Assembly (NCBI RefSeq): GCF_037392515.1
Contig: NC_090291.1
Span: forward strand, 1,142,501-1,206,500
From: Haliotis asinina
Lineage: Eukaryota; Mollusca; Gastropoda; Lepetellida; Haliotidae
Direction: 5' to 3'
DNA length: 64,000 bases
Program-made: the position numbers and the translations under genes
The notes under the pieces: generated by a model
Seen by the model: the letters and a program-made list of their open reading frames with translations, nothing else
Told to the model about the DNA's origin: nothing
Database searches by the model: none
In this document: positions 1-64,000 of the stretch, one piece after another
Position numbering within the stretch: the first letter of the stretch is position 1
Layout: the number at the start of each line of letters is the position of its first letter

Positions 1-96
1 CAATAGGCTAAACAAACAAGACGAAACTCAATCACTTGCACTTATGAGATTCACTGTCGCAGCAATCGGAACACGCCCAGTTATTGTTAATTGCAT

Positions 97-218
97 CCAA
101 TGTGACCGGTCAGCTGACATCAGCTATCATTGCTTGTCACAAGCCTTGATGGCTATGCAAATTGAGCCAGCTTGTGACACGTGGATGGAAGTGGGCGTGT
201 CATCACAAGTGTATAAAG
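97..218 (+). promoter_or_regulatory. Promoter of tandem gene copy 1: CCAAT, octamer, TATA
   Basis: CCAAT at 97-101, ATGCAAAT at 155-162 and TATAAAG at 212-218 stand in this order upstream of the ATG at 276. The octamer is the Oct-1 site characteristic of histone H2B promoters (also found in snRNA genes), and here it lies 49 bp before the TATA box. The same three motifs occur in all four copies, but the copies are so alike that this is not independent evidence. Confidence 0.65.
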
Positions 219-275
219 GCAGTCTTCGTCGCTGCATTGGCATCAGATTTCTGAAATCATCCTACAGTCAACATC

Positions 276-590
276 ATGGAAACGTTCCACCTATACGCCG
301 AACTGTACGAGGCCGAGAGTCGTTTCAAGAAAGCCTGTGAGCAAGTTGTCTTGTTGAATGACAAGCTTGAAGGTCTTCAGCATCGCTATGACAAGGCCCG
401 TCAAGAAAACCACCGTTCGTTCCGTTACAACCTCCGTCTCCGAATGGCCAGTGTGGAAGGCGTTCGCAATGCATACTACGAGTATGCTTGTGAAAAGGCC
501 GAGAAAATAGCTGAACTGAGATATTATGTGGCCGTCAACGCCGAGGTCGACTCTGAAGACTACCAGAGCGACGCCAGCATGGAACACTAG
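276..590 (+). CDS. 104-aa tandem-array protein, copy 1, with histone-type regulatory signals
   Basis: Small intronless gene of unknown function. The predicted protein (starts METFHLYAELYEAE) is rich in Glu, Lys, Arg and Tyr, has no signal peptide or membrane segment, looks helical with possible coiled coil over residues 8-80, and ends in an acidic tail (residues 90-103). It is not a histone and I do not recognise a family. The ATG at 276 is preferred because it lies 58 nt after the TATA box (212-218), giving a short leader. The stop at 588-590 lies 46 nt before a histone-like stem-loop (637-652). The promoter also has CCAAT (97-101) and an ATGCAAAT octamer (155-162). The longer overlapping frame at 44-340 runs through the promoter and is taken as a shadow. 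Confidence 0.72.
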   Translation: METFHLYAELYEAESRFKKACEQVVLLNDKLEGLQHRYDKARQENHRSFRYNLRLRMASVEGVRNAYYEYACEKAEKIAELRYYVAVNAEVDSEDYQSDASMEH

Positions 591-630
591 ATGGGACTTC
601 AGCAGAAACCTTCTTCCTCTTCTCATTAAG

Positions 631-674
631 ACCAAAAGCTCTTGTTAGAGCTACACAAATGTCACAAAAGAATG
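631..674 (+). promoter_or_regulatory. Histone-type mRNA 3' end signal, copy 1
   Basis: A 6-bp stem with a 4-nt loop, AGCTCT-TGTT-AGAGCT, lies at 637-652. It is flanked on the left by ACCAAA and on the right by ACACAAA. The purine-rich stretch CACAAAAGAATG at 663-674 starts about 10 nt after the stem. This is the arrangement of replication-dependent histone mRNAs: stem-loop, cleavage after ACCCA or ACACA, then a histone downstream element bound by U7 snRNA. Differences from the consensus: the outermost pair is A-U rather than G-C, and the loop is UGUU rather than UUUC or UUUU. The nearest AATAAA (397-402 of the second kilobase, 1397-1402) is about 800 nt after the stop. Confidence 0.68.
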
Positions 675-1994
675 CTATGAACATGAAAGTGCTCCATTTC
701 TAATGGCTCGTGAAAACTAAAAGTTTGTACCTCTCAAGAACGTTCATACAGAAACAGATTGTCAACTGAGATGGTCACATTTCATCTGCACTCTCTACAA
801 GTTAACACGGGTGTCGGGAGATTCATTTCTAAGGTTTTCAAATGCACAGGTCCCGTTTATTCACTCCCAAAGTAACAACAAATCCAATGAAAGATACACA
901 GTCCAACTGCCATCAGTGAATTAAAACTATGCCACATAAGTCATTTCCTGCACACCTGTCATGTCGCTGTTTACACATAATTAACACACGTCTGGTCAAA
1001 TAATAATACAGACCGTAACTAACTGCAGTTGCCAACGATTAAGAGTTGCAGTGATTTTCCTAACTGTAAGCAGACGACTAGGCCTCATAAGCATGTGCTT
1101 GTTTCCAGGAGAAGGGGACAATTACTGTCTGAAAATGGAATTGATGAAGTCGAAAATATGCGAGAAGGTATTCCACAGTGACAGGCGTGTCAATTTGTAT
1201 GACTAAATATGCATTGGATAATTGTAAGGCTAGCATTTGAAGATGAATGTGACTGGGCTGCTGTTTTGGTAGAGAGCAGTGGCTTTCTTTTGCCCTTGGC
1301 TTCGTCATTGCAACTTTAGAACGTTGACAAAATAGTGTTTATTTGGCTGTCACGGGGTTTCATTACTCTGTCATGGAAACATAGTCTTGTCACAAGAATA
1401 AAAGTTTGTTATCTTTCGAATAATTGTTCTCAACCACTGAAAGTGCCCTGGATGGACTCTTCTTCTGTAAATTGTCTAGCAGTCTCCAAATGTTACGTGT
1501 AATTCAGGCTTTGTAGGTATGTTGCCTGTGTCTTGACCAACATTTTGGAATTGAATACAATGACGATGAACCTTAAATAATCACAATAACTTGGGTGGAA
1601 ATTGCAGGGCCATGGAGAGGTTTTTCATGTATAAACAACAGATACTGTCACCCTATGTCTCAGTTCCCATACTGATGGTAGGCACTGAGAAGATAGTGTC
1701 TAGCTATCAATCAGCGCCACAATAGGCTAAACAAACAAGACGAAACTCAATCACTTGCACTTATGAGATTCACTGTCGCAGCAATCGGAACACGCCCAGT
1801 TATTGTTAATTGCATCCAATGTGACCGGTCAGCTGACATCAGCTATCATTGCTTGTCACAAGCCTTGATGGCTATGCAAATTGAGCCAGCTTGTGACACG
1901 TGGATGGAAGTGGGCGTGTCATCACAAGTGTATAAAGGCAGTCTTCGTCGCTGCATTGGCATCAGATTTCTGAAATCATCCTACAGTCAACATC

Positions 1995-2309
1995 ATGGAA
2001 ACGTTCCACCTATACGCCGAACTGTACGAGGCCGAGAGTCGTTTCAAGAAAGCCTGTGAGCAAGTTGTCTTGTTGAATGACAAGCTTGAAGGTCTTCAGC
2101 ATCGCTATGACAAGGCCCGTCAAGAAAACCACCGTTCGTTCCGTTACAACCTCCGTCTCCGAATGGCCAGTGTGGAAGGCGTTCGCAATGCATACTACGA
2201 GTATGCTTGTGAAAAGGCCGAGAAAATAGCTGAACTGAGATATTATGTGGCCGTCAACGCCGAGGTCGACTCTGAAGACTACCAGAGCGACGCCAGCATG
2301 GAACACTAG
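1995..2309 (+). CDS. 104-aa tandem-array protein, copy 2
   Basis: The protein is identical to copy 1. The octamer (1874-1881), TATA box (1931-1937) and 3' stem-loop (2356-2371) are all kept. The function is unknown. Identity at both DNA and protein level suggests a recent duplication or homogenisation between neighbouring units. Confidence 0.7.
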   Translation: METFHLYAELYEAESRFKKACEQVVLLNDKLEGLQHRYDKARQENHRSFRYNLRLRMASVEGVRNAYYEYACEKAEKIAELRYYVAVNAEVDSEDYQSDASMEH

Positions 2310-3713
2310 ATGGGACTTCAGCAGAAACCTTCTTCCTCTTCTCATTAAGACCAAAAGCTCTTGTTAGAGCTACACAAATGTCACAAAAGAATGCTATGAA
2401 CATGAAAGTGCTCCATTTCTAATGGCTCGTGAAAACTAAAAGTTTGTACCTCTCAAGAACGTTCATACAGAAACAGATTGTCAACTGAGATGGTCACATT
2501 TCATCTGCACTCTCTACAAGTTAACACGGGTGTCGGGAGATTCATTTCTAAGGTTTTCAAATGCACAGGTCCCGTTTATTCACTCCCAAAGTAACAACAA
2601 ATCCAATGAAAGATACACAGTCCAACTGCCATCAGTGAATTAAAACTATGCCACATAAGTCATTTCCTGCACACCTGTCATGTCGCTGTTTACACATAAT
2701 TAACACACGTCTGGTCAAATAATAATACAGACCGTAACTAACTGCAGTTGCCAACGATTAAGAGTTGCAGTGATTTTCCTAACTGTAAGCAGACGACTAG
2801 GCCTCATAAGCATGTGCTTGTTTCCAGGAGAAGGGGACAATTACTGTCTGAAAATGGAATTGATGAAGTCGAAAATATGCGAGAAGGTATTCCACAGTGA
2901 CAGGCGTGTCAATTTGTATGACTAAATATGCATTGGATAATTGTAAGGCTAGCATTTGAAGATGAATGTGACTGGGCTGCTGTTTTGGTAGAGAGCAGTG
3001 GCTTTCTTTTGCCCTTGGCTTCGTCATTGCAACTTTAGAACGTTGACAAAATAGTGTTTATTTGGCTGTCACGGGGTTTCATTACTCTGTCATGGAAACA
3101 TAGTCTTGTCACAAGAATAAAAGTTTGTTATCTTTCGAATAATTGTTCTCAACCACTGAAAGTGCCCTGGATGGACTCTTCTTCTGTAAATTGTCTAGCA
3201 GTCTCCAAATGTTACGTGTAATTCGGGCTTTGTAGGTATGTTGCCTGTGTCTTGACCAACATTTTGGAATTGAATACAATGACGATGAACCTTAAATAAT
3301 CACAATAACTTGGGTGGAAATTGCAGGGCCATGGAGGGGCCTTTCATGTATAAACAACAGATACTGTCACCCTATGTCTCAGTTCCCATACTGATGGTAG
3401 GCACTGAGAAGATAGTGTCTAGCTATCAATCAGCGCCACAATAGGCTAAACAAACAAGACGAAACTCAATCACTTGCACTTATGAGATTCACTGTCGCAG
3501 CAATCGGAACACGCCCAGTTATTGTTAATTGCATCCAATGTGACCGGTCAGCTGACATCAGCTATCATTGCTTGTCACAAGCCTTGATGGCTATGCAAAT
3601 TGAGCCAGCTTGTGACACGTGGATGGAAGTGGGCGTGTCATCACAAGTGTATAAAGGCAGTCTTCGTCGCTGCATTGGCATCAGATTTCTGAAATCATCC
3701 TACAGTCAACATC

Positions 3714-4028
3714 ATGGAAACGTTCCACCTATACGCCGAACTGTACGAGGCCGAGAGTCGTTTCAAGAAAGCCTGTGAGCATGTTGTCTTGTTGAATGAC
3801 AAGCTTGAAGGTCTTCAGCATCGCTATGACAAGGCCCGTCAAGAAAACCACCGTTCGTTCCGTTACAACCTCCGTCTCCGAATGGCCAGTGTGGAAGGCG
3901 TTCGCAATGCATACTACGAGTATGCTTGTGGAAAGGCCGAGAAAATAGCTGAACTGAGATATTATGTGGCCGTCAACACCGAGGTCCACTCTGAAGACTA
4001 CCAGAGCGACGCCAGCATGGAACACTAG
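3714..4028 (+). CDS. 104-aa tandem-array protein, copy 3, diverged
   Basis: Same gene as copies 1 and 2 with four amino-acid changes: Q23H, E73G, A89T and D92H. I see no synonymous change in the reading frame, so this copy does not look protected by purifying selection. The octamer, TATA box and 3' stem-loop (4075-4090) are intact. It may be a copy drifting away from function, or one under altered selection. Confidence 0.62.
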   Translation: METFHLYAELYEAESRFKKACEHVVLLNDKLEGLQHRYDKARQENHRSFRYNLRLRMASVEGVRNAYYEYACGKAEKIAELRYYVAVNTEVHSEDYQSDASMEH

Positions 4029-5422
4029 ATGCGACTTCAGCAGAAATCTTCTTCCTCTTCTCATTAAGACCAAAAGCTCTTGTTAGAGCTACACAAATGT
4101 CACAAAAGAATGCTATGAACATGAAAGTGCTCCAGTTCTAATGGCTCGTGAAAACTAAAAGTTTGTACCTCTCAAGAACGTTCATACAGAAACAGATTGT
4201 CAACTGAGATGGTCACATTTCATCTGCACTCTCTACAAGTTAACACGGGTGTCGGGAGATTCATTTCTAAGGTTTTCAAATGCACAGGTCCCGTTTATTC
4301 ACTCCCAAAGTAACAACAAATCCAATGAAAGATACACAGTCCAACTGCCATCAGTGAATTAAAACTATGCCACATAAGTCATTTCCTGCACACCTGTCAT
4401 GTCGCTGTTTACACATAATTAACACACGTCTGGTCAAATAATAATACAGACCGTAACTAACTGCAGTTGCCAACGATTAAGAGTTGCAGTGATTTTCCTA
4501 ACTGTAAGCAGACGACTAGGCCTCATAAGCATGTGCTTGTTTCCAGGAGAAGGGGACAATTACTGTCTGAAAATGAAATTGATGAAGTCGAAAATATGCG
4601 AGAAGGTATTCCACAGTGACAGGCGTGTCAATTTGTATGACTAAATATGCATTGGATAATTGTAAGGCTAGCATTTGAAGATGAATGTGACTGGGCTGCT
4701 GTTTTGGTAGAGAGCAGTGGCTTTCTTTTGCCCTTGGCTTCGTCATTGCAACTTTAGAACGTTGACAAAATAGTGTTTATTTGGCTGTCACGGGGTTTCA
4801 TTACTCTGCCATGGAAACATAGTCTTGTCACAAGAATAAAAGTTTGTTATCTTTCGAATAATTGTTCTCAACCACTGAAAGTGCCCTGGATGGACTCTTC
4901 TTCTGTAAATTGTCTAGCAGTCTCCAAATGTTACGTGTAATTCGGGCTTTGTAGGTATGTTGCCTGTGTCTTGACCAACATTTTGGAATTGAATACAATG
5001 ACGATGAACCTTAAATAATCACAATTACTTTGCAGGGCCATGGAGGGGCCTTTCGTGTATAAACAACAGATACTGTCATCCTATGTCTCAGTTCCCATAC
5101 TGATGGTAGGCACTGGGAAGATAGTGTCTAGCTATCAATCAGGACCACAATAGGCTAAACAAACAAGATGAAACTCAATCACTTGCACTTATGAGATTCA
5201 CTGTCGCAGCAATCGGAACACGCCCAGTTATTGTTAATTGCATCCAATGTGACCGGTCAGCTGACATCAGCTATCATTGCTTGTCACAAGCCTTGATGGC
5301 TATGCAAATTGAGCCAGCTTGTGACATGTGGATGGAAGTGGGCGTGTTATCACAAGTGTATAAAGGCAGTCTTCATCGCTGCATTGGCATCAGATTTCTG
5401 AAATCATCCTACAATCAACATC

Positions 5423-5698
5423 ATGGAAACGTTCCACCTATACGCCGAACTGTACGAGGCCGAGAGTCGTTTCAAGAAAGCCTGTGAGCAAGTTGTCTTG
5501 TTGAATGACAAGCTTGAAGGTCTTCAGCATCGCTATGACAAGGCCCGTCAAGAAAACCACCGTTCGTTCCGTTACAACCTCCGTCTCCGAATGGCCAGTG
5601 TGGAAGGCGTTCGCAATGCATACTACGAGTATGCTTGTGAAAAGGCCGAGAAAATAGCTGAACTGAGATATTGCTGTGGAAAATCCACATCACTTTGA
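5423..5698 (+). pseudogene. 104-aa tandem-array gene, copy 4, 3'-truncated
   Basis: The promoter and first 83 codons match copy 1. At about 5672 the sequence changes to a Tc1-like transposon end, so the frame finishes with eight unrelated residues and a stop at 5696-5698. The 3' stem-loop is lost. The transposon boundary therefore also marks the end of the array. Confidence 0.85.
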
Positions 5699-6215
5699 GA
5701 AATTGGCATTCGGTGAAGGACTTTCAAGGTTAAATCATTTTGTCATGTCTTGACCTTGTGACTCGCCGTTGAAAGAATGTATGCTGGAGATTACCAATCT
5801 TCTGTTGCCAGGCGTCTGAATGTTAGTCTGAGGAAGATATCATGGCTTGCAGTTCGTTGCAACCAAACAGGTGTAACAAATTACCGTCCCCGTACAGGCA
5901 GACCTCGAGTTACCACCACTGCAAACCAAGATCGGTACATTATGGCACTACTGTTGCGTGATTATACTGCCTCTGGTGAGCGCACAACAACAATGGTGCC
6001 TGCACTTCAGAGGATATCCGGTCAAACTGTACGGAACAGGTTGAAAGAGATTGGTCTGAGAGCTAGGAAAACCGACGTCAGGGTCGTGCTACGTCGTCAC
6101 AATCGCTCTCAACATCTCCGTTATCTGAAAGTATCCCCTTGGTTGTACAGACATTACCTTTTTCTACATGGTGTAAAATTTCATGCACTAAAGTCTATTT
6201 GTGGACGAGTTATAC
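5673..6215 (+). mobile_element. Tc1/mariner-superfamily transposon fragment (Tc1-like)
   Basis: The frame at 5777-6223 encodes the N-terminal DNA-binding part of a Tc1-like transposase: a helix-turn-helix (SVARRLNVSLRKISWL), the linker GRPRVTT, and a second helical region ending RISGQTVRNRLKEIGLRAR. The catalytic DDE domain is missing, so this is a 5' fragment. Its left edge is the break in array copy 4, and begins with the short palindrome GTGGAAAATCCAC. I find no matching right terminal repeat. It cannot transpose by itself. Confidence 0.8.
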
Positions 6216-6379
6216 ATGTTTGACAATTGACAATATTACAGTTTCGCAACAGATTCCTCATCTATGTGTTTCTTTTTTCGACCTTCTTTTTTCGAGATAG
6301 TACAGTACTGCACACGAATCTCTATCTTACTGATGACAGCAGCTTGTTAAAAGGAATGATTGTGACGTTCAGTCACTTA

Positions 6380-6790
6380 CAGCATGTAAATATCTTCACA
6401 CCATCAGATGTAGACAAGTATAAACGACCACGAGAACCTACACACAGTCCCCGTGGACTCATGACACCGTCCTGTCGTGGCACAATTTTTCTTACAAACT
6501 GTCCTGACTCAGTCAGATGGATGAGTAAGTCCGAGACCATCATCAAGATGTCGCCTGTGCTTGGTTCCACCATCAGACACCAGGATGTAGGGAGACTTTA
6601 GGATGAATGCACCCTTTTGACCAGGATAAACTGACTTCAGCACGTGTCCCGACATATCCAGGATATCCGCTAGCGTAACAAGGGGCGGTTGTGACCAGGC
6701 GAGATAAAACTGGAATTTGGACTTCGTTATCAACAGGAACAGATGTATCCTGCACTGTGGCCGTGACAACTCACGTGATACATTTACGAG
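6380..6790 (-). pseudogene. TRIM/NHL gene fragment (degenerate copy)
   Basis: Minus-strand translation in two frames gives IHLTESGQFVRKIVPRQDG and ILDMSGHVLKSVYPGQKG, matching the C-terminal beta-propeller of the TRIM-like gene at 13600-15928 (IHLTESGQFVRNILTSQDG and ILDMSGHVLKSVCQNHEGG). About 240 bp between the two blocks is absent compared with that gene, and the frame shifts between them. No RING, B-box or start codon is present. It is a truncated duplicate of the neighbouring gene or of a close paralogue. Confidence 0.82.
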
Positions 6791-6851
6791 TTGACAAACC
6801 GGACTTACCCGAGACAGTCGGCTGGAAGAAATGGTGAAACTTTATGGAGTG

Positions 6852-6961
6852 TTAACTTCTTTATTTACACAATAGCGACATTTCGGTATTAGTTTCTTAT
6901 GCCGTTTTCAAGCATATGGTTCTCAAGTAGAACGTTACTATTGTGAAAATAAAGAAGTTGA
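6852..6961. repeat. Fold-back (hairpin) element
   Basis: The left arm at 6852-6882 (TTAACTTCTTTATTTACACA...) and right arm at 6931-6961 are imperfect inverted repeats of about 31 bp around a 48-bp spacer. The structure suggests a small MITE-like or hairpin element. No coding capacity. The surrounding 6790-7280 holds nothing else I can support. Confidence 0.6.
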
Positions 6962-7289
6962 TCATCCATTATGTTTTGTCATCTCTAGGAGACACCAGAC
7001 TCCGATTCTGCTACATGAGACGTAGGATAATGTGGTTATGAACGAGTATTTTCTTACATTAAGTTCTGAGTTTGCAGCATCAGATGAGAGTAACTTTGTT
7101 GCAATATTTCAGCTCATTATTCCAGAATGAGGATTATATCACTTGCTTTATCTGTAAACCACTGGCATACAGCATACACAATGGGGACGAAGCCTGGAAG
7201 TATGTTTTACAAGCAACTAAGAAGATCATGTCGCATGCACATAGACATTAATACAGAATATAATTAGTTCAGTCATCTTTAAATAAGTT

Positions 7290-8100
7290 ATGATATAGAG
7301 GCCATTTAGAATAAATTTCGACTTTACAGCTTTTGTTGAAGGAAACACATTTTTCAATACTAGATCCCAATTTCAACTCCCTTCTGAACTGAGCAATATT
7401 TGGTAAAGCAGAACTGAACTTGCATTTATGCAATTATATTTTCCCAGTAATATGAAAAATTCGAAAACAGGGTCAGTAAGAACATTTTTCTTACAGCCAA
7501 ATATTATCAGTTCCATAGTGATGAGTGTGAGATTATGTATGTGATCACAACCTTCTGTTAACCATGATAAACAATTTTACCAAAAGATTTGCACAAATTC
7601 ACATTCCCAAAACAAGTGGCAAATAGATTCCTTTTCTTCATTACAGAATAAACATAAATCTGAATCTTTAATTTATTTTTTGAAAGGAATTGTATTGGTA
7701 GTTAAATTTCTATGGAGTATCCTGTACTGAAACCATCTCATTTTGGTGTTGATTTAAACGATTTTAGGAAAATTCCAGTACCAGTCAAATGCTCTTGCCA
7801 TTTTAACTGTACCCTTGGTGTCCTGTTTGAAGAACAGAGGAAAAAGTAATAGGCCTTGTTGATTGAAAGTAACAGCCGAGTAATAGGTGTATATCCTGCA
7901 CACGTTCCAGTGTTTTCTTTCACTATTGGCAAGTCAGCAAACTATTTTCTTATGACACCATAATATTCTAAAAAAACACACATTCATCTGATACCTTTCA
8001 TTAAATCAGCCACAGACAGATAACTGCCATATTCAACAAGATCACACATTTGAGAGATACCTTTTTGGAACCATTCTTCATAAAAAAGCTTTTTATCTAC
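7290..8100 (-). mobile_element. L1/Tx1-like LINE, 3' part of ORF2, degenerate
   Basis: Read on the minus strand, the region gives KGISQMCDLVEYGSYLS, the block RWFQYRILHRNL, and a cysteine/histidine block DSDLCLFCNEEKESICHLFW. These are typical of the C-terminal part of L1-clade ORF2, after the reverse transcriptase. Several stops and frame changes interrupt it. It lies head-to-head with the plus-strand reverse transcriptase fragment at 8240-9125, which suggests two insertions or an inversion inside one element. Confidence 0.75.
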
Positions 8101-8239
8101 AACGACATTGCTATTATAACAAATATATGATCAGACAAGAAATCTTCAAAATTATCAGGTTTAATTTAACTTGAAAAATCATAAAAGCATGAAAACAATC
8201 AATCCAGAAAGGACTTTTTAGATTACTGACTATTTCGTT

Positions 8240-9125
8240 CAAATTCGCTACATTTGGAAACCTAAGCGTTTTCTCACGAATTAGAGGCCCACTTAATGTA
8301 GTTTACAAAATGTCTTGTTCATGTATTGCAGAAAGGCTTAAAAAAGTTCTACCTATTCTAAGTAATAGTGACCAAATTGGATTTATGTCCAATAGATATA
8401 TTGGTGACAACATAAGAATTGTTTATGATGTTTAGTTTTTTAACAGAATCACAAAATATTCCAGGTATGTTATTAAAAGTTGATTTTGCTAAAGCATTTG
8501 ATTCTGTTTCATGGACTTTTATACAGAAACATTATCTTTCTTCGGCTTTGGACCTTTCATAAGAAGGTGGATTGAAGGTTTTTTTATGAGGATATTTAAT
8601 CTTGTATTACTATAAATGGCTAAATGTCCTATTCTTTTGGGGTTCTAAGGGGGTGTAGACAGGGAGACCCCTTGTCGCCGTATATTATTCTGCTGTGAGG
8701 GGGAATATTGGCAGGCATTGTGCGTGCAAGCAAGGATATAAAGGGCATAGAGGCAGATTATACTGACTTTCTTTTTGATGGGAGCAAATGTTCTCTTCAA
8801 GCTGTTGTTGAAGTCTGTTGTGGATGGCTGTGCCTGTATGTCAGGTTTGAAGATTAATTATGATAAATCCCAGGTAATATGGAATGGCGGTATGAAAAAC
8901 AGTGCAAAAAGATATATACATGTATCTCATTTAAAACGTCCGTGGACCCCCTCAACATTCACTATTTCAGATATTGTTCAGTGCAATTATAGCTCAAAAC
9001 TTTTTGAATTAAAACAGGTGATGAATAAATGGATAATCAAAATTTTAATCCCGCTTCGAAAGATTGCTTTGATCAAATGGTTATATATGTCCAAACGTAA
9101 AACGCGATTTGGTGGCCCAAAATAA
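8240..9125 (+). mobile_element. L1/Tx1-like LINE, reverse transcriptase fragment, degenerate
   Basis: The plus-strand pieces, in several frames, read AERLKKVLPILSNSDQIGFM, RYIGDNIR, LLKVDFAKAFDSVSW, GCRQGDPLSPYI and MSGLKINYDKSQVIW, in the order of an L1-clade reverse transcriptase. The YADD-like catalytic block is degraded to ADYTDF near 8753. Multiple stops and frameshifts make it a dead copy. Confidence 0.8.
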
Positions 9126-11185
9126 AAAAGCTCATGTTCACTGCAGAACACAGTGGCGATTGTGTGTGTCAGACAATATCAAATACAAAAATTCAATCAA
9201 ATTAGAAATTTGTATAGCGCTACATATCCAAAATCCTGCCCATGTGTGCTGAATGGAATGATCGTTTAAACAGGAAGGTTTTGAGACAAGACCGGACACT
9301 GTTGATATTTTCCGAGTTTCCGACATTTTCAGGCTGTGCTAAATGGTCTGTCCCCGTAAGTTGTGGTCCAGGAAGATGGAACATCTAAGCTTTGCTGACT
9401 AGTTGGTCTGAATGGACTTTCAAGCTTGTGAAGGTTTACTACTTACTGGAATAGAGAAAGCTCATTAAGGGCTTGTAATGAAACACAAGATGTTTGAATA
9501 CAACTTTGTCACTTACAGGGAGCCAGTGTAATTCCTTAAGGACTGGTGTTATGAGCCTGGTAGCTGCGTTTTAAACACGCGTCCATGTACGGCTGCTGTA
9601 GTCCAGAAAGTAAACTGTTGCAATAGTCCAGATGATATGTCATGTCACAAATTCATGGATTAGACATTTTACTGGAGGTGTGTCCATGTACCTGCTAAAG
9701 TGTCTGGTGTTCCTTTACTGAGACAATACCTGCAAGATGCAAGGCTCGTATAGTTTGATTCACGCAAGTTGGCTGAAGTGTAGTACCCGATACCATGTGT
9801 TTTGTTAGTGACGACCGAGAGGTAGTTGCTTGACCGGTTTTGATCAGTAGTCAGAATTTCAGGTCTCATCTGACATATGACGGGTACCCAACAACCTGTG
9901 ACGTCATCAACATTAACATACAAAAGGGGAAGTTACTCCTGAAATCAGTTCTCCTGGAACACCGATAAGCTTAACATTACACCATGCTTAAAACAGTTCG
10001 GAATTAACATTGACGTTATCAGTAAGATAAATATTTTGTTCACTGGTCCCTCGGGGACCATGGGTTGAGGTACCTTCGATGTCAATTTTGAAGTGTTTGA
10101 ATCGTGAGTATTCACTTCAGCCAGCCTGTGTGAATCAAACGATTCGAATCTTGCATCTTGTTTTCCGGAAGGTACTGTCTTATTAAAGTCGCCGCGATGT
10201 AATTTGTCTTATTAATATTCACAGGGACTAGATTTGAACGTTTTGTAAAAATTTATTTATTAGAATGTGAGGCATTTTTTTTCGTAGCCATCGCTAGATA
10301 GGGCGGACGACAGAAGAAAACAGATTAAGAGTTATCTCCCTTCCATTCGAGATAGCTACCACAAAATACGGATTGAGTTGCTACTGGCAGTGGGGTGTAA
10401 TCTAATAACCTCACTTGTACACGGGGTGCATTGAAAATAATAGAATAGCGCTCAAACAATTATACAACAGAATACAAATACTGATGGAGCGCCGCACAAT
10501 CGGCAGGTGACATATTAATAATCATTCTCAAGTTGGCGACAGAAACAGTCTACGTTTCTTCATTGCAAGAAATATATGATTCTCTAAACTTTCCATGATA
10601 CGTGCATTGGTTGATGTTAAACTCAGATATAGGTTATGTTCTCAAGGACATTTCCAGTGATATCTTGGTAGTAATGATTGCCTTAATTTGTCAAAAAAAT
10701 GGGTATTGTAGAACATGAAATTCTGGAACAATACATAACGGACATGGGCGTTCTTCCCTCTTTAACCCGAGTTTCCGCCCCATTTCAATCATTAAGCAGC
10801 GATTAGAAAACAATGTGCAGAGCGATAGATTTTCACTGATATACTAGACAGATAACTTTCAAAAGCTCACCGCAGTTTTAACTGACCGATATAAAGATGA
10901 TTTAGAGCACTGATTTCAACTTTCGAACCACCCCTGGTTGTCAGTATCAACACACCTCTGCTTGAACGACTGAATGAAGGAGGGGATGTTGTTAACCCCT
11001 TGATCGGAACACCGACCCAAATATTACTCCATATTCAAAGAGCAGAGTTTAACTCGAAAGGGCCAACAAACAATACCCTTGTTCGGTACACACTTTTCAT
11101 ACTGATAAACGTGACGTATTATTGTATTATTAACATTATTATTTTGATAGAGTAACCTAACCCAATACTTATTAATCTTGACATA
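9126..11185. other. Intergenic sequence without a supported gene
   Basis: No open frame here shows a recognisable family or plausible splice structure. The stretch at 9360-9930 could be an old repeat, but I cannot assign it. Base composition is ordinary and AT-rich. Confidence 0.6.
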
Positions 11186-11189
11186 ATTA

Positions 11190-11545
11190 TTAACCTTGGT
11201 GGATATCACCCAAGCTCTCCACGAGGTACAACATCAGGAGTTGATCTACTGAGATGTAGCAGGTGTAAAATACAAAATGTATTATGGAGAGCCTCAATAT
11301 CTGGTGCCGGGTGGAATCCCCAGATTTCACTGCCATATATAAGCACAGGTAAGATTCAACATAAAAACTATGAAATAAAATATCAAATGGTAGTTTACAA
11401 AACTGAGCGATCTTACACTTTCAACACTGCAAGACTTTGAGGCCTTGTTGAACAAGAGTTTTCTGGGTCATCTACCACGAACCCGAGCTAGCCAACTGAA
11501 CACCGAGATATTTATATATAGTAACCACGCCTAGGTATTTACAAC
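11190..11545 (-). mobile_element. LINE fragment (C-terminal reverse transcriptase region)
   Basis: The minus strand, across frames, gives NKYLGVQLASSGSW, then KTLVQQGLKVL, a degraded counterpart of LYGSEIWGFHPAPDIE at about 11300-11340, and a final block ending GELGDIHQG in an adjacent frame. That order matches the region after the reverse transcriptase palm in non-LTR elements that use the KYLG...GSEIWG signature. Several breaks are present. It differs from the L1-like fragments at 7.3-9.1 kb. Confidence 0.6.
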
Positions 11546-12558
11546 ACTACAATACAAGTTCATAGTGCTTTCTACACACAAGGCATAATCAACAACGCTG
11601 CTGCCATTATTTGCAAACATGTAAACGGACCTAGATTCTTGTCTTCCCCAACAGCCCCATTACAGATATGGACTGTGTTTACACAGTAGTTCAGTTCTTG
11701 ATCTGTTGGTAAGTAATAGGAATCATCATAAGCTTTATAGTCAGAGACATGACCCCCACCAGACCGTGCATTTAGGAGAAAATTATACAGCATCTTGATA
11801 GATGACTGTTTGAGTTGGTTGTGTGATCTTAAACCACATAATATTATCAGAAATGCACGGTATAAAGAGACACGTATGTTCGTACTTAGAGACATTATAC
11901 TGAACCATAACCAATATTTAGCTATGAACAAGACCAGTTTTATTCAGTGACATTTATTGAACGTGGATAATTGGTGAATTGATATCAGAATGACAATGTG
12001 TCAACGTGGAGTCAGCCCCATGACCAGGAGTTAAGTTCAGGTGAGCCATGGGTCGAGTCCTTTCCAGTACTCCTAGTCCTCTGCAGGCCGCATGTGAGGC
12101 CACAGTGAGGTTAAACCGTGTTGTCCATGCACCCACCCACACTGTACAGCTTGGGCATTGCTGAGCGCGCCGTCAAGCAACAATCATTCATAAATTATTT
12201 GCAACAAATATATAGAACACGATCAATGATTAAATGGCATATTTGACTTGAAATGATATTTTACTGCGCGTCAAAAACGTGTGATTATCGTTTATCTCCC
12301 TTAGACTGCTCGGCAGTCAAATGAATGCCCTCAAACTAATGTTTTGTTATGACGCCACACTTTAGTAACCCAAAGAGAAATTAATAATGCTACGAAGCCA
12401 CCAGATACATAGCTTCTTCAACTTGTTCTGGCTGCAAAGTTTTCTCCTTCTGATCATCCTTTCATAAATTAGTTGAAGCAAAATCAGACTATGACCTGGA
12501 GAAACTTAAAATGCCGAAACACATGTACATTTCCTACATATGAGGTTTCTGCCTTTGA
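11546..12558. other. Intergenic sequence without a supported gene
   Basis: A 119-codon open frame on the minus strand (11572-11931) has no recognisable motif, no promoter and no supporting splice signal, so I leave it uncalled. Nothing else stands out. Confidence 0.5.
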
Positions 12559-12999
12559 TGAATGACCTACAATACCTGTCTGTAACCTTCCCTTCGGGGG
12601 AGACCAAAATTACGTATACTTTATACATACGATTGTATTTGTCATGTGCAGAGTGTCGGAATATTAAGAATTCCTGTCCGTAAACCCAGCAATGTATGTA
12701 TGTATGTATGTATGTATGTATGTATGTATGTATGTATGTATGTATGTATGTATGTATGTATGTATGTATGTATGTATGTATGTATGTATGTATGTATGTA
12801 TGTATGTATGTATGTATGTATGTATGTATGTATGTATGTATGTATGTATGTATGTATGTATGTATGTATGTATGCCTGCAGGCAGGCAGGCACGCAGGCA
12901 GGCAGGCAGGCACGCACGCACGCACGCACGTATGTATGCATGCATGTCATTCTACTATTTACGTTGTAGACTGGGAATAAAAATGGAAATGGAAAAAAA
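12559..12999 (+). mobile_element. SINE-like repeat copy 1 with a TGTA microsatellite inside
   Basis: The 5' block (12559-12690) and 3' block (12951-12999, ending GGAAATGGAAAAAAAA) match the 5' and 3' blocks of a second copy at 13140-13473 with roughly 75-80 percent identity by eye. The middle is replaced by a long tetranucleotide repeat. The A-rich end suggests retroposition. The family is not identified. Confidence 0.55.
12692..12946 (+). repeat. ATGT tetranucleotide microsatellite with a CAGG/CACG tail
   Basis: About 46 uninterrupted copies of ATGT occupy 12692-12874, followed by imperfect CAGG and CACG units to 12946. The open frames found here on both strands (poly Met-Tyr-Val-Cys, Ile-His-Thr-Tyr) are artefacts of the repeat. 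Confidence 0.98.
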
Positions 13000-13139
13000 A
13001 CAGTTTTCTCTCCAATAGAAAGGGAGAGCATGCACATGTCCTTTTATATATATTATCAATACTATATTTTCTATGTACATAATTGTAAGCATATGAACAT
13101 ATGAACGTCTACATATGAACGCCTCATCCTTTATACACG

Positions 13140-13473
13140 ATGAATGAATTACAACTCCTATCTGTAACCTCTATTTCGATGGAGACCAAAGTTATGTACA
13201 CTTGTATACATACGATTGTATTAGCCATGTGCAAAGTGCCAGAATTAAGACCTCCTGTATGTAATTCCACTTCAGTTAAAGAGAAAGATATTTATCATAG
13301 CACGTATGTGCATATGTATATATCTTCAGGGAGACGTCGTCTACACACACACACACACACTGTCATTATACACTGTGTATATCTGTGTGTGCGTGTGTTT
13401 GAGTGAATGTATGCATATCATACTATATGTACTGAATACGTTGTAGAGTGGGAATGAAAATGGGAATGAAAAA
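13140..13473 (+). mobile_element. SINE-like repeat copy 2 with a CA-rich interior
   Basis: This is the second copy of the repeat at 12559-12999, sharing the GGAGACCAAA...ATACGATTGTATT block and the ACGTTGTAGA...GGGAATGAAAA end. Its centre has a short CA run (13344-13360) instead of the ATGT array. Confidence 0.55.
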
Positions 13474-13599
13474 CTATATCTAAACATTACAACATAACCC
13501 GATTCAGTAACTAATACAGAACACTGCTATAATACTGCAAAATATTTCCCAAATTACACAAACCAATAGCTTATATTGAAAAGAAGGATTGTGATGTGT

Positions 13600-15928
13600 T
13601 TACACACGAGATGCCAATACCTCCACTCCAACTAATGTACACAAGTACATATGACCACGACCACCAACGCACAGTCCCAATGGACACTGGACACCATCCT
13701 GTGATGTCAGTATGTTTCTAACAAACTGTCCTGACTCTGTCAGATGGATGACTCTGTGTTGTGAGTAGTCTGTCACCAGGATGTCGCCTGTCCTGTTGCT
13801 TGTAATACCACGTGGAACCTTCAGTGCTGTATCTCCCGTAGGTCTGTAGTTAAACACCACATCTCCCCCGGGAGTCAGACACACGACACACTTGGTCCCA
13901 CCATCAGACACCAGGATGTTTCCTGTCCGCGTGGTACAGAGGAAGTTAGGATACTTTAAGATGCCTCCACCTTCGTGGTTTTGACAAACTGACTTCAACA
14001 CGTGTCCCGACATATCCAGGATTTCAACACAGGGAGGGGACTCGGAACTTGCTGCTAGTGTAGAAGGTGTCAGAGACGTTATGCCCCAGTACTGTTTGCT
14101 GGTTGTGATTGTCGACAGCAGCATTAGGTTAGGGTTCACTTCAGCTGTTACAATCTGACAGGTCTCCCGGACAGTGACAGCCACCTGGTTGTGTGCCAGC
14201 CTTGTTATACCATAGGGTGTACCTTCCAGACTGAGCTTGCTGTGACCTGCCTGACTGTTCCTGGTGTACAAGGACTTCACGCTGTTGTTGTTGAAGTCCG
14301 TTACTACCACTGTGTCTGAACCATTCACCTTTAACACCGTCACGTCAGTAGGGGATCCTTCCATGGCATCTCCTAATACTCTCACGTCAATGGTGTCCTG
14401 TAACACAGGAGCAGCCTTCAGGTCCAGCTCATCGTCATACTGGACGTGTATCTCACCCAGATGGAGATCGTCGAGTGCTCTACTCAGCTTGTCTGTTTCC
14501 TGTCTAAATGATATCTTGTCTATTCTTACCTTCTCCTTCACGTTTACGGCTCCGACAGCCTCCACATCACCGGCCTCACATCCCTGATACATCTCATACA
14601 CATCCATGTCACACTCAGATTGTAGAGCCTGGTCTATCAGCTCAGCCTGTTGTTGGTACATCTGTACTGACATCTCACCTGACTTTATGTCTGCCTTCAG
14701 TTGGCCAATGTGTCTGTCAGACATCTCTTTCAGTTCAGACAGAAGTTTCTGTTCCTTGGCTTTGATCACCTCTATTGCTGTGAGACTTGCAGACTTGATA
14801 TTTGATTCTAATTGTAAATAATGCGCCAGTTCTTCGCCGACTTTGGAGTTTTGTTTTCCAACATGTGTTATTATCTCATTGTGTTTCTTTAACAAGCTCT
14901 CTTTACGTCTTTCCAGATCCATTTTCAGTGCTGGAATCTCAATCTCAATCTCAACAACCAAGCCACATCTTCTGTGATATATAATGCAGCATGTTTGACA
15001 GACAGCTGTTTTACAATCTTTGCAAATATATTTGATATTCTCGTCCTTGTGAACTTTGCACATGACCTTTCTGTTAACCTTGACCTTTGTCTCGCCAGAC
15101 AAGTCAATTACGTGATGGTGACGGGTAGATGGGATTTGTTGGTGCAGCCATGTACATCGTTCACATAGTGTGTCGCCACAAATTGAACACCACGATGTAG
15201 CTGAAGTTGTCCCCCCTTTCTCTTTACAATAAATGCAGAAAGTCGCATCTGAAATAGTTATGCAATAATGTGGAGTTGTGGATGTTTTATCGTTTCGCGT
15301 TATATTACTTCATGTTGCACATCATGTAAATAAATGGGAACATGCACCAGAACACTGGAGTAAGCCCCAGACGGAAATGTCATAAAACTACTGTTGGATT
15401 TGTCTCACTGGTAAACGATACATGGTTCTTGGGTCATGTGACTTCTGGTATTCTGTCTGCTTTTCGCTAAGCACAAGCACACAAAAGGGTTATATTTTCA
15501 TAAACGTTCAAATAAGAGTGGTTTTAGATAGTTCGTAGTAAACTCTCTTCTCAACATGGCACACATTTAAATGCAATTAAATGTAGATAACCGTATAGGA
15601 GGAACGTACATACTGGTACCAACCACAAACATTCACCTTTAGATCGTGGGCAAAACGAGTCCAACAGTCCCTGGATGACAAAGATAGGCTTGACGTCATC
15701 CGCCCACTCCTCCACTGGTCGCACGGGGTCAGACACTTTCGTCATCTTGCTGCAGAATGGACACAGGAGAGACTTGGCACTGATGGCTTCTGGTCTGGTT
15801 TTGGTGTAGCTTACGACGCATTTTCGACAGAAGGTGTGATTACACACAAGTGTACAGGGCTTGTCAAACAACTCTGTACATATGGTGCATGTCAGGAAAT
15901 GTTCTGTCAACTTCTGGGTGGTCGTCAT
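13600..15928 (-). CDS. TRIM-like protein: RING, two B-boxes, coiled coil, NHL propeller
   Basis: Two coding exons: 15928-15637 and 15248-13600, joined across a 388-bp GT/AG intron in phase 1 (codon G|AT). The product is 646 aa. Residues 14-59 form a C3HC4 RING (C14, C17, C29, H31, C34, C37, C56, C59), expected to bind an E2 and give E3 ubiquitin ligase activity. A B-box-1-like zinc motif follows at about 101-146 (CIYCKEKG...CSICGDTLCERC), then a B-box 2 (CKVHKDENIKYICKDCKTAV) and a charged coiled coil to about residue 330. The C-terminal half repeats the NILVSDGGT and GDILVTDYSQHR type of NHL/beta-propeller blades, which bind protein or RNA in TRIM2, TRIM3 and TRIM71. The start MTTTQKL is the last Met before the RING; an upstream in-frame Met at 15991 is possible. 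Such genes are expanded in molluscs, so I give no symbol. Confidence 0.87.
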
Positions 15929-16690
15929 CTCTCCTGCGACAAGACCAACCAGACGGAACATACATGCTCTTATCAAACCAAGCCAAATCAAACCATGAGG
16001 CTTTACACAAACGACTTAATCTGTGGTCCTTATGTACTGTTTTATTCGGACAGTAAAACATGAACATATGTATGGAAACATGATCGAATCTCCCGTTTAA
16101 TACAAGCATAATGTCAGGCATATGCAGATCAACAGTCTGAGCTAGCATTGTTTGGCAAGTTCAGTTAGCAGCTGACTCTATTTGTGTGTGAATGATAATT
16201 GTTACAGTCTACCACTGAACATTTTGGCATATAGGTCATTTTGTTCAAAATTGGTAGTATTTTTCGGTCCTTTCCAATTTCTAACAAACATATTTTTGTT
16301 CCAATTAGAGTTATATCAATCAATAAATGTGGTACATCTTGTCATTTGGAAATTTATGCTTAATCACGTTTTGAGGTCAAAATTGGCAGATGTTTTTTTC
16401 CGTCTTCAGTGTTCACAAATAATATATAGACCAATGCAAATAAAAAAAGCAATTCAGGTTGTGACAAATAAGACTGATCAAGTATATTCCAAGTGTATTT
16501 AATCAACTTTTCAACAGTTTTCAACTTTCTTGCCCTGTGACTTTGTGTCCTGAGCGTTACCAGGGCGTGAAATTACTGCAATAAGTTCCCCCTGGAGCAA
16601 GATTGTAAATCTACTTCCTGATTCTGCTTGACTTTCTTCCTACGGAAGCGTGGTAGGGCCACAGTGAAACCTTTGTTTGGTGTTCCTATA
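15929..16690. other. Upstream flank of the TRIM-like gene
   Basis: This should contain the promoter of the minus-strand TRIM-like gene. I see no convincing TATA box and no coding sequence; open frames on the plus strand are antisense or random. Confidence 0.45.
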
Positions 16691-16700
16691 TAAGCCATAA

Positions 16701-17007
16701 TGTCTTACGTAGGAGATACTTAGTCCTACGTAGGAGATACTTAATCCTACGTTAGGAGATCCTTAGTCCTACGTAGGAGATCCTTAGTCCTACGTAGGAG
16801 ACACTTAGTCCTACGTAGGACTAAGTAACTCCTGCGTAGGAGTTAGTATTTCCTACGTAAGACATACCATCTCCTACGCAGGACTTAATGTATCCCTTTT
16901 AAGGGTCGGTTCAAGAAGTATGGTTTTTAAGCTGAGAAATCTTTGGTTTGGAGATTTCCTACGTAAGACTTAGTGTCTCCTACGTAGGATTGGTATCTCC
17001 TAGTTTG
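16701..17007. repeat. Array of the palindrome TCCTACGTAGGA
   Basis: About twelve exact or near copies of the 12-bp palindrome TCCTACGTAGGA are spaced by roughly 10 bp spacers such as GATACTTAG and GATCCTTAG. A 55-bp interruption (about 16890-16945) splits the array. Because each unit is itself palindromic, the whole block can fold into many alternative hairpins. No gene overlaps it. Confidence 0.9.
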
Positions 17008-18015
17008 TAATAGTTTTCATGGACATGTTCAGTCTTCCATATTTACCAAGTGTGCACAAATAATACTGTGTAAAGAACGGAACTCGACCATATCGTACTG
17101 CTTGCTGTGAAATGTATTGTTTGTTTTTATTCAAAAGCCAAAACATGTATTAACAAGTTCTATACTGATATAACAAATGTACAAACTCTTCCGACAGCAG
17201 GAAACATGCCATATTGTTACAAGTTACCATTTCTAATACCCTTACGTCACTGTCTGCCCGAAATTGGATTAGTAGTTGAAGTAAATAGTATCAGTTTTTC
17301 CTTACACTTTGCCTATTTCTATGTTGCATTAAACTGTTTATGGTTCATGTCAGACTGTTACCATGCCTGTTTAAGCTGTTACCAGTACTTTCCTAATCGT
17401 TAATAGTGTTAACTGACTGTTCTAATTCATTCGTCACCTGTTCTGGGCTTAGTAGCAATTATATTTTACACAATATTTGCCTACTGAATGTTATATACAT
17501 AATAATTGTTCAGAAAAATGCAATTATTTTGTGTTAAACAAGTGAAAGATACAAAATAATACTTTAAAGATTGATGATAATAGTTTTTACACTAAAGTTT
17601 GACTGCATCAGTGTAAGAGCTGTGAATGCCATCTGTAAATGATTTTTCAGAATTATATTTCAGCATCATTATTCTAATTAAAAAGCGGTTACGTTCAGAA
17701 CTTTCCCCATCCACTATTAATAATTAATTGATTAATTAATTAATTAGTCGATAGTTAATTCAATATCAATAAATATCTTTTTTAATTAATCAATTAATCA
17801 ATTCAATGTCAGTAAGTATCTTTGAATAATTGTTTGAGATTTTCTTTGAATGAAGACCAAATCATTTGTTAAAATGGCCATATAAATCCCCCCACTGTGG
17901 GTGTCAATAAACATGGTTCAGAATGTTCATGCTTCTAAAAAGAGAAAATCATCCCTGTATTTTATCAGTAAAATACGACAGAACTTTCACTAATTTTCCA
18001 TTTTATCCTGTGTGC
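17008..18015. other. AT-rich intergenic sequence
   Basis: It contains a TTAATTAA-type low-complexity block at about 17716-17800 with a small local duplication (CAATATCAATAAATATC and CAATGTCAGTAAGTATC). No gene is supported. Confidence 0.55.
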
Positions 18016-18017
18016 CA

Positions 18018-18745
18018 CCTCAGACCTTATATGGCAACCATTAGAGTACTCCAACTACATACATCTATATCCTGACATCAGCACTAATATGGCAACCGTT
18101 AAAGTACTCCAACTACATACATCAATATCCTGACATCAGCACTGATATGGCAACCGTTAAAGTACTCCAACTACATACATCAATATCCTGACATTAACAG
18201 TGATATGGCAACCGTTAGAGTACTCCAACTACACATATCAATATCCTGACATCAGCACTGATATGGCAACCGTTAAAGTACTCCAACTACATACATCAAT
18301 ATCCTGACATCAGCACTGATATGGCAACCGTTAAAGTACTCCAACTACACATATCAATATCCTGACATCAGCACTGATATGGCAACCGTTAAAGTACTCC
18401 AACTACATACATCAATATCCTGACATCAGCACTGATATGGCAACCGTTAAAGTACTCCAACTACATACATCAATATCCTGACATCAGCACTGATATGGCA
18501 ACCGTTAAAGTACTCCAACTACATACATCAATATCCTGACATCAGCACTGATATGGCAACCGTTAAAGTACTCCAACTACATACATCAATATCCTGACAT
18601 CAGCACTGATATGGCAACCGTTAAAGTACTCCAACTACATACATCAATATCCTGACATCAGCACTGATATGGCAACCGTTAAAGTACTCCAACTACATAC
18701 ATCAATATCCTGACATCAGCACTGATATGGCAACCGTTAAAGTAC
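18018..18745. repeat. 58-bp minisatellite, about 12-13 copies
   Basis: The unit contains ATATGGCAACCGTTAAAGTA and ATCCTGACATCAGCACTG. The first units are the most diverged and the last seven are nearly identical, the pattern expected if the array grows by recent duplication at its right end. There is no spacer variation, so it is not a CRISPR. Confidence 0.97.
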
Positions 18746-18997
18746 CCACACTACGCAATAACGATGTATGCATATATAGTACAGATACATCAGGAGAAAA
18801 ACTCGAAGTCACAAGGTCGATCAAAGAAGCAATAAAAGTAGACGCTTCATACACCATGCTCAGTCTAAACATTGCAGTATATTAGGTGCCTGGAGATGAC
18901 CTAACAGTTAGACGAACCATGGTGGTGTTACCTGTACACAGTGGGACAGGTGGGTAGCGTTGTACCTGGAATAGACACAGTCCCTGTGAAAACACAC

Positions 18998-19340
18998 TCA
19001 CCAGAGACAGCTTGGTAACCAGTGGAGAGGGAAGGAAACTGAGCGCCGGAAGATACAGATATATATCTGGGCTTGGTGAATCAGTGATCAGAGATCCAGT
19101 TCCCCAGGAACAATGATCCTCAAGTGAGAAACATGCCATGAGAGAAGCAACATTGTGCACAAATACAGGGATGGCAACAGGAAAATCGGTTTTCAGCTGG
19201 AAACCTAATATTGTGTCTTCGAATGGGAGTTCAGATGATTCACAAAACTGATCATTTAGAAATAAAGAAAGCGGAATCCGTCGAAAATTGTCATCCCTGC
19301 ATGTAACATGACACAAAGAAGTGAAATACTCATCACCATA
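18998..19340 (-). CDS. Possible coding exon of an unidentified gene
   Basis: An open frame on the minus strand (18882-19385) includes a stretch bounded by an AG acceptor-like TGCAG near 19308 and a GTGAGT donor near 18998-19003. The encoded peptide between them (for example NDQFCESSELPFEDTILGF and VAIPVFVHNVASLMACF) has ordinary protein composition. I do not recognise it. The 5' end of the frame runs into a sequence resembling one unit of the 68-bp minisatellite nearby, so the ATG at 19385 is doubtful. It could be a real internal exon or chance. Confidence 0.25.
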
Positions 19341-19728
19341 CACTGTTGTGCTGCCCTGTGCCTCCCGCTTATAAGACCATGTCAATAGATGAATTATGCA
19401 TCATTGTAAACCAAAAGTTACTGTGTTCTGTAATCTGATTGGTTGAAAAACACGATTAAATGGTATTAGATTCCCGGAAACTGAAAGGCTATTCACCGCG
19501 TATTGACACGTAAACAATTGTTTTGTTGTGTCATCAACAGTGGTGACGTTATTCAAATCATATTGTGACTTAAAGTTAGAATGACGTCACAAATGAGCAA
19601 CTCCAGATGCTACCATGAGAACCAGCTGAAACGGCCAGCCGATGACACTTCACTGCTGTGTCCGTATTCGATGTAAACGAGTGCAGACAGTAAAACCCCT
19701 TTGGTTTACATTTTGTGTTTACAATGTC

Positions 19729-19830
19729 GATAAACATCATGTGTTGGCCAATTTCCGGGTGTTATTGAGTATTTGAAGCACGGGAATGCAGTTGGAACAC
19801 CCGGAAATTGGCCAACACATGATGTTTATC
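19729..19830. repeat. Perfect 35-bp inverted repeat around a 32-bp spacer
   Basis: The left arm at 19729-19763 (GATAAACATCATGTGTTGGC...) is matched exactly by the reverse complement at 19796-19830. Perfect pairing over 35 bp implies a young event, such as a fold-back element or an inverted template switch. It abuts the start of the 68-bp minisatellite. Confidence 0.95.
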
Positions 19831-19844
19831 TCCTAAATACATAC

Positions 19845-21975
19845 TGTTGTGCTGCCGTGTGCCTCCCGCTTATACCGCCATGTCAACAGGTGAATTATGG
19901 GTCCATAGACACTGTTGTGCCACCTTGTCAACAGGTGAATTATGTGTCCATGGACACTGTTGTGCTGTCCTGTGCCTCCCACTTATACCACCATGTCAAC
20001 GGGTGAATTATGCATTCACAGACACTGTTGTGTTACCCTGTGCCTCCCGCTTATACCGCCATGTCAACGGGTGAATTATGGGTCCATAGAGACTGTTGTA
20101 CTGCCCTGTGTCTCCCGTTTATACCACCATGTCAACAGGTGAATTATGGGTCCATAGAGACTGTTGTACTGCCCTGTACCTCCCGCTTATACCACCATGT
20201 CAACAGGTGAACTATGGGTCCATAGAGACTGTTGTACTGACCTGTGCCTCCCGCTTATACCACCATGTCAACAGGTGAATTATGGGTCCATAGAGACTGT
20301 TGTACTGACCTGTACCTCCCGCTTATACCACCATGTCAATAAGTAAATTATGGGTCCATAGAGACTGTTGTACTGACCTGTGCCTCCCGCTTATACCACC
20401 ATGTCAACAGGTGAATTATGGGTCCATAGAGACTGTTCTACTGACCTGTGCCTCCCGTTTATACCACCATGTCAACAGGTGAATTATGGGTCCATAGAGA
20501 CTGTTGTACTGACCTGTACCTCCCGCTTATACCACCATGTCAACAGGTGATTTATGGGTCCATAGAGACTGTTCTACTGACCTGTGCCTCCCGCTTATAC
20601 CACCATGTCAACAGGTGAATTATGCATCAGTAGACACTGTTGTGCTGTCCTGTGCCTCCCGCTTATACTGCCGTATCAACAGGTGAATTATGCATCCATA
20701 GACACTGTTACACTGCCCTGTGCCTCCCGCTTATACCACCATGTCAACGGGTGAATTATGCATCAATAGACACTGTTGTGCTGTCCTGTGCCTCCCGCTT
20801 ATACTGCCGTGTCAACAGGTGAATTATGGGTCCATAGACACTGTTATACTGGCCTGTGCCTCCCACTTATACCACCATGTCAGCGGGTGAATTATGGGTC
20901 CATAGAGACTGTTGTACTGACCTGTACCTCCCGCTTATACCACCATGTCAATAAGTAAATTATGGGTCCATAGAGACTGTTGTACTGACCTGTGCCTCCC
21001 GCTTATACCACCATGTCAACAGGTGAATTATGGGTCCATAGAGACTGTTCTACTGACCTGTGCCTCCCGTTTATACCACCATGTCAACAGGTGAATTATG
21101 GGTCCATAGAGACTGTTGTACTGACCTGTACCTCCCGCTTATACCACCATGTCAACAGGTGATTTATGGGTCCATAGAGACTGTTCTACTGACCTGTGCC
21201 TCCCGCTTATACCACCATGTCAACAGGTGAATTATGCATCAGTAGACACTGTTGTGCTGTCCTGTGCCTCCCGCTTATACTGCCGTATCAACAGGTGAAT
21301 TATGCATCCATAGACACTGTTACACTGCCCTGTGCCTCCCGCTTATACCACCATGTCAACGGGTGAATTATGCATCAATAGACACTGTTGTGCTGTCCTG
21401 TGCCTCCCGCTTATACTGCCGTGTCAACAGGTGAATTATGGGTCCATAGACACTGTTATACTGGCCTGTGCCTCCCACTTATACCACCATGTCAGCGGGT
21501 GAATTGTGTGTCCATAGACACTGTTGTGCTGCCCTGTGTCTCCCGTTTATACCACCGTGTCAACAGGTGAATTATGCATCCATAGACACTGTTGTACTGC
21601 CCTGTGTCTCCCGCTTATACCACCATGTCAACAGGTGAATTGTGTGTCCATAGACACTGTTGTGCTGCCCTGTGTCTCCCACTTATACCACCATGTAAAC
21701 AGGTGAATTATTTGTCCATAGACACTGTTGTGCTGCCCTGTGTCTCTCGCTTATACCACCATGTCAACAGGTGAATTATGCATCCATAGACACTATTGAG
21801 CTCCTCCATGCCTCCCGCTTATACCACCATGTAAACAGGTGAATTATCCGTCCACAGACACTGTTATACTGCCGTGTGCCTCCTGCTTATATCACCATGT
21901 CAACAGGTGAATTATGTGTCCATAGACACTGTTGTGCTGCCCAGTGCCTCCCACTTATACCATTATGTTAAATGG
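19845..21975. repeat. 68-bp minisatellite, about 31 copies, with a 612-bp higher-order duplication
   Basis: The unit contains CCTGTGCCTCCCGCTTATAC and CCATGTCAACAGGTGAATTA. Blocks starting near 20340 and 20952 repeat each other at an offset of 612 bp, exactly nine units, showing a recent block duplication inside the array. A single outlying unit lies at about 19340-19400. The series of 60-70 codon open frames here are repeat artefacts. Confidence 0.96.
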
Positions 21976-22310
21976 TTAATGACCCATGGCTAGTCACTGT
22001 CGTACTGTGCTATGTCTCGAAATGTACTTTGACAATCTTTTGCCTCCTTCTTGGAAATATACATGATGTGTACATCAAGTGATTATGATGTCAATCCTAA
22101 TACATCCTCAAAATTGTTTGCAACAGCTGTATGTTAAGATACAACACTAAAGGTCATTTCTACCACCAGGACACCAATAGCCACCACTGGACCAACACAG
22201 AGACTTCAGATTTCCAAAAGTAACTGAATCTCACTAGAGATGACACAGTTGGTCAGTGGTCTGATCATGTCAATAACTACGATGAAAGACAAAGTCAACA
22301 AAAGGAGAGA
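21976..22310. other. Intergenic sequence 3' of NDUFB9
   Basis: Nothing coding is supported between the minisatellite and the NDUFB9 polyadenylation signal. Confidence 0.5.
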
Positions 22311-22326
22311 TGAAAGAGTGACATAA

Positions 22327-22332
22327 TTTATT
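22327..22332 (-). terminator. Polyadenylation signal for NDUFB9
   Basis: AATAAA on the minus strand (TTTATT on the plus strand), 241 bp after the NDUFB9 stop codon. It implies a 3' untranslated region of about 260 nt. Confidence 0.6.
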
Positions 22333-22572
22333 ACAATCGTGTACATGGTCTAACTGCATCTGACTGTTGAATATTCACACTGTCAGGATAAGACAGCTGG
22401 AACTCCCTGTACCACACCTTCCAGAGTTGCCTTCGTCCAATGTACACAGTAGATCCATGACTTGGGGCTATCTGACACCTCAGCATGGCCATCAACACTA
22501 GGAAACTGACAGCAAAAACTGAAATATGTCCTTATGTACAATTTAAGTCACACCAACATGGTACAAGTCACA

Positions 22573-25500
22573 TCAATGTGCACTTTCTTCCATCTTCCCA
22601 TATTTCTTCTCCCATCTCTCAATAAATTCCTTCTTACGTATTTCCCTCTTTGCAAAATAATCTGGGTACTGCGCTTTCTCCAATGGGTGCCAGGTGTCCA
22701 AGAGCTGTCAAAACAATAAAGCAGTGCTTGACTACACTACAGATTTTATATGCTTGCACACATGCATCACAATCTCATTGATTTGTTGTGTAATGCAACA
22801 CTGATATTTCCAACTTTTTATCCAACAACCGTCACTAACTACAGCTGAACCATACAAACCAGTAATTGACATCATGAGCCAGTAAACTTCAATATTAGAG
22901 CATGCATGTAACCAAATCAGTGATCTTGACCATACATTCCATAAAGTCGCCGCTCATGGCAAGGATTAGATGTGGAAGATCAGTTCTAACTCAGATCTTA
23001 ATAGTGACCATCAATGATAGGGTAACCGATATTAGTCCAAGTCCTGTAAGAAATCAGCTTATAACATATCAAGGCAAAAGCTTATATCACAGAAAGAATC
23101 CACCTAGAGCATGTAACTATCAATGTACGAGGGTTGGCTGAAAAGTTCTCAGTCTGAGTGGTTTTTCCCCACCAGGTAGAGACAGGTGTTTGCCACCAAT
23201 GAGGACAATCATTTAGTGTATCATAGACACAACTACAAACGTACTAATAGTTTTATCTCAACTACAGCTCTTTTGGTAAACCTACCCTCTGAAATCATCA
23301 GAAATGGACAAAACTGAATACAGGGCAGTCATTAAGTACTTGCAAAAGAAAGGAATGTCCCCAAAACAGATACATGCTGACATGGTCTCCACTCTAGGGG
23401 ATGATGCTCCTTCATTTTCCACAGTAAAGAAGTGGACTGCAGAATTTAAGTGTGGCAGACAAAGCCTTGATGATGACCCACGCTCAGGAAGGCCTTCAAC
23501 AGCAACCACTCCAGAAAACATCACGCAAGTGCTCGATATGTTGATGGATGATCGACAATTGACTACTCGACATATTGCTGTGTAGTGGGCATCTCTCATG
23601 AGAGGGTTGAGCATATTATCACCAACGAATTAGGAATGACTAAAGTTTCTGCAAGATGGATGCCAAAGCTCTTGACAGCATAACAGAAACGTGTCAGGTT
23701 CCAGACGTCCCTTGACAATTTGCGTCGTTTTGAAGCAGATCCCGATGATTTTGTGGCACGATTTGTAACCGTGGATGAGACCTGGATACATCACTTTCAA
23801 CCAGAAACAAAACTACAGTCAAAACAGTGGAAGCATCCTGATTCACCAGCTCCGAAGAAAGCCAAGTCTGTTCCTTCAGCTGGAAAGGTGATGGCATCAG
23901 TCTTTTGGGATTCCAGGGGTATTCTGCTCATTGATTATCTTGAAAAAGGTCAAACTATCAACGGCAGATACTATGCTGATCTACTGAACCAGTTGCGAGA
24001 AGCAATCAAAGCCAAACGACGAGGGATGATCGCTAAAGGTGTCCTCTTCCACCAAGACAATGCGCCTGTTCACAAATCGGTGGTGGCCATGTCAACAATC
24101 TGCCCGCGATTGTGGCTTTGAACTCATTGACCATCCTCCTTCTTCACCTGATTTGGCTCCTTCTGACTTCCACCTGTTCCCCAAAACGCAAAAGGAACTC
24201 GCCGGTGGCCATTTTGCAAGTAATGATGACATCATTTCCGCTGTGACTGATTTTTTTAGGGTAGCTGAAGAAGATTTCTTCCTGACCAGGATTCGGGCCT
24301 TGCAGCATCGCTGACAAAAGTGTGTGAACTTGGAAGGGGACTATGTAGAAAAATAAATTACAAACGTGGACTTAGTAACTTTTTTTCACAGTGAGGCTTA
24401 GAACTTTTCAGCCAACCCTCGTATAGCAAGAAAGGATCAGCTTATGACATATAAATGGTCAGTTGACCTACCCAGTCAGGTACATGCTGGGCTCTTCCAA
24501 AGGCAACACCTCCCGGCTGGTGTGGAACTGAAGACAAAATACATGATAGTCAGTACATGCTGAAACAAACATTAGTACCTACAAACATACTACCGTAAGG
24601 GCAAAGACAACAAAAACAAATCTGGGATGGGAAGGGAGGGAAGAGATATAAATAGATATAAATAGATACAAATACAGCTGACATTATCAAGCCCAATCAT
24701 TATGTTTGAACCACGTTTTCCATTTTCAAAGCATCTACATGATCCACAAGTTACTGAGGATCAATTCTACTTTCAGTAGTCGAGAGAAAGAAAAATAGCA
24801 GCAGGTTCTGAACATGATCTAAAGTTGTCAAACACAGGTCTGAAAAACTCAAATCCTCCACAATCCCCTGAATTTTAAATACAATCCACAGAATTAGTCT
24901 CCTACTCTTAGAGTGAATCATAATATATTCTATAAACATGGAGCAAATAAAGCTTGCACAATCTTAAAAACTGAAAGGGCCACTTATCTAAGAAATCCTG
25001 AATTGAGTGAAAGGTTGTATGGATTTTTTCAAGACAAGAAAAAGACATAAATATTCTTGAAAATATTATTGAACTGACGTTAACAAATTGCCATATGACA
25101 AGAAACATGGACAAGTTGCCTTCCTTGTTGCTATGGTGATATGAGACACTCACACTTAAAGGGTTGAGGATGCTGTTTCAAAAAGAGTTCCCTTTCCCCA
25201 TCCAGGAGCAATTTCTTGGCTTTTCTCACATCCACTTCATTCTTGTGTTCATCGAAACGAGCTCGGAGTAAAACAGCTTGGTAACGAAAGATGTGTCTAC
25301 AACAAGAATTCATGCTTGGAGTAAGTGAATGTTATTATGGTTATAGCCTGGAGGCAACAGTCCCGCTGTATTAACATGATTATGGGCGACTCACAGTAAC
25401 TATATTTGGGAGAAAGAGTGAGTTTAGTTTTACACTGCTTGTAGCAACATCTGGCACTATCACAATGGGTGGACACCAGAAATGGGCTTCATAAATTAAA

Positions 25501-26908
25501 CTCCTGTGAGGAATCGAAACCAAGTCTTCAGCATGATGAGTGGAAGCGTTAACTATTAGGCTAACTGTCTTAAATTATTATGGAGCAGATATCTTTCTGG
25601 TCCCTATTTATAAGAGTGAGTGTGTGAGGTTTCACGTCACTCTTAGCAATATCCCAGCAGTATCAAAACAGGAGACACCAGGAATGGACTTTACATGTGC
25701 ACTCGTAAGGGAATTCTAACCCAGATTGTCAGTGTGATGACCAAATACTTTAACTGCTAGACTACTCGTACAACCCTCATTTTGAAAAGATGCAATACTG
25801 CCAACTGGCAATTAAGTAACTAACAACAACCAGCAAACTGGGCTATGTGGGCAAACTCATAAAGTGCTTAAGTTGTGAATGCCTGCTTTAGGAATCATTG
25901 GTTTACAAAAAATTCAAGTGTTCTACATTCTGTTTCACGCTTCTCATCACATGCAAATCGTTATCCAAAATATTTCTGATCACATTGGGCATTATCAAAA
26001 CACTAGGGCTGCAACAAATCTGAAATATGGCGAATATGATATGTATCACAAATTTTGGGTTATGAATATGAACAATTATTCACAAATATAATTTTGTAGT
26101 TGAAAGTAAGTGATTGATGGACAATAAGGAACTTCCATGTTGACTAGCAATAACTAGTGATCTGACATGACACTCAAATTTGGTATGTAGTACTTTAATA
26201 GTTGTAATCCACAGTATCATGTGCAGCCATTGCAAACTAACATGACTTGCACTACTGCAAGGTTAACACCAGAGACCATATATGGTCTCTGTTAACACAT
26301 ATACCATTCTTGCACATTTCACTTTTTTAATCAAGGCTCAAGCAAAACATGCCCTGATAAAAAATCGTAAATATTCAAGATTCGTATTCGTTTCTGGTGA
26401 TCATGATTAACGAATTAAATTCATGAAGAGCCATGGTTCGATTCACAAAATATGTAAGTGTAGCGAAACAGCCCTAATAAACACTAATATGTTGTAACTG
26501 GACTCATAGTCCCACTCCTAGACATGGAGACATTAGAAAGCCTACTGGCACGTTTTCTTCAGTCAAAATACAACACTAGCAAACTGTAAACATGATCTGA
26601 ACTGACCAAGCATACCACGCCAAGTATGATCAAGAAAAAAGTGTCTAATTTCAAATCATGCCTTCGGAAACCAATTCATTGATAAGTGTTCATTCAAATC
26701 TTTCTAAAATGTCCTCTTGCCCTTGGAAATATATGGCGCGATCGCCACCAAAACAAACATTATCTTCCAAAGGTTACATAGTTATTCCAACGAAAAGACT
26801 TTCTATTTACCTTTGTTGATAGAAAGATTGCAGTTGCCGACATCCCTCCTTGTATAATCGCCGCACGCGTTGCGCGTGCGACAAGACACTCGTCTGCATA
26901 TACGACAT
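22573..26908 (-). CDS. NDUFB9: NADH dehydrogenase 1 beta subcomplex subunit 9 (LYR family)
   Basis: Accessory subunit of mitochondrial respiratory complex I, in the membrane arm; as an LYR-motif protein it is expected to bind the mitochondrial acyl carrier protein. Four coding exons: 26908-26811, 25296-25154, 24527-24472 and 22704-22573, total 142 codons plus stop, all with GT/AG introns and consistent phases. Residues near the N-terminus read AQRVRRLYKEG (the LYR motif). Exon 2 encodes LLRARFDEHKNEVDVRKA and KQHPQPF, exon 3 PHQPGGVAFGRAQHVPDW, and exon 4 LDTWHPLEKAQYPDYFAKRE, each matching human NDUFB9 in order. The C-terminal tail is shorter than the 179-aa human protein. A mariner element lies in intron 3. 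Its start codon faces that of FANCA 582 bp away. Confidence 0.94.
23126..24423 (+). mobile_element. mariner transposon, nearly full length, inactive
   Basis: Terminal inverted repeats start CGAGGGTTGGCTGAAAAGTT at both ends, flanked by the expected TA duplication; the element is about 1.3 kb. The transposase reads from the ATG at 23304 (MDKTEYRAVIKYLQKKGM, helix-turn-helix) through VTVDETWIHHFQPE and FHQDNAPVHKS to SSPDLAPSDFHLFP, the D,D34D signature of mariner. It is broken by a frameshift at about 23583, a TAA stop at about 23680 and a second frameshift near 24100, so it cannot make transposase. It lies in intron 3 of NDUFB9, in antisense orientation to that gene. Confidence 0.93.
25418..25572 (-). 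mobile_element. tRNA-derived SINE, gastropod type A
   Basis: The plus strand reads GGTGGACACCAGAAATGGGC followed by GAGGAATCGAAACC, an antisense B-box. The same family recurs at 25612-25772 and 43828-43985 (minus) and at 35525-35660 and 38362-38480 (plus). The copies are clearly diverged from one another. Confidence 0.65.
25612..25772 (-). mobile_element. tRNA-derived SINE, gastropod type A
   Basis: Second, more diverged copy right beside the first, inside NDUFB9 intron 1. It shares TTAGCAATATCCCAGCAGTA and GGAGACACCAGGAATGG. Confidence 0.6.
26271..26290. repeat. Perfect 20-bp palindrome in NDUFB9 intron 1
   Basis: AGAGACCATATATGGTCTCT, enclosed by GTTAAC on both sides. No function can be assigned. 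Confidence 0.7.
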
Positions 26909-27490
26909 CTTCAGAGAGGCGCTTCCTGTCTCAGTAGGTCCGAGCTTCAATAAATGCATTTACATAGTTGAAATTAAAAATAATACCCTGTAGCCTATCT
27001 TGTCACATTAATTTCATGTATCCAAAAATATCAGCATAGCAAGTTAGAAATTATTCTGCAATTTTAGAAAATGACTTTCGCACATACATACATTTTGGAG
27101 TCGCATCGGTTTAGTTTGAGAACATGTTTTGTAGCATACCGCTGCTCAAAGAGTGTGTTGAACGCAGGCAAAGATGGTTGCATTGTGTTAGACCTGAATT
27201 AAACACACTTGAAAAGACGCATACACTCAATCATTTTGATTATTCTGCACTGTGACACCATGAAGTCTTTCCTATAATGTTTTAGGGATGGTTTATAAAT
27301 GTTTTCCACCAATAAAGCATTCGCACAAACGCAGCCATGTTCCCAAGCACTTTTGCAAACCCGTCTCTGACAATGGCATACGCTGTTAAGAGTTTCAGGA
27401 GTGTGTGCGGAGCTGGTCGCGGGAAATTAGAAATCACAAGTACTATCAGCGTGTCATCAGGCTTTTGGCTGCTCACATGCCTACTTCGAG
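26909..27490. promoter_or_regulatory. Shared head-to-head interval between NDUFB9 and FANCA
   Basis: The two start codons face away from each other across 582 bp, so both promoters must lie here unless there are upstream non-coding exons. No TATA box stands out at the right distance for either gene. A bidirectional promoter is the simple reading. Confidence 0.55.
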
Positions 27491-30400
27491 ATGACATCCC
27501 ACAACTTAAAGAGGAAATGTTTGCCAGAAGAAGATGCTTCACGTTCGAAAAGAACTTTCAAAGATCTGATAAGTGAGAAACCGAAAATTGTGATAGGTCG
27601 ATGTCAGAATGTTGAGACCTGATCGGTTCGTTTATTAATGAAGGGCAAACATTATGGATGAACAGCTTCTGTGTTCAGTGTTTTCAAAAACCACTGAAAC
27701 GAGTAATTTGTTGATGTCATCCAGTTAAAATAGTTGTAAGTGGCTTAAAAGCTCTTTGTCTGAAATATGACTTGGGAAGCATAAAATACCCTGACATTAC
27801 AGTAACATTGTAACATGTCATATTTGGGATTACACTAACTTAGTAAAGTACAAATTCTCGTACTTTCTTGGTTGAGTCCAATCAGGGATTTGAACCCACA
27901 TCCTCAGTGTCAGGCACCTAATCGCCAGCACACAAAGTCAGCTGCCTAACCTGCCAATTTAAACTCATCAGAGGGTTATACAAACTACGCAGTCTAGACT
28001 ACCAGTTGTCCAACTTCTGTTTTTGTGGAAGTAGCGGTGGCTGAGCAGGTAAGGTGGCTGACTTTGCGTGCAGGCAATTGGATGCCTGACTTGAAGGGTG
28101 CGGGTTCAAATATTTGATGGGACTCGCCCAAAAATGTACTAGAATTTATTTCTAGAATGTATTTAGAATTTGTACTTAACTAAGAAAGTGTAATTCCAAA
28201 TATGACAGCCTACCTTTAGAATACAGCACTGCAAGCTTTAAAAACATGTCATAGTGCTCTTTTACATAATTGTAGGTGATTAGGTTTGGAATTAGAGTGG
28301 GTTAGGGTTAAGTCAGGACAAGTCATCAACCAGATCCTAATGTCCTCACAAGGTGTTGTGGTGCTGTATTTTAAAGGTGCTCCAATATGATATACGTAAC
28401 ATTTGACCACTTTCTAAATGGCTTTGTGTAGTCATTTGGCCATGGGAGTTTTGCCAATGTATACTTATCAGAGGGGTACACAAAGTACGCAGTCTAGACT
28501 ACCAGTTGTCCGACTTCCATTTTTGTGGAAGTCGTGGTGGCTGAGCAGGTTAGGTGGCTGACTTTGTGTGCTGGCAATTGGGTGCCTGACTCTGAGGGTG
28601 CAGGTTCGAATCACGGATGGGACTCAACCAAACAAGTACTAGAATTTGTACTTTACTAAGAACGTGTAATCCCATATATGACATATTTTACATTTGACAG
28701 TTTCTTAATGGCATTGAGTAATCAGAACTGGAATTACTGAACCATATGTTACGCCCTTGGTGCCAGTAAACGAAGAAACTTTGGGGATGTTTCAGAAAAT
28801 ACACTAACATGAACACTGAAGTGCTCTGTCCACCATGTTGTACTGTGTTTACAAAAATCACGCTTTTCGATTGTATTGAGTATTGAGATGCCTATTACAA
28901 CATATAATTTATGTTCAATTGTGATAAATTTTGCCTGTTGTTCACTTTAAGATACCCAGTGAAATAATCTAATTGTCTATCTATTCAGGAACTTATTTAA
29001 ATGGTAAAATCAGTCATTTTATGTCTTGTCGAAAGAGCATTAAATTCTGAGATAGAAACGAGACCTGTTATACAATCAATGGCAATTATGTGAGATATAT
29101 ATACACTAATCAATAAACCAATGTCGTCTTTTTCTGACATTGCAAAATGCGTAAAATAAGCCAGGACATCAACTAAAATGACGTAATTTTGTTAGCATTT
29201 TCTCTATATTTGAAGATATGGCTACTGCAATCTTAGTCAAAATCTAAGTCAACATCTATCCAAACAAGATAATATGGGAATCAAAGAACTGACTTACATA
29301 TTGGAACCAAATTGCTGTTATGTTCTTTCTCATGTAATATGATCTTTACTTATAAATTGTGATTTTACCAAAAATTATATGGTTACAATGGGGATCTTCG
29401 AATGTTTTTTTGTTCACCATGAACAAAACATCTGAAAAACATGGTGTCCATATCCACAGCAAATTCTGTTCAAGTGACTTGACTTACAAAGACCTCGTGT
29501 CAAGCATAGCAAAGTTATGCCCATTGTTTTCATATGTTCATGACCTCTTTGTCGTCATTTGACATCATAGAGTAAAATCCAGTAGTTCTCAAGATTGACT
29601 GCATAAGGTAATACAGAAGCACACAGACCCATTTGCATGCTTATGTTGTTCAGACATCAGGCAATATTTTGTTTGCTCTCACTTTTCATAAAGATCATTG
29701 ATGCCAAATTAAAAAAGATGTAGCATATTACTTTTACTGGTGCATGATAAAAAGCAGAGAAACTTACTGTTGTTTTAAGCCATAGTAAAACTTTGGACAC
29801 CATTCAGGTGTTTCTACCTTTTGATCACTCAAGCTTTTGCTCTTGTTAACATTCTACAGTTCTGTGTAATTTTATAGCTCTCGATAGACCCAGGACCATA
29901 TGAATGCAGTTCTTGCACAAAGTTCATTCTACAAACCTTATAGAAACGTGCGACAGAAAAAACTCGGCATCCAAGGGTTAATGGTGTTCATGAAGAAAAA
30001 CAGTGGCTGAAAACATATCATAAGATTATGTGGTCCTTGCTGAAAGTGAATTTTAGATGACTTTTTTTTTCATTAATAATTTTTGGGATTATTTGGCAAA
30101 GTATTGTTGAACATATGATACTTTATCATGTTTTTGGAAGATTAATATTATTGAACCAGTCTCATAAACACGTATAATTGTAGCATGTAGTTAAGACGTT
30201 GAATAACACTGGTTTACATGTTGATTTCCCAAATTGTAAAAATGGTAAGCCAGCATTCTCTTTCCAAATGAATTCAGTGTGAAACTCACAAACAGCAAAG
30301 AAGTTTGTAGAGTTAATATCTGAAACAAGTTTACAAATCATTACAGATTCTTGTAAAAAAATTGCAAAGGTAGTGCAAAATTCAGTGGGAGTAAAATTCT

Positions 30401-33400
30401 AGTGACTTAGTGAAATAGGCTATGTTTGATATTGGCACTTAGTTCAGTGACACTGATATTCACTTGGAAGCAACACTGGTGAAGGAAGGTCTGATATCCA
30501 GAGTAAAATGCTATTCTTCATACAACTGCTTGACTTTACAACATAAGGAATGACAGAGGTATGCCACCTCACATTTTCTTATAACTTCCAGAAGTCAGTA
30601 CTAGGTGCTGTACCTGATGATTACACGTGTCCCCAAAGTGCCCATATGTCATTGATGTTTCCCTATGAAGTTACAGAGACTTGGATTCAGCAAGGCATTG
30701 GAAGTGTTGATGTTTACTACATCTTCTCAAACAAAGATGTATCGACATTGAGAATACATTTACAACAACAGAACTAAATGTTCACAGCTTAAATTGTTTT
30801 CTTCTATAAAAGAAAACTTCTAGTTTTACTATTGCATTAGATTAATTGATGTCAAAATCTTTAGAATGATTATTGTAAAATTCCTCAGGTCAAACCACAG
30901 TGTTCTTGTTGAAATGGCAGATAACACAAAATATTGAGACAGGAATGGTTATGCTCATTGTGTATTGTCCCGAAAGGATAAATTCCTCCTAATTGTGCCC
31001 ATTTTATTCAGATTTGCACTCTAGTGTTTGTCCACGTTATTATTATGCTCCCAAATCTTGGTAAAATGTTTTCATAATTTTCAAGTAACAAACTTAATGT
31101 CTGTAATAAACTTGTGAAATACATATTTCTCACTTTGGAAAAATGTAATTCCCTTTACAAAGAAATATCTGTTAAAGAAATGATGCACATACAAAACTGT
31201 TTTACAATAAATTACTTTGTCATACTTCAACACTATTTCAGTTTATCTCTCTATGTTGGCTTTAGTTTCGAGAAGTCTTCAAGGTGCCTTGATGCTGCTC
31301 ATGAGCTGTGTTATGGTATCTACACTTGATATTGCAGGGTCTCGTAACCATGGTGACAGGAGTTTGTCAGGAGATAGTCGAGAAGTTCTTCATCAAGCTG
31401 TGTTCCAACTGGTCAGTCTTCACCAGAACACCCAGGCAATTATAAATGAGGTGAGAATCACTGTAAAATTTATAGTGAGTTTCCTTTAATCGTCAGTTTG
31501 TTGTAGCCTGCAAATGCTGCCTGCATTGTACACCTTAGCAATACAGTAGTGGTAAGTCTGTGTTAAGGTCTGGAGTTACGAACATCTCACTAAGATTGCC
31601 TTATGTGACAGCAGCATGTTCCAAGACTCACATATCCATTTTTGAAGCATTTACATACAACAGGGGTCTGTCTCATTTGACTAAAGACCCGTGAAGGTCT
31701 GGGGTATAATAGGCCTTCAGCAACCCATGCTTGCCATAAAGGCGACTATGCTTGGCGTAAGAAGTGATTAACGGGATCGGATGGTCTGGCTCGCTGACTT
31801 GGTTGACTCACAGATCGATGCTTATGCTGTTGATCACTGGATTGTGTGATCCAGACTCAATTATTTACAGAAAGCCGCCATATAGTTGGAATATTGCTGA
31901 GTGCAGCATAAAATTCACTTCACTCACTCACTCACTCATTTGACTAAATGTCTACATTTCTGTTGATATGTGTTGGAAGCTGGAAGTGGAACCAGACCTC
32001 TGTATGTCCTGTTTGATGACAGCATTACTTGTTCACACCATGAGGAATGAAGCAGAGAACTGAAATACAAAAAAACACATAAACAGTGGGCACACTTATA
32101 ACAAACTGACTGACATAGACTCGTTCTTTTTGTCCTGGAAACACTAAATATATTCAACATGTGTATGTCATAGTTTTGTCTATTGTAGTAATGCCGAGAA
32201 ACAGGGTGAACTCTTCCACTTAGTTGAACTGTATCAGTTTTATTCTTCATTTTGTATGGCATATTGTGAACAAAACTGACATTTGTCGAATCACCCTCTC
32301 CAGGAAGCAATTATGAGGTGCAGTTTCTCTATATCCCACCTACACTGCTGCATGTTTTAGAATGGTTAGTGCAAGCTAACAGTAACAGGTTGCACCTGGT
32401 GCAGGCTACCAGTAGTAGCAAGTTGCACCTGGTGCAGGCTACCTTTAGTAACACATTGCACCTGGTGTAGGCTACCTCTAGTAACACGTTGCACCTGGTG
32501 CAGGCTACCACTATTAACAGGTTGCACTTGGTGTAGGCTACCTACAGTAACAGATTGCACCTGTTTAGGCTGCCATTAGTAGCAGGTTGCCGCTCATAAC
32601 AGGTTGCACCTGTGTGGTTTACCATTAGTAACAGATTGCACCTTGTGTGGACTACCAATGGTAAAAGGTTGTATCTTGTGCAGGCTGCTGGTAGTAACAG
32701 GTTGCACCTGGTTAGGCTACCGCTAGTTACAGGTTGCACCAGGTGCAAGATCCTCCAACATCTTGCGGCTGTCATCGTGTGTTTTAAGTGGGAAGTAAAT
32801 GACTGAAAGTAAGATGTTTTCTCTCTGTGGGACTTGTTAGAGGCAGGAACATTGTGTGCTCATATGTAAGTTTTGTAGCAGTGATCATAGCATTTTGATT
32901 AATAAATAAAGGTAATTTATCATGTATCATAGGTTCTGCTGAATGTTTCCGTTATTGAGTACTTGTTTTGAAAATGAAGGAATAAAACTTTGATAATAGG
33001 ACCAAACCTATAAGCCAGGCTGCAGTCACGGCAGGTACTAAACAAAAACAAAATCAAACCTTGAATTATGCACGAGTGGGCTGAGGGTATTTGTGCCATG
33101 GATTGTTGACAATGGTGTCTTTTATGTTCACTAGGCACTAGAAAAGTCCTGTGTGAATGTCCAAGAAACCGGCAGTCAGGGAAGAGAGGACAAGAGGGTG
33201 CTGCCTGCAGGTAGGTGGTCCTGAGTGAAGGTGGTCCTGTTGCTAGGTGGTCCTGTGTGAAGGTGGTCCTGTTGCTAGGTGGTCCTGTTGCTAGGTGGTC
33301 CTGTGTGTAGATGTTTCTGCTGCTAGATGGTCCAGTGTGTAGGTGTTTCTGCTGCTAGATGGTCCAGTGTGTAGGTGTTTCTGCTGCTAGGTGGTCCTGT

Positions 33401-36400
33401 GGCTAGGTGGTCCTAACATAGCCTTTAGTGCTCACAGACATGTTTCACAAGTCTGAAACTATACACTGTGAAATGTGGTGATATGTTTGAGATAATCTTC
33501 AGCAGCACATGCTGTAAGAGGTGACTCATGGGATCGGGTGGTCAGACTCGCCGACTTGGTTGACACATGTCATTGGTTTACATTACACAGATCAGTGCTC
33601 ATACTGTTGATAACTGGATTGGCAGGTCCAGACTCAATTGTTTACAGACTGGCACCATATAGTCAGAATACTGCCCAATGCAGCATAAAAATGAACTCAC
33701 TCAGTCACTCAAAGATGTGTTGTGGGATTAAATATGCATGTAAATATACAGTAAAATACTTTTATAACAAACTGCAAGGGACCACTGAAATTAGTTTCTT
33801 ATATCCGTAGTTCGCTATTCACGAAAATCCATTGAAAGAACAATAAAACACACTATAAAGTACAATACATTCCTACTCAATTTATTCATGCATTCATTCA
33901 TTCATATAGCGTTCTTTCACTACAAAGTCAGTGATCTTACTCTGTACATCCTTGGCCAACTGCAGACGTCCCACAGCTTTATTCAAGTCAGCAAGCGAAT
34001 CGAAAGAAGACATGTCAGTTGTCTTCTGTGACACAAGAAAGTTCTTGAAAGTTTGTTGCACATATTGGCTTCTGTGAATGAAGGTGGGGCCTGGTCTGTT
34101 TCATCACTGTTCGTGTCGTCACCATCTCATTCCGATTCAACTAGATGTTCCGTCGCTCTGATCGGAAACAGCCTTTACGATGTTGTCATCAGAGGGGAAT
34201 TCAGTAATGACAATGTCATTGTCAGCTGAAGTCACTGATTGAGTTTGCTCAGTTGACTATTCACACCATTAATTAGTGTTAACTGGGACTGCCGAGGATT
34301 TCAAAGTGAGCATCAGTGACACTGATTGAATTCGCTCAGTTAGTTATTCACACCATTAATTAGTGTTACCTTGGACTCTCGGGGATCGCAGATCTGTTCG
34401 CTACAGTCATTAAGTATGTTATAGAGAATTCGTATTTCACGACTTTTTTATATGATAATAAACAGAGGTTAATTCGGGACTTTGAAAACAGTTCGCTATA
34501 GCCGTCATTTCATTATATCCAAGTTGGTTATAAAAGTATTCTACTGTAGTTTAATCCAATATTTAACATGTGAACATTAGGTAATTAAATGAGTTAGATT
34601 TGGTAATAAAGACTGATAAAGTTCTTTTACTTCTCTAGATCCAATGGTTGGGTTTTTTTGATTCATGATTTGTCAATCCTGTTCGCTGAAGATCTGGGTT
34701 AAAATTGGTCTTCAGTAACCCATGCTTGTCATAAGAAACATGTATCGTCCACCAGTGAGGTTCATTGATGGTCATTGATTGATCACTGACTTGTCTGGCC
34801 CAAACTTGATTATTTGGAGGTCGCAGCCATGTAGCTGGAAAACTGCTGAGAGTGGCATTAAACCACAGCCAACCAGCCAATACTGAATAGTGTATGTCCA
34901 AACTAACAGTGTTTCATTGTGCATGATAAATACTGACTGATGTTATTCAAGCGTGTTGTCATTACATTTCCCACTGTTCAGTATTGACAAGTTTGGGTCA
35001 GCTCGAGAGTCCTGCTGCCCAGTCTGTGCCTCACCTGATAAGTGAGAACTGTGTCCAGCGCCTGCTTCACTGTACCGGTCAAGAGGGAAACTTCCAACAG
35101 CGCCAGTCCGGGAGCAGACAGGACACGGTAAGAATTCCTGCTTATAACACTGTGGCAGGGTGTGGAGTCATTCCACGGATGATATCCTCATTATGTCAGC
35201 TTGCTGATGGGGTTAATGTCTTTGCTCATGTTGACAAGGTGTCAGACTTCGGATCAGAAGGACAGTGTTCAAATCCCAAATCGGGACTCGGAAATATTTA
35301 TGGCTGTTGTGCTCAACATGATGCTCTGCATGTTCATATTAAATTTGAGCCAAATATGTCTCAGTTTGATCAGTGCATATTCTTCTAGGGTTTTTTCTCA
35401 GGCTTATTGATATGATGAATGTGTTAGCATTGATTGTTGTTCATTACATCAGTCACTGGTTTGTCTGGTCCATACTCACTTATTTACTAACTGTCCTCAT
35501 GACATCATACATTTTCTCACTTTTGCTGTGTGATGTGCTAGCCTTGTGGTTAAAGGGTTTACTCATCATGCCAAAGGCATGGGTTTGATTCCCACAAGGG
35601 TTTAAAGTGTGAAGTCCATTTCTGCTCTGCTGTGATACTACTGGAATATTACTTCAAGTATCTTAAAGCCTGACACAGTATTTGTTAAATAGGTTAACAC
35701 CATCGTAAGCAGTATTGTAGCTGTATGACAACTGTAAATAGTGTGAGGCAATCCAGAGACTCAAATCTTGAGCATCGATATACTTGTCTAGGATGCCATG
35801 ACATGCATCAAGTCTGACCAACCTGTACTGCTACTTTTCTCAGACAAAAGGCACAGCTGGCTGAAGACCAATGCAGAATTGAATCTTTATGAACTTGAAT
35901 TGGCCCGGAGATTCCAAGGCCAGTCTACTGAGGCAACCAAATGGATAGGTTTATCAAAGTTGGTTGATTTATGTGTCCTTATGCCCCAAAACACAGGCCA
36001 TTGCTCACATGTCAGTCACTGGATTGTTTGGTCCATGCTTCATTACATACAGACTGTCCTCATCAAGCTACATATTGCTGTGTGGCGTTAAGCAACAACC
36101 ACAAGTAGGGCTGGGCTGGGTGGGTAATATGTCGGACCTGGTACCTGTCTCAATACCACGACCAGTGATGATTATGTGACTATTAGGTAAGCAGTGAAAT
36201 ATCTAACTCTTTTACCATTAGAAAGTCGTATGGGCTTTTAGCTTCTGGGTTAAAAAAAATATATTGTCATTTGTTACTAATTTGATGTAAGGAATGAATT
36301 TAACAGGACTTAGTTTGCATCCATTAAAAGAATACAAACGTTGTGGGTTGTGAGGCTGGTATGTGTATTGTTGGAACTCAAGCTGATATGGAGGATTTTC

Positions 36401-39400
36401 TTCACAATCATCACAGATCTTAAATTGTCATAAAATTCCCCTGACTATAGCCAGATCTTTCCTTCAACAGTACAAGACGGCATCTGACTTTAAAATCTGA
36501 CCATTGTAGTTAAGCCATGGTCAGCTTGGCCAGTCAGTGAAACAATGGAAATCACTGAGAGCTGGGGCAAGGATTGTTGACAGCAAGCAGTGTGACAATT
36601 AGTGGAGGTTAGACTGAAAGTTACAAGCCTTACTAAGCAGAGCTTTGGACTAAGAGTAAAATTAAGTAGGAGGCATTACTGAGGTTCTTACAGGTGTTCT
36701 TATTGTTAATAGAGTAAAAGTAATTACATGGAAACAATGCCATCCAGGTTCATAACTGAAAACTGTGTACACACATATACATGCACGCACAAAAGCATGT
36801 TGACATAGGGGTATCTGGGGACAGTTGTATGGGTGGGGTACTCTGGTATAAAATTTGGACCCATGCTAGCCCAACTACAATAATGTGTAAATAGTGATTG
36901 TATGTAATACTGTATATTTGGTCAGAATGACAACCTCGGCACCTGTCTACAGATGATACACCATCTACTGACAGACAACTGTGTCCAGCATCGTCACTTC
37001 ACAAGTCTCCTCACTAAGGAGGTCAGTCCTTGGCTGATGTTTTCAATTTTGAAAAAAGAAACTCATCATGAATTTAACCCTCACATTCTTTCTACATCTT
37101 TTAATCAGCAATATTGGGCACAAGAAAATACAAAACAAAAGACTACTGTATATGACAGAAAAGATCCCACCTTGAGTTAATACTTTTGTATCCCTCACAA
37201 TTTTTGAGAATTAAAAACATTTAAAGAATAGGATTTGGACATTATCACAAATTGTTTTCTGAATCTGCTGGCCAGTGAATGTTTGAATTTCTTTCAGGAT
37301 GTTCTTCCTCCAGAATTACAGTGGTGCCTTCACAGTGAAGACATCTTGGGGCTTGGTACTTATATTTCCAGGTTGGTATATCGGTAATATCTAGCAGTGT
37401 GGATGACTGTCATAGGGATTTATCTATAGCAGATTCTTTAAAAAAAAACAGCATCATCATACTATCATTGTTCTGCAATATACTTTTTGTTGTTTTTCTA
37501 TCCAACAATCAAGCCATGATTGTATTCACTTGCATCAGTCAGCAGATGGCTTGAGGGAGTAAGGAGGTAACTTTGTCCACTGTTTGATATAAGTTCATGT
37601 AAAATAATAATCAACAGTATTTTTTTTATCAATGTAGACATTTTGTGTCATTAACCACATTTCTGGCAAAGAGTTGTTTGTTTACTTGCCGCCATGGTTA
37701 CTATAATATACATGTAGTATGACTGAGGCATAAAACAACATGCGTTCACTAGTAGTGTTTCATGTGTAAGTTAGACTTCCAACTGAGAAATTGTTAAGGA
37801 TTCAAGTGGTTTTTATTTTTTTAGTACCAAATTGTTCTTGCAGGAAGATGACTGAGCCCCAGTTTGTGAGAAAGTTTAGTACAAACATGTACAAACTTTG
37901 TAAGCAAAACAACCCTGAGAGCAACATTAATGTCAAGAAGCAAACAAATGCTGCACTTTCTGGTAGGTGCAAGGATTCCAGAGAATAACGTTCATTGTTT
38001 CAGTATGCCCAAAAGAAAAGTGTGTTTTTACCCCTCTCAACACATGCCGTTTTGAGCTGTGAATTATTGGTTTTAATGCTTAAGGATGTTTCTATTCAGA
38101 GTACTCTTGTGAGCTTCTAGTTCTAGTCTGATACTGATTATTCTAGGAATATTCAGCTTCCTTGTCAACTCGGGCTTTCCAGAGAAGAAGGACAAGGAAG
38201 CCGCGTTCCGGAAAGTAAGTATACAGCATCATGTCCCAGAGAAAGGTGTTCCATACAGCCTTGTCTTTCTGAATAGAGTTATGTCCCTTATGACCACAGG
38301 ATGTGCTACAATTTGGTTGGTCAGATCTCACTTTGATGTAACTGTTACTCACTGAATAGATGGACAGTGGAGTAGCGGAGAGGGTAGAGTGTTAAATCGT
38401 CAGACAGAAGACCTGGGTTTGATTCCCCTCATTTGTACAGCGAGTGTCTCCCACCATGATATTGGTTAAACAGTGCTTGAAATGATGTCAAACCGTACTC
38501 CTGTAGTACTGAATGTATAATCAAACACAACAAAGGCCTTTTAGGGTTTATATGATCCTTTCTCACTGGCTACAGAAAATCATATAGCCGTTAAGAATGT
38601 CAATGTTTTATGGAATGGATTTGTTTGATTGATGTATACCATAGTTGTCCTATTAAAGATCCTGCACTAAAAGCTCCCCCTGATAAACTTCTATACAGAA
38701 CTGTATGTAATCTTTACAAATGCAATCCACAGAAATGCCATGTAATTGCCTTGTGACTATTACCAAAAATGTTATTCTTCAATTTTTCAACTATACATGT
38801 GATGTGTACAGGTTTAATAAACATACCTTTCCAGTCAATATTCTGATTGCACAGAGTCCTTGTAACAGTAAATTTGTTATGCTAAACTTGGAAACAGACC
38901 CCTCTATTCAACAAAATACTAGTTTATATGGTTACCATCTGTTGCAGGTTGCTGCAGCTATTCTGGATGATGTCATCAGAGGTCAGTAATATTATGTGAA
39001 ATTTGAACATAGTGTGCACACTTCTCAAAATTGTTTAGGTCAGTGGTATCAGTTTCTGCAGAAAAATATTCTCATTTGTGTGCCATTGTACACAGTGATC
39101 TCAGAAGAAAGGTGGTCGTGATACCTTACCATAGACTCACAGCTGGCATAGCACTAAGGTGATCGTAAACCCCATACTTTGATATAGAGTCATGGCTGGC
39201 ATAGCACTAAGATGATCGTAACCCCCATACCTTAATATAGACTCATGGCTGGCATAGCACTAAGGTGATCGTAAACCCCATACTTTAATATAGACTCATG
39301 GCTGGCATAGCACTAAGATGATCGTAACCCCCATACCTTAATATAGACTCATGGCTGGCATAGCACTAAGGTGATCGTAAACCCCATACTTTAATATAGA

Positions 39401-42400
39401 GTCATGGCTGGCATAGCACTAAGATGATCGTAACCCCCATACTTTAATATAGACTCATGACTGGCATAGCACTAAGATGATCGTAACCCCCATACCTTAA
39501 TATAGACTCATGGCTGGCATAGCACTAAGATGATCGTAAACCCCATACTTTAATATAGACTCATGACTGGCATAGCACTAAGATGATCGTAACCCCCATA
39601 CCTTAATATAGACTCATGGCTGGCATAGCACTAAGGTGATCGTAAACCCCATACTTTGATATAGAGTCATGGCTGGCATAGCACTAAGATGATCGTAACC
39701 CCCATACCTTAATATAGACTCATGGCTGGCATAGCACTAAGGTGATCGTAAACCCCATACTTTGATATAGAGTCATGGCTGGCATAGCACTAAGATGATC
39801 GTAACCCCCATACCTTAATATAGACTCATGGCTGGCATAGCACTAAGGTGATCGTAAACCCCATACTTTTTTATAGACTCATGGCTGGCATATTCCTACG
39901 GCTGCTTTGAACAATGTCACCTTGGAGAAAATTGGCCTAAAGATATCTGCTGGAACTTCTGCTGCATATTTATAGATTTTTGCACCCAGACCCTCGATCA
40001 CTAAACCGAGTTTAAGACATGATGGTGACATCTTATTGAAACATGATGAAACAAGAGTGCTGATGAAACTAGGTCCTCAAACACCTAATTATACACCAAC
40101 TGATATGTGTGCAAGTCATGTGACATTTAACCCTCTTGTGCCTCACACAGCTTGGATTATCCAGGGTAATAATAGTAAGATTATATTTGTGCACTTTTAG
40201 CAGACATGAAGCCTGGAATGGTGCCTTATAAATATTCTGTTGTTAAATTACATGCTTGTGAACATGATATGAAATAAAACATAGACACTGGTCCTGTATT
40301 CATTAGAAACGTTGAACATGCCTCAATTTCATGCTTTTTGTTATTTTTACTTCCAACCTTGTGAGTACCACATGTATGGCAGGGTAGTTATAGTTCACTT
40401 AAACGCTGGGTGTCTATTTTCATGCATATTTTCACATGGACAATACAGGCTGTTCAGGAATAATTCAATCAAAACTATAAAGCTTAGGGAATATAGTTGC
40501 CTGTGATTGAAAACACGGATTGTTCATAATCTGGGACATAACATTTCAGCTGTACTAGACGGAGATGATGAGCATGTGGTTCTATTTGTGGGACTAACTT
40601 ACACTGAAGACTGTCTGAACCAAGTCAGCTTCAAGAAGTTCTGTACCCACACCCTCTCCCTTCTCATGAGCTACAAACCAAGTTTGAAAGGTGAGTCCAA
40701 CTTGCTGTATACCCTTCTGATTAGTCACACCACAGTATGAAATGTGAAACCTTTAAAGTAAACCCTATTGATCAACATCAGTACAGTGTTAAGGTGAAAC
40801 CTTTAAAGTAAACCCTGATCAACATCAGTACAGTGTTAAGGTGAAACCTTTAAAGTAAACCCTGTTGATCAACATCAGTACAATGTTAAGGTGAAACCTT
40901 TAAAGTAAACCCTGTTGATCAACATCAGTACAGTGTTAAGGTGAAACCTTTAAAGTAAACCCTGTTGATCAACATCAGTACAGTGTTAAGGTGAAACCTT
41001 TAAAGTAAACCCTATAGATCAACATCAGTACAGTGTTAAGGTGAAACCTTTAAAGTAAACCCTGTTGATCAACATCAGTACAGTGTTAAGGTGACACCTT
41101 TAAAGTAAACCCTGTTGATCAACATCAGTACAGTGTTAAGGTGAAACCTTTTAAGTAAACCCTGTTGATCAACATCTGTACAGTGTTAAGGTGACACCTT
41201 TAAAGTAAACCCTATAGATCAACATCAGTACAGTGTTAAGGTGAAACCTTTAAAATAAACCCTGTTGATCAACATGAGTACAGTGTTAAGGTGAAACATT
41301 TACGGTAAACCCTATAGATCAACATGAGTACAGTGTTAAGGTGAAACCTTTATAGTAAACCCTATAGATCAACATCAGTACAGTGTTAAGGTGAAACCTT
41401 TAAAGTAAACCCTGTTGATCAACATCAGTACAGTGTTAAGGTGAAACCTTTAAAGTAAACCCTGTTGATCAACATCAGTACAGTGTTAAGGTGAAACCTT
41501 TAAAGTAAACCCTGTTGATCAACATCAGTACAATGTTAAGGTGAAACCTTTAAAGTAAACCCTGTTGATCAACATCAGTACAGTGTTAAGGTGAAACCTT
41601 TAAAGTAAACCCTGTTGATCAACATCAGTACAGTGTTAAGGTGACACCTTTAAAGTAAACCCTGTTGATCAACATCAGTACAGTGTTAAGGTGAAACCTT
41701 TAAAGTAAACCCTGTTGATCAACATCAGTACAGTGTTAAGGTGAAACCTTTAAAGTAAACCCTATTGATCAACATCAGTACAGTTTTTAGGTGAAACCTT
41801 TATAGTAAACCCTATAGATCAACATCAGTACAGTGTTAAGGTGAAACCTTTAAAGTAAACCCTGTTGATCAACATCAGTACAGTTTTTAGGTGAAACCTT
41901 TAAAGTAAACCCTGTTGATCAACATCAGTACAGTGTTAAGGTGAAACCTTTAAAGTAAACCCTGTTGATCAACATCAGTACAGTGTTAAGGTGAAACCTT
42001 TAAAGTAAACCCTGTTGATCAACATCAGTACAGTGTTAAGGTGAAACCTTTAAAGTAAACCCTATTGATCAACATCAGTACAGTTTTTAGGTGAAACCTT
42101 TAAAGTAAACCCTGTTGATCAACATCAGTACAGTGTTAAGGTGACACCTTTAAAGTAAACCCTATAGATCAACATCAGTACAGTGTTAAGGTGAAACCTT
42201 TAAAATAAACCCTGTTGATCAACATGAGTACAGTGTTAAGGTGAAACCTTTATAGTAAACCCTATAGATCAACATCAGTACAGTGTTAAGGTGAAACCTT
42301 TAAAGTAAACCCTGTTGATCAACATCAGTACAGTGTTAAGGTGAAACCTTTAAAGTAAACCCTGTTGATCAACATCAGTACAGTGTTAAGGTGAAACCTT

Positions 42401-45400
42401 TAAAGTAAACCCTGTTGATCAACATCAGTACAGTGTTAAGGTGAAACCTTTAAAGTAAACCCTGTTGATCAACATCAGTACAGTGTTAAGGTGAAACCTT
42501 TAAAGTAAACCCTGTTGATCAACATCAGTACAGTGTTAAGGTGAAACCTTTAAAGTAAACCCTGTTGATCAACATCAGTACAGTGTTAAGGTGAAACCTT
42601 TAAAGTAAACCCTATAGATCACTGTATCAACTGTGAGGTGTGTGTTGTATTTCCTTCAGATTTCATCTGGGTCAACTGTAACTGTGCTTTGTGTTTTCAG
42701 TTTCCCAAGCATTTAAACAACAAGCCCAGTGGAAATCAGCAAAAGTGTCAGACAAGATTTCCAACCTGTACAAACAGGTACTGCTACCTTTTCATCCCAC
42801 TTGTTATGATCAGATATGCTTGTTGTGGTTCATATTTTATAGATTTTGGTATCTTTTGATGCTTCTGACCTTGGAATTATGACCAGTGCTCAAGATATTT
42901 TCTCAAGCAGTTGCGTATTTACTTCCATGTCTGTTTGCACATTAATGTTTAATTGCATTTCTTGAGAAGTAACCAGAATTTTGTATATTCCCACTAGTTT
43001 GAAGAACAGGGTACTTTCACACAGAGTTTCCTTACTGGGTGTAATTAATCTTTCTAAATATGTAAATATTAATGCTTCTCAAGAGATTTCAGTAATTCTG
43101 ATAATGCCAAATAGTTGGCAGCCATTTTTGAACACTCAACATGGAAATACTAGTCATGTGACTACTACGGTAAACTCCATATGATGGCTACGGCTGTAAT
43201 AGTATGTGTATATATAGGATTTGCTTAACATTTGCTAACACTGTTGTAGAGTTTGGGCGCCACAATGAATTATCATATGCAAGACAATTTAGTTAATTAA
43301 GTAAAGTATGCAAAGTATGAAAGACCTATTGGGTTTTAAGTGATTTTTGTTCGTTTTATTTTTTGTACTCCCAGATTTGTAATTAATAGAGTAAATTTGA
43401 TTTTTATTGAGTAAAATACATAAATACACTCCTTATCCAGAGCTCTGTAAGACAAATCAGCTCACTTCAAACACAGTTCCACCTTAATGCACACTGACTT
43501 AACGGTGTTTGGTCATATGTGACCTGAAAAGAACTGTAGACTGAATGTATCTTGTAGTCTCTATGAAGATGAAGGTTCTGGGATGGGGCAGGATCTTCCC
43601 TACACACTGTAGAACAAGATTACTAGATTGATACGTGACTTCACCTTGACCCTCAAACATGGGTGTCCCCGAACCCTCAAATATTGATTTTAAGAGTCCT
43701 TGCGGACAATGTGAAGGAAGTAACAGCCCAGATAGGTGTGCATTGTGATAATTTCTTTAGAGCCCAAAATGAATCATCACACATGTCAACTGATGGATAA
43801 GATTATGCATGTAACTGCTCTGAAAGTCAGAGTGAGTGAGTGTGGTTTTACACTGCTTTTAGCAATATTCCAGCAATATCACGGCAGGGGACACCAGAAA
43901 TGGGCTTCAGACATTGTACCCATGTGAGGAATTGAACAAGAGTCTTTGCCATGACAAGCTTAATCACTAGGCTACCCCACTGCCCCTAGCAAGGTTGTAG
44001 ATGTGTTGTTTTATGACAAGGAACAATTTGCTTCCCTTTTGGTGCAGTGAATTTACTATTTATTTTTTTTTTCATCTTTATTTATTTTTTCTTTTTTTGC
44101 GTTCATTCTCTGCATTTGTGTGTACTGGATGAACGTTTACACGTGATATAAAACCCTGGTGATAGGATGACCAGACTCTGTCACATGGTTAATTGTGTGT
44201 CACCCTTGATGGGGTGAACCATTATTGTTCAAAGGACTCGTGCATCGTATAACCGAGCATGTGTGTCATCTGTGTGCTGTATGACCCCTGTACATTATAT
44301 GACCTGTAATCTGTATGACAGTATGTTGCTGTATGATTGATGACCCATTAACTGTATGATTGGTATGAGGTGAATGCTGTATGACTGTTCAGGACTTGGA
44401 GACTATAACCGATAATCATGCATCATCAGTATGCTATACAACCTATATGACCTGTACATTATATGACCTGAACATTATTTGACCTGTATGATTGCCTCAT
44501 ATCTCATGAAACAGTTGATGTGTTAAGTGATGGCACCTGTATCCCAAGGATGTACCCATCAGTGGAGAGGTGATGTAACTCAGTTCTATCCTTTGAAAAT
44601 ACTCCAGTGCTGTCTGTCTGTGTCGGTCTGTCAACACAAGACAGGATCTTCCAGAAACCTGTCAGGGTGTTCTATTGTACATGCAGTTTACAATTGCACC
44701 TTGTTGATGATGTCCAGTGGATACAGACTGTGTTTTATATATGTATGGATGACAACATCAAAGGTCGTACCCATTCAAAGATGCGTTAAGACCATGACCA
44801 GCCCAACCAAGTGACAACAGGTGTAGCTTCTCACAACTTGAAACAGTTTGTTTTTAGAGAAAGTGCAGGTATCATCTATCAGTGGCAGCCAGGATGTAAA
44901 ATCTATACCCTTCACAGACAGTGTAACAGATACTGACGTTCTGTTCTCTAACCAGGAAGAACCAATACAAGGACAAAACTCAAAGAAGCAGATGCATCGG
45001 AAGATGGTGCTCAGCCCAAATGTGTGTATCCTGTTGATACACGATATATCAGCACAGAAAATAGAGGAAGCTGTCTTCCTGACAGCTCTTCACTGATGGG
45101 GAAACATCCCAAACTGACCTACATCCCGGTTCATGAGGGCAGGGACAGGTAACCAGTATAACGGGGACGGATGAGTGATGAGTTGGAACCAGGTACCTGT
45201 CTCTGTACCTGTACCCGTTATGATCATGTGACTAATTCATTTAACAATGTGACATACGATTCTTTCATGATTGAAAGGACGTACTGCCTTTGAAGATGTA
45301 GGTATGATGAACAGTCACCTGTTTTGAATATAATATGTCATCGTAAAGATATTGCAAAACTCAAATAGTTTGGATCTGTCCCAAACACGCAGTGGATATG

Positions 45401-48400
45401 TACAAGGTATTATCTACTCAACATGGCTCAACAGAAAAATGTGAAACTATCACCTCTCTTTTTGGGAGATTGCAATCATGCTGACTCTCAAATATTGATG
45501 CAGAAGGCTGATCAGTTTCATCTTTACTCTGTTAGGTTGTCATAAAGGATTTATCCCACAAGAAGTAGCCATGAAGTTATGGGGACCCAGTTTGACAGGG
45601 AAAACTGTGCTTCACTAAATGTACATTTTCTTGTGAAAAGACAGGCAAGAACACACCGGCAGTAGCTTCAATCACCTAAAGATGGCTTTTGTCCACATCC
45701 CATTTCAGTTTCTGGCATAGAAGAAAGCAGGTGTACCCACAGCAATGTATGGCTTGCTTGACGTGAATGCTGTATCTGACTTGAACCCTGTATGACATGA
45801 ATGATGTATATGACCTGTACGTTGTGTGACGTGAATGCTGTTCTGGCCTGTATGTTGTGAGGTGAATGCTGTATCTGACTTGTACCCTGTATGATGTGAA
45901 AGCTGTTTCTAACCCCTATGTTGTATGATGTGAATGCTGTATCTGACTTGTACCCTGTATGATGTGAATGATGTATATGACCTGTACGTTGTGTGACGTG
46001 AATGCTGTTCTGGCCTGTATGTTGTGAGGTGAATGCTGTATCTGACTTGTACCCTGTGTGATGTGAAAGCTGTTTCTAACCCCTATGTTGTATGATGTGA
46101 ATGCTGTATCTGACTTGTACCCTGTGTGATGTGAAAGCTGTTTCTAACCCCTATGTTGTATGATTTGAATGCTGTATCTGACTTGAACCCTGTATGACAT
46201 GAATGATAGTAGTATATACAATGGGGGTTTTAAAACACTTTCAAGAAAAGTCTCTACAAAGCCTTATTTACTAAATAAGGCTTTGGTTGGGCCATTAGCT
46301 CTTGCTACTATTACCCCTACTACTTAACGTGTGTTGGAGGTAACACTGTGCCTATATCACGTTTATATCGATGAAACAGTTTAACGTGAACCGCCTATGA
46401 TCTCTTTGGTGTTCGTAATAAAGGCTTGCTGGGCTTTTTGTATCCCCTGTTCTATGTACTTTTTTTTCTCGTCCTCGCTGATAGCAGACTTACGAGACTT
46501 GGATCGAATATCTTGTTTCATTCCGTTATATTTTGTGAGTTCAGAGAGGATTGAACGAAACTCCTCTTCTGAGATCTTACTATCAGAGAGTGCCGTGGAA
46601 ATACGCCCACTTACTGTGTTGAGCTTTGCTTCGGCCAGAACCCTGATCTCGTCGTGTTTCAATGCCTTACGATGCAGTCTGCGTGATATCAACTTAAGTG
46701 CCAACCCTAACACCCCTGCCACCCCAGCTGTTATTTCAATACCTAGCACTATACGTGTAGCCACGATGGTAGCTAACAATCCAACACCTGCCGCCCCTAG
46801 TCCCATGCTGGTTGTCATAAGGGTAGTGTCAGCCCCGTCCAAGATATTGAAAGCTCTATGGTACTTTTTATATAGTGCTTTCCGCGTGTCACGGTCTTGT
46901 TCTAGTTGGCGTTTCACGTCACATAACTGCCTCAAGCGGAACCCATCTACGGTTTCCAGCGTCTTCGCTACTTCCTCTACGACTGGGTACAGACCCATCC
47001 TATAATATATATTTTGAAAGATATTTTAATTGGGTTTCAGTTAAAAGTCTATTAATGAATTTGAAGTCTACAAGATCTAGATTATTAGTTAGGGTAATAG
47101 GTGAGAGTCTAATAGAATTTCCTGTTGTAATAAAAACCCCACTGAGGCTTATTAAGTGGTTTATAGGACCCGTGGTATCCCGTTGTATAACAATACGACA
47201 ATATTGGTCTATGTGTTCGTCAAACCAGTGTATTGACACCCCGGGTAAAATTTGGTGTACTCTTGAGGTGTTTTCATTGTTTAAATCAAAGAAGACTTCT
47301 ATGATGAGTGTGAAAGGGGGGAATATCTCAAAACCTATGCCATAAGCATTATTGCTTAATATTAATTTATTGTTTGGCCAAGCCCTTAACCCTTTTTTTT
47401 TGTGACCAATAGATTCTATGTATACTAATTCCTTCTCCGGAATGAAATCCACAATCAAGATACCGTTGTTCCTAATCTTAGAGATATACCCCGTATCTGC
47501 GTCTATTGTGATATAAGGTGAGGTGAATGTTACGTTGATCAGCCATTTGGGCTCTTTAAAATCTGATAACGACACCCATCTGTACACGTTGTCTTTGAAG
47601 TGCAGGATATATAAGGTGTCTTCCTCACCAGGCTGATCGAATCCCTCCGTATCTCCTAGGTCGTTAAGCGTAGTGTTGGGACGATGACTGGTCATTATTA
47701 TACTATTACGATATAATTTCCAACTGGTTTTCTGATAATAATTCAGGGGTGAACTTCATACCCATGAAGTGTATGTTGTCAGGCAGGAAGATCTTGGTTA
47801 GTGATATCTTGTTTTCCACGATCACGTTGACCCCCTGCAGACTGGTGTTGGAGCCGACACCCACCCGCACGTAAACGTTGCAAACTTGATACTGGTGTCG
47901 TTTCCCCCACCCGAGTTTGATCCCCTTCACGATCTCGACATCATTCCCCGATGGTTCCCCTAGGTAGACTTTGATGATCAGTGTTGAGTTTGCTGGTAGA
48001 CTCTCTAGTATACTGACCACGCCTTCGAATTCAGACACCAACTGCAATGTCACGTTTTGTATGGCTGGTTTACTCGATAGCATGTGGGCTGCCATAGTGT
48101 CGAGTGGGCTGACGACTACGCTACGTCTCTGAGTTGGGACGTAAGCCACGAGCAGGGTTCCATTGTTCACGACTTTGTTTAGGTGGTTGTCTTTGTTATC
48201 CGTGAATACGTAGGGGGAGCCGAGTTTAATATTGAGAAACCAGTCGTTATCGGGTAACAACACCCACTTGTCATCTTCGGTGAAGACGAGCATATATGGC
48301 TTGTTTCGGGTGACGGTAGTGCTCTCAACATCGTCTAAGTCGAACAGTTTACCCCCGAACGATGGGTATATTATCCAGTTATTACCGGTGTTGACAAGGG

Positions 48401-51400
48401 CGTACTTAGTGTTGATTTTTGCTCTACTATATCACTTAGGGTTCCACCGGAGGGGACTTCAACGCGTTTGTAAATGTTGTTTTTCAGTTGCAAGACGTAC
48501 GATTTACCATCTACTCCGGGAGCGTCGAAACCGCGCGTGTCTCCGAGGTCGGAGATCCCGATATTGACGCATTTTTTCACTCCAGGCCCTTGTGCGCTGG
48601 TCATTTTACATGAAGCGTTAAGCTGAGGTATCCTATATTTACAGGATTATGATTTATATCTAACACCGATATTATCAGCTCAGGTATGTTGCCCTGGGTT
48701 AATCTCTTATACTGCCGTGGTGAAAACGACTCGGTTCTACCGTCGTTGTATTTCTCAGTTTTCACCGGCACTGCTCTCAGTATAGTGGAAGGGTGACCTC
48801 CTTGAATGTTGTACGTTGTGCTCATCTGACCGAGATGAATGTACAGCTCTCGGTACGGTACTAGGTCGGGTAACTTCGTGCCTGTGACGGTTGTTGTTGG
48901 TTTTATCTCATCAGGAGACATACCGAGTATCCTCGCTAATGGTCGGCCGAGCCTCAATGAGGTTCTTCCGTTGTTGATTAACACCACTGTGCCGTTTGAG
49001 TCGTTCATCTTGAGTTCGGCTCCCAGGGGTTTGAAGACCTCATCGTTTAGAGAGCACACGCTGTAGTAGCCGTCAGTTATCTGGCTGCGAGTTCCACTGA
49101 CGAACAGCTTATTGTTGCTGGCGTTGATGTTAGTCCATTGCGGTAGGTAGGTGATATCGCAGAGTGCGACTTCGAGTTGACCTGACGTATTATCGATCGC
49201 GTGCATCAGCTGAACGGCCTCACCGCTCGTTATTCCTGGAAGTGTTATGTACATATTATAATATATAATTTATATATTATAATATGGACTTAGCACACTT
49301 GAAAATCGTGGTGGTAGGTAGTACGGGGTTTAAAGCAACCTTTATTAATATCTTTGAAAACTATATCGTGACCGTTAATAACGCGCAGGCGGTGGTAAAC
49401 TGGAATCAAAACCCAATGCAGTTTTGGCAGAACCAACTCAACTTTGCTGTGTGGTGTGCGACGACAGGGTCGGGTGTGACACTAGACTACGGTATAGACG
49501 AACTGAGTAAGGCAGTCATTTTGTTTCATATTTATTATCAAACGAGACGAATATTGAAGGAAATAAGTGCTCCTCTTCCCCAAGATAAAGCGTGGAGTAT
49601 GACGAATAACCCCTATGATAAACGCGCTTATGAACGTGTTTGTGGGGAGTTTGAGATTCCAACAATAAAGACTTTCGCCTTCCTGGTGTGAACCATGGTC
49701 TCGGTATAGTTCTCGTGTACTTCTACAGGTCCGGAACATATATGGCCGGTTCTGCAGATGGTACATACAACCCAAACCGTCATACATTTACAGGTCCAAC
49801 AACGAATGAAAAGATCCATGTCAGCTGTATAAAGCAAACCAATCCTGATGCAGCCACAGCCTGGACTAAAATGATCTCAAAAACATTGAAAGAATTCACT
49901 CGTGCTGGTACAATACGCTTGAACGACTCGATTCGAACGTACGTGTGGGCGCTGTTGGGTGCGCAGTCGATGACGCGTTCCAACATCCTCGGTAAGGGAA
50001 CTGCTTACGACGCTCAGAAACAGTTCGTTGCCAACGTTGAGGATGCTATCAATTCTACAGTTGATCTCCCGTGGGCCATCGACCGTTACCAAAACGTGTT
50101 AGAATACGCCAGATCGAAAGTCAATTACGTGTTTGGCGTGGGGTTGTACATGGCTCCGAGTGATATGCAACTGAGAGTAAAAAAAGTGGTGGGTTATAAC
50201 AACAAAATAGTCATAGCCACGGCGGATCAAAAGTTGGGTATCAACCCCGATATTAACACCCCCTATATCCCACACATCCCACCACGTGAAACGGGTATAG
50301 TGGCGCCACCCCCGGAGTCTAAAGTTCATGTGGGGGTACCCCCCACACACCCCCATATTCAGGCCTCCAATCACATCGATAGTAAAACGGCCCTGGTGGT
50401 TGGTGGGGTAGCTTTGGGACTTATTTGGTTAAAAATTTCTTAGCCGCTACGTACACCAGATCCGCCACGGCGACGATGGCTGCCCACAGGTTTTGACTGA
50501 GCCACGTGGCAGTTTTAGCCAGAGCGCCCAACAACCACGAGACGATGCTACCCAGGATGCCGGGAAGGGCTTCGGCGGCTTTACCAGCTAGTTTAGCTAG
50601 GCGTTCCCCGAGTTTTTTTATCCAGTCTTTAACACCCCCACCGCCGCCGGCAGGTGTGGGAGTTCCCCCGCCGCCGGCAGGCCCCACAGTACCCCTTGTC
50701 AGTGACACCACCAGGGTTGATATGATGAAACCCAATGCAGTCAGAATGCTGGCGATGGTGATCCCTTGCTCCCGGAACAATATCCGAATCCTGTCTGCTA
50801 ACGTGGTGTCTCGGTGGAGGACTTGATTGATGGTTTCCCGCACACGGTTGGTCTGGGATCTAAGCTTTTCTTTGTAGCCGGACGCTGTCTCCAACCATGT
50901 CTGCCTTTCATCTTCCAAATTACGTATTCGTTCCTCGATGGTGGCTTTCATAGACTCGTCCTCAGTTTCACCGAGTTTTTCCTTTTCATAGGCGATGTGG
51001 TCGTCTATCTCACTCATTTTGGCCGTGCTTTTCCAGAGCTGACCACGAATGGTTTGCATCAACAGGTCCAACCCCTTCAGTTCCCGAAAGGTAATTTCGA
51101 GACCCGGGAAGGGCTTGTTCTTGTAGTCGGCCAACACCTTTTCAATATCATAAGTCATGTTTTAATCCGATGTGGCGTCCCTGATGCCTTCCAGACTTTG
51201 AACTAACTTCGGAGGATACTGCTTAGGTCGCGCGCCACCGTAATCTATGAAGCCTAGTTCATCGCGGACAAAGTTACTCCCATGTCGACTGCTCAGTGTT
51301 GATAAAGCAAGCGGTTCTCTCGTGCGTTTATGCACGAGATCGATCTCCGGGTGAGCCTTCAAACGCAGCGTGCCATTGCTATCGAGGGTAAACCTGGAAT

Positions 51401-54400
51401 AGTTCCTTCCCAACGGCTTGAGTTTGGATTTATTTTCAACTGCGTTGTAATAATCGTCGACGGCGCCCTCCATGAGTGAGTCACCTTGCGAGAATGAGGT
51501 CTCCTGGTCATCATTGAATGCCTGGGCACTATCGTCCCACATATCATCCATAGGTATGTCTTCATCCATTATTTATTATTAAAAATATATTTCATTTATA
51601 TATAACAATGTACGGCAGAAAATTAGATCCTTTCAGAAGATTGAGAGAGCCATTAGGAGCCAGAGCCGTGCGCCAGTCGGTGACCATCACCAACAATCCC
51701 AGCAAGATAGACCAGAATCAAACTCTGCTGGTTAGATTTCCAAACCTTGGTGAGAATGACCTCATTGTACCAGGCACTGTTCGACTGGCGTTCAATATCA
51801 CGTTGACCTCCGACAACGACAAACGCGAGCTAGTGCGGAACGTGGGTCGAGCTATCATCAAGAAAACGACCGTCAAGATCAGCGGTAACGAGGTGCTGAG
51901 TATCGACGACAGCGTCGTGTTTCACTGCTACGGGGATCTCTGGAAAAGCGAGGGAGAACGAGTCAATGATGTGTACCAGGGTATCAGCAAATCAACCCGG
52001 TCGCGCATAGGGTATGCCTTCACGACAGACCAGCTAGACAAGCTATCGGACGGTGAAAAGGCCATCGCTCGAGCATACGGGAATCGATTCTGCGTGCCGC
52101 TCGACTTCGAGTTGCTCACGGGACACGCGCCGTTTTACCAGGCCGCGCTGGGTGATAGGCTCGAATACGAGCTCACGTTTAACGACTATAGCAAAGTAGT
52201 GCGTACGCCGAACGGTGATGAGGCCAGTTATGCCATAGACAACATCTCTCTGGAGTTCGACATGGTCACTAGCCCGGAGCTGGCCAGGCAGGTTCGAAGC
52301 CAGTACTCTGGGAAGATGGCTATCCTGTACGATCGCGTACTGAGGCATAGATCAGTCATGCGAGATAAGAGCGACACTGTGTGGAATATCAACCTGAACG
52401 TGCCGGCGCGATCGATGAAAGGTATCCTGGTCGTCCCCGTGGAGGATTACGAGCCATTCCGGAGGGACAGCGAGAAGTTTTTCAACCCCGAGATTGAAAA
52501 GGTGGAAGTGACCATCGAGGGCGTGCCCAACCAGCTGTTCAGTCATGGTATGAGACCACACCAGCAGTGGGATGAGATAAAAAAGCTACCAGTGGGGACC
52601 CCACATTATATAACAAAGGACCTGGACCTCGGCTCCGTGCAGATCGGTGAATACCTGACCACCAAGTACGCCCTATGGTTGGACATGCGATCCACGGATG
52701 ATGATAAACTGCACGGTAGCGGGCGCCGTATAGATAACGGCAGCGAAGGGATAACCATCCAGATTACTAAGAAGGCTCAACCCGCTGGTAAGTTGAAATT
52801 ATATTTGTACGTTATTATGGACGCGCAACTTAATATAGACAATGGGAGATTCGTGCAAGCCATCTATTGACCTCCCCACTGACCCACACTGCGCCATAGT
52901 GTGCGGGCAGACTGGCTGTGGGAAGACCGTTTTCGTGTTGGATATGTTGGAGGGTTACTACAAGGATGTGTTCGATAACATCGTTATCATGTGCCCTACT
53001 CTGAGCATGAATAAAACGTACGCGCGACCTTGGGTGATGACGGACCCGGACGTACACAAAATCGACCCTGGAACAGGCCGCAGGACTGGTTGAAAGCTCT
53101 TCACGAGAAATTTAAAGGGGAACCGACGCTGTTTATACTGGACGACTGCAGCGCTAATCGCGAGATAACAAAAAAGAGAGACATGCTATCGTACCTGGCC
53201 TTCTCCGGCCGGCATGCAAATCACAGCGTCTGGGTGCTAACGCAGAAGTTCAACTCGGTGTTGAAAGACCTCAGGGAGCAGACGCGATGGGTGGCCTTAT
53301 TTCACTGCAAGGACAGGGATTCGTTCGAGGAGTGTTTGAGAGAGAACGATGTGATGAGCAAATTAGAACGGGAACGGGTGAAGAAACAGCTCGCTGAAAC
53401 TAAACACGCTAAGCTCGTGCTCAAGACCGACCAACCAGTAGCATATAGGGTGTGCTAAAGCTAAGCAAAGCTAAGCAAAGCTAAGCTAAAGCTAAGCAAA
53501 TGCTAAGTATAGCTATGATATTTGAAGTGTTTGTCGTGTGCAACTTAACCTTCATTTCTCTGTGTTTTGTCTGTATCGGGTATTATATAGTTAAAACTAA
53601 ATCTTACTTGTTATATTATAAGATGGAGTGTGAGGAATTGCTCGAACAATTGTTGGTACCTGGGGTAGTGGATGATGACAAGCGAGAGAAACTGGTGGCG
53701 TTGGCTGTTGGCGGCAAAGCCAAACATTACTTTGGAGACTACACTCCGGATAAAATTCACAAAATGTCAGCCGAAGAAATCGATAAGCTGTACGCTAGAT
53801 ACGAGTCCCGGCTCGGAGCAGAAATGACAAAGACAATAGGATCGGCTATGACCCAGATATACACCGGTATTGTATCATACTTCCTTCCCATTCCACCAGA
53901 GCGCCGACTTTACCTGTGGGAGGACCTCGAGAAAGACCCTTTTATCGAACACGCCGTGAGTTCTATCAGCTGCGGGCTGTACCACAAATATGGTATGTTG
54001 TTGGCTCCAGTGACGGCGGCGATTATCACGGCAAAGCATTGTCAATTTGAGAGAAAAAATAATAATAATAGTATAGATGGATGCTGCTCCCGAGGTGACG
54101 GAAGTGACACAGGAACCAGTGAGGGAAACCCCTCCCGAGGTGACGGTGGAGACCAGGGAAACAGTAACCAGGCAGAAGAATCCTAAGAGAGTAGCTGCCG
54201 GTAAAAAACGGTGGTGTAACCAACATAAAATTATCAACCCCCGACTGTTGTTGGCTGTAGGTGCTGCCGTGGTTATAACATGGTTATACGTGGGAGTACC
54301 CTCCCACAGTGAGGTGGTACCCCCCAACAGTGAGGTGGTAACCCCCACTGTCGACCCGCATATCATGTTATAATTTAAAATATTTTTATATATACATAAT

Positions 54401-57400
54401 GTCTGAGGGGAAAACGTTCGTCAACGACGCATACCACGCCACAGTGGTCGCCAGTCTAGCAGTAGGGTACGCTCGGTTGACTAAAATGGTGCTTAAACAA
54501 CCAACTATCAAGCTAGATTTCAACCTGCAGGATATGGGTATGCTCATAATGAACCTTGGTATGGCGATGGCCACAAAAGACATCCTAGTAAAACAAGGGA
54601 TAATACCTGATAATATAATGAAATAAATATAGGATGGCCACGATAGCTATGATGGTCGGTGGGGCGTTAGTGAATGCCCTGGCATTTTCCGGGAGTAATT
54701 TCCTCTTCTCGAAACTATGAGATGATCACGCGGCTGAAATACAGGAAGAAAGGAAGCGGCACGATCTCGCTACTGAGAACTTACAAAAGGCACAGGCCGA
54801 GTACGCTAAAAAACGCCTCCAGAGGATCGATTTTATTAACGAACAACTCCAGCGTGAAAACCATGCCGTTCAAACATTCAACGATGTCGATGAAGCAGTG
54901 AAAGAATACTACCTACTAACTGGTAAACGATTGGAACCGCTCAATAAACCCACACTCGCTCAGTACTACACACCATCCAAGGGACAAATGAATCGTGAAC
55001 TGGGCTTCATAGTGTTGGGTATAGCAGCTACTGCGTTGGTTGCGAAGCAATTAAATTAAATACCTATATAAGTAAACATGAGACCCGCTCCATACCAATG
55101 CGAATACATACTTATGGGGAAGACCGAGGCCTGTGGTAGGAAATGCAGGAATCAGGGGTTCTGTTGTTTCCATATGGGAAGTCCTAACTACACGTGTTCT
55201 GTGTGTGGTATCGGGGTTAAAGGGCACTACTGTCTATGTAAAGCTCACGGAGCGAACGTAGTCAGACATCAACTCATCTACGAGAATAAAAAGGGCTACA
55301 TAAAAGAACGTAGGCGACTGCTCAAGATAGACTCCAATTAGACATTGGTTATGTTAGGTGTAAACACTATGACTACTGTACGCGAGCTTAAGCGGGTCGC
55401 AAAACAGAGAGGTGTGATCGGGTATTCTCGAATGCGGAAGTCAGCATTGTTGAGATTACTAGGTTTAGAAGCCCCTCCTACGGTAAAACAATTAAAAGCT
55501 CAAGCAAAACAGCTTGGATACACGGGTTATTCAAACCTGGGGAGAGCCGGGTTAACCGCATTGTTATCACATACCCCCGTTCCCACTGTAAAACAACTGA
55601 AAGCCGAGGCACACGATTTGGGTTTAGGCGGGTATTCCCGTATGAGAAAACCACAGCTTGTAGAATTATTACGACAGAATAGAGCTATTGACCTACAGTT
55701 CGTGCGCACTGAGCGCGCTGTAGGCAACTATTTGAGAGGTTGGCGCATGCACGTTGATAGAAACATAGACATTACAGATATCAAGCCTCTGATAGCTGAT
55801 AAGGTCAACCAGGAACTAAATAACCTAGGAAGTATCAAGTTTCAGATCACAGTGAAAATGTCGCTCGATAAGCAGGATGAGTATGTTCAGCCTTACTTCC
55901 GAGGTAAACAAGAGGTTGTCACACATACAGAGACCATTGACACATCAATCGATACCAGTTTTCAGCAGATACGAGAATACCTAGAACGCTACACACACTT
56001 GGGGTCCGGGTGGGCTGTAGATAAAATCGATAATGTCTATCTAGACATAGCTAACTACGTGCCATTCAGAGGCGGGTCATATCTAGCCTTGCCCCCCTAC
56101 TATAGGAACAAACATGCCATAGTAAACGTTAAGAATAGAGGAAACGATTGCCTGAGGTTAGCTATCAGGTCAGCCTTATTTCCAGCTGACACTAATCCGA
56201 ACAGGTCTTCTAATTATCCTCAGGAAGATGGGCTCAACTGGGATGGTATAGATGAACCCACCCCCATATCCCAGATCACTAAAGTAGAAAAACAGAGTAA
56301 TCTGGCTATAAATGTCTTTGGGCACGAAGGTAACACAACAATAGTACACAGGGTCAGCCCGGTGAAGGATCGCCAAGTTATCAATATATTCATGATCCAG
56401 CGAGGTGAAAAGTATCACTACACATGGATAAAACACTTTAGCAGGCTGTTGTATGACCAATCGGCACACAGAGAAAAGACCCACTTCTGTGAACGATGCC
56501 TACATGGCTTCACACGAGCTGATTTATTAGAATCCCACCGGGATGATTGTCAAGGTGTGGGGCAGACGGCCATACGAGTCGACATGCCTAAGGAAGGTGA
56601 TAATATCCTAAAATTCAGTAACCACAAGAACCAAATGTCTGTGCCTTATATCATATACGCCGACTTCGAAGCCTTGGTGGTGGGGGATTCCCCCACACCC
56701 CCCAGTGGTGGTAGCTTTACCCACAAAACACAAGAGCATAAAGCCTGTGGGTTTGGATACATTGTCGTCCGTTGTGACGGGGAAACGAAAACTCCGGTAG
56801 TGTATAGGGGCCCTGACGCGGCTGAAAGGTTTCTAAAGTGTTTGCAGGAGGAAGAAAAAATTATTAGGAATACATTGTATAGAATCGCTCCCATGCGTAT
56901 GACCCGAGTCGACAGGCTAGCTCACGCTAGTAGCACTAACTGTCACGTGTGTGACTCACCACTTAATGGTGATTCGGTGAGAGATCACTGCCACATAACT
57001 GGTAAGTATAGAGGCGCCGCTCACAGCGCGTGCAACCTCAAGCTTAAAATCAACCCTAAGACAATAAACATCCCCGTTGTCTTTCACAACTTGAGAGGGT
57101 ACGACTCACACTTGATCATGCAGGCCATCGCGAAAATCGATGGTAATATAACGTGCATCCCCAACAACATGGAGAGATACATCTCCTTCAGCTTAAACGG
57201 ACTTAGGTTCATTGACTCGTTTCAGTTCCTCCTGTCGTCACTCGACAGTCTGGTCAAGGCCAACAATACCTTCCCTATCACCGATCGATACACAGACGCC
57301 GAGACTAGACCCCTGCTTATGAGGAAGGGTGTGTACCCCTATGAGTACATGGATAGTTGGGTCAAGTTCACCGAGACCAGACTACCCCCTATTGACTGCT

Positions 57401-60400
57401 TTTATAGCAAGCTGAATGAGGCGTCCGTCTCACGAGATGATTACTCGCACGCGACTAACGTATGGAATAAACTGGGTTGTAAGAACCTGGGTGATTATCA
57501 CGACCTGTACTTGAGGACAGATGTACTGCTGTTAGCCGACGTGTTTGAGATGTTTAGGCGGACGTGTTTCAAGCAGTATAAACTCGACCCCGTATGGTAT
57601 TACACCAGCCCAGGTCTGTCGTGGGACGCCTTGCTTAAAAAGACCGGAGTTAATTTGGAATTGCTCACAGATTACGACATGCACCTATTCATTGAGAAAG
57701 GCTTGCGAGGTGGGATTTCCATGGCATCCAAACGATACGCGAAAGCAAATAATCAATACGTGAAAGGTTACGATCCTAACAAGCCAACCAATCACATTCT
57801 CTACCTCGAGGCAAACAACCTGTACGGCTGGGCCATGAGCCAGTATCTACCTACAGGGGGATTCAAATGGGTACCCCACGTTGATGTTATGGGGGTTGCA
57901 CCAGATTCGAACAAAGGTTATATCCTCGAGGTTGACTTAGAGTATACCAAGGAATTACACACATCGCACAACAGCTACCCCCTGGCCCCCGAACGTATGA
58001 GGGTTAACCCAGACTGGATGTTTGAGTACCAACATAACTTGTCAGGTGGGCGTGTGACAGACGTTGAAAAACTCGTGTCTAACTTAATGAATAAGACCAA
58101 GTACATCGTTCACTATCGCAACCTACAGCTGTACCTGTCGTTGGGTATGAGGCTGACCAAAATACACAGGGTGCTCATGTTCGACCAGAGCCCATGGATG
58201 GAGCCCTACATCAGAATGAACACAGACCTACGAAAAAAAGCCACCAGTGATTTTGAGAAAAATCTCTACAAGCTCATGAACAACTCGGTGTTTGGTAAGA
58301 CTATGGAGAACCTGAGGAAACGCGTGACCGTGAAGCTGGTTCGGTCGAGTGAGGAAGACAAGCTCAGGAGATTGATAGCCAGTCCGGCATTCAACCGTAG
58401 TAAGATATTCACAGACAACCTGGTTGCCCTACACATGAAGAAAAGCCACATAAAATTCAACCGGCCTGTTTACGTGGGGATGAGCATCCTCGATTTATCC
58501 AAACACCTGATGTACGACTTTTACTACAACGAGCTCAAGAAACAGTACGGTGACAGGTGTGAAGTGCTGTACACTGACATGGATTCCCTGCTGTTAGAAA
58601 TTCGAACCGAGGACTTGTACGAGGACATGAAAAAACACCTCGATTTATACGACACCAGCGACTACCCTAAGACCCATACCATACACAGTACGGTAAATAA
58701 AAAGGTCCTAGGTAAGATGAAGGACGAGTGTGCTGGCACGCCCATAGCCGAGTACATAGGTTTGAGACCTAAGATGTACTCCATACTGAAAGCCGACAAT
58801 AGTGAGATCCGGAAGGCTAAGGGGGTTAAGAAGTATGTGGTGAAACAACACATCAAACACGCCAGATTCAAGGAAGCCCTGTTCAAGACCCGTACCTTTA
58901 GGCATAAAATGAACACACTTAGAAGTGATGGACATAAGATATACGGACTGACTATAAACAAGACGTCCCTGTCGCCTATGGACACGAAACGTTGGATAGC
59001 TATTGATGGGATAAACACATACGCGTATGGACATGAAAAAATTTGAGGCTATTTACTACAGCCCGCGTGGGTACTGGAAAGGAGCTAGCGCAGTAGATAA
59101 GCTAGCTAAAATAGCGCGAGTACCCCCGGAGGAAGCCAAAGCGTGGCTTGAAAAACAAGCCCTGTGGCAGATCTATTTGCCGGCACCACGCTACGTGCCT
59201 AGAAGGAGGTTCGGTATTAACATACCTAATAGCGTTCACCAGGCAGACCTACTGTTCCTACCCCACGACAAGAGGTACAAGTATGCCTTAACCGTAGTGG
59301 ACGTAGCCAGTCGTTACAAGGAAGCCGAACCCTTGACCACGAAAGATTCGGCCCAGGTAGCCAGAGGATTCAAACGCATATACAAACGCAGCCCGCTGAC
59401 GTGGCCAACAGAGCTGCAAGTTGACCCCGGACGGGAGTTCATGGGTGCCGTGTCACAACTGCTAGCCAAACACGATACAAAGGTCAGGCGTGGCACGGCC
59501 AGAGCCCATCGCAGCCAAGCCATAGTTGAGAGATTTAATAGGACTTTGGCTGAGCGCTTGTTCGGCCATCAGTATGCTAGGGAGATGGTCACCCCTGGAA
59601 AACGATCGACTGAATGGGTCACGAGGTTACCCAAGGTGGTGTCGGCAATCAACCATGAAGTCACCCGTCTCACCGGTAAGAAACCGGCAGACGCTATCAA
59701 ACTAAAATCAATAGTTGCAGAGTCGGCCGCTCCATTGCGTGGGAAGGAGAAACAGATACCAGATAGGGCCCTAGTGAGGTATCTATACCAGCCGGGGGAA
59801 CACGAGGGTGATCGCCGTAAGCGGGCCACCGATCCTATATGGTCAGTCAAAACTTACAACATAGATAAAGTGGATATAAAAGCCGACGAACCTAACTTGT
59901 ACTACTTGAGGGATGGGCCGGGTAGGGGGTTTGTAAGAGAAGAATTATTGATCGTACCGTACGGCACAGTGTTACCTCCAACACACGTTAAGTAGTAGGG
60001 GTAATAGTAGCAAGAGCTAATGGCCCAACCAAAGCCTTATTTAGTAAATAAGGCTTTGTAGAGACTTTTCTTGAAAGTGTTTTAAAACCCCCATTGTATA
60101 TACTACTATGATGTATATGACCTGTACGTTGTGTGACGTGAATGCTGTTCTGGCCTGTATGTTGTGAGGTGAATGCTGTATCTGACTTGTACCCTGTGTG
60201 ATGTGGAAGCTGTTTCTAACCCCAATGTTGTATGACGTGAATGCTGTATCTTACTTGAACCCTGTATGACATGAATGATGTATATGACCTGTACATTGTG
60301 TGACGTGAATGCTGTTCTGGCCTGTATGTTGTGAGGTGAATGCTGTATCTGACTTGTACCCTGTGTGATGTGGAAGCTGTTTCTAACCCCTATGTTGTAT

Positions 60401-63400
60401 GACGTGAATGCTGTATCTGACTTGAATCCTGTATGACAAGAATGATGTATATGACATGTACGTTGTGTGACGTGAATGCTGTCCTAACATGTATGTTGTG
60501 AGGTGAATGCTGTATCTGATCATGACCTTTACCTTGTATGATGTGAATTCTGTATCTGACCTGTATGTTGTATGACATGAATGCTGTTTCTGACCTGTAT
60601 GACATAAATGCTGTATCTGACCTGTACCCTGTATAACGTGAATACTGTGTCTGACCTGTACCCTGTATGGCGTGAAATGCTGTAACTGACCTGTACCCTG
60701 TATAACGTGAATGCTCTATGTGACGTGTACATTGAATGTCATGTTTTTCGTTCGACTTGTACTGTGTGGAGTATGTATTATATGTCCTGTACTTTGTATG
60801 ATTTAAACACTGTGTGATAAATGTACTCTGTCTGACCTGTATTGTGATTCATATGATCTCTGTATGACCTGCAGCTGTTTCTGCCATTTGAGTCAAGGGA
60901 GATCCTGGAGGTCTTACAGAGGATCTTGGAGAGACAGGAAGTGAACTGGCAGACCGTGCTGTCCTTCATTGCAACCTTCCTTGTGTGCTTCACGGATGCA
61001 TCCAAACTCCTGCAGGGTAGGATCAGAGTTGATCACATTAGATTTTGGCTGCACTGATAATAATAGGCTGCATGGAGGACTACTTTTATCACTCATTTTG
61101 ACAATGAACATGACATTGACAGCACATAAAATATTAACATGAAGAGCCACTGGGCTTGACCAGCACTAGTATCTCTGACTCTGAGTGCAGCAGAATCACT
61201 GACATCAACTTTGTGATGTTGTTATAAAAGTACTTGCTCATGTGTTTATATCCTTCATTACTCGCCTGTTGAAGATACTGCAGTGTAATATTATTACGGC
61301 AATATTGCACTAGTGTAATACCGTTTGACGTATGACGTCAAAATGGTTCAAAGTTGTGACGTCACAATGCTAATGCCACCGTCACAACTTTACTAGACTT
61401 CATTTGACTCGCGGAAAGCTGAGAGTCTACACATTGTAGGCAATTTCATGGCAGTTTTTGTCAATTTATGTTTGCGAGTAATGAACAGAATACTAAACTC
61501 GCATCCAGGAAATACCATTTTTGTTAAACTTGTTAAAGATTTAATATCAAACTCACTTTCGCTCGTTTGATACCAAATCATTAACTCATTTAATAAAAAT
61601 GGTATAACATGGAAGGTCATTTAATATCTTTTATATGTACAAACACCCTCAAGTATGCTCTTACATACATGTATTTATCTGTTGTTCATGCTCCTGCAGT
61701 TCCATGAAGATGTGGGTTAGAACTGATCTTCAGCAACCCATCCTTGTCATAAGAGGCTACTGACTGGACAAGGTTTTCAGGTTTGCTGAGTCGGTTGACA
61801 CATGTCATTGTATCATGTTGTTGAGCACTGGATTGTCTGATCCATATTCAGTTATTTACAGACCACCGCCATTTGTCTGGAATATTGTTGAGTATGGTAT
61901 AAGAATTATCTTACTCCTGCAGGTCACATTCAGAGCCTGCTGTCGGAAGGGTTGGAGAATGGTGACATGGAGAGCACTATCATAGCCTTCCTGCTGGCCA
62001 GACAGAGCTGCTTGGAGGGTCTCCATGTCTTTCCTCACTACCAGGATTGGTTCCAGGTAGGTTTGTTTGGTCATTGCCATAGTTACCTGTCCTCTCTTCT
62101 CAACCTTCATTTCCCACTGCAGTACCAGGTAGCCTAGTTTGGTTTTTGCCGTAGTTACATGTTTTTTCATCTCAACCCCCATCCACCCACTGCAACACAA
62201 GGCAGCCTTGTTTGGTGATTGTCATGGTTACATGTGTTCTCTTTTCAACCCTGTACCCCCACCCCAGTAAAGGCAGCCTTGTATGATCGTTGCCATAGGT
62301 TCCAGTCCTCTGTTTTCAACACCCTTCCCCCATCCCAAAGTGAATATTTCTGAGATGGTTGCCCTAGTTACATGTCTTTCTGGTTATGGTGATGTTGACT
62401 GAAGGGTAAGTGCCTTCCTGATTTACATCTTCATATATTTTCAGCAAACATTTGGTGATTCAAGCAAAAGCCCTGCTTCCTCCAAGAAATCATTCAGTTT
62501 CCTTATGAAGTTCCTGACAAACATTGTACCCTATGAGTCTGCTCCACAGCTGAAGGTAAGATAACATGGCTGCCAGTGGTAACTGAACTATGCCATGCTT
62601 CAAGAAATTATTATGTCTACATTTGTGAAACAGTCAGTATGTATTCATGAGTTTCTTTTTTTGCCTTGTTTAATTATGATCAACACCTGACAGTTTCCAC
62701 CTGTAAAATATGTTACAACCTGCAAGAGTACTGTTTGGAACTTCTTATTTCTTGTGGACTCTAAATATAAAAGTTTCTGATATGGAGTGGTTATATGTTT
62801 AACGTATGGTGTTAGAGCCTGGGGACTGCTTCATATTTTGCTCTTTTCTTCCCTCTCCCTCCTCCCGGCCACCCACCACCCCCTCTCACCCCTCTGGACC
62901 CTCTCACCCCCCATGTAACCATCATTTCTTCCGACACTAATCTCACCTCCCATGTCCTTATCTCCCCACAACCCCTCTCATCCCCCATTTTTCCCCTCAA
63001 TGGCCCAGTGTTTCCTTACATTGTAACAGATTATCACATGACTTGACTCATACCTCTTCTTGTTCGCCATGGTGAATTTCCACTTGTCACATGTTTCTGA
63101 TGGTTGTGTGTTTGTTGTCAAGGTCCATATTCTCAGGCCACCACACGTGCCAGCAAAATGTCGTCCTTTCCTCACTGAGTACATCACTCTTGCTAAGACA
63201 CGACTAGCAGATCTGAAGGTGAGTTGTAAGATGATGCAAGGCACACATTGTTGACTAACTTTTGTAGCTGTATTAATCAAGATAAACAAAGATTAACAGG
63301 ATGTGTGTATCTGGATATGCGAGTATTGTGACTTCCAGGTGTAGTGTGATGAAGATGACGACATAACCATGTTGTGTGAAAGTCGTGTTCCAGCCAGGTT

Positions 63401-63923
63401 TTATCATTTTCAGGAATCATGTGAGATAAGTGGAGGAATATATGACACCAGTTCCACCAGCAGCACTAGCAGCAGCTGCAAGCAGGTGTGTGTATAATCA
63501 AGTTTGCAACTTGGTGTACAGAGTTGTGTCCCCTAGCTATCAGGATACAGGTCAGAAACTTGGTGTACTTGAGTTGATATCAGGAATGTTTGTTATTGAA
63601 TCCAAAGCTTGATGTGGCATGTAGAGTTAGTTAGTTATCAGGATCTGACACCAGTTAAGGACATGTTTGCAACTCGCAAAAAACGAGAACTTGTTGTGAA
63701 TAATTCTACTAAACAAGGTGATTTTGTTATTTTCCTTTCACTGCTTACATATGGTTATATTCTAGTGTTTGAGGAGATGTTTGTTGAAGTATTACTGATA
63801 AACTTTGAGGTGATAATGACTTCTGTTCCTGATGCAGGTAGACCCAGTGGAGGCTGATGTAGAGAGATCTCTGTCTGCCTTCAAGGCAACTGGCAAAGTA
63901 CCAACCACAGTCATGGAGGCTAG
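27491..63923 (+). CDS. FANCA: Fanconi anaemia group A protein, N-terminal part (17 exons, continues past window)
   Basis: Core-complex component for FANCD2-FANCI monoubiquitination in interstrand crosslink repair, nuclear. Exons: 27491-27572, 31338-31450, 33135-33210, 34982-35127, 36953-37021, 37298-37371, 37844-37962, 38147-38214, 38948-38981, 40550-40690, 42701-42777, 60875-61016, 61923-62056, 62445-62555, 63123-63218, 63414-63485 and 63838-63923. All junctions are GT/AG and keep phase, giving 546 codons. Matches to human FANCA in order include [86 protein letters not shown] and [10 protein letters not shown]. The start [10 protein letters not shown] was chosen because it alone gives the phase needed by exon 2. 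One short exon between 35127 and 36953 may be missing from this model. Introns carry five minisatellites, and intron 11 carries a Polinton. Confidence 0.93.
27815..27960 (-). mobile_element. tRNA-derived SINE, type C, inverted copy
   Basis: The plus strand shows AGGGATTTGAACCCACATCC (antisense B-box) and TTGGGATTACACTAACTTAG. It pairs with the plus-strand copy at 27966-28210, forming an inverted pair. Confidence 0.65.
27966..28210 (+). mobile_element. tRNA-derived SINE, type C
   Basis: Contains GGTGGCTGAGCAGGTAAGGT (A-box region) and GGGTGCGGGTTCAAAT (B-box). It ends near GTGTAATTCCAAATATGACA. Confidence 0.68.
28465..28690 (+). mobile_element. tRNA-derived SINE, type C
   Basis: Direct repeat of the preceding copy, with an intact B-box GGTTCGAATC. 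Both copies share the leader GCAGTCTAGACTACCAGTTG. Confidence 0.7.
31690..31930 (+). mobile_element. Gastropod-type SINE, type B
   Basis: Contains TGTTGATCACTGGATTGTGT, CCGCCATATAGTTGGAATAT and TGCTGAGTGCAGCATAAAA, ending in a CTCA microsatellite. Related copies: 33500-33712, 34690-34885, 61712-61915 and a truncated one at the right edge. Confidence 0.68.
32374..32755. repeat. 33-bp minisatellite in FANCA intron 2
   Basis: About 11 diverged units of the type AACAGGTTGCACCTGGTG plus CAGGCTACC. The open frames on the minus strand here are repeat artefacts. Confidence 0.92.
33211..33415. repeat. Short-unit repeat at the start of FANCA intron 3
   Basis: Repeats of about 15-16 bp (CTAGGTGGTCCTGTTG, with TGTTTCTGCTGCTAG variants) begin at the splice donor GTAGGT itself, so the donor is the first unit of the repeat. 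Confidence 0.85.
33500..33712 (+). mobile_element. Gastropod-type SINE, type B
   Basis: Shares GGGATCGGGTGGTCAGACTC, TTGGTTGACACATGTCATTG and TGTTTACAGACTGGC with the copy at 61712. Confidence 0.65.
34690..34885 (+). mobile_element. Gastropod-type SINE, type B, diverged
   Basis: Shares TTCAGTAACCCATGCTTGTC and CTGATTATTTGGAGG-like blocks with other type B copies; it ends before FANCA exon 4. Confidence 0.55.
35128..36952. other. FANCA intron 4, with SINE debris and a possible missed exon
   Basis: It contains type A and B SINE pieces (35415-35660, 35985-36090). A 35-codon open stretch at about 35850-35940 has some exon-like composition, but its phase does not fit the flanking exons, so I do not include it in FANCA. 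Confidence 0.5.
35525..35660 (+). mobile_element. tRNA-derived SINE, gastropod type A, plus strand
   Basis: GCCTTGTGGTTAAAGGGTTT and GGGTTTGATTCCCACAAGGG form A- and B-box-like motifs, followed by AAGTCCATTTCTGCTCTGC. It lies in FANCA intron 4. Confidence 0.66.
38362..38480 (+). mobile_element. tRNA-derived SINE, gastropod type A, plus strand
   Basis: GTAGCGGAGAGGGTAGAGTG and CTGGGTTTGATTCCCCTC resemble A- and B-boxes, followed by TCTCCCACCATGATATTGG. It lies in FANCA intron 8. Confidence 0.6.
39122..39890. repeat. 53-bp minisatellite in FANCA intron 9
   Basis: About 14 units containing AGACTCATGGCTGGCATAGC and GATCGTAAACCCCATAC. Two unit types (GTAAACCCC and GTAACCCCC) alternate, so the working period is partly 106 bp. 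Confidence 0.96.
40744..42617. repeat. 50-bp minisatellite in FANCA intron 10, about 37 copies
   Basis: The unit contains GTGAAACCTTTAAAGTAAAC, CCTGTTGATC and AACATCAGTACAGTGTTAAG; variants such as CCTATAGATC recur in clusters. The array starts 54 bp after the exon 10 donor and ends 84 bp before exon 11, so it fills nearly the whole intron. Confidence 0.98.
43828..43985 (-). mobile_element. tRNA-derived SINE, gastropod type A
   Basis: The plus strand reads AGCAATATTCCAGCAATATC, ACGGCAGGGGACACCAGAAA and GAGGAATTGAAC (antisense B-box). This is the best-preserved copy in the window. Confidence 0.72.
44255..44500. repeat. Diverged TATGACCTGTA repeat
   Basis: Irregular units such as CTGTATGACC and ATTATATGACCTGTA resemble the 31-34 bp minisatellite at 45740-46207 and are probably older copies of it. 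Confidence 0.65.
45740..46207. repeat. 31-34 bp minisatellite, left of the Polinton
   Basis: Units such as GAATGCTGTATCTGACTTG plus TACCCTGTATGATGT alternate with related variants in a higher-order pattern. The array continues at 60108, showing that the Polinton inserted into it. Confidence 0.93.
46208..46352 (+). repeat. Polinton left terminal inverted repeat
   Basis: 145 bp, identical to the reverse complement of 59963-60107. Contains the near-palindrome AAAGCCTTATTT-ACT-AAATAAGGCTTT at about 46258-46284, which could form a 12-bp hairpin. Confidence 0.97.
46381..46998 (-). CDS. Polinton membrane-associated protein, 205 aa
   Basis: Unknown function. Residues 57-105 are strongly hydrophobic and Gly/Ala-rich ([19 protein letters not shown], then [13 protein letters not shown]), predicting one or two membrane segments. 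The N- and C-terminal parts are charged and helical. It is the first gene inside the left repeat and is transcribed toward it, as the end of a minus-strand block of four genes. A structural or membrane-remodelling virion role is only an inference. Confidence 0.75.
   Translation of the reverse strand: MGLYPVVEEVAKTLETVDGFRLRQLCDVKRQLEQDRDTRKALYKKYHRAFNILDGADTTLMTTSMGLGAAGVGLLATIVATRIVLGIEITAGVAGVLGLALKLISRRLHRKALKHDEIRVLAEAKLNTVSGRISTALSDSKISEEEFRSILSELTKYNGMKQDIRSKSRKSAISEDEKKKYIEQGIQKAQQAFITNTKEIIGGSR
47000..47695 (-). CDS. Polinton fibre-like protein A, 231 aa
   Basis: Unknown, beta-rich. Its N-terminus reads [20 protein letters not shown] followed by [12 protein letters not shown], which matches the N-terminus of the neighbouring gene at 47706-48604 ([20 protein letters not shown]). 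Paralogous beta-rich proteins beside a penton gene suggest vertex fibres or receptor-binding proteins; this is inferred from position and repetition, not from a recognised domain. Confidence 0.72.
   Translation of the reverse strand: MTSHRPNTTLNDLGDTEGFDQPGEEDTLYILHFKDNVYRWVSLSDFKEPKWLINVTFTSPYITIDADTGYISKIRNNGILIVDFIPEKELVYIESIGHKKKGLRAWPNNKLILSNNAYGIGFEIFPPFTLIIEVFFDLNNENTSRVHQILPGVSIHWFDEHIDQYCRIVIQRDTTGPINHLISLSGVFITTGNSIRLSPITLTNNLDLVDFKFINRLLTETQLKYLSKYIL
47706..48604 (-). CDS. Polinton fibre-like protein B locus, interrupted
   Basis: Starts with the same DLGDTxGFDxPG module as fibre-like protein A, and a related DLDDV...[16 protein letters not shown] segment occurs further along, so the module seems repeated. 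The C-terminal part is beta-rich. The start codon overlaps the stop of the penton-like gene by 4 bp (ATGA). The locus appears broken about once. Confidence 0.65.
48601..49254 (-). CDS. Polinton minor capsid (penton-like, single jelly-roll) protein, 217 aa
   Basis: Probable vertex protein of the icosahedral shell. Length (217 aa), high beta content, the C-terminal block [19 protein letters not shown] followed by SLTLHVK, and its position beside the other virion genes fit the single jelly-roll penton of Polintons. It is transcribed divergently from the gene at 49284, sharing a 29-bp AT-only promoter, and overlaps the downstream fibre-like gene by 4 bp. The reading frame is open throughout. Confidence 0.72.
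   Translation of the reverse strand: MYITLPGITSGEAVQLMHAIDNTSGQLEVALCDITYLPQWTNINASNNKLFVSGTRSQITDGYYSVCSLNDEVFKPLGAELKMNDSNGTVVLINNGRTSLRLGRPLARILGMSPDEIKPTTTVTGTKLPDLVPYRELYIHLGQMSTTYNIQGGHPSTILRAVPVKTEKYNDGRTESFSPRQYKRLTQGNIPELIISVLDINHNPVNIGYLSLTLHVK
49252..49286. promoter_or_regulatory. 35-nt palindrome containing two divergent start codons
   Basis: The 29 bp between the start codons (49255-49283) consist only of A and T and are perfectly palindromic around one central base; including CAT and ATG the palindrome is 35 nt. The TATATA character suggests a symmetric bidirectional late promoter for the penton-like and 49284 genes. Confidence 0.75.
49284..50443 (+). CDS. Polinton conserved protein locus with C-terminal membrane anchor, interrupted
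   Basis: From memory, sequences such as [58 protein letters not shown] and [13 protein letters not shown] recur in many invertebrate Polintons as one gene; its function is not known to me. The 3' end encodes a Pro-rich linker and a final hydrophobic segment ([16 protein letters not shown]), a likely tail anchor. It overlaps the convergent gene at 50421 by 23 bp. The locus appears broken about once. Confidence 0.72.
50421..51158 (-). CDS. Polinton coiled-coil and membrane-active protein, 245 aa
   Basis: Residues 25-120 form a charged coiled coil. A hydrophobic segment ([19 protein letters not shown]) follows at about 132-150, then a Gly/Pro linker and an amphipathic, Ala/Leu/Trp-rich C-terminus ([20 protein letters not shown]). 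I recall closely similar proteins in many invertebrate Polintons. The layout suggests a membrane-penetration or internal virion protein, comparable in role to adenovirus pVI; that comparison is inference. The frame is open. Confidence 0.75.
   Translation of the reverse strand: MTYDIEKVLADYKNKPFPGLEITFRELKGLDLLMQTIRGQLWKSTAKMSEIDDHIAYEKEKLGETEDESMKATIEERIRNLEDERQTWLETASGYKEKLRSQTNRVRETINQVLHRDTTLADRIRILFREQGITIASILTALGFIISTLVVSLTRGTVGPAGGGGTPTPAGGGGGVKDWIKKLGERLAKLAGKAAEALPGILGSIVSWLLGALAKTATWLSQNLWAAIVAVADLVYVAAKKFLTK
51162..51569 (-). CDS. Polinton small acidic protein, 135 aa
   Basis: Acidic N-terminus ([16 protein letters not shown]), basic middle, no membrane segment and no domain I recognise. 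It lies just upstream of the coiled-coil gene, 3 bp apart, so they are probably co-transcribed from the AT-rich divergent promoter at 51570-51607. A scaffold or core role is possible but unsupported. Confidence 0.65.
   Translation of the reverse strand: MDEDIPMDDMWDDSAQAFNDDQETSFSQGDSLMEGAVDDYYNAVENKSKLKPLGRNYSRFTLDSNGTLRLKAHPEIDLVHKRTREPLALSTLSSRHGSNFVRDELGFIDYGGARPKQYPPKLVQSLEGIRDATSD
51570..51607. promoter_or_regulatory. AT-rich divergent promoter between the acidic protein and MCP genes
   Basis: 38 bp, nearly all A and T, with TATATATAA just before the MCP start codon. Similar TATA-type tracts precede the starts at 53623 and 54399 and fill 49255-49283, so this looks like a shared Polinton promoter class. 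Confidence 0.6.
51608..52870 (+). CDS. MCP: Polinton major capsid protein (double jelly-roll), 420 aa
   Basis: Hexon-like shell protein. It begins [20 protein letters not shown]. Features typical of Polinton and adintovirus MCPs include [20 protein letters not shown] near the N-terminus, the [20 protein letters not shown] block around residues 297-316, and a C-terminal strand [20 protein letters not shown]. The length is right for two stacked jelly rolls. The frame is open; its 3' end overlaps the start of the ATPase gene by 29 bp, as in compact viral gene orders. Confidence 0.88.
   Translation: MYGRKLDPFRRLREPLGARAVRQSVTITNNPSKIDQNQTLLVRFPNLGENDLIVPGTVRLAFNITLTSDNDKRELVRNVGRAIIKKTTVKISGNEVLSIDDSVVFHCYGDLWKSEGERVNDVYQGISKSTRSRIGYAFTTDQLDKLSDGEKAIARAYGNRFCVPLDFELLTGHAPFYQAALGDRLEYELTFNDYSKVVRTPNGDEASYAIDNISLEFDMVTSPELARQVRSQYSGKMAILYDRVLRHRSVMRDKSDTVWNINLNVPARSMKGILVVPVEDYEPFRRDSEKFFNPEIEKVEVTIEGVPNQLFSHGMRPHQQWDEIKKLPVGTPHYITKDLDLGSVQIGEYLTTKYALWLDMRSTDDDKLHGSGRRIDNGSEGITIQITKKAQPAGKLKLYLYVIMDAQLNIDNGRFVQAIY
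52842..53458 (+). CDS. ATP: Polinton packaging ATPase locus (FtsK/HerA, A32-like), interrupted
   Basis: DNA-packaging motor of the element. A Walker A motif, [11 protein letters not shown], lies near the start, and a Walker B motif, [11 protein letters not shown], in the second half, followed by the sensor-like [18 protein letters not shown] block. These and the place next to the MCP gene fit the A32-like genome-packaging ATPases of Polintons and related viruses. The locus appears broken about once. Confidence 0.82.
53456..53516. repeat. Short GCTAAGCAAA repeat between Polinton genes
   Basis: About five imperfect units of AAGCTAAGCAAAGCTAAG follow the ATPase stop codon. The DNA in question is non-coding if the next gene starts at 53623. 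Confidence 0.85.
53623..54186 (+). CDS. Polinton protein of unknown function, 187 aa
   Basis: The ATG at 53623 is preferred over the one at 53500 because it directly follows the TATA-like tract TTATATTATA. The protein has a helical N-terminus ([14 protein letters not shown]), a block resembling other Polinton genes ([20 protein letters not shown]), a hydrophobic stretch near [12 protein letters not shown], and a low-complexity Gly/Ser/Asp tail that overlaps the next gene in another frame. The function is unknown. Confidence 0.68.
   Translation: MECEELLEQLLVPGVVDDDKREKLVALAVGGKAKHYFGDYTPDKIHKMSAEEIDKLYARYESRLGAEMTKTIGSAMTQIYTGIVSYFLPIPPERRLYLWEDLEKDPFIEHAVSSISCGLYHKYGMLLAPVTAAIITAKHCQFERKNNNNSIDGCCSRGDGSDTGTSEGNPSRGDGGDQGNSNQAEES
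54077..54373 (+). CDS. Polinton small membrane protein, 98 aa
   Basis: Residues 1-35 are Glu/Thr/Pro-rich, then a basic stretch ([15 protein letters not shown]) precedes one hydrophobic segment ([18 protein letters not shown]). A second Val/Pro-rich tail follows. It overlaps the end of the preceding gene by 110 bp. A single-pass virion membrane or DNA-binding protein is possible. Confidence 0.55.
   Translation: MDAAPEVTEVTQEPVRETPPEVTVETRETVTRQKNPKRVAAGKKRWCNQHKIINPRLLLAVGAAVVITWLYVGVPSHSEVVPPNSEVVTPTVDPHIML
54399..54626 (+). CDS. Polinton small hydrophobic protein, 75 aa
   Basis: It follows a TATATATACATA tract. Two weak hydrophobic stretches ([14 protein letters not shown] and [10 protein letters not shown]) suggest membrane association. 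I recall similar short genes between the capsid and polymerase blocks of other invertebrate Polintons. The function is unknown. Confidence 0.6.
   Translation: MSEGKTFVNDAYHATVVASLAVGYARLTKMVLKQPTIKLDFNLQDMGMLIMNLGMAMATKDILVKQGIIPDNIMK
54634..55059 (+). CDS. Polinton conserved membrane/coiled-coil protein locus, interrupted
   Basis: N-terminal hydrophobic segment ([18 protein letters not shown]), a charged coiled coil ([18 protein letters not shown]), a conserved centre ([17 protein letters not shown]) and a C-terminal hydrophobic anchor ([15 protein letters not shown]). I recall this layout from other invertebrate Polintons. It starts 8 bp after the preceding gene. The locus appears broken about once. 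Confidence 0.65.
55078..55341 (+). CDS. Polinton cysteine-rich zinc-binding protein, 87 aa
   Basis: Eleven cysteines and several histidines in patterns such as [14 protein letters not shown] and [18 protein letters not shown] suggest two zinc-binding knuckles; the C-terminus is basic ([12 protein letters not shown]). It sits 10 bp before the polymerase gene, so a nucleic-acid-binding replication accessory is plausible. No family is assigned. Confidence 0.65.
   Translation: MRPAPYQCEYILMGKTEACGRKCRNQGFCCFHMGSPNYTCSVCGIGVKGHYCLCKAHGANVVRHQLIYENKKGYIKERRRLLKIDSN
55351..59046 (+). CDS. PolB: Polinton protein-primed family B DNA polymerase, 1231 aa
   Basis: Replicative polymerase of the element. 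The ATG at 55351 is the first in frame. The N-terminus has three SAP-like repeats ([57 protein letters not shown]), unusual and probably DNA-binding. A zinc finger [20 protein letters not shown] follows at about residue 378. The exonuclease motif YADFEALV lies near 435, an HNH/endonuclease-VII-like zinc block ([11 protein letters not shown]...[11 protein letters not shown]) at about 530-563, and [12 protein letters not shown] near 580. Polymerase motif regions are [13 protein letters not shown] (about 820), [13 protein letters not shown] (about 975) and YTDMDSLL (about 1075). The frame is open throughout, and the 3' end overlaps the integrase gene by 20 bp. Confidence 0.94.
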   Translation: MLGVNTMTTVRELKRVAKQRGVIGYSRMRKSALLRLLGLEAPPTVKQLKAQAKQLGYTGYSNLGRAGLTALLSHTPVPTVKQLKAEAHDLGLGGYSRMRKPQLVELLRQNRAIDLQFVRTERAVGNYLRGWRMHVDRNIDITDIKPLIADKVNQELNNLGSIKFQITVKMSLDKQDEYVQPYFRGKQEVVTHTETIDTSIDTSFQQIREYLERYTHLGSGWAVDKIDNVYLDIANYVPFRGGSYLALPPYYRNKHAIVNVKNRGNDCLRLAIRSALFPADTNPNRSSNYPQEDGLNWDGIDEPTPISQITKVEKQSNLAINVFGHEGNTTIVHRVSPVKDRQVINIFMIQRGEKYHYTWIKHFSRLLYDQSAHREKTHFCERCLHGFTRADLLESHRDDCQGVGQTAIRVDMPKEGDNILKFSNHKNQMSVPYIIYADFEALVVGDSPTPPSGGSFTHKTQEHKACGFGYIVVRCDGETKTPVVYRGPDAAERFLKCLQEEEKIIRNTLYRIAPMRMTRVDRLAHASSTNCHVCDSPLNGDSVRDHCHITGKYRGAAHSACNLKLKINPKTINIPVVFHNLRGYDSHLIMQAIAKIDGNITCIPNNMERYISFSLNGLRFIDSFQFLLSSLDSLVKANNTFPITDRYTDAETRPLLMRKGVYPYEYMDSWVKFTETRLPPIDCFYSKLNEASVSRDDYSHATNVWNKLGCKNLGDYHDLYLRTDVLLLADVFEMFRRTCFKQYKLDPVWYYTSPGLSWDALLKKTGVNLELLTDYDMHLFIEKGLRGGISMASKRYAKANNQYVKGYDPNKPTNHILYLEANNLYGWAMSQYLPTGGFKWVPHVDVMGVAPDSNKGYILEVDLEYTKELHTSHNSYPLAPERMRVNPDWMFEYQHNLSGGRVTDVEKLVSNLMNKTKYIVHYRNLQLYLSLGMRLTKIHRVLMFDQSPWMEPYIRMNTDLRKKATSDFEKNLYKLMNNSVFGKTMENLRKRVTVKLVRSSEEDKLRRLIASPAFNRSKIFTDNLVALHMKKSHIKFNRPVYVGMSILDLSKHLMYDFYYNELKKQYGDRCEVLYTDMDSLLLEIRTEDLYEDMKKHLDLYDTSDYPKTHTIHSTVNKKVLGKMKDECAGTPIAEYIGLRPKMYSILKADNSEIRKAKGVKKYVVKQHIKHARFKEALFKTRTFRHKMNTLRSDGHKIYGLTINKTSLSPMDTKRWIAIDGINTYAYGHEKI
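59027..59995 (+). CDS. INT: Polinton retroviral-type integrase, 322 aa
   Basis: Inserts the element by cutting and joining its terminal repeats. A D,D35E core is visible: D74 in [11 protein letters not shown]133 in [11 protein letters not shown] and E169 in [14 protein letters not shown]. The C-terminal part (residues 235-310) is a chromodomain-like or SH3-like region ([19 protein letters not shown]). The frame is open. The last ten codons lie inside the right terminal repeat, so the gene end and the integrase substrate overlap. Confidence 0.94.
   Translation: MDMKKFEAIYYSPRGYWKGASAVDKLAKIARVPPEEAKAWLEKQALWQIYLPAPRYVPRRRFGINIPNSVHQADLLFLPHDKRYKYALTVVDVASRYKEAEPLTTKDSAQVARGFKRIYKRSPLTWPTELQVDPGREFMGAVSQLLAKHDTKVRRGTARAHRSQAIVERFNRTLAERLFGHQYAREMVTPGKRSTEWVTRLPKVVSAINHEVTRLTGKKPADAIKLKSIVAESAAPLRGKEKQIPDRALVRYLYQPGEHEGDRRKRATDPIWSVKTYNIDKVDIKADEPNLYYLRDGPGRGFVREELLIVPYGTVLPPTHVK
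59963..60107 (-). repeat. Polinton right terminal inverted repeat
   Basis: 145 bp, the exact reverse complement of 46208-46352 by eye. It includes the 3' end of the integrase gene and the same 12-bp-arm hairpin. Confidence 0.97.
60108..60870. repeat. 31-34 bp minisatellite, right of the Polinton
   Basis: Continues the array interrupted at 46207. Order-preserving variant units (TGTATATGACCTGTACGTTG, GCTGTTCTGGCCTGTATGTT, GCTGTATCTGACTTGTACCC) recur several times and then decay toward FANCA exon 12, whose acceptor begins 4 bp after it. Confidence 0.92.
61712..61915 (+). mobile_element. Gastropod-type SINE, type B
   Basis: Contains CTTCAGCAACCCATCCTTGT, GTTGACACATGTCATTGTAT, GAGCACTGGATTGTCTGATC and CCGCCATTTGTCTGGAATAT. 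Its end lies a few bases before the acceptor of FANCA exon 13, so it forms the 3' end of intron 12. Confidence 0.68.
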
Positions 63924-63944
63924 GTTAGACAGACCAGTGACAAA

Positions 63945-64000
63945 AAGCCAACTAATAGGATTGGGTGGTCAGGCCTGCTGACTTTGTTGACACATGTCAT
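63945..64000 (+). mobile_element. SINE type B, truncated by the window edge
   Basis: ATAGGATTGGGTGGTCAGGC and TTGTTGACACATGTCAT match the 5' part of the copies at 31690 and 33500. It begins about 20 bp after the donor of FANCA exon 17. Confidence 0.6.

Follow-up and report, generated by a model that had tools for sequence, protein, structure and literature searches.

Can a gene that encodes no histone carry the 3′ end of a replication-dependent histone gene? The question is raised by a tandem array at the left end of a 64,000-nucleotide stretch of Haliotis asinina DNA (the window), which lies on contig C12 of the 1.14 Gb genome searched here. Two papers (PMC2642717; PMC12775136) state as a rule that the stem-loop type of mRNA ending is otherwise confined to histone genes. 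According to PMC2642717, H2A.X and the H2A variants of bdelloids have both a stem-loop and a poly(A) signal; these are also non-standard users of the histone stem-loop, but they are histones. The titles and opening lines of abstracts returned by searches of open-licence papers mention no non-histone gene with a histone 3′ end and nothing on the family described below, and a literature search with some of the locus tags of Mya and other relatives returned no work on function or 3′ ends.

The array comprises three full units and a truncated fourth (Table 1), the tandem arrangement given in the preliminary description. All of the elements listed there for each 1.72 kb unit (CCAAT, octamer, TATA box, frame, stem-loop, ACACA and purine-rich element) are in place. 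Unit 3 differs from units 1 and 2 at more sites, including four codon changes, all of which are replacing and none silent; one of them, Q23H, falls at an otherwise invariant column. The earlier caution that near-identical copies do not provide independent evidence is correct, and for this reason we relied instead on a second, diverged array, on histone genes elsewhere in this genome and on relatives in other species. At the level of DNA the observation is confirmed: the gene is tandem, has a single frame, encodes no histone and carries a 3′ end of histone type.

Table 1. Coordinates of the array and its elements within the window.
Feature	Position	Strand	Remarks
Tandem array, right edge	1-5672	+	continues to the left of the window; array matches reach C12:1086848
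Tandem unit 1	1..1719	+	1719 bp; unit phase arbitrary
CCAAT	97..101	+	altered in array 2
Octamer ATGCAAAT	155..162	+	also at 1874, 3593 and 5302
TATAAA	212..217	+	64 nt 5′ of the ATG; also at 1931, 3650 and 5359
Frame, unit 1	276..590	+	104 codons; ATG at 276, stop TAG at 588-590
Histone-type 3′ element, unit 1	632..678	+	full-length RF00032 match, below threshold
Stem-loop AGCTCT-TGTT-AGAGCT, unit 1	637..652	+	46 nt 3′ of the stop; 6-bp stem, 4-nt loop
ACACA, unit 1	653-657	+	adjoins the stem-loop
Downstream element TCACAAAAGAAT (candidate U7 site)	662..673	+	same word in histone genes of this genome
Purine-rich word CACAAAAGAATG	663-674	+	overlaps the downstream element; position agrees with the preliminary description
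AATAAA	1397..1402	+	only AATAAA on the + strand of unit 1; 745 nt 3′ of the stem-loop
Tandem unit 2	1720..3438	+	1719 bp; 4 sites differ from unit 1
Frame, unit 2	1995..2309	+	protein identical to that of unit 1
3′ element, unit 2	2351..2397	+	stem-loop 2356-2371; downstream element from 2381
Tandem unit 3	3439..5147	+	1709 bp; 10-bp deletion
Frame, unit 3	3714..4028	+	protein 96% identical
3′ element, unit 3	4070..4116	+	stem-loop 4075-4090; downstream element from 4100
Unit 4, truncated	5148..5672	+	promoter and 83 codons, without the 3′ end; match ends at 5672
Frame, unit 4, truncated	5423..5671	+	first 83 codons

Directly past the truncated unit, a Tc1/mariner-like transposase fragment was recognized by eye at 5777-6223. 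Further along the window, inspection of the open reading frames by eye revealed a Polinton/Maverick-like set of DNA polymerase-, integrase- and capsid-like frames (46381-59995), a decayed LINE with the reverse-transcriptase-like string GCRQGDPLSPY (8645-8690), and a 569-codon open frame on the minus strand (13600-15309) with a B-box/NHL (TRIM-like) look. Satellite blocks are located at 18029-18754, 19920-21962, 39131-39892, 40744-42621, 45759-46205 and 60108-60734; those at 45759 and 60108, 14 kb apart, have a 34/167-bp unit in common. A perfect ATGT microsatellite of 45.8 copies occupies 12692-12874.

The Rfam family Histone3 (RF00032) aligns with the array element over the whole model (1-46), including both the hairpin and the downstream part, with 28.3 bits (E 2e-6 for the 201 bp searched). 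Its three matches across the whole window, each with E 6e-4 (64 kb and 4227 families), fall at the 3′ ends of the three full units. Scores for this gene over the window and array 2 range from 28.1 to 29.4 bits, below the gathering score of 34 bits; at that score the window yields no match, and neither do the stretches beside the arrays (L045-L049) or three array samples. The departures from the usual stem-loop are an A-T at pair 1 and a G as the second loop letter. The second stem letter, a G that contacts an SLBP arginine according to PMC10388802, is retained in the AGCTCT stem. The predicted fold of the element is the hairpin, but shuffles reach an equal folding energy in 14 of 200 cases for a 49-nt segment and in 3 of 200 for one of 27 nt, so that folding energy alone is modest evidence. 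The word TCACAAAAGAAT is found at the three array 3′ ends and nowhere else in the window. As in histone genes, a stem-loop soon after the stop is accompanied by a purine-rich downstream element, the copies are tandem, the frame is uninterrupted, and the nearest AATAAA lies far beyond the stem-loop.

The histone genes of the same genome offer the closest comparison. A search of the genome with histone H4 gave 27 matches. Twenty-four of them are identical over the whole protein and located on C11, C27, C40 and C103; three are weaker, one on C40 and single ones on C10 and C13. None lies on C12, the contig that carries the arrays. There are two kinds of core-histone cluster, with H4 genes spaced at 3580 bp (C27, C103) or mostly at 4919 or 4983 bp (C11, C40), and the H4 copies in them match the query fully except for one partial copy on C40. 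The 3′ ends were read from one stretch per cluster type, L054 (3672 bp, C103) and L055 (5185 bp, C40), which together contain nine elements, including two identical H4 elements at both ends of L055.

These H3, H4, H2A and H2B clusters resemble the array in being tandem and in having a 6-bp stem and 4-nt loop soon after the stop, but they encode histones, which the window gene does not. The distance from stop to stem is 26-35 nt in the eight of nine histone elements whose stop could be placed, versus 46 nt in the window gene. Their Histone3 scores range from 33.3 to 40.5 bits, and one of the nine (33.3) is, like the window gene, below the cut-off. All nine read GGTCCT TTTC AGGACC; the loop is thus TTTC, whereas that of the window gene is TGTT or TGTC. 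The downstream element begins 8-9 nt past the histone stems; four of nine have TCACAAAAGAAT exactly, and the remaining five agree with it at 9-11 of 12 letters. In the window gene the exact word begins 9 nt past the stem. One H3 element and the window gene have 21 consecutive letters in common, CAAATGTCACAAAAGAATGCT. When AGCTCT/AGAGCT is compared by eye with GGTCCT/AGGACC, pairs 1, 3 and 4 are changed on both sides and all are still paired (from histone to this gene, G-C to A-T at pair 1, T-A to C-G at pair 3 and C-G to T-A at pair 4). The general animal histone stem is GGCTCT/AGAGCC, which differs from AGCTCT/AGAGCT at pair 1 only; the two-sided changes may therefore lie on the histone side. 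A search of the genome for a U7 gene gave no match, with the control equally silent. In our view, the likeness to the resident histone genes argues more strongly than any other result that the 3′ end probably works as one of histone type and is not a look-alike.

When the genome was searched with the protein, 373 candidates came up and the best 150 of them were scored. Every one of these 150 spans residues 1-104 with no stop codon and lies on C12; damaged copies may be missed in such a sample. By hand count, at least 32 scored copies belong to array 1 (1.087-1.147 Mb) and at least 118 to array 2 (1.440-1.681 Mb). Some array copies are truncated. In the fetched stretches, the stem-loop and downstream element are retained in 68 of 69 full-frame copies with a readable flank. 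The loop is TGTC in all 15 array 2 units and in 50 of 68 elements when both arrays are pooled. The consensus of 17 array 1 units was compared with that of 30 array 2 units; array 1 units agree only 95% with their own consensus, position by position, some of them being shifted by small indels. Between the arrays, the frame has 6 changes in 315 positions (four silent and two replacing codons) against a spacer substitution rate of 10.9% (P 1e-9). The 3′ element (1/47, P 0.03) and the octamer region (2/62, P 0.03) have also changed more slowly. For the TATA box (0/6), and for the stem-loop (1/16) and downstream element (0/15) each taken by itself, the rate is not significantly below that of the spacer.

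The preliminary description had read the locus as the combined promoter and 3′-end design of histone genes, especially H2B. The 3′ half of that reading is supported at the level of sequence, by a stem-loop and a downstream element that matches that of the histones in the same genome; the H2B-type promoter is not supported. The octamer occurs eight times in the 64 kb (both strands), four of these in array promoters, while CCAAT (96 occurrences) and TATAAA (72) are common words. Upstream of this gene, the genome has the octamer in 66 of 68 copies, an exact TATAAA in 56 of 68 and CCAAT in only 19 of 68. Two H2A genes and one H2B gene of this genome have no exact octamer in the 190 nt upstream, and an H2B-like promoter is accordingly not supported; TATAAA is present upstream of two of the three, at 53 and 69 nt. 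In relatives with over-extended N-termini, the octamer with one mismatch allowed is not above shuffles (3/7 versus 2.5 expected; reverse, 2/7 versus 2.7), and conservation of the octamer and CCAAT between species is not supported. The TATA box fares better: a TATAAA-compatible site lies 55-78 nt 5′ of the ATG in 14 of 21 relatives versus 2.0 expected from shuffles, a count for which the search range was widened to -78 after P0200 had been seen at -76 and which excludes six proteins whose start was not recognised.

The encoded protein is, as first described, not a histone: it has no histone match and is predicted to be a two-helix hairpin. The AlphaFold2 model consists of two long helices (3-43 and 47-100; pLDDT 90), and a Mya member has the same predicted hairpin (2-43 and 47-86; pLDDT 84). 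The sole Pfam match of the window protein (E 0.024) is unrelated and below its cut-off, and Pfam matches over 61 members are scattered and weak. A PDB sequence search with the single protein found no match; a PDB profile search gave weak unrelated matches (best E 0.21), with CENP-S, a histone-fold protein, at E 0.65. Fold comparison (ESCRT-III, prefoldin, ING and other helical hairpins) revealed generic hairpin likeness only. The tip of the hairpin is basic, with a mean charge of +4.9 (74 members) and +7.5 (99 members) in two family types, and the tail is acidic (mean about -6). VEIV-like letters precede an acidic/serine run in 90 of 99 members of the RNM type, the bivalve-like one, a combination that resembles a SUMO-interacting motif.

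A search with the window protein found 79 proteins; a 61-member profile raised this to 574 with E no higher than 0.01, of which 120 were listed. With P0100 as query, 178 proteins were found (120 listed), and 206 sequences were assembled overall. Named hosts among the matches listed are the bivalves Mya arenaria, Mizuhopecten yessoensis and Dreissena polymorpha and the limpet Patella caerulea, whose uncharacterised proteins (MAR_017281 and others) belong to the same protein family. Judging from these matches, the family is present in both gastropods and bivalves. Several Mya arenaria members have close locus tags on one chromosome, which, together with sequence clusters of up to 135 members, points to clustered copies there too. 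In a rough tree (44 rows, 73 columns; bootstrap not settled), the bivalve-named rows form one clade (100/99), with the window protein apart.

No DNA of relatives was found in viral contigs, genome contigs or phage/plasmid tblastn searches. Their 3′ flanks were read through proteins in which a lost stop or a frame shift lets the frame run into the flank; such copies may be pseudogenes. Two sets of tails were left out: long ones taken to be natural acidic tails, distant members or internal duplications (P0042, P0047, P0076, P0077, P0079, P0080, P0081), and short or altered ones that do not extend to the site (P0115, P0120, P0147, P0180, P0195). Fourteen read-through tails reach the site and two of them (P0108, P0125) end inside it. 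Of the 12 that run past it, ten allow RGCYCTTNTNAGRGCY at every position (equalled by 0-6/1000 shuffles each), a pattern fixed after some tails had been viewed; with P0128, P0151 and P0198 originating from one or two contigs, these are not ten independent events. The site is not matched in P0182 and P0184 (12 of 14 letters). Scored against the strict pattern GGCTCTTTTNAGAGCC, the ten compatible tails match at 13-15 of 15 letters, a result equalled by 0-40/1000 shuffles. Fully compatible positions number 11 of 68,569 in all 206 proteins, ten in read-through tails and one in P0028; in six-frame peptides of window positions 6301-64000 there are 3 of 198,848. By subtraction, the site lies 32-52 nt past the usual stop in the six tails with the stop lost and no frame shift.

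Direct alignment with the 3′ flank of the window gene gave two clear cases, the P0078 tail KKLFSELHKFPKRML against window frame 0 QKLLLELHKCHKRML and the P0100 tail ALLRATQISRKKAI against window frame 2 ALVRATQMSQKNAM (shuffles as high, 0/1000 for each). P0128 and P0185 follow with 13/1000 and 16/1000, and the alignments of the other 10 of 14 tails are unconvincing (35-665/1000). The string ACGGCCCTTC[AT]CAGAGCCAACACAAATATCT[AC]GAAAGAAAGCC is common to two frames of related bivalve-type tails, and it does not fold into the hairpin. In seven of the ten matching tails, stem pair 4 cannot pair, because the codons force C opposite A or T; these are the bivalve-type tails P0117, P0128, P0139, P0140, P0144, P0151 and P0198. 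The mismatch in all seven looks like a stable feature rather than random decay. Either these tails are from dead copies, or the bivalve hairpin tolerates the mismatch, or the element has an altered use. We regard the sequence evidence as strong in Haliotis asinina and as good but mixed across molluscs.

Several other explanations have to be weighed against that of a functional gene with histone-type processing. The array could be a satellite of dead gene copies, as the four replacing changes without a silent one in unit 3 (one at an invariant residue) and the truncated copies might suggest. The open 104-codon frame in every one of the best 150 of 373 candidates, the slow change of the frame relative to the spacer and the 574 relatives recovered with the profile make this the least probable of the alternatives. 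Hardly more probable is that the conserved block acts as some other regulatory hairpin, or as an element of the DNA itself, with no relation to SLBP and U7. The weak pairing in bivalve-type relatives would suit this, but hairpin and downstream element agree with the histones of the same genome in both order and spacing.

Improbable, yet to be taken more seriously than these two, is a relic: a histone 3′ end once acquired, or a gene derived from a histone unit, with the element now unused and polyadenylation occurring downstream. It would account for the RF00032 score below threshold, for the AATAAA at 1397 and for the unpairable pair 4 in relatives. It fits poorly with retention of the element in all but one of the readable copies, with a downstream element letter-identical to that of present histones next to a stem that pairs throughout, and with compatible sites in gastropod- and bivalve-type relatives, 32-52 nt past the usual stop in the six tails without a frame shift. 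A pair of alternative 3′ ends, in which the stem-loop is used in S phase and a poly(A) site at other times, carries more weight than any of the foregoing, though we consider it rather unlikely. Dual processing of H2A.X mRNA is reported in PMC7807067, and the unit does contain an AATAAA downstream; that signal is distant, however, and nothing links it with this gene. This possibility overlaps with the explanation that we favor.

We consider it very likely, on the strength of the 3′ end, that the array is a functional, high-copy non-histone family whose pre-mRNA is processed like that of replication-dependent histones. Pol II would start about 30 nt past the TATA box, producing a transcript with a short leader and a frame without an intron. 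SLBP would bind the stem-loop, the U7 snRNP would pair with TCACAAAAGAAT, and cleavage directly past ACACA would leave an mRNA without a poly(A) tail. Production would then track that of histone mRNA, in S phase and as a bulk supply in oocytes or early embryos; such a bulk supply would explain the many tandem copies. A specific role for the two-helix hairpin protein, as a partner linked to chromatin or replication and required at the same time as histones, is a tentative suggestion that we hold to be possible but doubtful. The broader picture is likely, if less secure than the reading of the 3′ end: an ancient mollusc non-histone family with more than 100 tandem copies, whose tail-less mRNAs are made by SLBP and U7 in synchrony with those of histones. 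It would be the first non-histone client of this pathway in animals, probably acting as a partner of histones in chromatin or at the cleavage stage.

If this is correct, a non-histone gene with the full 3′ design would break the rule that such ends belong to histones only, and the pathway would be transferable to another gene and kept across the split between gastropods and bivalves. As the stem differs from local histones at three pairs and the bivalve-type stems seem mismatched, the family would offer an experiment of nature on the requirements of SLBP and U7. It would also direct attention to a protein required by molluscs in amounts and at times like those of histones.
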